DNA from: Lactarius indigo
Lineage: Eukaryota; Basidiomycota; Agaricomycetes; Russulales; Russulaceae
Assembly (NCBI GenBank): GCA_025766275.1
Contig: JAFKAC010000027.1
Coordinates: 434,001 to 498,000, forward strand
DNA length: 64,000 nt
Direction of reading: 5' to 3'
Shown: positions 1 to 64,000 of the stretch, piece by piece
How positions within the stretch are numbered: the stretch's first letter is position 1
Layout: every line of letters begins with the position of its first letter
The notes under the pieces: model-generated
Told to the model about the DNA's origin: nothing
Seen by the model: only the letters and a program-made list of their open reading frames with translations
The model's database searches: none
Made by a program: the position numbers and the translations under genes

Positions 1-1800
1 TACCACTCCAAAACGTTCAACGAGGCAGAGCGCAACTATGATATCCATGACCGCGAACTCCTTGCAGTTATCACTGCCCTAAAGGAGTGGCGACACTTCC
101 TCCTCGGCTCCCCACACCCTGTTACCATCTATACAGACCACGCGAACCTCCAGTACTACAAACAACCCCATAAAATCAACCGACGTGTCACCCGCTACAT
201 CCCCCTGCTTGGGGAATACAATCTTCGGCTTGTCCACAAGCCTGGTGCCACTAATCGTGCTGATGCTCTCTCTCGCCGACCCGACCATGATGATGGCTCC
301 GCTGACAACCAGGACATCACCGTCCTCCCTGCACAACTCTTCACCCGCGCCACTCAGCTCTCCTCGCTTGAGCAGGCTGTCCTTACCCTCCAACAGTCCC
401 ACCTTCCCACTATCCTGCGATGGAAGGACCCTTATGCGCTCTCCTTCTCTGATGGGTCCTGGTGGCACGGCACCTGCCTTGTGGTCATGGAAGACCCCGG
501 TCTGAGGAGGGGGGTAATTTCCCTCTATCACGATTCCCCTAGTGCTGGCCACCCAGGAATTGCCAACACACACGCCCTCATCTCACGTGACTACTGGTGG
601 CCTGGAATGCGAAACACCATTATAGCCTACATCAAAGGATGCGCCGCCTGTCAGGCAAACAAAGCCATCTCCCATCGACCTCGACCCCCACCTTTCCCAA
701 TCACCACTAACCCCTCAGCACGACCGTTTGAAACAGTAACCATGGACTTCATCACCAAACTCCCCCTCTCTCATGGGTTTGATTCCATATTGACAATCAC
801 GGACCACGACTGCACTAAGGGGACGCTGTTTATCCCTTGCAAAGAGTCGATTGATGGCCCCGGGGTAGCAGCACTCTATCACCGACACGTTTACCCCCAC
901 TTTGGATTACCCACCCGCGTTATCACTGATCGAGATCCCCGCTTTGCCTCTGCCTTCTCTTGGCAGCTGTGCAAATCCTTGGGGATCACACAGAACATTT
1001 CCACCGCCTATCATCCGCAAACAGACAGCCAATCCGAACGATCTAATCAGTGGTTAGAACAGTACCTGCGCTTTTTCTGCAATGGACGACAGACGGATTG
1101 GGTAGACTGGCTCCCCTCGGCCCAGTTCGCACATAACAGCTGGCCAAACGCCTCCACACACCAAACACCATTTGACCTCCTCATGGGCCACACTCCCCGC
1201 ACTCCTGGCACTCACGCTAACAATCACATCGCCCCATCCGTCAGTAAACGACTTGCTGCAATGTTGGAACTACGTGCACTGGCACAACAAGGCATCAAAG
1301 CAGCACAAAAGACAATGATCAAGGTCCCGTCTTCCTTCGTCCCATACAAGGATGGCGACCTTGTCTGGCTAGAAGTGAAGAACCTTGCCACATCACACCC
1401 TACTGCCAAATTGGCCCCTAAACGTTATGGTCCATTTCCAATCACCAAGGTGATTTCCCCCGTGGTCTACCAGCTCAAACTCCCATCGACATGGAAGATC
1501 CATAATGTCTTTCACGCATCCCTTCTTCTTCCTTATCACGAAACCATTGAGCATGGCCCGAACTTCTCAAGGCCAGCCCCTGACCTTATTGATGGAGTGG
1601 AAGAGTATGAGGTCGACGAAATCCGTGACTCACGTAGACGACACAACCAACTCCAGTACCTTGTCAAATGGAAAGGTTATCCTGATGCAGATAACACCTG
1701 GGAACCCCACGAGAACGTCCATGCCCCTGACCTCGTACAGGCGTTCCACGACATGCATCCAGACGCCATTCGACTTGGTGACGTGGAAGTCACCCCTTAG
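1..1800 (+). pseudogene. Ty3/Gypsy Pol, C-terminal part (RNase H end, integrase, chromodomain)
   Basis: An open frame runs from base 1, cut by the window edge, to TAG at 1798-1800, so the true start lies outside. It begins in RNase H (YHSKTFNEAERNYDIHDREL), continues through the connection region (RADALSRRP near 262), the integrase zinc region (HPGIANTH, then CAACQ), and the integrase core (MDFITKL near 742, ITDRDPRF near 922, TAYHPQTDSQSER near 1003). It ends in a chromodomain (EYEVDEI, LVKWKGYPDADNTWEP) at about 1606-1710. The product would reverse-transcribe and integrate the element; the chromodomain of such elements binds modified histones. No frameshift is visible in this part. It belongs to a different family from the other Ty3 elements here, judging by its LTR. 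Confidence 0.93.
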
Positions 1801-1870
1801 AATGGGGGTAATGTCATGAACGCCCCTATCTTTTTCCTACCTCTCTCCTTCTCCCCTCACACTTCGCAGC

Positions 1871-1960
1871 TCTGCTGGCATTCGTCCTGCTGGCATCTGC
1901 TTCGCTGGCACTTGTCTCGCTGGCATCTGCCTTGCTGGCATTCGCCTCGCTGGCACTCCT
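1871..1960 (+). repeat. six 15-bp direct repeats upstream of the LTR TATA box
   Basis: Six head-to-tail 15-bp units share the core GCTGGCA(T/C)(T/C) and end 10 bp before the TATA box at 1971. The position in U3 suggests a reiterated promoter element; this function is inferred. Confidence 0.8.
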
Positions 1961-1970
1961 GGACATTAGC

Positions 1971-1978
1971 TATATAAA
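1971..1978 (+). promoter_or_regulatory. TATA box of the LTR promoter
   Basis: The sequence tatataaa sits in the LTR just downstream of the 15-bp repeat array, as expected for the U3/R boundary of an LTR promoter. Confidence 0.6.
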
Positions 1979-2188
1979 CCCTGTAATGTACACTGTATTT
2001 CCTTAGCTTTGGCTTCGTCAATATACTGTCTAGTCCCATCAAGTGCCTCCCCCTCATCTCTATCACAGTCCTCTTCTCTGAAGCCTTGTTGCCTTGAGCT
2101 ATATCAAGGAACGCTCACAGACTTGGGCGCCGTTCTGCTCAGCAGCGGACCAACTCAGTATCCTTTGCCCTAGGCAGGACCTGTTACA

Positions 2189-2931
2189 GACCGACCCAAC
2201 GCACGCCCCGACAGTGGCGTGACACAGAGGACGGCCACGCACAAGATGGGACAGGAGAAGCAGGGGCCAGTGGCGGCGAATAATGTTCTGGCAAAGAATA
2301 TGTGTGGTTAGATTCGGTCACGGAAGAGTTCAAAGATGCCTGCGGACGTGAAGGAAGCGCCTCGTCTAGAACCTGAATGGGAGAAAGTAACGATGGAACA
2401 TCTAAAGCATCAGACGAAGTGTGGCGGTCCGCAATGTGCTGGATGGTGACGACACCAGGTGAGGAGATCAAGGCCATTCAGGGAGGAGCGGGGTCTGATA
2501 GATATTTGTGAGATTGGAGTGTCCTGTGGGTTCGGTCGAATATCCTGAATGGACACCGAAAATCAACGATGCGACGGCAGCAGAGAATAAACCATCAATA
2601 AGCTGAAGTCAAGCATGGCATTAGATGATGGAGATGCACAAATATGTGGATCCCATCAGCGTCTGCCTTGCATCCTTCAGCCATCTTCTTGTCCTCTTCT
2701 GAAGCCATTTCTGAATACATTGAAAGAATGGGCCCGGAGCCATCAACAAAGTTAGATATTCCCTGCGACGCTTGATTCTGCACCGACTGTGGTGGGTATT
2801 GGTAGTCACCTATGAGAGCATCAGTCAGTGACGGGGCTGCCAGTGAGCGCTGAGCCAAGGAGCAAGGTACCAGTTCCTAGGCCTATTCGTGCCTCCATTA
2901 CGTCGAAATTGTCGTGAGGGGCTCGGAACAT
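2189..2931 (-). pseudogene. truncated DUF6535 gene remnant (copy 5)
   Basis: Read on the minus strand from ATG at 2931, exon 1 encodes MFRAPHDNFDVMEARIG and is followed by an intact intron (GT...TAG). Exon 2 encodes the family segment GDYQYPPQS...NFVDGSGP...KADADG. The next exon starts FSAAVAS but its acceptor AG is lost, and after about 40 codons the sequence jumps to a piece of the Ser/Pro-rich tail (PQASLNSSVTES). All membrane segments and the conserved central domain are missing. The same tail piece occurs in the pseudogene at about 50880. The Ty3 LTR at 1812-2188 abuts its downstream end. It is not functional. Confidence 0.8.
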
Positions 2932-4059
2932 TGAATTATTTTGCTAGTTGTTCGTTGAGAGCGCTTCCGTATGCTGTGCAACGAGGACACTGACTTGGGC
3001 GTCACCTTCCCTCGTGCCAGTTGGGTATCTCCAAGTTTGCCACCTCGGTCGATCTATGCTGCACTTTTATTTACCGCACTCTGTCAGATTCCCCGAGCTG
3101 TGATCGTCCTTCCTACCTATTGAAGAGAGAGAAATGGGGGGGAGGAAACGCGAGACGGAGAATATGAGTGCACAAACTAGCTCTGAGTCACGGGCCACGC
3201 ACCGACAGAAAACATATATCTCCCAATGGGTATTTTATCTGGGCCCTTCCAATCTAGCCATTTCAAACCTTCTATTCTGTGTTGAAGGCGGAGAAGAAGA
3301 GAGGAACTAATTCAGGGTCGTCGATGGGGATGGGAAGTAGTTCCGTGGTGGTCACGTACGTTGGATCCGAGCGACGGGTTCCGGCCATTTTAATGTCAGC
3401 TGGATCCCTCTCGAAACTTTCATTCCTCGCGTACACTGTGCTTGAACAATTGTCTCATGCATATGGACCTCCTACGCCCCATCCACAATACGGTCCATTC
3501 TTCCACATACGGGGTTGTCGACGAACCTCTGCAGCGCCCACTGGCACCAAGCATTCACACGCAAATAAATCATAGCGTTCACATTTGTGACCTGTATGAC
3601 TTACTCCTATCTTCCGCACCATTAGATCATATACGCATGCTTTCCCCATGTACGTTTTCCGCTCACTTGGGCATCTCCTAACCCTCATTTCTCATCGACT
3701 TAAGCTTGATGGTTTTCTTCAGCACGGCCCCCACAATCTACCCTTCATCCCCAGGTATACAACACGCCCCTAGAGCCCACCAACCATGAGCTATGTGCTG
3801 CAGGTCTCCCGCACCGAATTCGAGAAGTGACTAAAGAAGTGGAAGATCACGCACTCAGAGGGGTGCAGATTCTTGGAGCGCCTTATTGATGTAATTTCAA
3901 AGTGGGGCGGCCCGGGGCCATACGTCCTCTATCTTTCACTCCACTCCACTCACTGACCCGTCCCGCTCTCCAGGTAGAGACATGGCCCGCCACTACGAAC
4001 TCATGCATGTCCGCTCGCATTCTAGACGACACGACCTACGTGTTCGACGCGACCGCCTG
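2932..4059. other. gene-free stretch with decayed spacer sequence
   Basis: No convincing gene is seen. The part at about 3800-4000 (plus strand) resembles the reverse complement of about 41700-41930, with shared words such as gtggaagatcacgc. This means it is the same decayed spacer unit that separates the DUF6535 genes, lying here in inverted orientation. Short ORFs at 3279-3575 and 3442-3681 have no recognisable content. Confidence 0.5.
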
Positions 4060-4633
4060 GTATACATCTACTCGTATTCACTGACTTGTTAGGTAACCTG
4101 CCAAGAGTGCCCTGTAACCCGCACCATCGTCCTGAGACGTCCTTTTCTCCACCTTGGAGCGGTTCCGTTCAACATCCGCATAGTATCGACTCTATAAAAT
4201 TATCGATGTCGTTCTCAACAAGTGACCCAAGCAGACACCTTTCGCAACACTATCGAAATCAGGGAATAGGGCTACCTAAGTGCCCACCGACGCCTCCGCG
4301 TCACTGCCAGGTACGCTTATCGGCCCACTCAAGAACGCCGAGACTCCTCACTCACAGCTTTCCCCACTCTACCCAAGTTTACACATTTCGCCACAATATT
4401 TGCACCATGTAATAGTACAGTATATACACAAGATGAGAAAACGTATCGAATAGTATCAGTAATGGCGATATCGAGAACTATAGAAATAGCCTTTATCGCA
4501 CATGCACATGATGCACATCAAAGAGACCAGGGGACGTTAAACGATATCATACGAGCAATGCAAAGGCTGTGGTGGATGACCTCATACACGCTCGGCATTT
4601 GGTTCACACGGTGAAGGGCCTGCAATGGCTGAG
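4060..4633 (-). pseudogene. displaced 3' end of a DUF6535 gene (belongs to the copy at 52865)
   Basis: On the minus strand this carries the last codons of a DUF6535 gene (AIAGPSPCEPNAERV, stop at 4582-4584) and its 3' flank, matching the 3' ends at about 40621-41100 and 46871-47120. It begins CTCAG directly at the end of a Ty3 LTR (4634). The DUF6535 gene at 52865 is cut by the same LTR family at 55588, just after the identical pentamer CTCAG. The two halves rejoin at that pentamer to give one continuous reading frame, so this piece is best read as the missing 3' end of that gene, now about 51 kb away and inverted. Confidence 0.8.
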
Positions 4634-5162
4634 TGTAACGTCGCCACGACGTTTAGCTCGACTTGAGCTCGGTTGGCGGCAACAACTTAGCTGTATTGAA
4701 GTTTCAACCTTGAAGACGCGGAGGTCCAAGTCCTTGCCTCGGTGAATACACGAAGGTACACCGGCAAGTCGAAGATTCTGAAGTTGCGAATGGAATTGGA
4801 GCGAAGAGATTTAGAGTCAAAGAGAAACAAGAGAAGAGAAGAACAAGTGACGATTCAAGAAGACCAAGATGGCGTATCTTGGTCTTCACAAGACAGTTTA
4901 AATACTCGTTCTAGCAGGCTTTGAAGCGCTGCTATGAGTCACAGTAAGTAGCGTCCAACGTATCGCAGAAACAGCGCGAACCCTAATACTACTAGTACCA
5001 GTACTAGTGGCGTCAGTCATCAGTCAGCTATCGAGTCTCTATCGCCTATCGCACTACCGTATCACCGTAAGTAAGTCCGTCACTAATATACCTTACCGCC
5101 GTAGTGACAACCGGTACAGTAAGGGTATGAGTCGTGCAGTCCATCCAAACCGAAACGTGACA
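4634..5162 (-). repeat. 3' LTR of element 1 (529 bp)
   Basis: On the plus strand it runs from tgtaacgtcgcc to cgaaacgtgaca, which is TGTCACGTTTCGG...GCGACGTTACA in sense. Its diagnostic variants (sense gatagagactcg and ctctttgactc) match the LTR at 55589 and not the other LTR of its own element at 35568. Confidence 0.92.
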
Positions 5163-5191
5163 TCACCCTCCTTTCAGCGTGAGGCCCCGAC

Positions 5192-5365
5192 TCACCGAAA
5201 GTCCCTGGCCGGCCAGTCGCGCTGTTCGTCGGCGATGCGCTCGAGTGCTGTAGCGCGCTCCAGTCGGTAGATGGAGTCCTGTCGGTCGCTTTGGGCGCAC
5301 GCGATCATGTCGCGGAGCTGAGCCACCCTAGCGCGAAGTCGCTCCAGTTCGAAACTGGCCGCGCG
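5192..5365 (-). pseudogene. C-terminal end of element 1 Pol
   Basis: The minus frame encodes the final coiled-coil-like residues of Pol (FELERLRARVAQLRD... to RDWPARDFR, stop at 5192-5194). It is separated from the rest of pol (21199 onward) by the LTR insertion at 5366. Confidence 0.85.
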
Positions 5366-5374
5366 TGTAACGCC

Positions 5375-5379
5375 GTCAC
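5375..5379. other. target-site duplication of element 3 (left copy GTCAC)
   Basis: GTCAC at 5375-5379 is repeated at 20702-20706 on the other side of element 3. The flanking sequence then continues the solo LTR. Confidence 0.9.
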
Positions 5380-5510
5380 TGTCACGAACCTATAAACCTG
5401 GTCGTGACTCAAGGCGCTTAGGACCGGTCCGGATCGGTCCGGGCTTATGTCATCAACTTCCTAAAAAGGGAAATCCGAAATCGGAGTTTAAAATTTCGCT
5501 CTCCGACGAT

Positions 5511-5633
5511 CACGTGATGTGTCACGTGATTACTCTGTCTTTCCAAGTCACATGCATATCTGCACGTGTATCAATCAACGTTGATCGTTTATCGATCAAC
5601 GAAGATAATCAACCGAGTCACAAGGAACACGTG
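5511..5633 (+). promoter_or_regulatory. CACGTG cluster and inverted repeat in element 3 U3
   Basis: Four CACGTG boxes lie at 5511, 5523, 5563 and 5628. A perfect 9-bp inverted repeat (CGTTGATCG...CGATCAACG) spans 5579-5601. CACGTG is the core site of bHLH regulators; binding here is inferred. Confidence 0.55.
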
Positions 5634-5848
5634 TCCTAATCACGGGTTCCGCAGCTGCTGCGGAATCACGCCACTATGGCGCAATATGGCGTCATTGACT
5701 GCGGCGCAGTCGTACCATGCTTATCCTTTATTCTAATTGGACAGTATTAATAGCTTGTCTCTGGAATGTTCCAATCCGCAGTACTGCGCAGCACTCGTGG
5801 ACAGGCCCTAAGCCTGCCCTAAACCTACGCACAGACCACCCCCTGTAG

Positions 5849-5856
5849 TATATAAG
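5849..5856 (+). promoter_or_regulatory. TATA box of element 3
   Basis: TATATAAG lies 35 bp upstream of 5884, where the sequence complementary to the primer site begins. Transcription is therefore predicted to start near 5880-5885. Confidence 0.65.
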
Positions 5857-5871
5857 CTAGCGCAATCTATC

Positions 5872-5892
5872 GGACAGTCCCTCAGACTGTCC
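5872..5892 (+). promoter_or_regulatory. hairpin at the predicted transcript start; self-primer of element 3
   Basis: GGACAGTC (5872-5879), loop CCTCA, GACTGTCC (5885-5892) form a perfect 8-bp stem. The right arm, extended to AGACTGTCCA (5884-5893), is the exact complement of TGGACAGTCT at 6076-6085 just after the LTR. This fits Tf1-type self-priming, where the 5' end of the RNA anneals to its own primer site. Confidence 0.65.
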
Positions 5893-6075
5893 ACTTGTGA
5901 CATCTTCCCTCTTGCCTCTTAGTTCCTTCGAGTGCCCCACTTCTGTGCGCCACTATTTCCTTTGAGCCAAGACGCCTCCTCTTCGCCCCCTCCATCGTTC
6001 TCTCCGTCTCCATCTCGCCCGCCGTCGTCTTCAACCCTACCCCTCGCTGTCGAGTGACAGTGAGTTCACCACACT

Positions 6076-6085
6076 TGGACAGTCT
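6076..6085 (+). other. primer-binding site of element 3 (self-priming type)
   Basis: TGGACAGTCT lies 2 bp after the 5' LTR and is perfectly complementary to 5884-5893 in the R region of the same LTR. I did not recognise a tRNA 3' end complement. Confidence 0.65.
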
Positions 6086-6114
6086 CTTTAATAGACTGAC
6101 CTCGGGCTTTCTCA

Positions 6115-7365
6115 GTGGATTCAGACTACGACTTTTCGCAGTTTGGACATTGGGACGGAGATTCCTGCAGCTACCAGGAAGATAGTTACTTCCAGGGTAG
6201 CCCCCTCAATTCCATTTTTACTCGCTCTCCTGTCGCATCCACCTCTCGTCTCCCAGAACCCTCTTACATTCCTACTCCAAGCTTCTCCCCCCCTGTCATT
6301 CCTTCACCCGTCTTAGAAAGTCGGGAAGTCACCCCAGAGTTAGTTTATCCCGACCCTGAAGCCACCCCTCGTCCCTCCCCTCGTTCTGTCTCCCCAAGCA
6401 CCGCACAATTTTACGAAGAAGTACTCGAGATAGTAGACCTCAACGGAAACATAGTTGAGCTCTCTCGCACTCCTTCTCCTGAACCACGCGCCGAGTCTGC
6501 ACCTCCTGCTCGTCTCCCTACACCACGCCCCCCCCTTCCTTCCCACGCAACAACCACCCCTCGTGCCTCTCCTTCGCTACCTATTGATACTCCTCCGCGC
6601 CCTCCTTCTCCCTCGCCTCCTCCAGTTGCCTCACGCCCCCCCACCCCTGACTCCCCTATTAACTACGAGAGGGTAGCTGAACAAGCCCCTCCTGCCCCTC
6701 ACCCCAACCAGGAGAACTTTCCTCCTGCTGCTGCCGCCGCCTATCAAGCCCCCCCTTGCCTCCTTCACCAAGGAGAGCATCCCCATCTTTACATCGCTGT
6801 CATCACTCCTCAGGGAGAATCTTGGCGGCCCGCCTCTACTACACTTCGGGAACTGATCACCAGAGTTCCCCTCGCTACCACCCTTGCCAATTACCCCCCA
6901 GTTTTTCCCTCAGTCACCCCCTTTCGCCTCCTTTCCCCTCACGTCTACACCCTTTTCCCTCGCATCGTTGATCCCACTCAACACCCCAACTTCCCCCCTC
7001 TCTACATCTGTTCCAGGGCCGTCTACGACCTTCCCTCTCCAGACACCCCTTTTGGAACAATTCGCTACGACTTCAGGGAGGGCCTGCGGCGTGTTTTTGC
7101 CCCCCTTACTAACATCCATAGGGCCAGGTATATTGATTCCCTAGTTACCCTAGAGATTCAAGACTTCTTGGACGGGAGAATCGTGACCAGTTACGGACAT
7201 CTTCGTTTTGCTATCGACGGACAAATCTACGCTTACCACCAAGCCTACTTTTTTGAGGACTTAGTTCGCGCCTCCCCCCATTTACTCGCTTACTGTCTTA
7301 CCCCTCGTATCCCTGCCGATCCGTTCTCTTTCATTACTACCTTCCCCGACTCCCAACCCCTCTAG
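6115..7365 (+). CDS. leader ORF1 of element 3, proline-rich, no methionine
   Basis: Open for 416 codons (in frame from 6100, after TGA at 6097) to TAG at 7363-7365. There is no ATG anywhere in it, in any plus frame. The first start-like codon is GTG at 6115 in weak context (ctcaGTGG); the real start is unknown. Residues about 30-215 are rich in Pro and Ser (TPRPPLP, PPRPPSPSPPP). Residues about 220-416 look globular (LYIAVITPQGESW, FGTIRYDF, GHLRFAIDGQIYAY). No known domain is recognised. It is followed after 136 bp by ORF2. Non-AUG initiation is inferred from the strand-specific lack of ATG combined with the long open frame. A decayed gene would not show both. Confidence 0.6.
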   Translation: MDSDYDFSQFGHWDGDSCSYQEDSYFQGSPLNSIFTRSPVASTSRLPEPSYIPTPSFSPPVIPSPVLESREVTPELVYPDPEATPRPSPRSVSPSTAQFYEEVLEIVDLNGNIVELSRTPSPEPRAESAPPARLPTPRPPLPSHATTTPRASPSLPIDTPPRPPSPSPPPVASRPPTPDSPINYERVAEQAPPAPHPNQENFPPAAAAAYQAPPCLLHQGEHPHLYIAVITPQGESWRPASTTLRELITRVPLATTLANYPPVFPSVTPFRLLSPHVYTLFPRIVDPTQHPNFPPLYICSRAVYDLPSPDTPFGTIRYDFREGLRRVFAPLTNIHRARYIDSLVTLEIQDFLDGRIVTSYGHLRFAIDGQIYAYHQAYFFEDLVRASPHLLAYCLTPRIPADPFSFITTFPDSQPL

Positions 7366-7420
7366 AAGTCAGCAAAGGGGACGTACCTTTTTTTTGAACA
7401 AATAAAACTTGCCTTGATAA

Positions 7421-7502
7421 CTTAAAACGAGTGTTTTAAGCCTCAACGCAATAAGTAAGTAAAAACTACTATCTAAAAAGCCTTATACCGAGTGGTTATA
7501 AG
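7421..7502 (+). other. two GAGT-loop hairpins between ORF1 and ORF2
   Basis: CTTAAAAC-GAGT-GTTTTAAG (7421-7440) is a perfect 8-bp stem. CTTATACC-GAGT-GGTTATAAG (7482-7502) is a second stem with one bulge and the same GAGT loop, ending on the first base after the TAA that opens ORF2. The rest of 7366-7501 is AT-rich and ATG-free. Confidence 0.6.
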
Positions 7503-8527
7503 TGCCCCCAGAACGACTTACTGAAGGGCAAAGACTAGCGTTAGCCCAAGCTAACTTCGAGACTCACAGACAAAGACAACTCGAACGATACTACCCCCCT
7601 TCCTCTCTTAGCGACTTATCTACCGACCACTCTATTGATTGTTGGACAGACCCCCCTCTAGTTCTCTCGAAATTTCACCACAACTTTGCCTTTGGGGACA
7701 CTGACTCCGAAGAACTGCACGAGGCTTTCCTAGACACCCTACCCCTTCTAGTCGACGACGCCAACGAGCAACTCTTGTATTGGCACCTCTCAGGAAGTGT
7801 CAACAACAACAACAGACCAACAGATCAATACCTAGTCTGGACCAAGAGCGACTACCTCTGGTTCATCACCATTCCCCCCCGACGAAACCAAATCATCAGC
7901 AATATCCAGACCGGATATTCAGAATTCTACACCAATCGAGTCCTCCTAACATACAGAGAATTACAAATCGGATTTCACGAACTACGAGTCGTCCAGGTCG
8001 GCACCTCCCCACCTCGTCTAGTCATTGTAGAAGGAAGGGAATTAACTTACACCTTTGCCACTGAGACCTGGGAAACTACCTTCACCAACCCTGACCACAA
8101 TCGAGTTAACCCCCGAACCTTCCTTGAACCCCCTAGTACCCCAGAAGACCCTGAGCTAATAGAGCTCCTGCTAGCAAGAAGAAGACAACCTCTACGCCAT
8201 CGTCGCCCCTCCCTACTCGACCGACTAACAGCCCTTGAGCTTCCCCCCAGTGACTCCACCAGTGACCCTGAATCCCTCGCCACACCAGACGAAGACGTCT
8301 CTGTCCGAGACCGTGACGACTCTCTCCATAACGGAGACACTGACGAAGAAGGTGCAACAGTAGTGGATACTTGGAATAACCCAGTTAACACCAACCCTTG
8401 TTGGTGTTCAAACGAAGTCTGCACTTGTGGATTTAGACCAGTTACTCCCCCTACCCCTCCTAACGTCGTATTGTGGGCCCCCGGACTTAATTACTTACCG
8501 TACCGAGGAAGCGTAGACGATTTTTAG
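7502..8527 (+). CDS. leader ORF2 of element 3, no methionine
   Basis: 341 codons, opening immediately after TAA (7499-7501) with GTG at 7502 and ending TAG at 8525-8527, with no ATG in any plus frame. The N-terminal half has many aromatic residues (DYLWFITIPP, GYSEFYTNR). A segment at residues about 165-200 (LVIVEG...LTYTFATETWETTF) resembles a segment of the Gag N-terminal extension. The C-terminal part is acidic and Ser-rich, with a Cys cluster near the end (CWCSNEVCTCG). No known domain is recognised. The start context is weak for a eukaryotic start, so how it is translated is open: reinitiation, leaky scanning or internal entry. Confidence 0.6.
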   Translation: MPPERLTEGQRLALAQANFETHRQRQLERYYPPSSLSDLSTDHSIDCWTDPPLVLSKFHHNFAFGDTDSEELHEAFLDTLPLLVDDANEQLLYWHLSGSVNNNNRPTDQYLVWTKSDYLWFITIPPRRNQIISNIQTGYSEFYTNRVLLTYRELQIGFHELRVVQVGTSPPRLVIVEGRELTYTFATETWETTFTNPDHNRVNPRTFLEPPSTPEDPELIELLLARRRQPLRHRRPSLLDRLTALELPPSDSTSDPESLATPDEDVSVRDRDDSLHNGDTDEEGATVVDTWNNPVNTNPCWCSNEVCTCGFRPVTPPTPPNVVLWAPGLNYLPYRGSVDDF

Positions 8528-8544
8528 AAATTTTGTCGGGACCT

Positions 8545-8578
8545 ACTTTTGCTGAAAAGTGTTAAGTCGCAACCTTAA
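8545..8578 (+). other. hairpins between ORF2 and ORF3
   Basis: ACTTTT-GCTG-AAAAGT (8545-8560) is a perfect 6-bp stem, followed by TTAAG...CTTAA (8562-8578). Their place at the ORF2/ORF3 boundary repeats the arrangement at the ORF1/ORF2 boundary. Confidence 0.45.
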
Positions 8579-9267
8579 GCAAAAACCCGAGAAAATTACA
8601 CCTGTCAAACATCAACCTGGAACCCATCACAAATTGGGCAGTCACCCTGGCATCCTCTCAACGCACTACAAGAAGACATCACCACCGCCCCCAAGTAGAC
8701 ACCCGTCCTCTTACCTCTACAAACACTACCCCAGTAATTCCAAGACAAGCAGCTCGTACCCATCGACGAACCCCTAGTCAACTCCCTAGTATTAACCAAT
8801 CCAGCCCACACGAACCCGTCTTCCCTAGTATCCAAGACACCCCTAGACAACACACCACTAGCAGTGACGAAGCACAGTACCTCGAAACCCAACCAAGAGA
8901 AATCTACTGTCACCTTCCAGAAGCAATCCTCGTAACCAAAAGTTTACCCACACGAACCCCCAGAGAACTCGACGTTTTCAAGCGCCACTGTACCCTCCTC
9001 TATCAAAACCGACACACCAACGAAACCTTGTTCTTCGCCCAACCCCTCACTAGGGCGACTGAAATCACCACCAGCCCCTTGTATTTCCAAGACTTCTTGT
9101 GGAGAAGTAAAACCATCCTAACCCATTTTGGTATTTGGGAGGAATACCACTGGATCCGCCGACAACAAAGAACCAACCACCCAGACCGTGCCATCTTACT
9201 CCCTGCCTATAAAGTTTATTACCCTTGGAACATAGACAGTTGGACTGTCACCCGCCTGCAGAATTAG
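8566..9267 (+). CDS. leader ORF3 of element 3, no methionine, in frame with gag
   Basis: 233 codons from the base after TAA (8563-8565) to TAG at 9265-9267, with no ATG in any plus frame. The first half is basic and Thr/Pro-rich (RRHHHRPQ). The second half is globular-looking and rich in aromatics (LYFQDFLWRSK, EEYHWIRRQQR), ending VYYPWNIDSWTVTRLQN, which resembles the tryptophan motif of the Gag extension. It lies in the same frame as gag and is separated from its ATG only by TAG TGT. Stop readthrough would fuse it to Gag, and termination-reinitiation is also possible. It has no recognised domain and no obvious start codon. Confidence 0.55.
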   Translation, partial: VATLSKNPRKLHLSNINLEPITNWAVTLASSQRTTRRHHHRPQVDTRPLTSTNTTPVIPRQAARTHRRTPSQLPSINQSSPHEPVFPSIQDTPRQHTTSSDEAQYLETQPREIYCHLPEAILVTKSLPTRTPRELDVFKRHCTLLYQNRHTNETLFFAQPLTRATEITTSPLYFQDFLWRSKTILTHFGIWEEYHWIRRQQRTNHPDRAILLPAYKVYYPWNIDSWTVTRLQN

Positions 9268-9270
9268 TGT

Positions 9271-10821
9271 ATGAATACACAACGACCTCTTACACCAGAA
9301 GAAAAAGCCCACGTTCCAGTATACTTTTTCGACCCCTATTTTTCCCTTACCGACAACCTTTACTACGCCAAGTGGAAAGAAGAAGACATATCCAGCCCTA
9401 CAGGAAAACACCCGTGGACAATAGTTGCTACCCAACATCAAATCGTTTTCCAGGACCTCAAAGAAGCCTTTCCAGGTATCGAAAAGGTTGAAAACGTAAA
9501 CTACAACGCCCTACACGCCATCTTCAAAGGAAAGAACGTCCGTTGGAACTTTGTAAACGAGCAGTGGATCTACCTAAACAACAAACCGGTCCACTTCAAT
9601 ACACCTAGTGAATCCGACGATTCGAAAAGTGATACGGAAGAAGTATCACAAATCCTTGATACTACTACAAGGAAACTTTCTGGTCTACTCTCCCAAGTAA
9701 CCTCCCGACCCTCGACGCCCCAGACTTCCCCTAGTACCTCCGGCCCAAGTCGCTTCCCTGCAACAGTTCCACCACATCGACTTCCGTCACCACCCCTAAC
9801 TGTTCAAGCCTCTTCCTCGGCACCCCCCTTATCCGTTCCCCCTGTACCCACCGCAATGGCAGCCCCTGCACCTGCAAAGATCTTAGGCGCAGCGCCCGAG
9901 CCCTTTGATGGTAAACCCAACCATGCTGAAGCTTTTTGGAACAACCTAGCCAACTACTTCCATCTAAACCAAGATATCTTTAATTCCGAAGATAAAAAGA
10001 TATCTACTGCTCTCACCTACTTCAAGGTGGGGACCTCAGCCGGAGAATGGGCTCAAGATAGACAAAAAAAAGCCTTGAACCCAACCGGAGGAGCGGCAAT
10101 ATCCTTTGGCACCTGGGCACAATTCAAAATCGACTTTGATGCACACTTCATTCCTGGACACACTGCCATGGAATCCACCAACAAAATGTACTCTCTAAAG
10201 ATGGGAACCCGACCTTTCAACGAATGGTTCCAAGAATGGTCAACCCATGCTACACGAAGTGGTGCAAATGAACAAACCAAGATGTATGCGTTCCGACAAG
10301 CTATCCCAACAGCTCTAAACATGAAGTTGCTTGGCATATCCCCTATCCCTACCACCTTCGACACCCTTGTTGAGAAAGCAAGAGAATTTGATCGCGCATA
10401 TCGAATTTATGCTGGTCACGCCATTAACCAGTTCAACAAAACCCATAAGCCCACCACAGGACGAGCCGTCCTAGCAGAGGACGATAGCGTAAATGTTAAC
10501 GCCTCCTCATCTCGTACTGCCAAACCAAGGGCCAAGCTTACAAAAGAAGAGCGAGAGTATCGCTTCAAGAATAAACTCTGCCTGTACTGTGGCAAGTCAG
10601 GCCACGTACTTAAAGAATGTCACGCCAAGACGGCAGCCATGAAGGCCAAAGGAGGCCAATCCAACAACAACGCTAGGGCGCGCAGCGCCTTTGTTGATGA
10701 ATCGAGTCAGGAGGAAGCACCTGCTGACCACCCAGCAAACATTGGAGCGGTATATCGAGAGATACTCCCTTTCGACCCGGACGCACGTCCGCGTTCGGTG
10801 CCTATTAATGAGGATTTTTAG
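9271..10821 (+). CDS. Gag of element 3
   Basis: 516 residues from ATG at 9271 to TAG at 10819-10821. Residues about 1-195 are an N-terminal extension with a motif RWNFVNEQW (near residue 91). The Ty3-type capsid part starts near residue 196 (MAAPAPAKILG, PEPFDGKPNHAEAFWNNL) and a CCHC zinc knuckle follows (CLYCGKSGHVLKEC, near residue 435). ATG 9271 has a weak context (T at -3, A at +4). The next ATG in any plus frame is 9856, in frame, with G at -3 and G at +4. Two isoforms, a long and a short Gag, are therefore likely. The frame ends in a T-run (GAT TTT TAG), where a -1 slip would enter pol. Confidence 0.88.
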   Translation: MNTQRPLTPEEKAHVPVYFFDPYFSLTDNLYYAKWKEEDISSPTGKHPWTIVATQHQIVFQDLKEAFPGIEKVENVNYNALHAIFKGKNVRWNFVNEQWIYLNNKPVHFNTPSESDDSKSDTEEVSQILDTTTRKLSGLLSQVTSRPSTPQTSPSTSGPSRFPATVPPHRLPSPPLTVQASSSAPPLSVPPVPTAMAAPAPAKILGAAPEPFDGKPNHAEAFWNNLANYFHLNQDIFNSEDKKISTALTYFKVGTSAGEWAQDRQKKALNPTGGAAISFGTWAQFKIDFDAHFIPGHTAMESTNKMYSLKMGTRPFNEWFQEWSTHATRSGANEQTKMYAFRQAIPTALNMKLLGISPIPTTFDTLVEKAREFDRAYRIYAGHAINQFNKTHKPTTGRAVLAEDDSVNVNASSSRTAKPRAKLTKEEREYRFKNKLCLYCGKSGHVLKECHAKTAAMKAKGGQSNNNARARSAFVDESSQEEAPADHPANIGAVYREILPFDPDARPRSVPINEDF

Positions 10822-13800
10822 GCTCTTCCATCGTAGCACTGTCGATTGGAAGTATTCGTGCCAGCAGCGTTGTACACAGCCTTTCCCTACTAGAGACGCT
10901 CGGAGCCGAGCATGTACCTGTAGAAACAATTCGGAATAGGAGAGCTCCTTCAATTGTTCTCAGAGTTACACTAGTAGGAAAGAAGTCTGGCAAAGAAATC
11001 AGTGCCTGTGCCCTGTTGGACAGCGGCGCGGAGGGCATCATCGTGGATGATGGGTTTGCACGAGCAAACAACCTAACAATGAGGACACTAATTAAACCCT
11101 TACCAGTTAGAAATGTGGATGGGTCTCCCAACAAGACGGGATCTGTTAGGTATACTACGATCCAAAGACTACGGATCAGGACTTCTGATGACAACTACCA
11201 CGACGAAACTGTGGAACTCTATGCAACTACTCTAGGGGAGCACGATATAATCTTAGGAACAGATTGGCTCCAAGCACATAACCCTGAAATTGATTGGCAT
11301 CAACCAAAAATAGCCTTCACACGATGCCCAAAAACCTGTACCCTGTCCTCCTCAGCAGTTGTTATCTCTTCGAAAATACCACAAACGTGACATACGACTA
11401 TTAACATCCTCGAACTTGACCCTGACCAAGAAACCTGTCTCCCCACAAATGAAGAAAGTGAACCCCTAGAACCTGCCTTTACCCAAGATGCCTGCGAACC
11501 CTGGCTGTGGATCCACAGCTTCAGCAAATATGACCACCTTGCAATCCGAGCAAAAATTACCACAAGCACCAAGATAGCAGCACGCACTGCACCCAAGCCT
11601 TCCACCGACCACATTCCAAGTCATTTCCAACGTTACACCAAAGTATTCAGCGAAATCGCGTCCCACCGACTTCCCCAACACCAACCTTGGGATCACGCGA
11701 TTGATATCAAGCCTGGAGCCACTATGAAGAATTGTGGCATTTATCGACTTACACCAAAGGAATCTGATGCCCTCAAGGAGTATATCTCTGAACACCTGAA
11801 AAAAGGATACATTCGACCATCTAAATCACCCATGGCTTCCCCCTTCTTTTTTGTCGACAAAAAGGATGGCAAACTTCGACCTGTGCAAGACTATCGCGCC
11901 CTCAATGATATAACCATTAAGAACGCAGCGCCCCTTCCCCTTATCCCTGAACTTATCGACAAACTCCATGGCGCGCGCTACTTCACCAAGCTGGATATTC
12001 GCTGGGGTTACAACAATATCCGCATTCGTGAAGGCGATGAATATAAGGCCGCTTTCAAAACATCCTTAGGCCTCTTCGAGCCAACTGTAATGACTTTTGG
12101 CCTCTGCAACGCCCCTGCCACTTTCCAAACATTCATGAATCAAATCTTCGAGTCCTTAATTGACGGTGGACACGTAGTGGTCTACCTCGATGACATCTTG
12201 ATCTTCACAGAAGAAATTTCCTCACTCACAGCATTGACGCACGATGTGCTCCAACGACTGGAACGCCACGACCTCTACCTGAAACCTGAAAAGTGTACCT
12301 TTGCGCAAACCTCAGTCGAATACCTCGGAATCGTCATTTCCGATGGCCAAATTTCTATGGACCCTGCAAAGGTTGCGGGTATTACTCAATGGCCCACTCC
12401 ACGCACTGTTAAACAAGTGCAGGCCTTCCTGGGCTTTTGCAATTTCTATCGACGCTTCATTAAAGACTACTCCACCATTGCCCGCCCATTGTTCGACCTA
12501 ACCAAGAAAGGCGCCCCCTTTTCTTGGGGTACTGCGGCGGAAAGCGCTTTCCGCACCCTGATTAAATGCTTCACCGAGGCCCCTGTCCTTGCCCTGCCTG
12601 ACCACTCTAAGCCCTTCCGCCTCATCACCGATGCAAGCGATTTTGCTACTGGTGCTATTCTTGAACAACCGGATGCCTTGCAACGTTGGCACCCCGTCGC
12701 CTTCCTTTCCAAATCCCTCCTTCCTGCTGAGCGTCACTACGAAATCTGCGACAAGGAACTTCTTGCCATCGTCCATGCCTTGCATGCTTTCCGCCACTAC
12801 CTGGAAGGGCGGGACGACGTTACTGAAATCTGGTCCGACCATGGCAACCTTGTCTATTTCACCACGAAACAGAAGCTTTCCCGCCGGCAGGCCCGCTGGG
12901 CCTTATTCCTCTCTCGCTTCCAGTTCATCATCATCCACAAACCTGGAACGCAGAACAAATCTGATGCCCTGTCTCGGCGTCCAGATCATAAAAAGGGGAT
13001 AGCGGATGATGATGAAAAGCGAGTACTCCTGGACACCAAGTATTTTTCCATCAATGCAGTACAAAGAACTGCAGTAACCATCCAAGGAGATACCACCCTC
13101 CGGCAACGTATCAAAAACACCCAGACCTATGACACGGAAGTCAGCATGGCCCTAGAATCCCTTCTAAAAAATGGCCCTCGATCCTTAGCTAGAGGACTAG
13201 AAGAGTGGAACTTGGAAGACGGCATTATCTTATTCAAAGGACAAGTCTATGTTCCAAAAGATGACAACCTACGAAGAGACATTGTTAAAACATACCACGA
13301 CCACATCGCCACAGGACACCCTGGGCGATGGAAAACCTATGAGTTAATATCCCGAGACTTCTGGTGGCCAGGCATATCAACCTTTGTTAAAACCTATGTT
13401 GATGGTTGCGCCACATGCCAAGCTACTAAAGTCAAACCACGCACCCAAGTACCCCTACAACCAAACACAATACCTGAAGAAATATGGGGGACCATCACAA
13501 TGGACTTCATCACCGACCTCCCCCTATCCCACAACTACGATTCACTATTTGTAGTGGTTGATCGACTCAGCAAAGCCATAGTCATTTCCCCTTGTAACAA
13601 AACCATCACGGCAGACGAAACAGCCCAACTCTACCTTGAAAACGTCTGGAGACGTACTGGCCTACCTCGACAAGTCATTTCTGACAGAAGCCCCCAATTT
13701 GCATCAAAGGTCATGCAAGAAATTTGGAACAAACTTGGAGTTAAATCTACACTATCTACAGCTTTCCACCCACAAACCGATGGAGAAACTGAACGTGTCA

Positions 13801-14582
13801 ACCAAGAACTTGAACAATACCTTTGCGTCTTCTGCAACTTCCAACAAAATAACTGGGTGGATCTAATCCCATTCATGGAATTTGCACACAATGCCCGACA
13901 ACACAGCGCAACTCACAAATCACCCTTCGAGGTTTGGTATGGATACAAACCAGAGTTCATTCCCCCTACCCATTTCACCACCAAAATACCTGCAGCCGAG
14001 GAAAGAGTAAATGCACTAAATCAAATCCGCTCCGAAGTTACCGCAGCCCTCAAGGTAGCAGCGGAAGTCATGAGAAGGTCAAAAACACCTACCCCCTCTC
14101 ATGAATTCAAGACAGGCGATTTAGTCTGGCTGGAAGGAACCAACATCCATACTACCCACCCCAAAGCTAAACTCGCCCCACGACGCCACGGCCCCTTTAA
14201 GGTCCTGTCCACCTGGGGAGTCAATTGCAAACTCCAACTTCCAAAAACATGGCGCATTCACCCAGTCTTCCACAACTCCCTGATCTCCCCGTATAAAGAA
14301 AACACTACACATGGACCCAACTTCACCAGACCGCCCCCTGAAATCATCCAAGGGGAAGACGAACACTACGAAGTGGAGAAGGTCCTGCAATCTAAGGTAT
14401 CGCCTAACAAGAAGGGCATACTCTACTTGATCAAGTGGAAGGGGTACCCCGACTCTGAAAACTCCTGGCTCCCCTCCTCCCAAATGACCCATGCGCAAGA
14501 CCTTGTTAGTCAATTTCACAAGGCCAACCCCAGTGCCCCTAAACCAAAGTCCACTAGTGCTAGTGGAATAGCACGACATTAA
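10812..14582 (+). pseudogene. Pol of element 3, one premature stop
   Basis: The pol frame opens at 10812, 10 bp before the gag stop and in the -1 frame relative to gag. Domains in order: aspartic protease (LLDSGAEG, Asp at 11019), reverse transcriptase (YLDD at 12183-12194), RNase H (ITDASDFATG, CDKELLAIVHAL), integrase zinc region (HDHIATGHPG, CATCQ), integrase core (MDFITDLPL near 13501, TAFHPQTDGETER near 13762), and a chromodomain (HYEVEKV, LIKWKGYPDSENSW) at about 14366-14475. A single in-frame TGA at 11388-11390 falls between protease and reverse transcriptase. The frame stays open after it, and a CGA-to-TGA change is the simplest cause. Otherwise the gene looks intact. Confidence 0.9.
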
Positions 14583-14593
14583 AAAGGGGATAC
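14580..14593 (+). other. polypurine tract of element 3
   Basis: The run taaaaaggggatac directly precedes the 3' LTR and would prime plus-strand DNA synthesis. Confidence 0.6.
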
Positions 14594-15021
14594 TGTCACA
14601 AACCTATAAACCTGGTCGTGACTCAAGGCGCTTAGGACCGGTCCGGATCGGTCCGGGCTTATGTCATCAACTTCCTAAAAAGGGAAATCCGAAATCGGAG
14701 TTTGAATTTCGCTCTCTGACGATCACGTGATGTGTCACGTGATTACTCTGTCTTTCCAAGTCACATGCATATCTGCACGTGTATCAATCAACGTTGATCG
14801 TTTATCGATCAACGAAGATAATCAACCGAGTCACAAGGAACACGTGTCCTAATCACGGGTTCCGCAGCTGCTGCGGAATCACGCCACTATGGCGCAATAT
14901 GGCGTCATTGACTGCGGCGCAGTCGTACCATGCTTATCCTTTATTCTAATTGGACAGTATTAATAGCTTGTCTCTGGAATGTTCCAATCCGCAGTACTGC
15001 GCAGCACTCGTGGACAGGCCC

Positions 15022-15449
15022 TGTTGAGACGCGACTATTAAAGTCATATGTCTCGTGGGATCTGATTGAGTCAGCCCACATACTATATACGGTATCTGTC
15101 CCTTATGGACTTATGGACACTCCGGACTCATACGGACCGCTTTTGTTTATCTTTATTGTTAAGACCTATATATGGTTCTTATTGTTCTTTCTATTGTTAA
15201 GATACCGGTATTGTCTGCTTTAGGCAGTTATTGTTCTCTGCCATCCAATGGTGTTTCTCCCTCTGGCGCACAGACCACCTGTATTGTGTTTGAGTCACCA
15301 GTGCGCACAGACCATTATTAGCTAAGCGTCCTGTATAAAAGGACTGCTGTTTTCGCCCTTACACTTCAGAGTTCCCTTCACCTCTGAAGTTAACTTGTCC
15401 TACTAGCTGTCCAAGCTTATCCCTTGCTTGTTAGTTCTGCACTTCAACA
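15022..15449 (+). repeat. 5' LTR of Copia element
   Basis: TGTTGAGACGCG...ACTTCAACA, with TGTTGA/TCAACA inverted ends typical of Copia. A TATA-like tataaaagg lies near 15334. Confidence 0.93.
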
Positions 15450-15467
15450 GGTTATGGGCCCTGACGC
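15450..15467 (+). other. Copia primer-binding site (initiator tRNA-Met half)
   Basis: ggttatgggccctgacgc starts right after the LTR. Its reverse complement contains gggcccataacc, the anticodon loop (CAT) of initiator tRNA-Met, as used by Drosophila copia and relatives. Confidence 0.75.
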
Positions 15468-16455
15468 CTAATAACTAACTTGCTTTATCAGATCTACTTG
15501 TGTCACCTTGCTCTCTCAGCCGACCACATACTTCTTGTCGTCACCCACATTTTCAGTGAGCATCCTCTATCCTCTTTCGACACACCTTTCTTTCTCGTCC
15601 ACCATGACTTCGGTCATGTGCCATTTTGGCTAGCCTCCTAAGGAGGTTCTCATGAGAGGTTTTACATAACCTCAAATTCCTCTGTGCGCACTACTATATC
15701 TTCATTACCCAGTCTTCGTCTGGAAGTGCTTTCATAGGCCAATAGGGGAAGACCCTTGCGGCTATAGGCCTCTCTAATGGTTGGGTGATACTCGGTTAAT
15801 ACCTGGGTCACTTTAAGGGGTGTGAAGGCCTGGTTAATAGTCAAACCCAGAAGTCCTTCCCTCTGACACAACTAGGAGACGCTACTTAATACTATACACA
15901 GTAGCTATGACTAGACCTCTGCTAGGAGAAGTATTCGCTCCCTTTGTGCAGGATTCGCTGCATAGCACGTATCACTAGTCTAGTTACTTAGTACCAAGAC
16001 CCTTAATGGTCTGTTCTAGAGACTCCACAGACGGAAGATTCAGTTGTTATGGGAGTTGATCCCTATCACTGTTTCTTGAACTCGCTGTTGGCTCCTCTCT
16101 AGGGTACTACCCTTTACTATAGATCCTTAGTAGCCCCAGCATCAAGGCTGTAAGGCTGAGGGATACAGAGACTTAGTAGTCCTTCGCCGGACCAAAAGCT
16201 CCTATTCCGTCGAAGCCAACAAAGCTGTTGCATGACTACTACCCATAGTAACATTTGGGCTTTGTGGGTCTTAGTATAAGGCAGCCATCAGTACAATGAT
16301 TCCACTACATAATTATATCCAAGTCGCACACACTTGAGGCATGACACCACATGTGTTATGGAGTATAGCGCTCCTATGGCTGGACAATTACTTTCTCTAC
16401 CAAGATCTGAGCTGGTTCTGACTGCTCCTCGGAACCAGATTCACAAACATCTCAA
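15468..16455 (+). other. Copia 5' untranslated region
   Basis: About 1 kb between the primer site and gag with no coding frame of note. ATG triplets are frequent here (for example near 15454, 15604 and 15616), in clear contrast to the ATG-free leader of element 3. Confidence 0.6.
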
Positions 16456-16790
16456 ATGTCTTTCCACCTTGTCTTCCCTCCTTCCGTCACCCTCGCCAAG
16501 TTGGATGGCACCAACTGGCAGACTTGGTCTGCCACCTTCACCTCCCTCATGCTGATGAATGGGTGCAGCAGGCACCTCACGCATGGTGCTCCTGCTTCTG
16601 TGCCCCAACATCCCCCTCTCGCAGCAGGTGCTGTGGGGCCCACTGGCCCTACAGATGAGGGACTCGCCATCCTTGCCCTCTGGGCAAAACAAGAAGAGGT
16701 CATCACTGGCCTTCTATTTTTATCAGTGACAACGGAGGTCCTATCTGGTATTCACTCCTCCCACATCTTCCCAACCGTCCCTGTCATGGG
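16456..16790 (+). pseudogene. Copia Gag N-terminal remnant
   Basis: ATG at 16456 opens a Gag start with the typical LDGTNWQTWSATFTSLM segment and continues to about 16770. The frame then loses homology at the internal deletion and shifts relative to pol (gag frame 1, pol frame 3). No zinc knuckle or protease remains. Confidence 0.75.
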
Positions 16791-19652
16791 TGTGAACTTG
16801 GCAAGTCCACCCGCAAACCCTTTCCTCCCTCCCAGAAGCGTGCACAAGAATCCCTTGAACTTGTGCACAGTGACCTTGTTGGCCCGCTACAGAGTAACTC
16901 TATCCAGGGCAACAAATACTTTGCCACCTTCATAGATGACTTCTCAAAAGCAGCAGTTGTCATCCCTATGAAGTCTAAAGACGAGTTCACAGGTGCCTTC
17001 CTACACTACAAGGCATGGGCTGAAAAACAACAAAATAAGCCCATTAAAACCCTGCACTCCGATCGTGGTGGCGAGTATGTCAATAATGTCCTAAAAGACA
17101 TTCTTCTGGAGGAAGGGATTGAGCATAAGCTTACGATGCCTTATTCTCCACAACAGAACGGGAGAGCCGAGCGGTTTAACCGCACCATCATGGAAAAAGG
17201 CACCAGCATGCTCCATCATGCAGGTCTTAGCCTCGGCTTTTGGGAACAAGCAGTTCAGACTGCAGTGCACATCTACAATCGCACTCCCACCCGTTCTAAT
17301 GAGTGGAAAACTCCGCTGGAGCTCTGGGATGGTACAGTCCCAGATGTCTCTTACTTTAGAGTATTTGGCTGCAAAGCCTACTATCATGTACCTGAACACA
17401 ACCGGCGCAAATTGGATCCTAAATCAAAGGAAGCCGTGTTTGTGGGCTATGAACCCAACTCGAAGGGTTACAAACTCTGGGATAGACATAGCCGGTGCTT
17501 CGTCTCTTCACGAGATGTTACATTTGACGAAGCCGCCTTCCCATCCCTGAGTGACCTGACTAGTCACTCCAAACAACCCATTACTTCTCCTGTGTCCGGC
17601 GAACCTGCTAAAGGGGCTGCTGTTGCCGGTGAGATATTCTTTGTAGTGCCTAGTCAGCCTACGCCAGCTGTTGCCCCTGCGGCACCTCAGACACCAACCT
17701 TTATCTTACCACCTGTCCAGGTGCCCGCAGTACCAGTACAACAGCCTAGCACACCCCCCAACACCTCTCCAAACCCAGCCGACCAGACAATCTATCATAC
17801 TCCACCCTCCCAAGCCCCTGCTCCCACAAATCCTAGGCGCCCTCGCACACGTTCGCAAGGGAGACCGCCTGTAGTAACTGCCCCAATCCCTGCCCCCAAC
17901 TTCAATAGGGACATCTCTCCTCCTAGGGAAACACCTAGATCTCCGAGGAATGGGCTAGTTACTTCACCCCCTCGCCCAAGGCGTGGGACAAGGGTACGAT
18001 TCACAAATCCTCGCTACTTCACAGAGGAGAACGATGAATTTGTGCCTGGGAGCAGTAGACTGGGTATGCTGGACTTGCTGAACGCTGCCGAGGTTCCTGG
18101 CTACAAGGACCCACAGACCTTTAAGCAAGCCATGGAGTCTGATCAAGCTGTCGATTGGCTTGAAGCGTGCCAGTATGAACTGGACGCTCTTGACAAGCTT
18201 GCTGTCTGGAGGCTTGAACCCCTTCCTGAAGGAAGGAAGGTGGTCAAGTGTAAATGGGTATTTAAAAAGAAGGCGGATGGACGCTTTCGTGCTAGGCTAG
18301 TGGCAAAAGGATTCACCCAACTAGAGGGGGTGGATTTTGACGAAACTTTCTCCCCAGTTGCCCGCTTCGAGTCCTTACGACTCCTTCTTGCGCTGGCTAC
18401 GCTTGAAGACTGGCATATTCACCAGATGGATGTCAAATCGGCATTCCTTCATGGGGAACTGGAGGAAGAAATTTATATGGAGCAACCAGTCGGTTTCGTC
18501 ACAGCTGGCTCCGAACACTTAGTGTGTCGGCTACAGAAGGCCCTTTATGGCCTGAAACAAGCTTCCCGCGCATGGAACGTGCAGTTCCATGGGGTCTTAG
18601 TTGACCTAGGCTTTACGCGGACGTACTCTGATGCAGGAGTATACGTGTATCATCTTCAAGAGGGGGGTGATACACTTTTCGTGATCTTATATGTAGATGA
18701 CATCACTATACTCGGAAGTTCCTTATCAAAGATTAAAGATCTGAAGGCTTCTCTATCTAGTCGATATGAGATGACCGATCTGGGAGAGATCCAGTCCTAT
18801 CTTGGTGTTAACATCACCAGAGATCGTGCTAATCGCACCATGGAAATCAACCAGTCAGACTACATCCGCGATGTGGTGGAACGTTTTGGAATGTCTGATT
18901 CCAATCCAGTATATACCCCTCTTCCCTCTGGCGCCGAGGCACACTTGATCAAGTACACAGATCAGGCCTCTACTTCTGAAATTAAGAAGTATCAACAGAT
19001 AATCGGGTCTCTGCTATATGCGCAGATTGGAAGCAGACCTGATATTTCCTTCGCTGTTGCGCGCCTTAGCCAATTTGCTTCCAACCCCTCACCTCAGCAT
19101 TTACGCCTAGCCAAGTATGTCCTAGCTTATCTTAATAGCACCAAGGACTACTCGTTACGCTATGCTGGAGGGAATGGCAATGGTGGTGAAGGCCTTCATG
19201 GCTACTGCGACGCTTCCTGGGGAGATCAGGAAGAAAAGCACTCCACTTCAGGTTTTGTCTACCTGCTTGCAAATGGAGCCATTTCATGGTGTACCAGAAA
19301 GCAAAAGACAATTGCGCAGTCAACCACTGAGGCAGAATACATGAGCCTCTCAGATGCCTCTAATCAGGCTCAGTGGTACGCCACTTTCCTTGGAGAACTG
19401 GGGTATGAGGTATCCTCCCCCATTCCTCTGCACTGTGACAACAAGGGTGCTGTGGACTTAGCTCTCAACCCTGTCACTGGGAGACGTTCAAAACACATCC
19501 TGATCAAGCACCATGTAGTCAGGGAATACGTAGAAAACAAGGTCATAAGCCTGATACGTACACCCACAGGGGAAATGGTTGCAGATGGACTCACTAAGTC
19601 ACTGCCCAGAGAACCCTTTGAAAAAATGGTTGCTGATCTAGGAATGGTGTAA
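16791..19652 (+). CDS. Copia Pol (integrase core, reverse transcriptase, RNase H)
   Basis: The frame is open from 16791 (CELGKSTRKPF) to TAA at 19650-19652; the first ATG is 16863. Domains: integrase core (ELVHSDLVGPL near 16857, FIDDFSKAAVV, HSDRGGEYVN, SPQQNGRAERFNR), the Copia-type C-terminal part (FRVFGCKAYYHVP, VFVGYEPNSKGYKLW), a Pro-rich linker at about 17640-18000, reverse transcriptase (KCKWVFKKK, YVDD at 18690-18701) and RNase H (YCDASWGDQ, TTEAEYMSLSDA). The integrase zinc domain and everything upstream are gone. The rest is undamaged, consistent with a recent deletion. Confidence 0.92.
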   Translation, partial: CELGKSTRKPFPPSQKRAQESLELVHSDLVGPLQSNSIQGNKYFATFIDDFSKAAVVIPMKSKDEFTGAFLHYKAWAEKQQNKPIKTLHSDRGGEYVNNVLKDILLEEGIEHKLTMPYSPQQNGRAERFNRTIMEKGTSMLHHAGLSLGFWEQAVQTAVHIYNRTPTRSNEWKTPLELWDGTVPDVSYFRVFGCKAYYHVPEHNRRKLDPKSKEAVFVGYEPNSKGYKLWDRHSRCFVSSRDVTFDEAAFPSLSDLTSHSKQPITSPVSGEPAKGAAVAGEIFFVVPSQPTPAVAPAAPQTPTFILPPVQVPAVPVQQPSTPPNTSPNPADQTIYHTPPSQAPAPTNPRRPRTRSQGRPPVVTAPIPAPNFNRDISPPRETPRSPRNGLVTSPPRPRRGTRVRFTNPRYFTEENDEFVPGSSRLGMLDLLNAAEVPGYKDPQTFKQAMESDQAVDWLEACQYELDALDKLAVWRLEPLPEGRKVVKCKWVFKKKADGRFRARLVAKGFTQLEGVDFDETFSPVARFESLRLLLALATLEDWHIHQMDVKSAFLHGELEEEIYMEQPVGFVTAGSEHLVCRLQKALYGLKQASRAWNVQFHGVLVDLGFTRTYSDAGVYVYHLQEGGDTLFVILYVDDITILGSSLSKIKDLKASLSSRYEMTDLGEIQSYLGVNITRDRANRTMEINQSDYIRDVVERFGMSDSNPVYTPLPSGAEAHLIKYTDQASTSEIKKYQQIIGSLLYAQIGSRPDISFAVARLSQFASNPSPQHLRLAKYVLAYLNSTKDYSLRYAGGNGNGGEGLHGYCDASWGDQEEKHSTSGFVYLLANGAISWCTRKQKTIAQSTTEAEYMSLSDASNQAQWYATFLGELGYEVSSPIPLHCDNKGAVDLALNPVTGRRSKHILIKHHVVREYVENKVISLIRTPTGEMVADGLTKSLPREPFEKMVADLGMV

Positions 19653-20003
19653 AGATGGGTTCTAGGACGTCGAATTATTGTGTATACTTGCAATAGACCT
19701 CCTAGTTTAATAGCTAAGAAAAACCCTTCTTAAAGAACTGAAGAAGTTGGACCTGTTCCATCTTATCTCCTAGCTCACAGCTCTTCAAAAAGTAGTTCTT
19801 CAGAACTACATTATCCTCATAGAGCAGTGCATGAAGACCTCCAAAAAGTTGTCCTTTATCAGGACTTCTGCGTACATAGATTCTTTCTAAACCAGAGAAT
19901 CGAAACATTTCTCATAGTAACAGTAAAGCAATAAAGTGCCCTGCCAAGGCACTTTCACTCAATGCTTACACCACTCTTGTGGACTGTCTCTATCATGGAG
20001 GGA
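19653..20003 (+). other. Copia 3' untranslated region and polypurine tract
   Basis: No gene is seen. It ends in atggaggga directly before the 3' LTR, which serves as the polypurine tract. Confidence 0.6.
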
Positions 20004-20431
20004 TGTTGAGACGCGACTATTAAAGTCATATGTCTCGTGGGATCTGATTGAGTCAGCCCACATACTATATACGGTATCTGTCCCTTATGGACTTATGGAC
20101 ACTCCGGACTCATACGGACCGCTTTTGTTTATCTTTATTGTTAAGACCTATATATGGTTCTTATTGTTCTTTCTATTATTAAGATACCGGTATTGTCTGC
20201 TTTAGGCAGTTATTGTTCTCTGCCATCCAATGGTGTTTCTCCCTCTGGCGCACAGACCACCTGTATTGTGTTTGAGTCACCAGTGCGCACAGACCATTAT
20301 TAGCTAAGCGTCCTGTATAAAAGGACTGCTGTTTTCGCCCTTACACTTCAGAGTTCCCTTCACCTCTGAAGTTAACTTGTCCTACTAGCTGTCCAAGCTT
20401 ATCCCTTGCTTGTTAGTTCTGCGCTTCAACA
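20004..20431 (+). repeat. 3' LTR of Copia element
   Basis: A near-identical 428-bp copy of 15022-15449, ending GCTTCAACA before the GGCCC duplication. Confidence 0.93.
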
Positions 20432-21137
20432 GGCCCTAAGCCTGCCCTAAACCTACGCACAGACCACCCCCTGTAGTATATAAGCTAGCGCAATCTATCG
20501 GACAGTCCCTCAGACTGTCCACTTGTGACATCTTCCCTCTTGCCTCTTAGTTCCTTCGAGTGCCCCACTTCTGTGCGCCACTATTTCCTTTGAGCCAAGA
20601 CGCCTCCTCTTCGCCCCCTCCGTCGTTCTCTCCGTCTCCATCTCGCCCGCCGTCGTCTTCAACCCTACCCCTCGCTGTCGAGTGACAGTGAGTTCACCAC
20701 AGTCACGACGTTAGCTCGACTTGAGCTCTATAGAGGCGGTAACAACTTAGCGAATACTCTGAAGACGCGGAGGTCCAGACGTGACGATTATCTTGAAGAC
20801 ACGAAGGTCCAAGCGTAGGCTATGGTGAACACTCGAAGGTGCACTCTCTTAGAAAGACGCGATAGGAAGTAGAGAGAGAAAGGAGGAAACAAGTGACGAT
20901 TCAAGAAGACCAAGATGGCATATCTTGGTCTTCGCAAGTCGGTTTAAATACACAAACCAGCAGGCTTAGAAGCGCTGCTATGAGTCACAGTAAGTAGCGT
21001 CCAACGTATCGCAGAAACATCGCAAACCCTAATACTACTAGTACCTGTACTAGTATCGAGTCACCAAGGCACCGCTCAGTCAGCTATCGTACGCAATCTC
21101 CTATCGTACTGTCGTATCACCGTAGACAAGTCCGCAA

Positions 21138-24100
21138 CTAATCTACCTTACCGCCGTAGTTGCAACCGGTACAGTAAGGGTCGAGTCGAAACGTAACAGC
21201 GTGGTAGCGCGTGACTTCCGCCGTAAGCGTCTCGTCGTTGATGCGATTGAGAGCGCGGTCCGTAATCTTGTCCGCGGCGAAGATGACGAGATCTTCGTGA
21301 GGGTACGTGGGGCGCAGCGCGGCGTTGACGTGTGGCTCGGCGTAGAGGGGCTTACCGTATAGATGGGGGGAGCCAGGTATCACCCCGAGTATGAGGGGGT
21401 CTGCCCCTCCAATAATCTGGACGTGAGAAGTGTCCCTCTCTACTCCGTCGGGCCCGGTGATGGGGTATGGAATGTGATGGGGTCGTCGATTTGCCCGGAA
21501 CCCTTCAGGCGCAATAACGTGCGCGGGGTCGTCAGCGGCGGTGAAGGGACGATGGTCTGCGGCGCCTGGTACACGCACACGTCCTCGATACATGGCGGAC
21601 CCGTCAGAGTTGACGAGCCAGGGTGTGATGCGGGGATTAGTAGGGTCGCTTTTCGTTCGAAGGAAGGCGTGCCGTGCCGGGTAGTAATCGTCGTCGTCAT
21701 GGCCAGCCTCAGCAGCCTCCATCGCTGTCGCCGCTCTCGCATCTCTTTCAGTCGGGCCGCGGCTGAGTCTAGCTGTTCCTTCTGCCACTCCGCCGCTACC
21801 CTCCTCCAACCGTCCAACTCGTACTCCAGGAGAGCTTGAACGCTCGTCGTTGCGCGGGAAAACTCCGCGAACGCTGACAAGGTCGTCGCTTGGGGGAATG
21901 GCAGCGATGGGCTCGCGCGCCCCATGTTCGTCGCGGAAGACATGGGCGACGGCGGACTCGTCGTCGGACTGTTGCGTGGGGTCTGGGAATCGGGCAAGGA
22001 CATTTGCCCATTCTTGCGCGGTGATACGGCCCTCTGGTTGGCCGACAGGTGTGTACGGGGTGATTTGGGTGTTGGGAACCTCAGTCTCGTCGTCTTCTGC
22101 GAGGAGGGCCCGAGCGTCTTCGGCAAGGGAGTCGAGGAGTATCGCTTGGGTGACATGTCGCAGAGGGGAAGTGGGCATGAGAGTGGAGGTGGTAGAGCGA
22201 AGGAAAAGGGGATGACTTTCCTGAGCGACGACCAAACCCCTTTTAACCGTAGCTCCGTGTGCTTGCACTTCCTGAAAGAGGCAGAGCGCCTCCAGTGCGA
22301 AGACGTCATCCTTGTTGACCCACTGATTCTCCGAGTCTGGGTATCCCTTCGACTTGACGAGGTATTGGAGCCTTCTTCCTCTGCCGAAGTGCCGAGAGTC
22401 CAGAATGGCCTCGACTTCGTACTCCTCTTCTCCATCGATCAACTCGGGTGGCGGTCGTGTGAAATTTTCCCCGTGAAGGGGGGTTTGTTTGTATGGCGTG
22501 AGGAGATCGATGTGGAACACTGGGTGAATGCTCCACTGCGTGGGAAGTTCTAATCGATAATTGTAAGGGGACATCACCTGTGTCACCCGGAATGGTCTGT
22601 GGCGTCGCGCCGCTAATTTCGCCGTGGGCTGATTGGTTCGGAGATGTTTTCCTTCCAGCCACACGAGGTCTCCTATCTTGAAATTGGGCGTATCTTTATT
22701 GCGTATCCACGCCTCTTGAGCTCGTTTTATGAGGCGCTGAGCGTCCTTTCGAGCCTCTTTCAGCTGTGTCAGTCGTCTTGTGACTTGCGGAAGGGGGGAT
22801 GGCTTATCGGTCCAATCCGCTTGTGGGTCATATCCCATCAGAAGCTGAAACGGAGATTGTTTCGTGTGCTCATGTGGCCAGTTATTATGAGCGAATTCGG
22901 CGATTGGCAGATAAGCAACCCAGTTGTCTTGTCGCTCATTCACCCAGAAGCGCAGGTACTGTTCCAACCACTGGTTGGTGCGCTCGGACTGTCCATCGGT
23001 CCGTGGGTGGTACGCTGTTGATATGTTTTGCTGGATGCCTAGGACTCGGCATACTTCTCTGGTGAATTTTGACGCAAATCGTGGATCCCTGTCACTAATG
23101 CACTTGCGCGGTAATCCGAAGCGCTTAAACACGTGAGCAACGTACAGGGCTGCGGTCTCCTCAGCTGTTATCTCTTCTCGACAGGGGATAAAGATGGAGG
23201 CCTTGCTACAGTCGTGGTCCGTGACTGTCAGTATGCTGTCGTACCCCTGTGACGGCGGTAGTTTGGTGATAAAGTCCATGGCTATGGTTTGGAAGGGTAC
23301 AGCGTCCAGTACTGGCGTGATGGGATGTAGCGCGGCTCGTATGGGCCTTGTGTTCACCTTGTTCCGCTGACATTCCGCACAGCCTTGGACGTACTCGTAT
23401 ACGTCCTTTCGTAATCGCGGCCACCAGTAATGTCGTTCCAGGATTCGCTGCGTTCTTGCCACTCCGGGGTGGCCATGTATTGGTAAGTCGTGGTGGTCGT
23501 GTATTAGCACCCGGTACGTCGAGGCTGGTCCGGTGATCACGAACCTGCCGTCTTTATACCATTCCCCTTCTATTTTTTTGAGGTTATGGGGGTCTACCCA
23601 TACCTTGATTACTTCGTCGTCTTGTTGGTGACGTGGTTGGAGCAGATTCGGGTTTGCGGTGAAGGTGCGTGCGACGTTGAGAGTTCTCACAAAGACCTCG
23701 GGAGGCAGGACGACCACTTCACTGTTGTCGTCTTCTCCCTGATTGTAGTCGGGTCGTCTTGAAAGTGCGTCTGCTCGACCGTTGTTCTTTCCTTTGATGT
23801 GGTGAATCTCGAAATCGTACTCAGAAAGCTCGAGCACTTCCCTGGCAACTCGCCTGCTGATCTTCTGTGGCGACCTCCAATATTGTAGGTTGAGATGGTC
23901 CGAATAAATCTTAATTTTATGTGGGGCTCCGGCGAGCAGCGGTCTCCAGTTTCGCAATGCCTTGACTATTGCGAGCAACTCCAAGTCGTAGATGTCATAG
24001 TTTCGCTCTGCCTCCGAGAGTGTGGCTGAGTAATAGCCTATAGGGTGTCGTTTTCCGTCAGACTTTTGTTGTAAAAGTACAGCTCCCACCGCGTATCCGG

Positions 24101-25964
24101 AAGCATCAACTTCCAATTCAAACGGGTCTTGGAGGACCGGGTGCGCCAATACCGGTTCCTTGGTTACGAGGCGTTTGAGGGTATTGAATGCGTTGTTTTC
24201 CTTGTCAGTCCACCTCCATTCTTCGTCTTTCCTAGTCAGTTTGGTGAGTGGTTTAGCATGGGTTGCAAATCCGCGGATGAAAAGTCTGTAAAAGTTGCAG
24301 AAGCCCAAGAACGATCGAACGTCTTTGACCTTTGTTGGCGTAGGCCAGTCTTTGATGCCTTGAACTTTTACAGGGTCCATTCGGGTCACCCCCCTTTCAA
24401 GGATTACCCCCAGGTAATCCATCCGCGGTTGGTGGAACAGGCACTTCTCAAGTTTGAAGTAGAGATCGTGTTCGCGTGCGACACTCAGTACGTCGCGTAC
24501 GGCGGCGATATGAGCCGCTAGATCGTGGTCAAAATGAGTGGCTATGCCAATATCGTCCATGTAAACACGTATCGTAGTTCCCAGACGCTCGTGCTTCGCG
24601 ATCGTATCGCGGTAGATGTGATTCATCATCGCCTGGAAGGTTGCAGGAGAGTTGGTGAGGCCGAAGAACATGACCGTAGGCTCAAAAAGGCCGAATTTGG
24701 TTTTGAATGCCGCTTTCTCTTGATCTCCGTCGCGAATGCGGATGTTGTTATAGCCCCAGCGGATATCAAGCTTCGTATAGATGTGGGCGTTGCTGAGGTC
24801 CAAAATGAGGTCCTGAATAAGCGGCAGCGGATATTGGTTGCGAATGGTGTGCGAGTTAATCACACGGTAGTCCTGTACCGGGCGTAGCTTTCCGTCCTTC
24901 TTTTTGATAAAGAAGAAAGATGAGGCGTACGGGGAGATAGAAGGGCGTAGATATCCCTGTTTCAGTTTTTCATCGAGGAATTCTTTTAATTCGCCTTCTT
25001 CTTTTTGCGTCATAGGGTAGATCTTGCAATCGATTGCCGCTGGCGCCGATGGCTTGAAGTCAATAGCATGATCCCAGGGTCGAGATGGAGGGAATCGATG
25101 CGAGGCCTGCTCGTTGAACAGCATACTGTACTCTGCATATACCGGCGGCAGCACCGCTGCCGTTTGTTGTTGTTTTGCTGATATTGCCAACTCTGTCGAA
25201 GTAGTGGCTCTTACGAAGGTTTCTTCTTCCTCTAACTCTTGGATAATTGTCTCTTTTTCTGCTACAATTAAAGCCCGCACAGTGGGTGTCGTGAGTAGTT
25301 CCTCAGTAGTAGCCAGAACTACTGGTTGCGTGTCCGGATGCACGGTTGCTGTTGCCCAACTAATCGTAGGTTCGAAGGCGCTCAGCCATGGATAGCCCAG
25401 TACCATGTCTTCACTGCTGAGGTCGGTGACCAAAAAGGTCATCCTTTTAATCTGTCCGCGTGTTTTCACTTCTAGGTTAACATAATGAGTGATTAACCCA
25501 GCTTTGTTTTCCGTATTATCTATGTTCCATATTTTGCGAGGCATTTCTAAGGGCCATATCGGGATTCCTGCCCGGGCTGCCATTCTTGGTCGGATGAAAT
25601 TATCGGTGGCTCCGGAGTCCACCAGTGTGTTGGTTTCAGTCGTTTGGTAATTCGTGTGGACAGTCACTGGGATTCGCAAAGATCGATAGCGCGTTGTCAC
25701 AATTACAGAATTACATCGTAAAGCCCTCACCCAGACTGACGGGTTCAGGCGTTCTGAAAACCCTCTCTTCCCCACAGGTCTTGAAGTATGAGGTCTTTTA
25801 CTTCGTCTGTACTGTTGGCTACCTGTGTCAGCCATTCCTTTGCTTGTTCTCCCGCCGTTTTTGCTGCCTTGATTTGTGGCGCAGGTGTCGCGCTGGGTGC
25901 CGGCGTCGCATACCCCGGCAGCGATGGTTCGTATTGAGACATGGGTCCCGGAGACCCCGGCCAC
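21138..25964 (-). pseudogene. Pol of element 1, main part
   Basis: Minus-strand open frame. Genuine Pol runs from the -1 frameshift site (reverse complement of 25757-25763) down to 21199; the last 20 codons come from the inserted solo LTR. Domains: protease (LVDSGATDNF), reverse transcriptase (YPLPLIQDLILDL, YMDDIG), RNase H (EVDASGYAVGAVL), integrase (HGHPGVARTQ, CAECQ, MDFITKLPPS, ISDRDPRFAS, TAYHPRTDGQSER) and chromodomain (EYEVEAIL, LVKSKGYPDSENQW, where the usual KWKGYP reads KSKGYP). A long C-terminal region follows, cut at 21199; its final part sits at 5192-5365. There is no internal stop before the insertion. Confidence 0.88.
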
Positions 25965-26732
25965 TGCAATGGCCAGGCGGTCTCCGTCATTCTGCTGCTA
26001 GATGGGGCGTTCTGCCATTGTCTCTGTTGTCGGGGGTGTGGGCAATTTCGTGAGAGGTGGCCTGGAGCGTGACAGTTATAGCAGAGGACATTCCTTAAGT
26101 CCCTCCTAGATCCGCCTCTCCCTCGTCCCCTGGCTCCGGGTCCTCCCCGTGGGGGGAAGGGTGGCGCTGGCCACTCATGGTGAGGCAGTTTATTGAAGTC
26201 GATGTCCTCGGACCCGGCTAGTCGCACCTTGGCTCGATCAGCGGAGGTGTCCATGGCCCATGGGTTGGTCTGTGGTAGGTTTTGCGGGAGTGCCCACCCT
26301 GCGTTACCAGTCTGCTTCTTTGGTTGGGTCGTTGTACTCTTGTATTCGTTGAGCCGCGCCTTGAGATGAATGTAGTTTTTTTGTCGCTTGAGAACGGCCC
26401 GCTTCCAGTCGTCGAATGTTATTGGCTCATCAAATTGGAACGCATTTTTGAACAGTTCCTTGGGCAGACCCGACGTGAACAGGTCGATGGTTTGTGGTTC
26501 GTTGAGGTGGTAATGAGCCTTCCGCGCTAACTGTTCAAAGTCGTTGACGTACTTGTCAATATCCTCTCCTGCCATTTTGAAGCCTTTTCGCAGTATGGCT
26601 TGTGCTTGCTCCCGTTCCAACGTGTTCTCAAATCTCTGGCTGAAGCCATCAGCCACCGCGTCCCACAATCCTCGAGTGTAGGGGCTGATTCCCCGTTGTA
26701 TTTGCCGATTGAGCCAGTTCAGGAAGGATAGA
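25745..26732 (-). pseudogene. Gag of element 1, C-terminal part
   Basis: Minus strand, from the element 4 insertion (26732) to the gag stop at 25745-25747. It encodes the capsid part (LSFLNWLNRQIQRGISPYTR, YVNDFEQLARKAHYHL), an RGRGRGGSRR stretch and a CCHC knuckle (CYNCHAPGHLSRNC). The remainder of the gene is at 34528-35548. Confidence 0.85.
25757..25763 (-). promoter_or_regulatory. -1 frameshift heptamer, element 1 gag-pol
   Basis: In sense this reads G GGT TTT in the gag frame, a canonical X XXY YYZ slippery heptamer ten bases before the gag stop. A -1 slip continues GKRGFSERLNP, the start of the protease region. Confidence 0.75.
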
Positions 26733-27228
26733 TGTAACGCCGTCACGATGTTAGCTCGACTTGAGCTCTATAGAGGCGGTAACAACTTAGCGGATACTCT
26801 GAAGACGCGGAGGTCCAGACGTGACGATTGTCTTGAAGACACGAAGGTCCAAGCGTAGGCTATAGTGAACACTCGAAGGTGCACTTACTTAGAAAGACGC
26901 GATAGGAAGTGGGGAGAGAAAGGAAGAAACAAGTGACGATTCAAGAAGACCAAGATGGCGTATCTTGGTCTTCACAAGACGGATTAAATACAAGTCAAGC
27001 AGGCTTTCAAGCGCTGCTATGAGTCTCAGTAATGTAGCGTCCAACGTATCGCGTAAGTAGCTCAAATCCTAATACCACTACTACTAGTATTAGTGGCGTG
27101 GTCCTCAGTCAGCAATCAGCGCGCAATCTCCTATCGTACTCGTAATCGCCTATCGTAAGTCCGCAACTAATCTACCTTACCGCCGTAGTTGCAACCGGTA
27201 CAGTAAGGGTTTGAGTCGAAACGTAACA
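26733..27228 (-). repeat. 3' LTR of element 4
   Basis: TGTTACGTTTCGACTC...GTGACGGCGTTACA in sense, 496 bp, nearly identical to 34027-34522. Confidence 0.92.
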
Positions 27229-27259
27229 TCACCTCCTCTTTTAGCGTGAGACTCCCGAC

Positions 27260-30200
27260 TCACCGAAAGTCGCGGGCCGGCCAATCGCGCTGTTCGTCGG
27301 CAATACGCTCTAACGCGGTGGCGCGCTCCAAGCGGTAGATCGCGTCGCGCCGATCGTCTTGTGCGCACTCGATCATTGCGCGGAGTTGGCTCACCCTCGC
27401 CCGAAGTCGATCCAGCTCGTAGCTGGCCGCGCGGAAGCACGTGACCTCCGCGGTGAGCGACTCGTCGTTGATGCGATTGAGCGCGCGGTCGGTGATCTTG
27501 TCCGCCTCGAAGACGACGAGGTCCTCGTGCGGGTACGTGGGGCAGAGTGCCGCGGATACGTGGGGTTCTGCGTAAAGGGGCTTACCGTAGACGTGTGGCG
27601 AGCCCGGTATAACCCCTAATATGAGAGGGTCTGCCCCTCCGATGATCTGGACGTGCGATGCGTCCTTCTCTACTCCGTCTGGCCCGGTGATGGGGTATCG
27701 AATATGATGGGGTCGTCGGTTCGCCCGGAACCCTTCAGGCGCAATGACATGCGCGGGGTCCTCGGCGGCAGTGAACGGACAGTGATCGGCGGCACCAGGC
27801 ACGCGCACACGTCCTCGATACATGGGGGACCCGTCGGAGTAGACGAGCCAGGGCGTGATGAGGGGATTATCAGGGTCGCGTTTCGTTCGAAGGAAGGTGT
27901 GTCTCGCTGGGTAATAATCTTCATTGTCATGGCCAGCCTCAGCTGCCGCCATCGCTGCCGTCGCTCGCGCATCTCCCTCAGTCGGGCCGCTGCTGAGTCC
28001 AGCTGCTCCTTCTGCCATGCTGCCGCCACTCTCTTCCAGCCCTCCAACTCGTACTCCATCAGCGCTTGAACGCTGGTCGTTGCTCGGGAAAACTCCGCGA
28101 ATGCCGATGAGGTCGTCGCTTGGGGGGATAGCGGCGATGGGTTCACGCTCGCCGCGATCGTTTCGGAAGACGTGGACGACGGCTCGGTCGTCGTCAGGGG
28201 TGGTCGTCGGGTCTGGGAATCGGGTGACGACGTTGATCCATTCTTGTGCGGTGATAGGCCCCTCTGCTGGTGTAAGAGGTGCCCATGGCGTGAGTTGAGT
28301 GTTGGGAACTTCGGTGTCACTGTCCTCTGCCAAGAGGGTGCGGGCGTCTTCTGCAAGGGAGTCGAGGAGTTGCGCCTGTGTGACATGTCGCAGTGGGGAA
28401 GTGGGCATGAGAGTAATGGCTGAGCGAAGGAAGAGGGGATGACTGTCCTCTGTCCGGGCGACCCCCACTTTATCTTTTCTCCCGTGGGTTTGCGTTTCCT
28501 GATACAGGCGAAGCGCTTCCGGCGCAAAGACGTCGTCCTTGTTGACCCACTGGTTCTCCGAGTCTGGGTACCCCTTCCATTTGATCAGGTACTGAAGGCG
28601 CCTTCCTCTGCCGAAATGCCGAGTGTCTAGAATGGCCTCGACTTCATACTCCTCTTCCCCATCTATCAGTTCGGGCGGTGGTCGTGCGAAATTTTCCCCG
28701 TGCAAGGAAGTTTGTTTGTACGGTGTGAGAAGATCGATGTGGAACACTGGATGGATACTCCACTGCGTGGGAAGTTCCAATCGATAGTTGTAAGGGGACA
28801 TCACCTGTACCACCCGAAAGGGTCCGTGGCGTCGCGCCGCTAATTTCGCTGTAGGCTGATTGGTTCGGAGATGTTTGCCCTCGAGCCATACGAGGTCGTT
28901 GATGTTGAACTTGGGCGTATCTTTGTTACGCACCCATGACTCTTGCGCCTTCTTCATGAGGCGTTGGGCGTCGTCTCTAGCTTCTTTTAGCTGTGTCAAT
29001 CGCGCAGTCGCGAGGGGAATGGGAGATGGCTTATCCGTCCAGTCCGCTTGTGGGTTATACCCCATCAGAAGTTGGAACGGCGACTCTTTGGTGTGTTCAT
29101 GTGGCCAGTTGTTGTGCGCGAATTCGGCGATTGGCAGATAAGCTTCCCAGTTATCTTGCCGCTCATTTACCCAGAAGCGTAGGTACTGTTCCAGCCATTG
29201 GTTAGTTCGTTCGGACTGTCCATCAGTACGTGGGTGATATGCGGTTGATATATTCTGTTGGATCCCCAGAATGCGGCATACTTCTCTGGTAAACTTGGAT
29301 GTGAAGCGTGGGTCGCGGTCGCTTATTATCTTGCGCGGCAATCCAAAGCGTTTGAACACCTGGGCGACATATAGAGTTGCCGTTTCTTCTGCGGTGATTT
29401 CTTCTCAGCATGGGATGAAGATGGAAGCCTTGCTGCAGTCGTGGTCTGTGACAGTTAGTATACTGTCATACCCCTTGGAGACGGGGAGTTTGGTGATGAA
29501 GTCCACCGCTACCGTGTGGAACGGCATGGCTTCCAGTATCGGTGTGATGGGATGCAGCGCGGCTCGTATGGGCCTCGTGTTGACTTTATTCCTTTGGCAT
29601 TCTGCGCAGCCTTGCACGTATTCATATACATCTCTTCGGAGTCGTGGCCACCAGTAGTGTCTCTCCAGGATACGTTGAGTTTTCGCAATTCCCGGATGGC
29701 CGTGTATAGGCAGGTCGTGATGGTCGTGTATTAGTACTCGTTGAGTCGACGCTGGCCCTGTGATTACGAACCTGCCATCCTTATACCATTCTCCTTGTAT
29801 CTTTTTAAGGTGATAAGGGTCGACCCATGTCTTGATCACTTCTTCATCTTGTTGGTGGCGTGGTTGCAGTAGATTTGGGTTGGCGATGAAGGTACGCGCG
29901 GTGTTAAGGGTTCGTACAAAGATTTCGGGAGGTAGGACCACTATTTCGCTGTTGTCCTCGACGCCTTGGTCGTAATCCGGTCGTCTTGACAGTGCATCTG
30001 CCCGCCCATTGTTCTTTCCTTTAATGTGATGAATCTCGAAGTCGTATTCAGAGAGTTCGAGTACTTCCCTGGCGACTCGCCTACTGATCTTTTGTGGTGA
30101 TTTCCAGTATTGTAGGTTTAGGTGGTCCGAATAGATTTTGATCTTGTGGGGGGCGCCTGCGAGAAGTGGTCTCCAGTTCCGGAGGGCCTTAACTATCGCG

Positions 30201-31999
30201 AGCAGCTCCAGGTCGTAGATGTCGTAGTTCCTTTCGGCTTCGGAAAGCGTCGCCGAATAGTAGCCTATGGGATGTCGCTTGCCGTCAGATTTCCTTTGCA
30301 GTAATACGGCTCCCACCGCGTAGCCTGAAGCGTCTACTTCCAATTCGAATGGATCTTGAAGGACGGGGTGTGCTAGCACCGGTTCCTCCGTCACGAGTCG
30401 CTTTAGGGTGTTAAACGCCTTTTCTTCTTCCTCAGTCCATCGCCATTCTTCGTCCTTTCGTGTTAGTTTAGTGAGTGGTTTAGCGTGAGTTGCGAAACCG
30501 CGGATAAAGAGTCTGTAAAAGTTACAGAAGCCGAGGAAAGAACGGACGTCTTTGACTTTTGTTGGTGTTGGCCAGTCCTTGATTCCTTGAACTTTTACGG
30601 GGTCCATTCGGGTCACCCCCCTTTCAAGGATTACCCCCAGGTAATCCATTCGCGGTTGATGGAACAGGCATTTCTCGAGTTTGAAGTAGAGATCGTGTTC
30701 CTCCGCAACGCGCAAAACGTTGCGGACAGCATTTACATGGGCCGCTAGATCGTGATCAAAGTGAGTGGCGATACCGATATCGTCCATATAGATGCGTATA
30801 GTAGTGCCCAGTCGTTCGTGCTTTGCTATGGTGTCACGATAGATGTGGTTCATCATGGCTTGGAAGGTGGCGGGGGAGTTAGTGAGCCCGAAGAACATGA
30901 CTGTGGGTTCAAAGAGGCCAAATTTAGTTTTGAACGCCGCCTTTTCCTGGTCGCCGTCGCGAATGCGTATGTTGTTGTAGCCCCATCGGATGTCGAGTTT
31001 CGTATAGATGTGGGCATTGCTGAGGTCAAGGATGAGGTCCTGTATTAACGGTAGCGGGTATTGATTTCGAATGGTATGGGAATTGATGACCCGGTAGTCC
31101 TGTACCGGGCGTAGTTTTCCGTCCTTCTTTTTAATGAAGAAGAATGAAGATGCGTACGGAGAGATAGAGGGGCGCAGATACCCCTGCTTCAGTTTTTCCT
31201 CCAGAAACTCTTTGAGTTCGCCTTCTTCTTTTTGGGTCATGGGGTAGATTTTACAGTCGATAGCGGCCGGCGCGGATGGTTTGAAATCTATTGCATGGTC
31301 CCACAGCCTTGCCGGGGGGAAGCGGTGTGAGGCTTGCTCGTTGAAAAGTCTGGTAAACATTGCGTATTCCTGAGGGAGCACTGCTGCCGTTTGTTGTTGT
31401 TTTGCTTGTATGGCCAACTCTGTCGAGGTGGTGGCTCTAGCGAACGTTTCTTCTTCCAGTTCCCGTACGATGTCTTCTTTTTCGGTGACAATGAGGGCTC
31501 GAATGGTCGTTGTTGATAGTAGTGCTTCGGTAGTTGCCAGTGCTATTGGCTGCATGTCGGGGTGTATGGTAGCAGTGGCCCAACTGATCGTTGGTTCGAA
31601 TGCGCTCAGCCATGGATAGCCCAGCACCATGTCTTCGCTTCCAAGGTCGGTAATTAAGAAGGTCATTTGCTTTATCTGTCCCCGCGTTTTCACTTCTAGG
31701 TTAACATAATGAGTGATTAACCCAGCTTTATTTTCCGTGTTGTCTATATTCCATATCTTGCGAGGCGTATTTAGTTGCTGTGTCGGGATACCAGCCCGTC
31801 TTGCTACGCTGGGTCGGATGAAATTGTCGGTTGCACCAGAGTCGACCAGCGCGTTTGTTTCAGTCATTTGGTAATTCGTATGGACAGTTACTGGAATTCG
31901 CATAGATCGGTAGCGCGTTGTCACAATTACAGAATTACATTGAAGAGCCCTCACCCAGACTGACGGGTTCAGGCGTCCCGAAAACCCTCTTTTCCCCAT
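27260..31999 (-). pseudogene. Pol of element 4, one premature stop
   Basis: Minus strand in two in-frame blocks, 29405-31999 (protease LVDSGATDNF, reverse transcriptase YMDDIG, RNase H, integrase zinc region and start of the core) and 27260-29359 (rest of integrase, chromodomain EYEVEAIL...IKWKGYPDSENQW, long C-terminal region ending RDWPARDFR). They are separated only by TGA at 29405-29407, where element 1 has CGA (CREEITAEE). The C-terminal region after the chromodomain is about 400 residues, conserved with elements 1 and A, with a block YYPARHTFLRTK...GPDGVEKDASHVQIIGG split into conserved pieces and a helical Leu/Arg-rich end. Its function is unknown. Confidence 0.9.
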
Positions 32000-34007
32000 A
32001 GATCTTGAAGTATAAGATCTTTTACTTCGTCCGTACTATTGGCCACCTGTGTGAGCCATTCCTTGGCCTGTTCTCCCGCCGTTTTTGTGCTTGCTGCATT
32101 GATTTGGGGTGCAGGCGTTACGCTGGGCGCTGGCGACACATATCCAGGCAGTGAAGGCGCGTACTGCGATACGGGTCCTTGAGGATATCCCGCGGTTTCG
32201 GTCATGCGGCTACTGGATGGAACAGCCTGCCATTGTTGTTGTGCGCGTGGATATGGGCAATTTCGTGAGAGGTGGCCGGGAGCGTGACAGTTATAGCAAA
32301 GGACGTTCCTTAAGTCTTTTCGAGATCCCCCTCTCCCTCGTCCTCTAGTTCCTGGCCCGCCTCTCAGCGGGAACGGCGGTGTAGGCCAGTCGTGGTGTGG
32401 TAGTTTGTTGAAGTCGATGTCTTCGGACCCCGCGAGCCTTACCCTTGCACGGTCAGCCGAGGTGTCCATTGCCCACGGGTTAGTTTGTGGTAGGTTCTGC
32501 GGGAGTGTCCATCCCGCATTGCCACCTTGCTTCTTTGGTTGTGTTGTCGTATTCTTGTATTCGTTGAGTCGTGCTTTGAGATGGATGTAGTTCTTCTGCC
32601 GCTTAAGGACGGCCCGTTTCCAGTCGTCGAACGTGACGGGATCGTCGAACTGGAACGCGTTCTTGAACAGTTCCTTGGGCAGACCCGACGTAAAGAGGTC
32701 AATGGTTTGGGGTTCATTGAGGCGGTAGTGAGCTTTCCGTGCAAGCTGTTCAAAGTCATTGACGTACTTGTCAATGTCTTCTCCCGTCATTTTGTAACCT
32801 TTTCGTAGTATGGCTTGGGCCTGTTCTCTCTCTAGCGTGTTTTCGAACCTCTGACTGAATCCATCGGCTACAGCGTCCCATAGGTCGCGCGTGTAGGGAC
32901 TTATTCCCTGTTGTATTTGCCTGTTGAGCCAGTTCAGGAAGGATAGTACCCATTCGCTGACTGCTCCGCCTTTGATGTAGGATAGAAACAGAAGACATCT
33001 TCTGTAGTCGTTGCGCATGATAGGGGCGTCCAAATTCATGCCCCAGTAGACATGCCACTGCGTTAGGAATTGGTCTACTTTGAGTCTGTCTCCGTCAAAA
33101 ATGGAAGGTGGCTCGCCGGTTAATTTTTCGTTATGAGGTCCTCCCCCTCCGGCATCTCCACCTCCTCCTCTGCCACCGCCTCCTCCGCCTCCTGGCGGTC
33201 CCGCAGGTGGCATTCTTGGTGGTTCGGTTCTTCGTAGATCAAACGGGACGCCTCCTCCTGGTGGCGGTGGCGGGTCTCCGCCCGGTCCTCCCGTTCCCGG
33301 CAGGAGGTCTAGTGCGGGTCGTCGTCCGGACGGGGGTCTCCTCGGTCTGACCCTATTGCTCGGAAGATAGCTGCGTCGTCTGCAGTCATTCGTACGCCGG
33401 TTTCTGGGTTAATGGGCATGAGGATTTCTCGTGCTTCTTCTCGTATTGCGCGCGCTTCTTCGATCGCGACCTCTTCCATCGCTCTAGTTATTGTTGCCAT
33501 GATGGCTGGTGATCGAATGTGAATTGGCTCTGGTTCGGTAATGTATGCGGACTCAGCTCGTTCGATGAGGAGCTCTTGTATCGCTCCTCCGCTAGTCTCT
33601 GTTTGGTTTGGTTCTCGTCCTTCACTTTCGTCTTGGCTTTCTTCTTCTGATATTACTTCTCCAGTGGAGTGTTCTCGTACTTGTCCGTCGATGGGGCCCC
33701 AATCTGCTCGGCTGTTGAGCTCTCGGGCGTCGATATCGCACTGGTATCTAGGTCCTGCTGGTCGTATAACGTCCCACTGGGAATCTATGGGATTCCACGC
33801 AACCTCCGTCCAACACAAGTGGTCGAAGTTGAACTCAACTGGTCGGAACCTACTAGGTCCGTTGAACTCCACAAAATATCCGGTTTCTTCTTGTCTTTCC
33901 CTCCAACTAGCGGCTTGTAGAAAGCGTGTGGGGACGTTACGCTCTCCTCTTCTTGGGAGCGAGTATGGACGGAAGTTTGTCCACTGATCTCTTGTTGTTG
34001 CGGCCAC
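31969..34007 (-). pseudogene. Gag of element 4, frameshifted
   Basis: The first block, 33309-34007, opens with GTG (sense caccGTGG) and encodes the N-terminal extension up to RGDP. A one-base loss near 33335 relative to element A ends it early. The second block, 31969-33213, carries the Gly/Pro-rich linker, capsid part and CCHC knuckle. The slippery heptamer GGGTTTT is at 31981-31987 (minus). No sense-strand ATG occurs from the start of the LTR (34522) down to codon 170 of the extension (33500). Confidence 0.85.
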
Positions 34008-34026
34008 GGTGGGATCTTGGTCTTAA

Positions 34027-34522
34027 TGTAACGCCGTCACGACGTTAGCTCGACTTGAGCTCTATAGAGGCGGTAACAACTTAGTGGATACTCTGAAGAC
34101 GCGGAGGTCCAGACGTGACGATTGTCTTGAAGACACGAAGGTCCAAGCGTAGGCTATAGTGAACACTCGAAGGTGCACTTACTTAGAAAGACGCGATAGG
34201 AAGTGGGGAGAGAAAGGAAGAAACAAGTGACGATTCAAGAAGACCAAGATGGCGTATCTTGGTCTTCACAAGACGGATTAAATACAAGTCAAGCAGGCTT
34301 TCAAGCGCTGCTATGAGTCTCAGTAATGTAGCGTCCAACGTATCGCGTAAGTAGCTCAAATCCTAATACCACTACTACTAGTATTAGTGGCGTGGTCCTC
34401 AGTCAGCAATCAGCGCGCAATCTCCTATCGTACTCGTAATCGCCTATCGTAAGTCCGCAACTAATCTACCTTACCGCCGTAGTTGCAACCGGTACAGTAA
34501 GGGTTTGAGTCGAAACGTAACA
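34027..34522 (-). repeat. 5' LTR of element 4
   Basis: A 496-bp copy of 26733-27228. It holds the 12-bp-stem hairpin (34239-34267) seen in all LTRs of elements 1, 4 and A, and contains no sense-strand ATG. Confidence 0.92.
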
Positions 34523-34527
34523 ATAGA

Positions 34528-35548
34528 ACCCATTCGCTGACTGCTCCGCCCTTGATATATGAGAGGAACAGGAGGCACCTCCTGTAGTCGTTGCGCATAA
34601 TGGGGGCGTCTAGATTCATGCCCCAATAAACGTGCCACTGCGTAAGGAATTGGTCGACTTTAAGTCTGTCTCTGTCAAAAATAGAGGGTGGCTCGCCGGT
34701 TAATTTCTCGCTGGGGTGTCCTCTATCCCCTCCTCCGGCGTCACCGCTACCCCCGCCTCCTCCACCTCCTCCACCCCCAGGCGGACCGTGGGGTGGTTCT
34801 CTTGGTGGTTCGGTTCTTCGCAGATCGAATGGGATGCCTCCTCCTGATGGCGGTGGCGGATCGTCTCCTGGTCCTCCTACTCCTGGGGGTAACTCCATTG
34901 TTGGCCGCCTTTCCGACGGGGGATCTCCCCTATCCGACCCTATTGCTTGGAAGATCGCGGCATCATCCGCGGTCATACGTACTCCTGTTTCTGGGTTGAT
35001 GGGCATGATGACATTTCTTGCCTCGTCTTGTATTACTCGCGCTTCTTCCATTGCGACTTCTTCCATTGCGCGCGTTATCGTAGCCATGATGGCTGGGGAT
35101 CGGATGTGAATAGGTTCGGGTTCGGTGATGTGCGCAGACTCAGCTCGTTCTATGAGGAGATCTTGTATGGCCCCTCCGCTAGTCTCTGTCTGGTTTGGGT
35201 CTCGTCCTTCACTTTCTTCTTGACTGAGTTCACTTCCTTCTTCTGTCACTACTTCTCCTGTGGAGTGTTCTCGTAGTTGTCCGTCAATGGGACCCCAGTC
35301 TGATCTGGTGTTGAGTTCCCGCGCGTCGATGTCGCAGCGGTATCTGGGTCCGGCTGGTCATACTGCGTCCCACTGGGAGTTGGGCGGAACCTGCTAGGTC
35401 CGCTGAATTCCACAAAGTATCCAGTTTCTTCTTGTCGTTCCCTCCAGCTGGCAGCTTGTAAAAAGCGCGTAGGGACGTTACGTTCTCCTCTTCTTTGGAG
35501 CGAGTAAGGACGAAAGCTCGTCCACTGGTCTCTTGTTGTTACGGCCAT
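34528..35548 (-). pseudogene. Gag of element 1, N-terminal part, frameshifted
   Basis: Minus strand from ATG at 35548 (sense ccaccATGGCC, MAVTTRDQWTSF). Compared with element A, about 65 bases are missing near 35380-35385 (after PSRFRP), which shifts the frame and ends the first block at 35249. The second block runs from about 35340 to the element 4 insertion and encodes the acidic region, the IMATITRAMEEV segment and the Gly/Pro linker. Confidence 0.85.
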
Positions 35549-35567
35549 GGTGGTATCTTGGTCTTAA

Positions 35568-36096
35568 TGTAACGTCGCCACGACGTTTAGCTCGACTTGA
35601 GCTCGGTTGGCGGCAACAACTTAGCTGTATTGAAGTTTCAACCTTGAAGATGCGGAGGTCCAAGTCCTTGCCTCGGTGAATACACGAAGGTACACCGGCA
35701 AGTCGAAGATTCTGAAGTTGCGAATGGAATTGGAGCGAAGCGATTTAGAGTCGAAGAGAAACAAGAGAAGAGAAGAACAAGTGACGATTCAAGAAGACCA
35801 AGATGGCATATCTTGGTCTTCACAAGACAGTTTAAATACTTGTTCTAGCAGGCTTTGAAGCGCTGCTATGAGTCACAGTAAGTAGCGTCCAACGTATCGC
35901 AGAAACAGCGCGAACCCTAATACTACTAGTACCAGTACTAGTGGCGTCAGTCATCAGTCAGCTATCGAGTCCCTATCGCCTATCGCACTACCGTATCACC
36001 GTAAGTAAGTCCGTCACTAATATACCTTACCGCCGTAGTGACAACCGGTACAGTAAGGGTATGAGTCGTGCAGTCCATCCAAACCGAAACGTGACA
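35568..36096 (-). repeat. 5' LTR of element 1 (529 bp)
   Basis: Its variants (sense gatagggactcg and ctcttcgactc) match the 3' LTR of element A at 62945, not the 3' LTR of its own element at 4634. Outer flank GAGGG, which is CCCTC in sense. Confidence 0.92.
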
Positions 36097-36106
36097 GAGG
36101 GGGTGA

Positions 36107-36476
36107 TGTTACGCTACAATTCCTGAACTTTCTTGACTCTTCTTCATACTTCTAAACATCCTTCCAACCTGTTGACTCGCACTTTCTGTATGATTCGAAG
36201 GACATTCTCGTAGTTTCCATATGACTCCCACCAGTAGTACTTAAGGACGAGTCCCCATGTACTGAAGAGCTCTAAGCTCGACTTACTGTATTCAACTGCA
36301 GTAACCTCTCGTATAAACATCTTTGGCTTCATGAACTCGAACGATCGCTCGTCGTTGACTTGCGATTCCCCTCTCATCTTGTGCATCATCGCTCCGCCAT
36401 CTGATTGTCGGCATTACCCGATCTCCGATTCAATCTCCGACTCGAATCCAAACGATACGCCTTACTGCGCGTAACA
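36107..36476. repeat. LTR of another retroelement (370 bp)
   Basis: Starts TGTTACGC and ends GCGTAACA, perfect 8-bp inverted ends, preceded by a purine tract (gagggggtga, 36097-36106). Orientation from the purine tract is plus. Before the inversion proposed here, its left neighbour would have been the sequence now at 63474 onward. Confidence 0.65.
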
Positions 36477-37997
36477 CCAACTTTGATGGCCAGGTCCAAG
36501 AAAATGCCAGACTTTCAAGCCACCAAATGTGACAGTCTTGTGTGCCACCTTCACAGCCCAATCATAATGTAAACCCAGGACATAATCCGACTTCGCAGGT
36601 GGCTCTGCATTCTCTTTTGCCGATGTATACTGGATTCTCGCCAGATGCAAATCTATTCGGAAAATCTATTCTGGATCTAGACCGCTGGCGTTGGGTTTGT
36701 GTAGAGCCAGACGACTTGCAGCTACATCCTGCAGACCCTCTTTTCACTCCATTCAACTGCGAGTGATAAGCTTTCCAAACCAGGCCTAGCAAGAGACTCG
36801 ACCATGACATGCATGACCACTTACGACAGCGCCCAAAACTAACCATCGTCCCCTAATACACGAAGTTTTAGACAACGCTCTAACCCAACTTAATTTTCAG
36901 CCTCTGCAAAGCGCCTCCACCCATTTCTCATAAGAGGCAATGCCCTGCCCTTCACAAGGGAACATCGATGTAGAGAAGTGCCTTACGAGGACTCGTCCAT
37001 CTATGTTCGCAATCGCATACAGAGTCTGGATTGGGTTTCCAAATCCGCAATACTGTATCGTCGCAGTGTGGTGCAGTGCCTATGTTTCTGTGCGTTATCT
37101 GCATTGGGCGGCAGGCGGAGAGGAAGGCGAGTTTGGCTGCAGGAAGTCAGGAGTGCACGGTGTTAAGGTGAAGCTTGGAGTCGAACCAAATATGCACTCC
37201 GCAGCATGCAAATTCTGACGACCTGCGCGAGCTTGTCCATTAACAAGCCAGCACAGATCGCCTTATTTACGATAACCTCAACGTATGGTTAATGTCAGGA
37301 AGAAAAGGAGCAGGAGAAAGCTCACAATCATGACCCAGCGCTCGAATTAGGTTGCGGACGCCTTCAGCGCAGCGGCTACTTGCACATAGTAGGGTCCTGA
37401 TTGGTGCTCTGGAATCCATGGTCAGTAAGAAAAAGTAGACGCACGTTGCACTCGAGCCAAGCAGCATCCAGACCAGTATTTGCTTTTTGCGCTGTCGTTG
37501 AAGGGCCGTGCATTGAAGAGAGATGGACTCCTGGATATGTACCGTGTTCCTCGGTGTCTACATGCATATGCTATCCAGCGTGCAGGTTGTCAAGCCTTCC
37601 ATTAGGAATATCTATAGGAGAGCAAACGGCGGGTGTGGTGACGCATCAAGGTCGGTGTTGAACTTGAAGAGCAGGACAAAGTTGAAGATGGTCAAGTCTG
37701 ACAGGGCCTCAGCAATCAAGTCAATCACAGCAGAAATGTTGCCGGTGTTGGGAGGTCTCTGGATTGGAAAGCGAGCATCAGTTGGTGAGGAAGAAAGAGA
37801 GGCAAAGACCGTACGGGTGTCTTGCTTTAGAAGACGCGTCGACAAGGCGCTCCAAGCGGGCGTTCTTCTTTGAGGGCGTGAACTCACAGTCACGCAGTCA
37901 CGTGCTATGTCACAAAGGACGGTCACTCTGGCCGATCGTTGGGTCCCCACCGCATCGTACTTTCTAACAATCGACACACATTCCAGTCTTCACTGCA
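36477..37997. other. spacer with decayed repeated sequence, upstream of the first DUF6535 gene
   Basis: No intact gene. The block at about 37120-37290 recurs at about 42755-42960 and 48850-49060 (words gtcaggagtgcacg, acgataac). The block at about 37490-37660 recurs near 43120-43280 and 49220-49380. They look like decayed copies of one gene family on the minus strand, which I cannot name. A 74-codon plus frame at 36542-36766 (ending RWRWVCVEPDDLQLHPAD...) is unrecognised. Confidence 0.5.
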
Positions 37998-40720
37998 ATG
38001 TCCCGGTCTCCTCACGAGGCTAGCAACGTACACAACACAGGATTTAGTGAAGGTACTGTTCTCCCACATGACTCTATCCTCGTAATTCTCACCAAGGTTC
38101 TCACCTCACTGCCGCCAAAATAGGTGACTACCGGTACCCACACCCGTTGGCACAGAATCAAGCACAATATGGTGTATCTAATTTCGTCGATGGTTCTGGG
38201 CCTATATTCTCGATGTACATGGAAATGGCGACAGAAGAGGACAAGAAGATGGTCGAGAACTGGAAAGCGGATGCAGACGGCATCCTCATATTTGTGCGTC
38301 TATTTATCTTTTAATCTGGTGCTTCATTGACCCAATTGTCATAGACCGGTTTATTCTCTGCTGCTGTCGCATCCTTTATCTCAGTCTCCATTCAGGATAT
38401 TCGACCGAACCCACAGGACACCTCCAATTTCTACCTCGCAAATATCTACCAGACCACCGTCAACTCCAATATCTCGACTTCCCTCCCCGCTTCCCCTCCC
38501 CCATTCTCTCCACCAAACTACGCAATTTGGGTAAACTCACTTTGGTTCATGAGCCTGGTGATCAGTCTTACCTGTGCTCTGCTCGCGACGTTGTTGCAGC
38601 AATGGGCGCGAAGATATCTCAAGGTCACTCAGACACGTTACAGCCCACACAAGCGAGCACGAATTCGTTCGTTCTTTGCCGAGGGGGTTGAGAAGTGTTT
38701 CCTCCCATGGGTGGTCGAAACGTTGCCAGCTCTACTCCACATTTCCCTGTTCCTGTTCTTCGCCGGCCTGGTCGTGTTCCTATCCAATGTTTATATCACG
38801 ATTTTCAAGTTGGTGTTGTCATGGGTCGGCCTTTGCACGGCTGTGTACGGATGCATCACATTGATGCCAATCTTTCGTCACGATAGCCCATACTACACAT
38901 CACTTTCATCCTCTGTGTGGTTCATTGTTTGGGGGATAGCAGGTGTCACCTTTCAGATTTATCAGTCTATCGTCTTTTGGGTTATCTATGGTTATCTGTT
39001 CGTTCCGAACCTTTTGGTCGTAAAAGGCATCCAGGAGATAGCCGAGGAGACTGCTCTGAGGTCCCGACCAGAACTCGACGCCCGCGCCTTCATGTGGACG
39101 TTCGACTGTCTGGACGAGGATCACGAACTGGAGCGCTTCTTTTCTGGCTTACCCGGCATCCGCAGCTCCAAGGTGGTCGACGATCCTCTGCCCGGTCTCA
39201 CCGATGAGGCCAAAGACAAGCTTTCCGAATCATTGATGGGATTTTTCGACCGCACTTTCTCATCCGATTTACTTCCCGGGCCTCTCAAAAATCACCGGGC
39301 TATCATCTGCGCGAAAGCCCTTGACCCACTGCATTTTCCCTACGCATTCTGGAAAATCCTCCGCACGGTCATTTCTGAGGATCAACATAGCGGACTGCAA
39401 ACCACTGAATTTATACGTGTCATGAGAGGTTGGTGCAGTGGTGGAGACCAAGAAACTGAATTACTTGCAGAGGCCATTTTCACCTGTCTTATTGCAGGAG
39501 CGCAACGCCGTGACGACTCTTGGCTTATTTCGGCCCCCAATAGACTGGGAATCCCAGAAGCTGACCTCCGACACTACGCCACAGACAGCAACTTGTCACT
39601 TACAAGCTTGATTTGCATCACTCGCCACCTATTTAGCCAGCTCGGGAAACTGCCCTGGCCAGGTTTCTGGTTCTCAAATGTTCTAGAGGAAGCTTCGGAA
39701 GTCGATGTGCAAGATACGTCACCCGATCTGCAGCACGAGTTCTGTGCACTCTGGAATCAAATCGTTCTCAAAGCACAGAATGACGGCAATCGGCGGATGA
39801 CGACATGTATCCTCAGATCGATTCGGAAGGCATACATGGCTCTTCATGAAGGTACCGATGCTGCCCCAACACAATTCTCCGCCTCCACCAATTATTGGGA
39901 TCCCGTTCTGCGCGACCCAAGCTCGTATCCACGGTGCGACATCGTTAGCCATATCCACGAGACTGCCTCGACAACCTCAGCTCACCCTGTCCTGCATGAT
40001 AATGATGCGTCGCTTCCGGCTCCCCTTGCCAGCCCTGATGTGCCTTCCTCGTCCATATCCCTACCTCACGTCATCGAAAGCCTCACAGATATACCGCTTG
40101 ACGACTTCCACTCCTGGACCGCTCATCAGACGAACACAGAAAGCCTCTCATTTCCTGACAACTCACCAGATCCAGTGACTGCTGATACGTTTGTCACCCC
40201 TGGTGGGATAATATCCCGCTCTACTTCTGCAACCTCGACATCTACCCCTCTTTCCTCTACCTCCCCACCCGCTGCTGTTACTCTTCAGCACAACGTGGAC
40301 CTCATGGCACCTTTCGATCCACCAAACCACCCTTCTTCAGCTTCTCATTCAATTCTCGGCAATTCACTTCCTTCAGGTTTGTCGTTGTTTCCACACTCGC
40401 CCATGACTCAATCTAACCCCTCGCCGTCTTTTCCGGAATCCCATCGCTTAGCAATAGTTGATACTGCTTCCAGCGCTTCAATTGGCAACCCGATGGTTGG
40501 TCCACGCAATGAAAATGACGCTCTTGATCCCCCCTCGGTGATTTGCTCAATCCACGCAAATGCTACGGCCACCTTAGATACTTCACCTCAACCCCCGTCA
40601 CCATCGGTCACTAACATGGACCCAGCCATCGCAGGCCCTTCACCACGTGAACCAAATGCCGATCGCACAGGAGGAGGTCGTCCACCACAGCCTTTCCGTT
40701 GTTCGTATGATATTGTTTAA
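37998..40720 (+). CDS. DUF6535 domain membrane protein (copy 1)
   Basis: Gene model: exons 37998-38052, 38124-38293 and 38345-40720, giving 866 residues. Introns of 71 and 51 nt have GT...AG ends and the frame is kept across both. The N-terminal segment NFVDGSGPIFSMY...WKADADG leads into the DUF6535 region: TGLFSAAVASF at residue 76, a membrane segment at about 140-160 (LWFMSLVISLTCALL, then QQWARRYL), two more at about 203-250 and one or two at about 265-293. A conserved soluble block follows (DEDHELERFFSGLPG, NHRAIICAKALDP), then a long Ser/Pro/Thr-rich tail. The family is common and expanded in mushroom-forming fungi and its role is unknown. This copy is the most complete in the window. 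Confidence 0.85.
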
Positions 40721-43700
40721 CGTCCCCAAATCTCTTTGAGGCGCATGTGCGATATAGGGTATACATTCCCATAGGATTCTCGATATCGCCATCAATGATA
40801 ATATTCAATATTTTTCTCATCTTGTGTACATACTTTCCTATCACATGATGCGAATACCGTGGCGAAATGTGTAAACTTGGTAGAGTAGAGAGCCGTGAGT
40901 GAGGAGTCTTGGCAGGGTCAGTGAGTGACCAGGAAGTGACGCGTAGCCCCCAGCGCGCACACAGGTATCCGTCTCTATTCCCTCAACTCCGATGGTGTCT
41001 GCGAATAATCTTGTTGAGAGGAGCGTCGAGAAATTTATAGAGTCGATACTATGCTGGGCCGTTCCAAAATGGGGAGACAAGGGCGTTTCAGGTAGTGCAC
41101 GTTACAGGGAACCCGTGGCTAGTCACCTATCGGGTCAGTGAGTACGAGTTGGTATGGAACAAACGTGAGGTCAAGCAAATTCTGCTGCCGCCCGCAAATT
41201 CTTGTGCGCATTTGAAACTGACATGGGAACACCATCCTGCCGCTAGGAGTCTCAGACTGCTTTGCTACCGGCGTCACCACTGTCAAGACTGCTTTGTAAC
41301 AGCACTGGGAAAAAGCGACAACGTCAAGCGCTCCTACGGGTCAGGCGGGCCACCCTGCGAGGCTCACCCCTGCAAACCAAATAGCGCGCAACGTCTGTGC
41401 GGGCCACGCGAACTCGCAAGTTGACGAGTCCATGCGGATCTCTTTTGTTTGTAATAGCGTCAGTGCGGTCAAGGAAGAGAGCATGAAAGCGAAGAAAGTG
41501 CTTGGCAGCGGAGGCGGAAAAAAGGCTTACTTACTATTGGCAACGTGCGTGCACGTGCTGGAAGGCATCCAGGTAGTCCAGCCGCTACTTTGGAATATCT
41601 GGAGCATGAAGAACTTGCGCAACGAGGACCGCGTTGAGTTTGACGAGAGGGAGAGCCAAGACGACAGTTAGGTCGGACAGGGACGTGGCGATCGCGTCGA
41701 GTACGGTAAGCTGCGTGGCTTGCGATGCGAGAGGACGTGTGCGAGCTTTCAGCGGTAGGCCAAGGTATGTACGGAGAGCGAGGCGCGTCAGCAGGCGAAG
41801 GGGGGAGAGAAGTAGAGGACGCACGGCTATCCTGCTTTGGTAGAGACGTCGCAAGACGCTCTTATAAAAGCTTCTCTGAGGGCGTGATCTTCCACTTGTT
41901 CAGCCACCTCTTGACGAGAGAACTCCAACATGCGCAGTTTGTCGGTTATGCCGGTAACACCTGGGAGAGTGTCGTAGGACGAGAAATGGAGGAATATTGT
42001 CTTGGGTGCGTGTTGAAGTTCGTCAAAGCTTATGTAAATGGTTGAGAGGGCTAGGATTGCTAGGAGACGTCACAGCGAGGCAGAGACGCACGCGTGGTAC
42101 TTGAATATTATAGCTTGAACGCAAACACTGTAGTCGCAGGTGTGACGATAGAATTTCTAGAGAATCGGTCGACCGCGCTTTTAATGGATGGGGATAAAAA
42201 AAGATTGAAGGATCTTTCGATCTCTGTTGCAGGACGGTAATAAGACGGCGGGTCAAAGGAGACAACTTCCCCGAGACTTGGGCACTCACAGTGATCCCTC
42301 GCTTAACCCCATGACATCAATAGGACAGAAAAGGCCTCTCGTTTCCTCGCACCGTCACCAGATAGATAGTCGACCATGCTCTACTACAAGGTCCTGTCGA
42401 ATCTATTGGAAAAGGAGTGCACATTTGGGTCTGCCTAACGAGGGGTACCCTGCGAGTAGCCGGGAGATCTGTGCATCGTCTTAAATTGTAGAACAGCTGA
42501 GTATCCACGTACAGTACCATCTGCGACAATTGAAATATTGAGTCTAGATGAGAAACAGGGGCTAGGGGACACCATAGTGAGGTGGGAATGCGCGCGCGGT
42601 ACTTGATTGTGGACTCCACGGCTGAGGATTGGCGGGGTCAGTCACACGCATTTTTGGCAAGTTTGATAGGTAGACACAAAAAAGGCAAGAATTATTCGAC
42701 GTTCGCTGCAAGTCGGTAGTGAGACGGCGCAACCATTTTGTTGGATGGCAGGTGGAGAGGAAGACGAATTCGGCTGCAGGAAATCAGGAGTGCACGATGT
42801 TAATGAGGGCGAGACGATCGCTACCGCGAAGGTCAAACCGAATATACGTGCGGCGGCGCGCAACATCCGACGGTCTGCACGAGCTTGTCCGCTAATAAGC
42901 CGGCGCGGATCGCCTTATTCACGATAACATCAACGTATCGTTATTTCCAGGGAGAAAAGGAGGGGGAGAGCTCACCATCATGACCAAGCGCTCGACTTAG
43001 GTTGCGCCGCAACGTACGGTCCTCTGGAATCTGCGGGCGGCGAGAACGAGTAGACGGACGTTGCGCTCCAGCTGAGCAACATCCAGACATCCATTTGGCT
43101 TATTTGTCTTTGCGCTGTCTTTGGGGGGCTGGGCGACGAAGAGAGATGGACTGCAGGGACAGGTACCATGTTCCTACGTGGCGCCTATGTGTGTACGATG
43201 CTAGGCGTGCGCGTCCTCAAGCCCACCACTTGGGAATATCCAGAGGTGTGCAAACAACGGGTGCCCATGCGCGGTGAGGGACAGCATCGAGCTTGAAGCT
43301 TAAAGCTCGAAGACCGGAACAAAGTCGAAGATGGTCAGGTTGAACCGGGCCATGGTAATCACATCAATCACGGCGGGTTGTGTCGCTGAGACGCGAGGTC
43401 TTTGCACGGAGAGCAAGTATCAGTTGGTGAAGCAGAATGAGAAGCAGAGACCGTACTGCTACCCCACTTTGAAAAACGCGTAGACAAGCGTGAACTCACA
43501 CTCCTTCAGATATTTCTTGACAGCGGCGCAGGAGACCTGCAGTATTTGAAGCCCGTCGTTTGTGCTGGAGAGATCCGGAAGCGCATTGTAGACCGAGAAG
43601 ACGAATGGCAGGTTGTCGTTGGAGCGGATTGAAGACGTTTGTCAAGTAGATGAGTGGTCTCGCGGTCACGTGCAATGTCGGAATGTTCAACTTGAAGCGG

Positions 43701-43874
43701 AATAGCGTATGTCGTTCATACATCCACCTTTTATAGACACGACTCGGTAAATCTCGTGGAACAGAAGCTCGCCAAGGGCCAAGACTCCCTATTAGTCCCA
43801 TAAGCATCAACGCTTTTCGTCCTCTTTCTCAATCCGGCCCCTACATTTGACTGTTGTCGGCGTTCTAACCTAAC
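40721..43874. other. spacer between DUF6535 copies 1 and 2
   Basis: About 3.1 kb homologous to 46871-49990 and, in shortened form, to 51250-52864. It holds two related decayed minus-strand blocks (about 41430-42060 and 42640-43810); the second includes a minus frame with SVYNALPDLSSTND shared with about 49620-49780. No intact reading frame and no recognised product. Confidence 0.5.
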
Positions 43875-46535
43875 ATGGCCTCGATGTCCCAAGCTCCTCA
43901 CGAAGATATCGATATAATGAAGGCAGGTGTAGGCCCAGGAACAGGTGCGTTACTCCCACTTGGCTCAATACCCGTCACTGACGTTCTCACAGGCGACTAC
44001 CAGTACCCACCCCAGTCGGCGCAGAATCAAGTACCCCAGGGCGTATCGAACTTTGTTGACGGCTCTGGGCCTATTTTCTCAATGTACTTAGAGATGGCCT
44101 CTGAAGAAGACAATAAGATGGCTGAAGGATGGAAAGCGGACGCTGATGGGATTCTGATATTTGTGCGTCTCCATCATCTAATGCCGTGCTTGACGCCAAC
44201 TGAATGATCACAGACCGGTTTATTCTCTGCTGCCGTTGCATCTTTGATCTCGGTGTCCATTCAGGATATTCGGCCGAACCCACAGGATACCTCCAACTTT
44301 TACCTCGCGAACATCTATCAGACCGTTTCCAACCCGAGTCAACCCAATATTCCCCTTCCTTCTTCCCCACCCCCATTCTCCCCACCAATGTATGCCGTCT
44401 GGGTAAATTCGCTTTGGTTCTTGAGCCTGGTAATCAGCATTTCTTGTGCTCTGCTCGCGACGTTGCTACAACAGTGGGCACGAAGATACCTCAAAGCCAA
44501 TCAGCTACGTTACAGTCCCGACAAGCGAGCTCGGATCCGCACGTTCCTTTCTGAAGGCGTCGACAAGCTCCTCCTTCCTTGGGCAGTTGAAGCATTGCCC
44601 ACACTTCTCCACGCTTCCCTGTTCCTTTTCTTCGCTGGTCTGGTTGTGTTCCTATGGAACGTTAATCTGACTGTTTTCAAGTTGGCGCTGTCATGGGTCG
44701 GCGTTTGCACGGCTCTGTACGGATGCATCACGATCATTCCGATCATTCGTCATGACAGCCCGTACTACACCCCACTCTCATTGCCAGTGTGGAAGATTGT
44801 TAATGGGATATCATTTCTCATATTCCGGGCTCTTCGGAAGCTCACTTATTTGAGTTACTTTAGTTATGAGGCCTATTATCGCTTGAGGGGCTTGGAGATA
44901 CGTTCTCGCCAACTACTCGTGCAGGGCATGCAGAAGGCGGCCGAGAACGCTGCTCTGAATGCACCATCGGAGATCGATACTCGCGCATTTCTGTGGACGT
45001 TCGACAGTTTGGACGAAGATCACGAACTGGAGCGCTTCTTTTCCGGCTTACCCGGCATCCGCAGCTCCAAGGTGGCCGACGACCCTCTGCCCGGTCTCAC
45101 CGATGAGGCCAAAGACAAGCTTTCCTTTGCATTGATAGGACTCTTTGATCGCACTTTCTCATCCGATTTACTTCCTGGGCCTCTCAAAAACCATCGGGCC
45201 ATCATCTGTGCGAAAGCCCTTGATCCGCTGCAATTTCCCTATGCATTCTGGCGTATCCTCCACGGGGTCATTTCCTCGGATCAACATAGGGGACTGCAAA
45301 CCACAGAATTTATCCGTGTCATGCGAAGTTGGTGCAGTGGTGGAGACCGAGAAACTGCATTACTTGGAGAGGCCATGTTCACCTGTCTTATTGCAACAGC
45401 GCAACGCTACAATGACTCTTGGCTTATTTCGGCCCCCAATAAACTGGGAATCCCAGAAGCTGACCTCCGACGCTACGCCACAGATTGCAACTTGTCATTT
45501 ACGAGCTTGATTCACATCATTCACCACCAATTTAGCCAGTTCGGGAAATCGTCTGGGCCAGGTTACTGGTTCTCGTCTGTTCTAGAGAAAGCCTCGGAAT
45601 TAAATGTGCAAGATACGTCACCCGATCTGCAGCACGAGTTCTGTGCACTCTGGAATCAAATCGCCCTCAAAGCGCAGAATGACAGCGATCGGGGGATGGC
45701 GACATATATCCTCAGACCGATTCGGCAGGTATACATCGCTCTTCATGAAGGTACCGATGCTGCCCCAACACAATTCTCCGTCTCCACCCCTGTTTGGGAT
45801 GACGTTCTGTGGGACCCAAGCTCGTATCCACGTTGCAATGTCATTAGCCATATTCCCGACTCTGCTTCGACAACCTCAGCTCACTCTGTCCTGCACGGTA
45901 ATGACGCGCCGCTCCCTGCTCTCCTTACCAGTCACGATGTGCCTTCCTCGACCGTACCTGCCCCACCTCACATTATCGAAAGCCTCACGGATATACCGCT
46001 TGACGACTTCCACCCTCGGACCGCTCATCAGACGACCACCGAAATACCCCACCCTACTTCTGCGACCTCAACATCCGCCCCTCCTCTTTCCTCTACCTCC
46101 CCACCCGCTGCCGCTACCCTCAAGCATAACGCAGATCTCATGGTGCCTTTTAATCCACCGAGCCACCCTTCAGCTTCTTATCCAATTCTCGACAATACAC
46201 TCCCTACAGGTTTGTCGCTGTCTTCACACTTGCCCATGGCTCGATCTGACCTCTCGCCTTTTTACACAGAACTTCATCGTCCGGAAATAATCCCTACTAC
46301 TCCCAGCGCTTCGATAGGGTCCGCCTCTGCACCTGATCTGCGTGCTGCTGCCGAGGATGATGACACCCCGAAGCCTGGTTCACGCAATGAAAATAACGAT
46401 CTTGACCCCCCCTCGGCGATTCGCTTAATCAACGCAAACGCTGCGTCCACCTTAGATACCTTACTTCAATCCCCGTCACCATCGGTCACTGACACGGACC
46501 CAGCCATTGCAGGCATTTCACCACTGTTGAAATGA
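43875..46535 (+). CDS. DUF6535 domain membrane protein (copy 2), tail replaced by an LTR
   Basis: Exons 43875-43944, 43993-44162 and 44214-46535, giving 853 residues; introns of 48 and 51 nt. It has the same architecture as copy 1: TGLFSAAVASL, membrane segments LWFLSLVISISCALL and LLHASLFLFFAGLVVF, the DEDHELERFFSGLPG block, and a Ser/Pro-rich tail. After PAIAGISP the frame enters a solo LTR and stops as LLK (TGA 46533-46535), so the usual last 26 or so residues are lost. A 60-nt GT...CACAG segment at 46210-46269 could be an optional in-frame intron. Expression and function cannot be judged. Confidence 0.82.
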
Positions 46536-46870
46536 GAGTGTGCGTCCACGCGCGAGTTACCTCGGCGTCGGGCATGAGTGAAACGCGAGGTGTAGTCTCG
46601 CATCACGATCCTTAGATACAATTCGGACTTTACTTTACGAGTATGATCAGGGACAATCCGTTCCCCTCTACTTAGTTGAGATATCATCGGTACTGGTGAT
46701 TTCACGTGTAGTAGCTACGTTCTTTACGATGTATTTAAGTCGCCTTATGCGCACCTGGTGCTTCAGTCGTTTCTGACAACGTCTGGTGTGCCAGGCAAGT
46801 AGTTTTATTATTCTGTCTAATACAGTCGTTTCTGACAACGTCTGGTGTGCCAGCCCGCTGCGTTTTATCA
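46525..46870 (+). repeat. solo LTR in the 3' end of DUF6535 copy 2
   Basis: A 346-bp insert with TG...CA ends (TGTTGAAATG...TTTTATCA) flanked by ACCAC at 46520-46524 and 46871-46875. The gene sequence resumes as GTGAACCAAATACC, matching copy 1. Inside, a 31-bp segment is repeated at 46764-46794 and 46823-46853. The strand is uncertain. Confidence 0.85.
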
Positions 46871-49800
46871 ACCACGTGAACCAAATACCGAGCGCACAGG
46901 AGGAGGTCGCCCACCACAGTCTTTCCGTTGCTCGTATGATATCGTTTAACGTCTCCCGATCTCTTCGATGCTCGTGTGCAATATAGGGTATATATTCCCC
47001 CGATATCACCGTAGCTGATACTATTCAACACTTTTCTCATCCTATGTATATACTGCCCTATTACATGGTGCAAATACGTGGCGAAATGTGTAAGCTTGGT
47101 CCAGTGGAGGTTAGTGAGTGAGAAGCTCTTCCCTTAAGTGGGTCAGTGAGCGTACCAGGAAGTGACGCAGAGGCCTCTGCGCACAGACTAGTCGTTTCTA
47201 TTCCCTCAGCTCCGGTAGTCTCTGGGAAAAGTTTCTCCTTGGGCCTCTTATTGAGAGTAGCGTTGCAACGTTGAGAAACTTATAGAGTCGGTACTATGTG
47301 GAGCCGTTCGAAGATGGGGGACAAGGACGTTTTAGGTAGTACAGGTTACAGGGAACTCGTGGCGAATTACCTAATGGGTCAATGAGTACGAGTAAACATG
47401 GATAAGACATGCGGTCGAGCGAATTCTGCTACCGTCGACAAATCCTTGTGCGCCCACCCATGCAGACCAAATAGCGCGCAACGTCTGCGCGGGCCACGCG
47501 AGCATGCAAGTTGACGAGTCCGTGAGGATCTCTTTTATATATAATATGGTCAGTGCAGTCAAGAAAGAAAGCATCGAAGCGAAGCGAAGAAAAATAATTG
47601 GCAGCGGAGGCGGAGGAAATTCTTACTTACCATTGGTGATGTGTCTGCGTGCACGTGCTGGCAGGCATCCAGGTCGTCCAGCCGCTGCTTTGGAATGTCT
47701 GGAGGAACATAAAGAGCAAGTGCACTTGCGCAACGAGGACCGCATTGAGTTTGACGAGAGGGAGGGCCAAGACGACAGTTAGGTCGGACAGGGCCATGGC
47801 GATCGCGTCGAGTACGGTAAGCTGCGTGGCTTGCGATGCTAGGGGATGTGTGCGAGCTTTTCAGCGGTAGGCCACAGGTATGTACGGAGAGCGAGATGCG
47901 TCAGCAGGCGAATGGGAGAGAGGTAAAGGACGCACGGCTATCCTTCTTTGGAGAAGACGTCGCAAGATGCTCTCAAAAAAGCTTCTTTGAGGTGGTGATC
48001 TTCCACTCATTCAGCTACCTCTTGACGAGAAAACTCCAAAATGCGCAGTTTGTTACTTGTTCCAGGAACACATGGGAGAGGGTTGTAGGATGAGAAATGG
48101 AAGGAATATTGTCGTGGGTGCGTGTCGAAGTTCGTCAAAGCTTACACAAATGGTTGATGAGCACTAGGAGCGCTAGGAGATACCACACCGATGCAGAGAC
48201 GCACGCGTGGTACTTGAATATTATAGCTTGAACGCAGACCCTGTAGTCGCGTGTATGACGATAGGATTAATAGAGAATCGGTCGACCGTGCATTTAATGG
48301 ATGGGGATAAACAAATATTGAAGGATTCTTCGATCTGTGTTGCGGGACGGTAATATGATGGCGGGTCAAAGGAGGCGACTTCCTCGACACTTTAGCACTC
48401 ACAGTGGTCCATCGCCCAAACCCTTGACATCAATAGGATAGAAAATACCTCTCTTTTCCTCGCACCGTCATCAGATAGGTAGTCAACCGTCCTCGACTAC
48501 AAGGTCCTCTCGAATCGATTGGAAAGAAGGTGCATATTCGGGTCTGCCTTCCGAGAGGTACCCTGTGAGTAGCCGGTAGATCTGTGCATCGTCTTGGATT
48601 GTAGAACAGCTGAATATCCACGGACAGTACCCTCTGCGGCAATTGAGATATTAGATAGATGAGAAACAAGGGTTAGGAGACACCAGAATGAGGGTAGAAT
48701 GCACGCGCAGTACTTGATAGCGGACTCTAGGGCTGGGAATTGGCGGGGTCAGTCACACGCATTTGGCAAGGTTAATAGGTAGACACAAAAAAGGTCGAAG
48801 ATCTTTGCTGCAAGTCGGTAGTGAGACGGGACAACCAATTCCATTGGATGGCAGGTGGGAGGAAGACGAATTCGGCCACAGGAAATCAGGAGAGCACGGT
48901 GTTGATGAGTGCGAGACGATCGCTACCGCAAAGGTCGAACCAAATATACGTGCGGCGGCGCATAACGCCCGACGGTCTGCGCGAGCTTGTCCGCAGACAA
49001 ACTGGCACGGTTCGCCTTATTCACGATAAGTTTAATGTATGGTTATCGCCAGGGAGAAAAGGAGGGGGAGAGCTCACCATCATGACTCAGCGCTCGATTT
49101 GAGTCGCGGCGCAGCGGCTGCCTGCACATACGGTCCTCTGCAATCCGCGGGCAGCGAGAACGAGTAGATACACGTTGCGCTCGAGTTGAGCGACATACAG
49201 ACCTCCATTTACTTTACGTATTTTTGCGCTGTCGTTGGAGAGCTGGGCGTCGAAGAGAGATGGACTGCAGGGACACGTACCATGTTCTTACGTGGCACCT
49301 GTGTGTGTACGATGCTAGTCGCGCGCATCCTCAAGCCCACCACTTGGGAATATCCAGAAGTGTGCAAACAATGGGTTCCCATGCGCAGCAAGGGTCAACA
49401 TCGAGCTTGAAGCTCGAAGACCGAAGACCGAAACAATGTTGAAGATGGTCGGATTGGACAGGGCCGTGTTGATCGCATCAATAATGGTGGGCTGTGTCGC
49501 TGCGATGCGAGGTCTCTGCACGGAGAGCAAGCATCAGCTGGGGAAGCAGAAAGAGAAGCAGAGGCCGTACTGCTGCCCCACTTTGGAAAACGCGTAGACA
49601 AGCGGCGCTCTTCTCCGAGGGCAAGACTCACATTCCTTTAGATACTTCTTGAGATAGGCGCAGGATACCTGCTGTACGTGATGCCCGTCGTTTGTGCTGG
49701 AGAGATCTGGGAGCGCGTTGTAGACCGAGAACTTGAAGACGGACGGCAGGTTGTCGTTGGAGCGCGGTTTCGTGGTCACGTGTAATATCGGGCATAAGAA

Positions 49801-50589
49801 ATGCTGACGTCATGGATAAATCCCATTGGTGATTGCCAGTCTATCATGTTCAACTTGGAGCAGGAATAGCGTATGTCATTCATTGTTTATGGACTCAATT
49901 CCGTGAATCTCATGGAGCAGAAGGGCAGAGACTCCCTATTAGTCCCATAACAACAAACGCTTTTCGCTCACTCTTCAACCCGGTGCCTACGTTTGACTAT
50001 CATCGACGTTCGAGCCTTCTCTCATTCTCGGTGTTCTATTTGTATCCTTCGGTGCGTAGTCGTTTATCTTCGAAGCTACCCTTCTCATGTGAAAAACAAG
50101 TTTCCGGTTCTGTTGTCTCTATGGCTTCAATCAATGATCCGCCCATATCCTCCTCTCCAAGGTCGGTCCACGGCGGCCATGACTGCTCCCCAACACGATA
50201 TCGCAGTTCATCCCAAGACAGCGATGCCGAATTCGCCGCTCAAAGGTCTCCAACTATCTCACGTTCTTTCAACCCAACCCTCCGCTATTCACGACCAGCA
50301 GTCATTCGACTTTGAAACGATGGACATTTTTGCCAAGGCGGAGAAGAAACGTCTTGGTTTGCTGAATAGCCCATCAGACGAGTGTCCGCAGGTGCTGCGA
50401 ACTCGCAAGCCTTCGCAGGCGAGTGCAAGCGGTGAGGTGGGGTCAAGTGGCGGCAACAGGATGGATTTCCGGCTTCCCGCATCGCGTAGTATGCAAGAGC
50501 GTAAACTGAGCCAGAGAAATGCGAGGCCACGACGTCATGGCAGCGGGAAGGTCACATTGTTCGAAGGGTTAGCTGGCGTCCCACCTGGG
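46871..50589. other. 3' end of copy 2 and spacer to copy 3
   Basis: 46871-46950 is the severed 3' end of copy 2. From about 47040 the sequence repeats the spacer at 40840-43870, with the same decayed minus-strand blocks. The frame at 49993-50718 includes FDFETMDIFAKAEKKRLG and a basic Ser-rich stretch, with no clear start; I do not recognise it. Its last part belongs to the DUF6535 pseudogene. Confidence 0.45.
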
Positions 50590-51245
50590 TCACTGTCCAC
50601 CGGGATTGCTCCTCCACGGCCCTGCACGGATGCATCAGATTTATGCCTATCGTTCGTCGTGATAGTCCGCGCTATATATCGCTTTCATCATCGGTGCGGC
50701 TCATCGGTTTTGGGATAGCACACATCTACTCTCAGGTTCGTTCGTGGTTCTATTTTCCGGTTCACAATCATCGTCCGACCTTTCATAGATCCTAGAGCCG
50801 TCACTACACGTTACTCTTGCAGGGCACCACAATTTTGACGTCCCATCGCTACCTTCTCCCATCCATGTTCTAGACGACGTGCCCTCTACAGGCCCACAGG
50901 CGTCTTTAAACTCTTCGGTGACTGGGTCTGACTACGCATCTTCACCAGATCTCCTTCGCCGCTGCTGGCCCCCGCTTCTCTCGGCCCATCTCGTCCACGG
51001 CTGTCTTCTGTACCTGATCCGGACGTTGTTGCAGGGTTGTCCAAAGGCTTCATTGCAGAAAGGAACGACGCTCTCGACCCCCCTTCGGCGATTCGCGAGA
51101 ATATTATGGATGCCTCGGGTCTTCCACCTTCACATGGCCAGTATGATATTGTTAAACATGCTGCTCAAGTGTGCATTTTCGATCGGGCATATATTCCTGT
51201 TGAGTTCTCGATATCACCGCCGATAATACTCAATACATGTTCTTA
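50590..51245 (+). pseudogene. DUF6535 remnant (copy 3)
   Basis: From about 50600 the DNA aligns with copy 4 from about 53690 (the CTVLYGCITLMPIIRHDSPYY region, through the LLQG segment near 50820). It then jumps to the Ser/Pro-rich tail (PQASLNSSVTGS near 50890) and the conserved end (RNDALDPPSAI, YDIVK). The 5' exons, most membrane segments and the central block are missing and several frames are used. The same tail fragment is found in the minus-strand remnant at 2189-2931. Confidence 0.75.
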
Positions 51246-52864
51246 ATTTCTGTACATACCGTTTTATTATGCTGTACAAATACCTTGGCGAAATGTGCGT
51301 AAGCTCGAGTAGCGTTGGAAATGTGAGGATCTCAACGTTCTTCTTGACCCACTGCGGGCAACGAGAGCTTACCTAGAAGTGACACGAAAGCCTCTCCCGG
51401 CACCCAGACAACCATATCTATCTTCTCCTCAGTACCGACTTAGACAGTGTCCGCAAAAAACTAGTTTAGGTCTCTTGTTGAGAGCAGCGTCGAGCATCAT
51501 GCAGAGTTGGTACCAGGAGCCATTCCAAGACTGGGGATAAGGACATTGCAGGAGAGTAGTTCGAATTACAGTGACAAGTCGGTGAGTACAAGTAGACATA
51601 CTGCTACCCTCGACGTCGAGAATGACAAACCCTTGTGCATGTTTGAGACTAATGTGAATATCCCACCATAGGGGTCTCAAACTACTTCACTACCACCAGT
51701 GACTGCCCCGTTACAGCGCTGGGAGAAGGCGACGACGTCGAGCCAGGCGGCCCACCAAAAGAGGCCCAAGACCAACAGCATTCACGTCTGCAGACCGAAT
51801 ACGCCTGCGAATGCTTGGCCTTGAACAAGCTAGCACAGGCTACTTTATATTTAGTAACGTCAGTGAAGAAAAAGAGGAAATGAATTTGGTGGGGGTGGAG
51901 GGAAGACTCACCATAAGTGATCCAGCTGTCCAGCGCTGAGCGCTCTACCAGGGTTGTGGACACGTGCTGTAATTATGGCGGTATCTGCGTGTGCGTACTG
52001 GCAGGTGTGCAGGTCATCCAGCCCGCCACCTGGGGATATCCGGAGGAGCATGAAGAGCGAGTGCTTGCGCAGCGATCACGTCGAGTCTAAGGAGAGGGCC
52101 AAGATAGTAGGGGTCGGGCAGGGCAGTCGCAGTCGCGTCGAATATTGCAAGTTGTATCGTCTGCGATGCAGGTTTACAGTAACGAGGGGACAGGCGTGCA
52201 CAGTTCGCACGGAGAGCGAGATGCGTGAGCAGGCGAAGCGGAGAGAGAGGAAAGGGACGCACGGCTGCTCTGCTCCAGAAAAGACGTTGCAAAACGCTCC
52301 CACAAAGACTTCATTGAGGGTGTGATCTCACACTCCTCAAGTCACTTCTTGACGTCAACGCGGGAAACCTGCAATGCAACCCATCGCCTGACTCTTGAAC
52401 TTTCTCTGAACCTCTCGGTATGACCCGCTGGGAAATAGAAGAATAGAGTCAAGTATACAGAATTGTTAATGGAGACGAGGAGCGTTCAATTGGTCCGATA
52501 TTGTATGATCGGATTGAGAGGAAGGCAGCCAGCGGTAGGTGTTACATCACTGATTCGGTTCGATTTCAGCGCTGATCGATATTTCGTCCAAACAAAACGC
52601 CCAATACTGGATTTTATTCGACAATCCCCTCCAGTCTTTACCGGCATGTTGACTCCCTCTTTTACCGTGCAGTTCAGAGACTCAAAAGTACACAATATGA
52701 GAAATGAATCCTATTTCACAACAACGATTTATTGAGCATCCGGCGCTTGCGATTCGGTCGAGCCTCGTGTCCCGTCACGGTCGCGGCGATAAGTCGTTCT
52801 GGCTGTAACACGCTCTACCCTACTTCTTTGTGCTCTCTACAATCGACTCACCTCATAGTATTCA
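51246..52864. other. shortened spacer between copies 3 and 4
   Basis: It matches the start of the other spacers (gaaatgtgcgtaagctcgag near 51293) and their first decayed block (about 51960-52330). The second block is missing. No gene is seen. Confidence 0.5.
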
Positions 52865-55668
52865 ATGTCCCGAGCTCCTCATGAGGCTAATAATGTACCT
52901 GGCGCAGGATTTGATGAAGGTACTGATTTCCTACATGACTCTATCCTCCCCGTTCTTATCTAGCCTGCCGTCAACACAGGTGACCAGTACCCTCAATTGA
53001 GACAAAATCAAGCATCGCACGCCGCATCTAATTTCTTCGATGGCTCCGGGCCTATTTTTTCAATGTACATGGAGGTGGCGACGGAAGAGGACAAGAAGAT
53101 GGCGGCTGAGAACTGGAAAGCGGATGCCGACGGGATCCTTATATTCGTTCGTCTCTATCTTTTGCTTCATTCTAACTTGATAAACTCAATGGTCATAGAC
53201 TGGTTTATTCTCCGCTGCTGTTGCGTCGTTTATCTCAGTATCCATTCAGGACATCCGACCGAACCCACAAGATACTTCCAACTTCTACCTCGCGAATATC
53301 TATCAGACTATCGCCGATCCAAGTGGATTTAACATTTCAAGTTCCCTTCCTGCCTCTCCACCCCCATTCTCTCCACCAAACTACGCAATTTGGGTGAACT
53401 CGCTTTGGTTTATGAGCCTGGTCATCAGTCTTACCTGTGCCCTGCTCGTGACGTTGCTGCAGCAATGGGCACGAAGATATCTCAAGGTCACTCAGACACG
53501 TTACAGCCCACACAAGCGTGCACGAATTCGTGCGTTCTTTGCCGAAGGTGTCGACAAGTTTCTCCTCCCATGGGTGGTCGAAACATTACCTGCGCTTCTC
53601 CACATTTCCCTGTTCCTGTTCTTCGCCGGCCTGGTTGTTTTCTTATGCAACGTTTATATCACGACTTTTAAGTTGGTGTTGGTGTGGGTCGGCGTTTGCA
53701 CGGTCCTGTATGGTTGCATCACATTGATGCCAATCATTCGTCATGACAGCCCATACTATACATCGCTTTCGTCCTCCGTCTGGGTCATTGCTTTTTGGAT
53801 ACGAAGTATCATCTCTCAGGTTCGCGGGTGGTTCCTTTTTTCAGTTGACCATCGTCATCCAGTCTTTAGGAGATCCTGGGGCCGTTACCACAGAGTGCTC
53901 TTGCAGGGCATGCATAAGACTGCTGAGGAAACTGCTCTGGAGTCCCAACCAGACATCGATGCTCGCGCCTTGATGTGGACGTTCGACAGTTTGGACGAAG
54001 ATCACGAACTGGAGCGCTTCTTTTCCGGCTTACCCGGCATCCGCAGCTCCAAGGTAGTCAAAGATCCTCTGCCCGGTCTCACCGAAGATGCCAAACACAA
54101 GCTTTCTGATGCATTGATAGGATTCTTTGGACGCACTTTCTCATCCGATTTGCTTCCCAGGCCTGTCAAAAACCACCGGGCCATCATCTGTGCGAAAGCC
54201 CTTGACCCGCTGCAATTTCCCTCAGCATTCTGGCATATCCTCCGCAGGGTCATTTCTGAGAGTCAACATCATGATAGCAGACTGCAAACCACTGAATTTA
54301 TCCGTGTCATGCGAGGTTGGCACAGTGGCGGAGACCGAGAAACTGAATTACTTGCAGAGGCCATGTTCACCTGTCTTATTGCAAGAGCGCAACGCCGCAA
54401 CAACTCTTGGCTTATTTTCGCCCCCAATAAACTAGGAATCCCAGAAGCTGACCTCCGACGCTACGCCACAGACAGCAGCTTGTCACTTACAAGCTTGATT
54501 CACATCGCCGGCCACCAATTTAGCCAGTTCGGGAAACTGCTCTGGCTAGATCACTGGTTCTCGGATGTTCTAGAGGAAGCTTCAAAATTCAATGTGCAAG
54601 ATACGTCACCCGATCTGCAGCACAAGTTCTGTGCGCTTTGGAATCGAATCGTTCTCAAAGTGCAGAATGACGACGATCGGGGGATGGTGGGATGTATTCT
54701 CAGACCGATTCGGAAGGTATACATTGCTCTTCATCAAGGTACCGGTGCTGCCCCAACACAATTCTCCGCCTCCACCCATGATTGGGATGACATTCTGTAC
54801 GACCCAAGATCGTATCCACGGTGTGACATTGTTAGCCATATTCACGTCCCTTCTCCCACAACCTTGGCTTGGGATGTCATGCATGATGATGACGCACTGC
54901 TCCCTGCTCCCCTTACCAGTCCCAATATGCCTTCCTCGTCCGTACCTGCCCTGCCTCAAATCCTCGAAAGCCTCACGGATATACCACTTGACGACTTCCA
55001 CCTCCGGACCGCTCACCAGATGACCACCGAAAGCGTCTCATTTCCTGTCACCGAACCAGATGCAGCGACCGTTGATGCGTTTGCCACCCCTGGCCGATTA
55101 ATACCCCACCCTACTTCTGCAACCTCGACATCCACCCCTCCTCTTTCCTCTACCTCCCCACCCGCTGCCGTTGTCCTCCAGCACAATGCAGATCTCATGA
55201 AACCTTCCGATCCACCAAACCACCCTTCTTCAGCTTCTCGTCCAATTCTCGGCAATACACTCCCTACAGGTTTGTCGTTATTTTCACACTTGCCCACGAC
55301 TCGACCTGACCGGATCTGACCCATTGTCTTCTCTCACAGAACGTCATTGTTCAGAAATAATCCCTACTACTCTCAGCGCTTCGATAGGGCTGGCCTCTGC
55401 GCCTGATCTGCATGTTGCTGTCGAGGATGATGGCAGCCCGAAGCTTGGTCCTTGCAAGGAAAAGGACGCTCTTGACCCCCCTTTGGCGATTTGCTCAATC
55501 CATGCAAACGCTATGGTCACCGTAGACACTCCACTGCAATCCCCGAGGCAATCCCCTTCACTACCATCGGTCACTGACATGGACTCAGTGTCACGTTTCG
55601 GTTTGGATGGACTGCACGACTCATACCCTTACTGTACCGGTTGTCACTACGGCGGTAAGGTATATTAG
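52865..55668 (+). CDS. DUF6535 domain membrane protein (copy 4), 3' end cut by element A
   Basis: Exons 52865-52919, 52980-53146, 53199-55269 and 55340-55668, 873 residues as it stands. Introns are 60, 52 and 70 nt. The last intron removes an in-frame TGA (55317-55319), so it is needed for a full product. The N-terminal segment, membrane segments (LWFMSLVISLTCALL, LLHISLFLFFAGLVVF) and the DEDHELERFFSGLPG block match copies 1 and 2. Native coding stops at 55588 (SVTDMDS). The following 27 codons come from the LTR of element A and stop at 55666-55668. The lost 3' end is found inverted at 4633. The gene is probably altered in its tail only. Confidence 0.8.
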
Positions 55669-56117
55669 TGACGGACTTACTTACTGTGATACGGTAGTGC
55701 GATAGGCGATAGAGACTCGATAGCTGACTGATGACTGACGCCACTAGTACTGGTACTAGTAGTATTAGGGTTCGCGCTGTTTCTGCGATACGTTGGACGC
55801 TACTTACTGTGACTCATAGCAGCGCTTCAAAGCCTGCTAGAACGAGTATTTAAACTGTCTTGTGAAGACCAAGATACGCCATCTTGGTCTTCTTGAATCG
55901 TCACTTGTTCTTCTCTTCTCTTGTTTCTCTTTGACTCTAAATCTCTTCGCTCCAATTCCATTCGCAACTTCAGAATCTTCGACTTGCCGGTGTACCTTCG
56001 TGTATTCACCGAGGCAAGGACTTGGACCTCCGCGTCTTCAAGGTTGAAACTTCAATACAGCTAAGTTGTTGCCGCCAACCGAGCTCAAGTCGAGCTAAAC
56101 GTCGTGGCGACGTTACA
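55589..56117 (+). repeat. 5' LTR of element A
   Basis: TGTCACGTTTCGG...GCGACGTTACA. TATTTAAA at 55847-55854 is followed by the hairpin at 55864-55892. Its variants match the LTR at 4634-5162. Confidence 0.93.
55864..55892 (+). promoter_or_regulatory. perfect 12-bp hairpin at the predicted transcript start of element A
   Basis: GAAGACCAAGAT, loop ACGCC, ATCTTGGTCTTC. The right arm starts 34 bp after TATTTAAA. Its first 11 bases (55881-55891) are the exact complement of AAGACCAAGAT at 56120-56130, 2 bp after the LTR. In Tf1 the first 11 bases of the RNA prime in this way. Confidence 0.7.
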
Positions 56118-56119
56118 TT

Positions 56120-56130
56120 AAGACCAAGAT
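56120..56130 (+). other. primer-binding site of element A (self-priming type)
   Basis: AAGACCAAGAT is complementary to 55881-55891. The same arrangement is present in elements 1 and 4 on the minus strand. Confidence 0.7.
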
Positions 56131-56136
56131 AACACC

Positions 56137-58200
56137 GTGGCCGTAACAACAAGAGACCAGTGGACGAGCTTTCGTCCTTACTCGCTCCAAAGAAGAGGAG
56201 AACGTAACGTCCCTACGCGCTTTTTACAAGCTGCCAGCTGGAGGGAACGACAAGAAGAAACCGGATACTTTGTGGAATTCAACGGACCTAGCAGGTTCTG
56301 CCCAGTTGAGTTCAATTTCGATCACCTGTGCTGGGTAGAGGTTACGTGGAACCCCATAGACTCCCAGTGGGACGCAGTACGACCAGCCGGACCCAGATAC
56401 CGCTGCGACATCGACGCGCGGGAACTCAACACCAGATCAGACTGGGGTCCCATTGACGGACAACTACGAGAACACTCCACAGGAGAAGTAGTGACAGAAG
56501 AAGGAAGTGAACTCAGTCAAGAAGAAAGTGAAGGACGAGACCCAAACCAGACAGAGACTAGCGGAGGGGCCATACAAGATCTCCTCATAGAACGAGCTGA
56601 GTCTGCGCACATCACCGAACCCGAACCTATTCACATCCGATCCCCAGCCATCATGGCTACGATAACGCGCGCAATGGAAGAAGTCGCAATGGAAGAAGCG
56701 CGAGTAATACAAGACGAGGCAAGAAATGTCGTCATGCCCATCAACCCAGAAACAGGAGTACGTATGACCGCGGATGATGCCGCGATCTTCCGAGCAATAG
56801 GGTCGGATAGGGGAGATCCCCCGTCGGAAAGGCGGCCAACAATGGAATTACCCCCGGGAGTAGGAGGACCAGGAGACGATCCGCCACCGCCATCAGGAGG
56901 AGGCATCCCATTCGATCTGCGAAGAACCGAACCACCAAGAGGACCACCCCACGGTCCGCCTGGGGATGGAGGAGGTGGAGGAGGCGGGGGTGGCGGTGAC
57001 GCCGGAGGAGGGGATAGAGGACACCCCAGCGAGAAATTAACCGGCGAGCCACCCTCTATTTTTGACGGAGACAGACTTAAAGTCGACCAATTCCTTATGC
57101 AGTGGCACATTTATTGGGGCATGAATCTAGACGCCCCCATTATGCGCAATGACTACAGGAGGTGCCTCCTGTTCCTCTCATATATCAAGGGCGGAGCAGT
57201 CAGCGAATGGGTTCTATCCTTCCTGAACTGGCTCAATCGGCAAATACAACGGGGAATCAGCCCCTACACTCGAGGATTGTGGGACGCGGTGGCTGATGGC
57301 TTCAGCCAGAGATTTGAGAACACGTTGGAACGGGAGCAAGCACAAGCCATACTGCGAAAAGGCTTCAAAATGGCAGGAGAGGATATTGACAAGTACGTCA
57401 ACGACTTTGAACAGTTAGCGTGGAAGGCTCATTACCACCTCAACGAACCACAAACCATCGACCTGTTCACATCGGGTCTGCCCAAGGAACTGTTCAAAAA
57501 TGCGTTCCAATTTGATGAGCCAATAACATTCGACGACTGGAAGCGGGCTGTTCTCAAGCGACAAAAAAACTACATTCATCTCAAGGCGCGGCTCAACGAA
57601 TACAAGAGTACAACGACCCAACCAAAGAAGCAGACTGGTAACGCAGGGTGGGCACTCCCGCAAAACCTACCACAGACCAACCCATGGGCCATGGACACCT
57701 CCGCTGATCGAGCCAAGGTGCGACTAGCCGGGTCCGAAGACATCGACTTCAATAAACTGCCTCACCATGAGTGGCCAGCGCCACCCTTCCCCCCACGGGG
57801 AGGACCCGGAGCCAGGGGACGAGGGAGAGGCGGATCTAGGAGGGACTTAAGGAATGTCCTCTGCTATAACTGTCATGCTCCAGGCCACCTCTCACGAAAT
57901 TGCCCACACCCCCGACAACAGAGACAATGGCAGAACGCCCCATCTAGCAGCAGAATGACGGAGACTGCCTGGCCATTACAGTGGCCGGGGTCTCCGGGAC
58001 CCACGTCTCAATACGAACCGTCGCTGCCGGGGTATGCGACGCCGGCACCCAGCGCGACACCCGCGCCACAAATCAAGGCAGCAAAAACGGCGGGAGAACA
58101 AGCGAAGGAATGGCTGACACAGGTAGCCAACAGTACAGACGAGGTAAAAGACCTCATACTTCAAGACCTGTGGGGAAGAGAGGGTTTTCAGAACGCCTGA
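56137..58200 (+). CDS. Gag of element A with ATG-free N-terminal extension
   Basis: 687 residues from GTG at 56137 (context caccGTGG) to TGA at 58198-58200. Element 1 has ATG at this codon. The first ATG in any plus frame after the predicted transcript start is 56653, in frame at residue 173 (IMATITRAMEEV), with A at -3 and G at +4. The extension holds VTWNPIDSQW (near residue 71). Then come an acidic stretch, a Pro/Gly-rich linker (PPGDGGGGGG), the capsid part (SFLNWLNRQIQRGISPYTR, YVNDFEQLAWKAHYHL), an RGRGRGGSRR stretch and a CCHC knuckle (CYNCHAPGHLSRNC). A -1 slippery heptamer is at 58182-58188. Confidence 0.88.
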   Translation: MAVTTRDQWTSFRPYSLQRRGERNVPTRFLQAASWRERQEETGYFVEFNGPSRFCPVEFNFDHLCWVEVTWNPIDSQWDAVRPAGPRYRCDIDARELNTRSDWGPIDGQLREHSTGEVVTEEGSELSQEESEGRDPNQTETSGGAIQDLLIERAESAHITEPEPIHIRSPAIMATITRAMEEVAMEEARVIQDEARNVVMPINPETGVRMTADDAAIFRAIGSDRGDPPSERRPTMELPPGVGGPGDDPPPPSGGGIPFDLRRTEPPRGPPHGPPGDGGGGGGGGGGDAGGGDRGHPSEKLTGEPPSIFDGDRLKVDQFLMQWHIYWGMNLDAPIMRNDYRRCLLFLSYIKGGAVSEWVLSFLNWLNRQIQRGISPYTRGLWDAVADGFSQRFENTLEREQAQAILRKGFKMAGEDIDKYVNDFEQLAWKAHYHLNEPQTIDLFTSGLPKELFKNAFQFDEPITFDDWKRAVLKRQKNYIHLKARLNEYKSTTTQPKKQTGNAGWALPQNLPQTNPWAMDTSADRAKVRLAGSEDIDFNKLPHHEWPAPPFPPRGGPGARGRGRGGSRRDLRNVLCYNCHAPGHLSRNCPHPRQQRQWQNAPSSSRMTETAWPLQWPGSPGPTSQYEPSLPGYATPAPSATPAPQIKAAKTAGEQAKEWLTQVANSTDEVKDLILQDLWGREGFQNA

Positions 58201-61200
58201 ACCCGTCAGTCTGGGTGAGGGCTTTACGATGTAATTCTGTAATTGTGACAACGCGCTATCGATCTTTGCGAATCCCAGTGACTGTCCACATGAATTACCA
58301 AACGACTGAAACAAATGCACTGGTGGACTCCGGAGCCACCAATAATTTCATCCGACCAAGAATGGCAGCCCGGGCAGGAATCCCGATATGGCCCTTAGAA
58401 ATGCCTCGCAAAATATGGAACATAGATAATACGGAAAACAAAGCTGGGTTAATCACTCATTATGTTAACCTAGAAGTGAAAACACGCGGACAGATTAAAA
58501 GGATGACCTTTTTGGTCACCGACCTCGGCAGTGAAGACATGGTACTGGGCTATCCATGGCTGAGCGCCTTCGAACCCACGATTAGTTGGGCAACAGCAAC
58601 CGTGCATCCGGACACGCAACCAGTAGTTCTGGCTACTACTGAGGAACTACTCACGACACCCGCTGTGCGGGCTCTAATTGTAGCAGAAAAAGAGACAATT
58701 ATCCAAGAGTTAGAGGAAGAAGAAACCTTCGTAAGAGCCACTACTTCGACAGAATTGGCAATATCAGCAAAACAACAACAAATGGCAGCGGTGCTGCCGC
58801 CGGTATATGCAGAGTACAGTATGCTGTTCAACGAGCAGGCCTCGCATCGATTCCCTCCATCTCGACCCTGGGATCATGCTATTGACTTCAAGCCATCGGC
58901 GCCAGTGGCAATCGATTGCAAGATCTACCCTATGACGCAAAAAGAAGAAGGCGAATTAAAAGAATTCCTCGATGAAAAACTGAAACAGGGATATCTACGC
59001 CCTTCTATCTCCCCGTACGCCTCATCTTTCTTCTTTATCAAAAAGAAGGACGGAAAGCTACGCCCGGTACAGGACTACCGTGTGATTAACTCGCACACCA
59101 TTCGCAACCAATATCCGCTGCCACTTATTCAGGACCTCATTTTGGACCTCAGCAACGCCCACATCTATATGAAGCTTGATATCCGCTGGGGCTATAACAA
59201 CATCCGCATTCGCGACGGAGATCAAGAGAAAGCGGCATTCAAAACCAAATTCGGCCTTTTTGAGCCTACGGTCATGTTCTTCGGCCTCACCAACTCTCCT
59301 GCAACCTTCCAGGCGATGATGAATCACATCTACCGCGATACGATCGCGAAGCACGAGCGTCTGGGAACTACGATACGTGTTTACATGGACGATATTGGCA
59401 TAGCCACTCATTTTGACCACGATCTAGCGGCTCATATCGCCGCCGTACGCGACGTACTGAGTGTCGCACGCGAACACGATCTCTACTTCAAACTTGAGAA
59501 GTGCCTGTTCCACCAACCGCGGATGGATTACCTGGGGGTAATCCTTGAAAGGGGGGTGACCCGAATGGACCCTGTAAAAGTTCAAGGCATCAAAGACTGG
59601 CCTACGCCAACAAAGGTCAAAGACGTTCGATCGTTCTTGGGCTTCTGCAACTTTTACAGACTTTTCATCCGCGGATTTGCAACCCATGCTAAACCACTCA
59701 CCAAACTGACTAGGAAAGACGAAGAATGGAGGTGGACTGACAAGGAAAACAACGCATTCAATACCCTCAAACGCCTCGTAACCAAGGAACCGGTATTGGC
59801 GCACCCGGTCCTCCAAGACCCGTTTGAATTGGAAGTTGATGCTTCCGGATACGCGGTGGGAGCTGTACTTTTACAACAAAAGTCTGACGGAAAACGACAC
59901 CCTATAGGCTATTACTCAGCCACACTCTCGGAGGCAGAGCGAAACTATGACATCTACGACTTGGAGTTGCTCGCAATAGTCAAGGCATTGCGAAACTGGA
60001 GACCGCTGCTCGCCGGAGCCCCACATAAAATTAAGATTTATTCGGACCATCTCAACCTACAATATTGGAGGTCGCCACAGAAGATCAGCAGGCGAGTTGC
60101 CAGGGAAGTGCTCGAGCTTTCTGAGTACGATTTCGAGATTCACCACATCAAAGGAAAGAACAACGGTCGAGCAGACGCACTTTCAAGACGACCCGACTAC
60201 AATCAGGGAGAAGACGACAACAGTGAAGTGGTCGTCCTGCCTCCCGAGGTCTTTGTGAGAACTCTCAACGTCGCACGCACCTTCACCGCAAACCCGAATC
60301 TGCTCCAACCACGTCACCAACAAGACGACGAAGTAATCAAGGTATGGGTAGACCCCCATAACCTCAAAAAAATAGAAGGGGAATGGTATAAAGACGGCAG
60401 GTTCGTGATCACCGGACCAGCCTCGACGTACCGGGTGCTAATACACGACCACCACGACTTACCAATACATGGCCACCCCGGAGTGGCAAGAACGCAGCGA
60501 ATCCTGGAACGACATTACTGGTGGCCGCGATTACGAAAGGACGTATACGAGTACGTCCAAGGCTGTGCGGAATGTCAGCGGAACAAGGTGAACACAAGGC
60601 CCATACGAGCCGCGCTACATCCCATCACGCCAGTACTGGACGCTGTACCCTTCCAAACCATAGCCATGGACTTTATCACCAAACTACCGCCGTCACAGGG
60701 GTACGACAGCATACTGACAGTCACGGACCACGACTGTAGCAAGGCCTCCATCTTTATCCCCTGTCGAGAAGAGATAACAGCTGAGGAGACCGCAGCCCTG
60801 TACGTTGCTCACGTGTTTAAGCGCTTCGGATTACCGCGCAAGTGCATTAGTGACAGGGATCCACGATTTGCGTCAAAATTCACCAGAGAAGTATGCCGAG
60901 TCCTAGGCATCCAGCAAAACATATCAACAGCGTACCACCCACGGACCGATGGACAGTCCGAGCGCACCAACCAGTGGTTGGAACAGTACCTGCGCTTCTG
61001 GGTGAATGAGCGACAAAACAACTGGGTTGCTTATCTGCCAATCGCCGAATTCGCTCATAATAACTGGCCACATGAGCACACAAAACAATCTCCGTTTCAG
61101 CTTCTGATGGGATATGACCCACAAGCGGATTGGACCGATAAGCCATCCCCCCTTCCGCAAGTCACAAGACGACTGACACAGCTGAAAGAGGCTCGAAAGG

Positions 61201-62915
61201 ACGCTCAGCGCCTCATAAAATGAGCTCAAGAGGCGTGGATACGCAATAAAGATACGCCCAATTTCAAGATAGGAGACCTCGTGTGGCTGGAAGGAAAACA
61301 TCTCCGAACCAATCAGCCCACGGCGAAATTAGCGGCGCGACGCCACGGACCATTCCGGGTGACACAGGTGATGTCCCCTTACAATTATCGATTAGAACTT
61401 CCCACGCAGTGGAGCATTCACCCAGTGTTCCACATCGATCTCCTCACGCCATACAAACAAACCCCCCTTCATGGGGAAAATTTCACACGACCGCCGCCCG
61501 AGTTGATCGATGGAGAAGAGGAGTACGAAGTCGAGGCCATTCTGGACTCTCGGCATTTCGGCAGAGGAAGAAGGCTCCAATACCTCGTCAAGTGGAAGGG
61601 ATACCCGGACTCGGAGAATCAGTGGGTCAACAAGGATGACGTCTTCGCACCGGAGGCGCTCCGCCTCTTTCAGGAAGCGCAAGCACACGGAACTACGGTT
61701 AAAAGGGGTTTGGTCGTCGCTCAGGAAAGTCATCCCCTTTTCCTTCGCTCTACCATCTCCACTCTCATGCCCACTTCCCCTCTGCGACATGTCACCCAAG
61801 CGATACTCCTCGACTCCCTTGCCGAAGACGCTTGGGCCCTCCTCGCAGAAGACGACGAGACTGAGGTTCCCAACACCCAAATCACCCCGTACACACCTGT
61901 CGGCCAACCAGAGGGCCGTATCACCGCGCAAGAATGGGCAAATGTCCTTGCCCGATTCCCAGACCCCACGCAACAGTCCGACGACGAGTCCGCCGTCGCC
62001 CATGTCTTCCGCGACGAACATGGGGCGCGCGAGCCCATCGCTGCCATTCCCCCAAGCGACGACCTTGTCAGCGTTCGCGGAGTTTTCCCGCGCAACGACG
62101 AGCGTTCAAGCTCTCCTGGAGTACGAGTTGGACGGTTGGAGGAGGGTAGCGGCGGAGTGGCAGAAGGAACAGCTAGACTCAGCCGCGGCCCGACTGAAAG
62201 AGATGCGAGAGCGGCGGCAGCGATGGAGGCTGCTGAGGCTGGCCATGACGACGACGATTACTACCCGGCACGGCACGCCTTCCTTCGAACGAAAAGCAAC
62301 CCTACTAATCCCCGCATCACACCCTGGCTCGTCAACTCTGACGGGTCCGCCATGTATCGAGGACGTGTGCATGTACCAGGCGCCGCAGAACATCGTCCCT
62401 TCACCACCGCTGACGACCCCGCGCACGTTATTGTGCCTGAAGGGTTCCGGGCAAATCGACGACCCCATCACATTCCATACCCCATCACCGGGCCCGACGG
62501 AGTAGAGAGGGACGCTTCTCATGTCCAGATTATTGGAGGGGCGGACCCCCTCATACTCGGGGTGATACCTGGCTCCCCCCATCTATACGGTAAGCCCCTC
62601 TACGCCGAGCCACACGTCAACGCCACGCTGCGCCCCACGTACCCCCACGAAGATCTCGTCATCTTCGCCGCGGACAAGATTACGGACCGCGCTCTCAATC
62701 GCATCAACGACGAGACGCTTACGGTGGAAGTCACGCGCTACCGTGCGGCCAGTTTCGAACTGGAGCGACTTCGCGCTAGGGTGGCTCAGCTCCGCGACAT
62801 GATCGCGTGCGCCCAAAGCGACCGACAGGACTCCATCTACCGACTGGAGCGCGCTACGGCACTCAAGCGCATCGCCAACGAACAGCGCGACTGGCCGGCC
62901 AGGGACTTTCGGTGA
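57981..62915 (+). pseudogene. Pol of element A, one premature stop
   Basis: Made by -1 frameshift at 58182-58188, so genuine Pol starts there; the frame itself is open from 57981. Protease (LVDSGATNNF, Asp at 58326), reverse transcriptase (YMDD at 59382-59393), RNase H (EVDASGYAVGAVL), integrase (HGHPGVARTQ, CAECQ, MDFITKLPPS, ISDRDPRFAS, TAYHPRTDGQSER), and chromodomain (EYEVEAIL, LVKWKGYPDSENQW, about 61521-61630). About 420 further residues end with a Leu/Arg-rich helix (FELERLRARVAQLRD) and stop at 62913-62915. A single TGA at 61221-61223 replaces CGA of element 1. Confidence 0.92.
58182..58188 (+). promoter_or_regulatory. -1 frameshift heptamer, element A gag-pol
   Basis: G GGT TTT in the gag frame, ten bases before the gag stop. 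The -1 frame continues directly into Pol. Conserved in elements 1 and 4. Confidence 0.78.
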
Positions 62916-62932
62916 GTCGGGGCCTCACGCTG

Positions 62933-62944
62933 AAAGGAGGGTGA
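62933..62944 (+). other. polypurine tract of element A
   Basis: aaaggagggtga directly precedes the 3' LTR. Confidence 0.65.
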
Positions 62945-63473
62945 TGTCACGTTTCGGTTTGGATGGACTGCACAACTCATACCCTTACTGTACCGGTTGT
63001 CACTACGGCGGTAAGGTATATTAGTGACGGACTTACCTACGGTGATACGGTAGTGCGATAGGCGATAGGGACTCGATAGCTGACTGATGACTGACGCCAC
63101 TAGTACTGGTACTAGTAGTATTAGGGTTCGCGCTGTTTCTGCGATACGTTGGACACTACTTACTGTGACTCATAGCAGCACTTCAAAGCCTGCTAGAACG
63201 AGTATTTAAACTGTCTTGTGAAGACCAAGATACGCCATCTTGGTCTTCTTGAATCGTCACTTGTTCTTCTCTTCTCTTGTTTCTCTTCGACTCTAAATCG
63301 CTTCGCTCCAATTCCATTCGCAACTTCAGAATCTTCGACTTGCCGGTGTACCTTCGTGTATTCACCGAGGCAAGGACTTGGACCTCCGCGTCTTCAAGGT
63401 TGAAACTTCAATACAGCTAAGTTGTTGCCGCCAACCGAGCTCAAGTCGAGCTAAACGTCGTGGCGACGTTACA
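62945..63473 (+). repeat. 3' LTR of element A
   Basis: 529 bp. Its variants match the 5' LTR of element 1 (35568-36096) rather than its own 5' LTR. Confidence 0.93.
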
Positions 63474-63569
63474 CCCTCCTTTAGGCGCATTGATTGGTGC
63501 GATGAATGAGGCAGTCTTCACAGGCTTGCATGCGACGATGAACTGTGTCCATGGGATCTTCACTAAAAG
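63474..63569. other. short flank between two LTRs
   Basis: 96 bp without a gene. Read on the minus strand it ends in a purine run (aaaggaggg) that, joined to 36097, would lead into the LTR at 36107. It is probably the end of another retroelement's internal region. Confidence 0.45.
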
Positions 63570-64000
63570 TGTGATGACTCACTGTCACTTGACAGGGGGT
63601 CACAACGAAGGCAGAGACTGGGGGCTGAGAGGGTGTGGAGAAGAGATGCTCGACAACAGAAGAACACAAGATATGCTCTTGGCTCAGTAGAGGAGTAGTG
63701 GCGCGCGAGGAGCGGGGCACTCGAAGGAGCTGTGAGGCAAGAGGGAGGATGTCACAAGTGGACAGTCTGAGGGACTGTCCGTAGAATTGCACCAGCTTAT
63801 ATACTACAGGGGGTGGTCTGTGCATAGGTTTAGGGCAGGCTTAGGGCCTGTCTACGGGTGCTGCACAGTACTGTGCAAAGGAACATTCTAGAGACATCTA
63901 ACAATAGAGTCCAATCAGAAGAGGTTTAAACATAGAACGACTGCGCCGCAGTTGATGGCGCAATCTTGTGTCAGGATGGCGTGATTCCGCAGTCAATGCA
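63570..64000 (-). repeat. LTR related to element 3, cut by the window edge
   Basis: Minus orientation, with the same hairpin GGACAGTC/GACTGTCC at 63760-63780 and TATATAAG (minus) at 63796-63803 as element 3, but clearly diverged. No element-3-like primer site follows it, so it is a solo or 3' LTR. Confidence 0.75.

Follow-up and report, generated by a model that had tools for sequence, protein, structure and literature searches.

An AUG-free 3.4-kb stretch with three conserved reading frames in a Lactarius indigo retrotransposon, likely part of a splice-gated polycistronic RNA

Introduction

Rice tungro bacilliform virus (RTBV) and the badnaviruses (Caulimoviridae) place consecutive long ORFs without internal AUG ahead of the main polyprotein and follow a weak AUG with a stronger one; RTBV ORF I, which has no AUG, starts at AUU (~10%). 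We analyzed a window of 64,000 nucleotides of the Lactarius indigo genome (contig JAFKAC010000027.1, positions 434,001 to 498,000) that contains an element likewise carrying long upstream ORFs that are AUG-free in all frames and a weak AUG followed by a stronger one, and the comparison with RTBV made in a prior sequence-only reading proved apt for the scanning logic. The element differs from RTBV in the extent of the AUG-free stretch (~3.4 kb, against ~0.9 kb), in the three ORFs that precede gag, in being a fungal LTR retrotransposon, and in having two ORF starts located on predicted splice acceptors.

Like the Tf1/Tj1-type chromoviruses, this element combines a Ty3/gypsy pol carrying a chromodomain with a primer binding site (PBS) that can pair with the RNA 5' end as predicted here. 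In contrast to Tj1, which encodes Gag, PR, RT and IN, it has three extra frames before gag, and its PBS lies within a predicted intron. The third frame, ORF3, with its predicted CUG start, resembles sobemovirus ORFx and other CUG-started viral ORFs, which are AUG-less, conserved at the protein level and coding from a CUG, with indels upstream; ORFx, however, is a single overlapping ORF of an RNA virus. The ORF3 stop and the gag start overlap or lie within 3 nt, as in coupled termination-reinitiation of the victorivirus/UAAUG type. ORFs or domains in addition to gag-pol occur in other LTR retrotransposons (PMC7264820, PMC5408684, PMC9289625), which the opening lines of the respective abstracts do not describe as AUG-free. 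Among the literature matches listed, neither a comparable AUG-free retrotransposon nor a start codon built naturally by splicing stood out. One title containing the phrase "split start codon" reportedly concerns a synthetic ribozyme.

Results

The domain order within positions 11391–14579 (RVT_1, RT_RNaseH, Integrase_H2C2, rve, SH3_Tf2-1, Chromo), with the chromodomain at the C-terminus, together with the LTRs and gag, identifies the element as a Ty3/gypsy chromovirus (Table 1). In gag, Retrotrans_gag scored above the Pfam cut-off and the zinc knuckle below it. The predicted RNA start at about 5884 is supported by a TATA-like box and by 10-nt complementarity to the PBS, an arrangement of the Tf1 self-priming type in which the RNA end itself is predicted; of 17 aligned copies, 16 extend over the 5'-end motif, and all of these have it unchanged.

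Table 1. Features of the AUG-free element and of two further families in the window (a slash marks a predicted splice junction)
Feature	Positions	Strand	Basis or remark
5' LTR (outer start approximate)	5378–6073	+	direct repeats with 14592–15004 and 20429–20701
TATA-like box TATATAAG	5849–5856	+	by eye only
Predicted RNA 5' end AGACTGTCCA, PBS-complementary (Tf1-like self-priming)	5884–5893	+	sequence only
Hairpin HP0 (stem of 9 bp, loop C[GAGT]G)	6043–6064	+	3' arm carries intron 1 donor
Predicted intron 1, 56 nt	6060–6115	+	donor GTGAGT, CTGAC, acceptor TTTCTCAG
Primer binding site TGGACAGTCT, within predicted intron 1	6076–6085	+	complementarity
ORF1, 416 codons including split start	6116–7365	+	free of internal ATG in all frames
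Hairpin HP1, loop C[GAGT]G	7421–7440	+	
Predicted intron 2, 48 nt	7455–7502	+	donor GTAAGT, acceptor TTATAAG
Hairpin HP2, loop C[GAGT]G	7482–7502	+	3' arm ends in intron 2 acceptor
ORF2, 341 codons including split start	7503–8527	+	
ORF3, 216 codons	8617–9267	+	CTG 8617 (AACCTGG context) to TAG 9265–9267
gag, Retrotrans_gag domain	9271–10821	+	Pfam
Second ATG in gag frame, strong context (GCAATGG)	9856–9858	+	sequence
pol: RT, RNase H, integrase, chromodomain	11391–14582	+	Pfam
3' LTR, split by inserted Copia-type element (~15005–20428)	14592–20701	+	direct repeats
Third family, AUG-free gag extension	33501–34007	-	from GTG 34007, ending directly ahead of ATG 33500
Second family, without AUG between predicted RNA start and gag ATG 56653	55881–56652	+	

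The sequence-only reading had reported that no ATG occurs from about 5884 to the gag ATG at 9271, that the next ATG is at 9856, and that, by hand count, some 33 CAT triplets fall within 6074–9270. Triplet counting reproduced all three figures: the sole ATG in 5884–9273 is at 9271, flanked by the ATGs at 5766 and 9856, and CAT occurs 33 times in 6074–9270. The resulting ATG-free run of 3505 nt is the longest in the window on either strand, with runners-up of 922 (+) and 1033 (-). In 1000 dinucleotide-preserving shuffles of 5885–9270, 17.7 ATG were expected (sd 3.6, minimum 8) against 0 observed, whereas CAT was found 36 times against 33.9 expected, confirming that composition does not account for the depletion and that it is strand-specific. 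Counted against the other 63 triplets, as had been suggested, ATG is the rarest in the region (1), followed by GGT (9). No depletion in the leader was detected for the near-cognates CTG, GTG, TTG and ACG, nor for ATA, ATC, ATT and AAG. The count of AGG, 23 where 31.8 were expected, is a little low. The 3.4-kb leader is rich in C.

Shuffles preserving both protein and codon usage predicted 13.4 ATG across ORF1, ORF2, ORF3 and the N-terminal part of gag, where none occurs. In the same frames, NAY codons preceding G end in T in 0 of 38 cases, compared with 45 of 71 in the remainder of gag and in pol. From ORF1 through the N-terminal part of gag, synonymous sites are thus used in a way that keeps ATG out of the other frames.

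The depletion is evident in other copies of the family as well, where a neutral rate of ATG had been named in the sequence-only reading as a refutation. Each of the nine copies in which every frame is open, that in the window among them, holds 0–2 ATG before gag, and decayed copies hold up to dozens; L038, one of the open copies, has none although 936 substitutions separate it from the window copy. When the substitutions observed were placed at random, means of 12–21 ATG resulted, compared with 0, 0, 0, 1, 2 and 1 in the six relatives examined. Given the contrast between open and decayed copies and the avoidance at synonymous sites, the loss of ATG from the leader is selected, and the strong, strand-specific selection against upstream AUG proposed earlier is supported by the shuffles, the synonymous test and the simulated substitutions alike.

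The stretch had been described as a transcript leader; it is indeed AUG-free, but it is not a plain leader, since most of it consists of three consecutive, conserved, methionine-free reading frames. In comparisons with the window copy limited to open frames, with dS of up to ~1–2, dN/dS was 0.06–0.30 for ORF1 (21 comparisons), 0.22–0.42 for ORF2 (13) and 0.03–0.27 for ORF3 (18), and all three are under purifying selection. Their protein relatives come from Lactarius and metagenomes, at roughly 30–60% identity. None of the three had a Pfam match at E ≤ 0.01, the ORF2 and ORF3 models matched no PDB fold at E ≤ 0.001, and no ORF2 relatives were confirmed in viral_contigs and genome_contigs. ORF2 carries a conserved CWC..C.C motif near its C-terminus. 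Duplication of a domain between ORF2 and ORF3 was rejected, with an hhalign probability of only 10%, and a likeness of ORF2 to ORF1 was dismissed as not meaningful, being confined to a gapped alignment tail contributed by fused Lactarius models.

ORF1 and ORF2 open exactly at AG/TG, 56 and 48 nt, respectively, behind the perfect donors. Each donor is preceded by an A, so that splicing would assemble an A/TG: removal of predicted intron 1 would join A6059 to TG6116–6117, and removal of predicted intron 2 would join A7454 to TG7503–7504. The elements of a split start codon are present and strongly conserved: a donor with an A ahead of it, an acceptor followed by TG, spacing that suits the spliceosome, and a branch-like motif, the last being clear only for intron 1. 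For intron 1, the donor with its preceding A was found in all 56 covering copies, and CTGAC and [CT]AG/TG at 55–56 nt in 54 of them; for intron 2, A^GTAAGT with AAG/TG at 47–53 nt was found in 55 of 56. When the genome was scanned for unspliced intron 2 with a pattern that requires GTAAGT, all 97 rows had A before the donor. Across 16 aligned copies, the donor, CTGAC and AG/TG sites are constant or nearly so, and the pyrimidine tract is variable. GTRAGT occurs at two places in 5 kb, approximately the chance number by a rough estimate, and it is position alone that is telling. Intron 2 has no clear branch site candidate, and its acceptor is AAG. Such acceptors are less usual than CAG or TAG. 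The HP2 stem pair 7488–7495 changes jointly from C-G to T-A between subfamilies. Searches for genomic copies without intron 1 or intron 2 gave 0 matches. An RNA spliced at intron 2 alone would keep the PBS, yet no intron-less genomic copy matched.

Among the Lactarius gene models, which may be ab initio and some of which fuse ORF1 to ORF2 via doubtful introns, 12 of the 19 covering the ORF1 start region read SDM/SDY, as encoded by an AGT GAC A/TG junction; the other seven read L, L, V, NTLM and SSDN or, in two cases, skip it. At the ORF2 donor, N[AT]TM/PP is read by six of the nine models that reach it and other sequences by three.

For ORF3, no AG/TG in its frame was seen by eye in subfamilies A and B, and its best start is predicted to be CUG 8617, in strong context, chosen because it is conserved and because indels occur upstream; the leader holds four strong-context CTGs, this one included, against 3.0 expected. 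The gag ATG, 3 nt past the ORF3 stop, has a weak context (TGTATGA).

The second and third families in the window are a shorter version of the AUG-free arrangement. The second has an in-frame gag extension from GTG 56137 (ACCGTGG) and a PBS complement (55881–55891 with 56120–56130). Neither family has AG/TG at its start, and a non-AUG start is needed there anyway.

Discussion

Taken together, these features point to a likely splice-gated polycistronic RNA in which the first two frames probably obtain their start codons only through removal of the predicted introns, each of about 50 nt, and the unspliced form would be scanned to the gag AUG. The unspliced RNA would serve as both genome and gag mRNA, with the full-length molecule kept AUG-free such that ribosomes scan to gag. 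Removal of intron 1 would yield an RNA that makes ORF1 and, having lost the PBS, could not be self-primed; an RNA with only intron 2 removed would be scanned through the AUG-free ORF1 to ORF2. ORF3 might be produced by the few ribosomes that initiate at CUG 8617 on unspliced RNA, and ribosomes that leak past the weak AUG 9271 and initiate at the strong AUG 9856 might yield a short Gag. The CGAGUG-loop hairpins over the splice sites may hold splicing back. A point against the splice model is that ORF3, like the second and third families, lacks AG/TG at its start and needs non-AUG initiation anyway.

The main rival, which we consider unlikely but well ahead of the others, is RTBV-like leaky scanning of unspliced RNA with inefficient non-AUG initiation, at GUG for ORF1 and ORF2 and at CUG for ORF3, such that most ribosomes reach gag. 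All-frame AUG avoidance fits scanning, RTBV offers a precedent, the first codons in the copies printed are GTG, GTG and CTG, and the ORF3 CTG and the GTGs of the second and third families are in perfect context. In addition, six of seven JGI relatives of ORF2 (P0038, P0041, P0046, P0047, P0056, P0061) begin with V at its start point, assuming that first residues in JGI proteins are literal; the seventh (P0045) begins upstream of the start point, with M, which counts against the splice model. However, the conserved ORF1 GTG has a poor context and coincides with a predicted AG acceptor, a pyrimidine occupies -3 of the GUG of both ORF1 and ORF2 in the copies printed, and the base before GUG is A with no CUG or ACG variants seen, as expected of an AG acceptor. 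Moreover, GUG initiation leaves the two donors and their preceding A unexplained and does not predict the M that a splice junction would give and that 12 of the 19 Lactarius models contain.

Reinitiation from frame to frame or internal entry, aided by the CGAGUG hairpins and with gag reached by coupled termination-reinitiation, appears improbable as a general explanation, given that it does not require AUG avoidance inside the ORFs in all three frames, that the inter-frame gaps are 136 and 89 nt, and that restart after long ORFs is usually impossible without special help (PMC5902531). In its favor, hairpins with covarying stems precede ORF2 and, in subfamily B, ORF3. It may nevertheless contribute at gag, where the ORF3 stop and the start are within a few nt, 3 nt apart in subfamily A (TAG TGT ATG) and overlapping in subfamily B (ATGA). 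We give still less credence to the whole leader being one intron, from the donor at 6060 to the CAG at 9259–9261, with gag expressed from a short spliced RNA: most of the A and B copies printed do have, ahead of gag, a CAG behind a pyrimidine-rich stretch, but no selection against AUG would be expected in the removed part, and 3.2 kb is long for a fungus, the mean intron length in C. neoformans being 63 bp (PMC8476143). Composition, chance or host mutation bias has next to no probability: the C-richness of the leader is in its favor, yet the shuffles, the synonymous test and the simulated substitutions all predict many ATG, decayed copies do gain ATG, and these tests refute the explanation.

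Returning to the splice-gated model, a broader version of it seems to us evenly poised between right and wrong. Accessory genes would be stored without start codons, and the AUG would be written in by splicing; excision of intron 1 would simultaneously confer the ORF1 AUG and remove the PBS, turning genome into messenger, and AUG would therefore have been purged from the 3.4 kb. The three genes would be old, and the mostly constant CGAGUG-loop hairpins would set the switching rate.

If the splice-gated model is correct, this would be, to our knowledge, the longest AUG-free scanned coding stretch, with that of RTBV at ~0.9 kb, and an LTR retrotransposon would make four products from one RNA, with start codons absent until splicing has occurred, and with that splice also settling whether an RNA is genome or messenger. 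The family would offer a clean test system for the scanning distance of fungal ribosomes. It also adds three protein families of a kind that tends to escape ATG-based gene finders, and strand-specific ATG deserts provide a simple scan for further such elements.

Three coding frames in the ATG-free region before gag

The element under study is a Ty3/gypsy chromovirus by its gag and pol domains (see table). Its predicted RNA start, placed partly by the TATA box, would resemble those of Tf1 and Tj1, for which PMC4600332 describes self-priming by an RNA 5' end complementary to the primer binding site. An in-frame stop (11388-11390) interrupts the pol frame, whose upstream part (10812-11390) overlaps the end of gag in another frame; the stop may reflect decay in the window copy or be programmed.

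Features of the studied element and of two further families in the window
Feature	Position	Strand	Detail
5' LTR	~5378-6073	+	repeated with 3' LTR
TATA box	5849-5856	+	one basis for predicted RNA start
Predicted RNA 5' end	5884-5893	+	10-nt complement of primer binding site 6076-6085
HP0 (hairpin)	6043-6064	+	covers a donor
Predicted intron 1	6060-6115	+	GTGAGT, CTGAC, TTTCTCAG
ORF1, stop to stop	6100-7365	+	421 codons
HP1 (hairpin)	7421-7440	+	loop mostly C[GAGT]G
Predicted intron 2	7455-7502	+	GTAAGT, TTATAAG
HP2 (hairpin)	7482-7502	+	covers an acceptor
ORF2, stop to stop	7502-8527	+	341 codons
ORF3, stop to stop	8566-9267	+	233 codons
gag	9271-10821	+	ATG at 9271
pol	11391-14582	+	RT, RNase H, integrase, chromodomain
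3' LTR	14592-15004 plus 20429-20701	+	interrupted by Copia-type insertion
Third family	~26.7-34.5 kb	-	ATG-free from 34531 down to gag ATG 33500
Second family	55.6-63.5 kb	+	ATG-free for 772 nt, predicted RNA start to gag ATG

Counting confirmed the sequence-only reading: 9271 is the sole ATG in 5884-9273, the next is 9856, and the ATG-free run starting from ATG 5766 is the longest in the window on either strand. Dinucleotide shuffles of 5885-9270 (n=1000) gave 17.7 expected ATG (sd 3.6, minimum 8), with CAT at expectation (36 vs 33.9), bearing out its claim of a strand-specific depletion. Near-cognate codons were not depleted (CTG 49 vs 48.7 expected, GTG 26 vs 20.8), so the purge was confined to AUG.

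The same reading's label of a "leader" did not hold, as 5884-9270 consists mostly of three conserved frames (dN/dS 0.03-0.42), whose proteins are methionine-free, the initiator aside, because no frame contains an ATG. In the 90.3 Mb, 291-contig genome, DNA 6074-9270 had at least 45 matches with 40 of 174 candidates scored, and protein-level places numbered 104, 121 and 125 for ORF1, ORF2 and ORF3, pieces being counted apart. Among 36 copy stretches, with broken frames left out, ORF1, ORF2 and ORF3 were open in 22, 14 and 19 copies, and the window copy is common to every comparison. The ratio was 0.06-0.30 for ORF1 (21 comparisons, at most 0.18 in all except one; dS to ~1.1), 0.22-0.42 for ORF2 (13; dS to ~1.7) and 0.03-0.27 for ORF3 (18; dS to ~2.3), a substitution pattern by which the region is coding. 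Pfam searches of the three proteins gave no match at E <= 0.01, nor did PDB fold searches with the ORF2 (pLDDT 73) and ORF3 (74) models at E <= 0.001; a CWC..C.C motif is kept in ORF2 relatives.

AUG avoidance in copies and relatives

Shuffling with protein and codon usage fixed predicted 3.7 ATG in ORF1, 4.5 in ORF2, 1.1 in ORF3 and 4.1 in gag up to 9855, against none observed, the lack in ORF3 taken singly being non-significant (P 0.30). ATG exceeded expectation in gag after 9855 (20 vs 16.5) and in pol (52 vs 41.7). NAY codons preceding G used T in 0/38 cases in ORF1-ORF3 and gag to 9855, and in 45/71 in the remaining gag and pol. Random placement of the substitutions separating the window copy from six relatives yielded means of 12-21 ATG; these relatives actually carry 0, 0, 0, 1, 2 and 1.

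Thirty of the 36 stretches cover the entire region, nine with all three frames open and 21 broken. From the predicted RNA start to the gag ATG, the open-frame copies contain no ATG (L009, the window copy, L011, L012, L018, L019, L038), one (L014, L036) or two (L031), upholding the proposal of selection against upstream AUG. Among the broken copies the number over the aligned stretch, with those of gag counted in, ranges from 2 to 62; some of these copies are as ATG-poor as intact ones and the oldest hold dozens. Three more divergent copies differ, L045 having few ATG and L046 and L047, with ORF1 open, having many, several at common places; in the latter two, AUG avoidance may have been lost in their lineage, or CpG decay may have run in parallel. 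Most internal stops of decayed frames are TGA, and the loops of the hairpins vary from CG to CA or TG, the pattern expected from loss of methylated CpG. L031 and L039 are ~71% like the window copy to 8158, then 94% and 92% from about 8400-8630, and are likely mosaics from recombination between subfamilies A and B.

Protein searches found 35 relatives of ORF1, 28 of ORF2 and 14 of ORF3 (29-61% identity) among Lactarius gene models and metagenome-type sources. With Lactarius models excluded, internal methionines numbered 10 in 4983 residues (ORF1, 13 proteins), 2 in 7676 (ORF2, 24) and 0 in 3163 (ORF3, 14), so that, judged at the protein level, methionine avoidance is common to distant relatives. 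The 22 Lactarius-labelled models in the ORF1 list contain 72 in 10462 residues, over half in P0003 alone (42 methionines counting its first).

Frame starts, predicted introns and hairpins

Subfamilies A and B share ~71% DNA identity in ORF1 and ORF2, and their conservation sets in at GTG 6115 (ORF1), GTG 7502 (ORF2) and CTG 8617 (ORF3). In the copies printed, CTG 8617 has A at -3, G at +4 and indels directly upstream, and both GTGs have a pyrimidine at -3 and A at -1. The ORF1 and ORF2 starts are possible 3' splice sites (AG/TG), and since both upstream exons end in A, intron removal would yield A/TG. The predicted lengths suit a basidiomycete, PMC8476143 giving a mean intron of 63 bp in Cryptococcus neoformans.

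The intron 1 donor and preceding A occur in 56/56 covering copies, the six donor bases exact although two mismatches were permitted in the 14-base motif. Its acceptor and CTGAC, which we take to be a branch-like signal, occur in 54/56 (exceptions L022, L025), and the intron 2 signals, for a length of 47-53 nt, in 55/56 (exception L025). In subfamily B almost every copy carries a pair of overlapping donors, each preceded by A. Across 16 aligned copies the donor, A and AG/TG are invariant (one donor base at 0.94), with the pyrimidine tract variable and likewise the central part of intron 2, and A precedes the donor in all 97 rows of a genome scan whose pattern included GTAAGT (two places listed twice). 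No GTRAGT beyond the two predicted donors was found in 5885-10900; about two are expected by chance, so only donor position is informative.

The three hairpins beside these sites have different stems and, mostly, the loop C[GAGT]G, as does a further subfamily B hairpin ahead of ORF3. Among hairpins matching the search pattern, the loop is GAGT in 43/51 HP2 and 41/52 HP1, otherwise AAGT. The HP2 stem covaries (CTTAAACC/GGTTTTAAG in A, CTTAAATC/GATTTAAG in B), and Lactarius peptides NRV and SSD would fit the same loop. They might conceivably act as a splicing brake or a protein-binding site.

Possible spliced starts or leaky scanning

AUG avoidance very likely serves scanning to gag, which is common to two schemes. 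The one we somewhat favor, from sequence signals, is that splicing of the predicted introns forms the ORF1 and ORF2 start AUGs. Among 24 Lactarius-labelled proteins, some joining ORF1 to ORF2 through improbable introns, 19 include the ORF1 start region: 12 read SDM/SDY, the product of U5 AGT GAC A joined to TG (10/14 by a narrower pattern), others have L (P0001, P0035), V (P0042), NTLM (P0019) or SSDN (P0033), and P0023 and P0032 pass over the start. Nine extend to the ORF2 donor, six predicted with N[AT]TM/PP, P0009 with M-Q, and P0022 and P0042 with I. Counting against splicing are the lack of matches in a genome search for intron-less copies, the AAG acceptor of intron 2, and the ORF2 relative P0045, which has an M ahead of the start point; plain leaky scanning with GUG/CUG initiation, which would dispense with introns, seems rather unlikely to us.

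Under the splicing scheme, whose RNA and ribosome steps are all inferred, ribosomes on unspliced RNA would scan as far as 9271, a weak AUG 3 nt past the ORF3 stop (overlapping it as ATGA in subfamily B), and some would leak past it to 9856, a strong AUG; this would account for the ATG-free 9272-9855. RNA minus intron 1 would lose the primer binding site and begin translation at ORF1; on RNA minus intron 2 alone, ribosomes would scan across ORF1 before reaching ORF2, a route that would account for the avoidance of AUG within ORF1. ORF3 would be made from CUG.

Other families in the window

Copies of one chromovirus family at 21203-26732 and 57213-62742, in opposite orientation, are 99% complementary over 5530 nt and therefore likely recent insertions; a related element of the third family seems to interrupt the minus copy (21203-26732). 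Three plus-strand DUF6535 genes (38345-40720, 44208-46535, 53199-55319), 65-90% alike over matching parts, lie between retroelements. Together with the protein relatives in Lactarius, the DUF6535 genes suggest that the genome is that of a basidiomycete.

The second and third families have an in-frame gag extension, from near the GTG in ACCGTGG to the ATG in ATCATGG, with dN 0.056 and dS 0.63 (ratio 0.09) over 169 codons. Non-AUG initiation is the better reading for these two families, and splice-built and non-AUG starts may therefore coexist.
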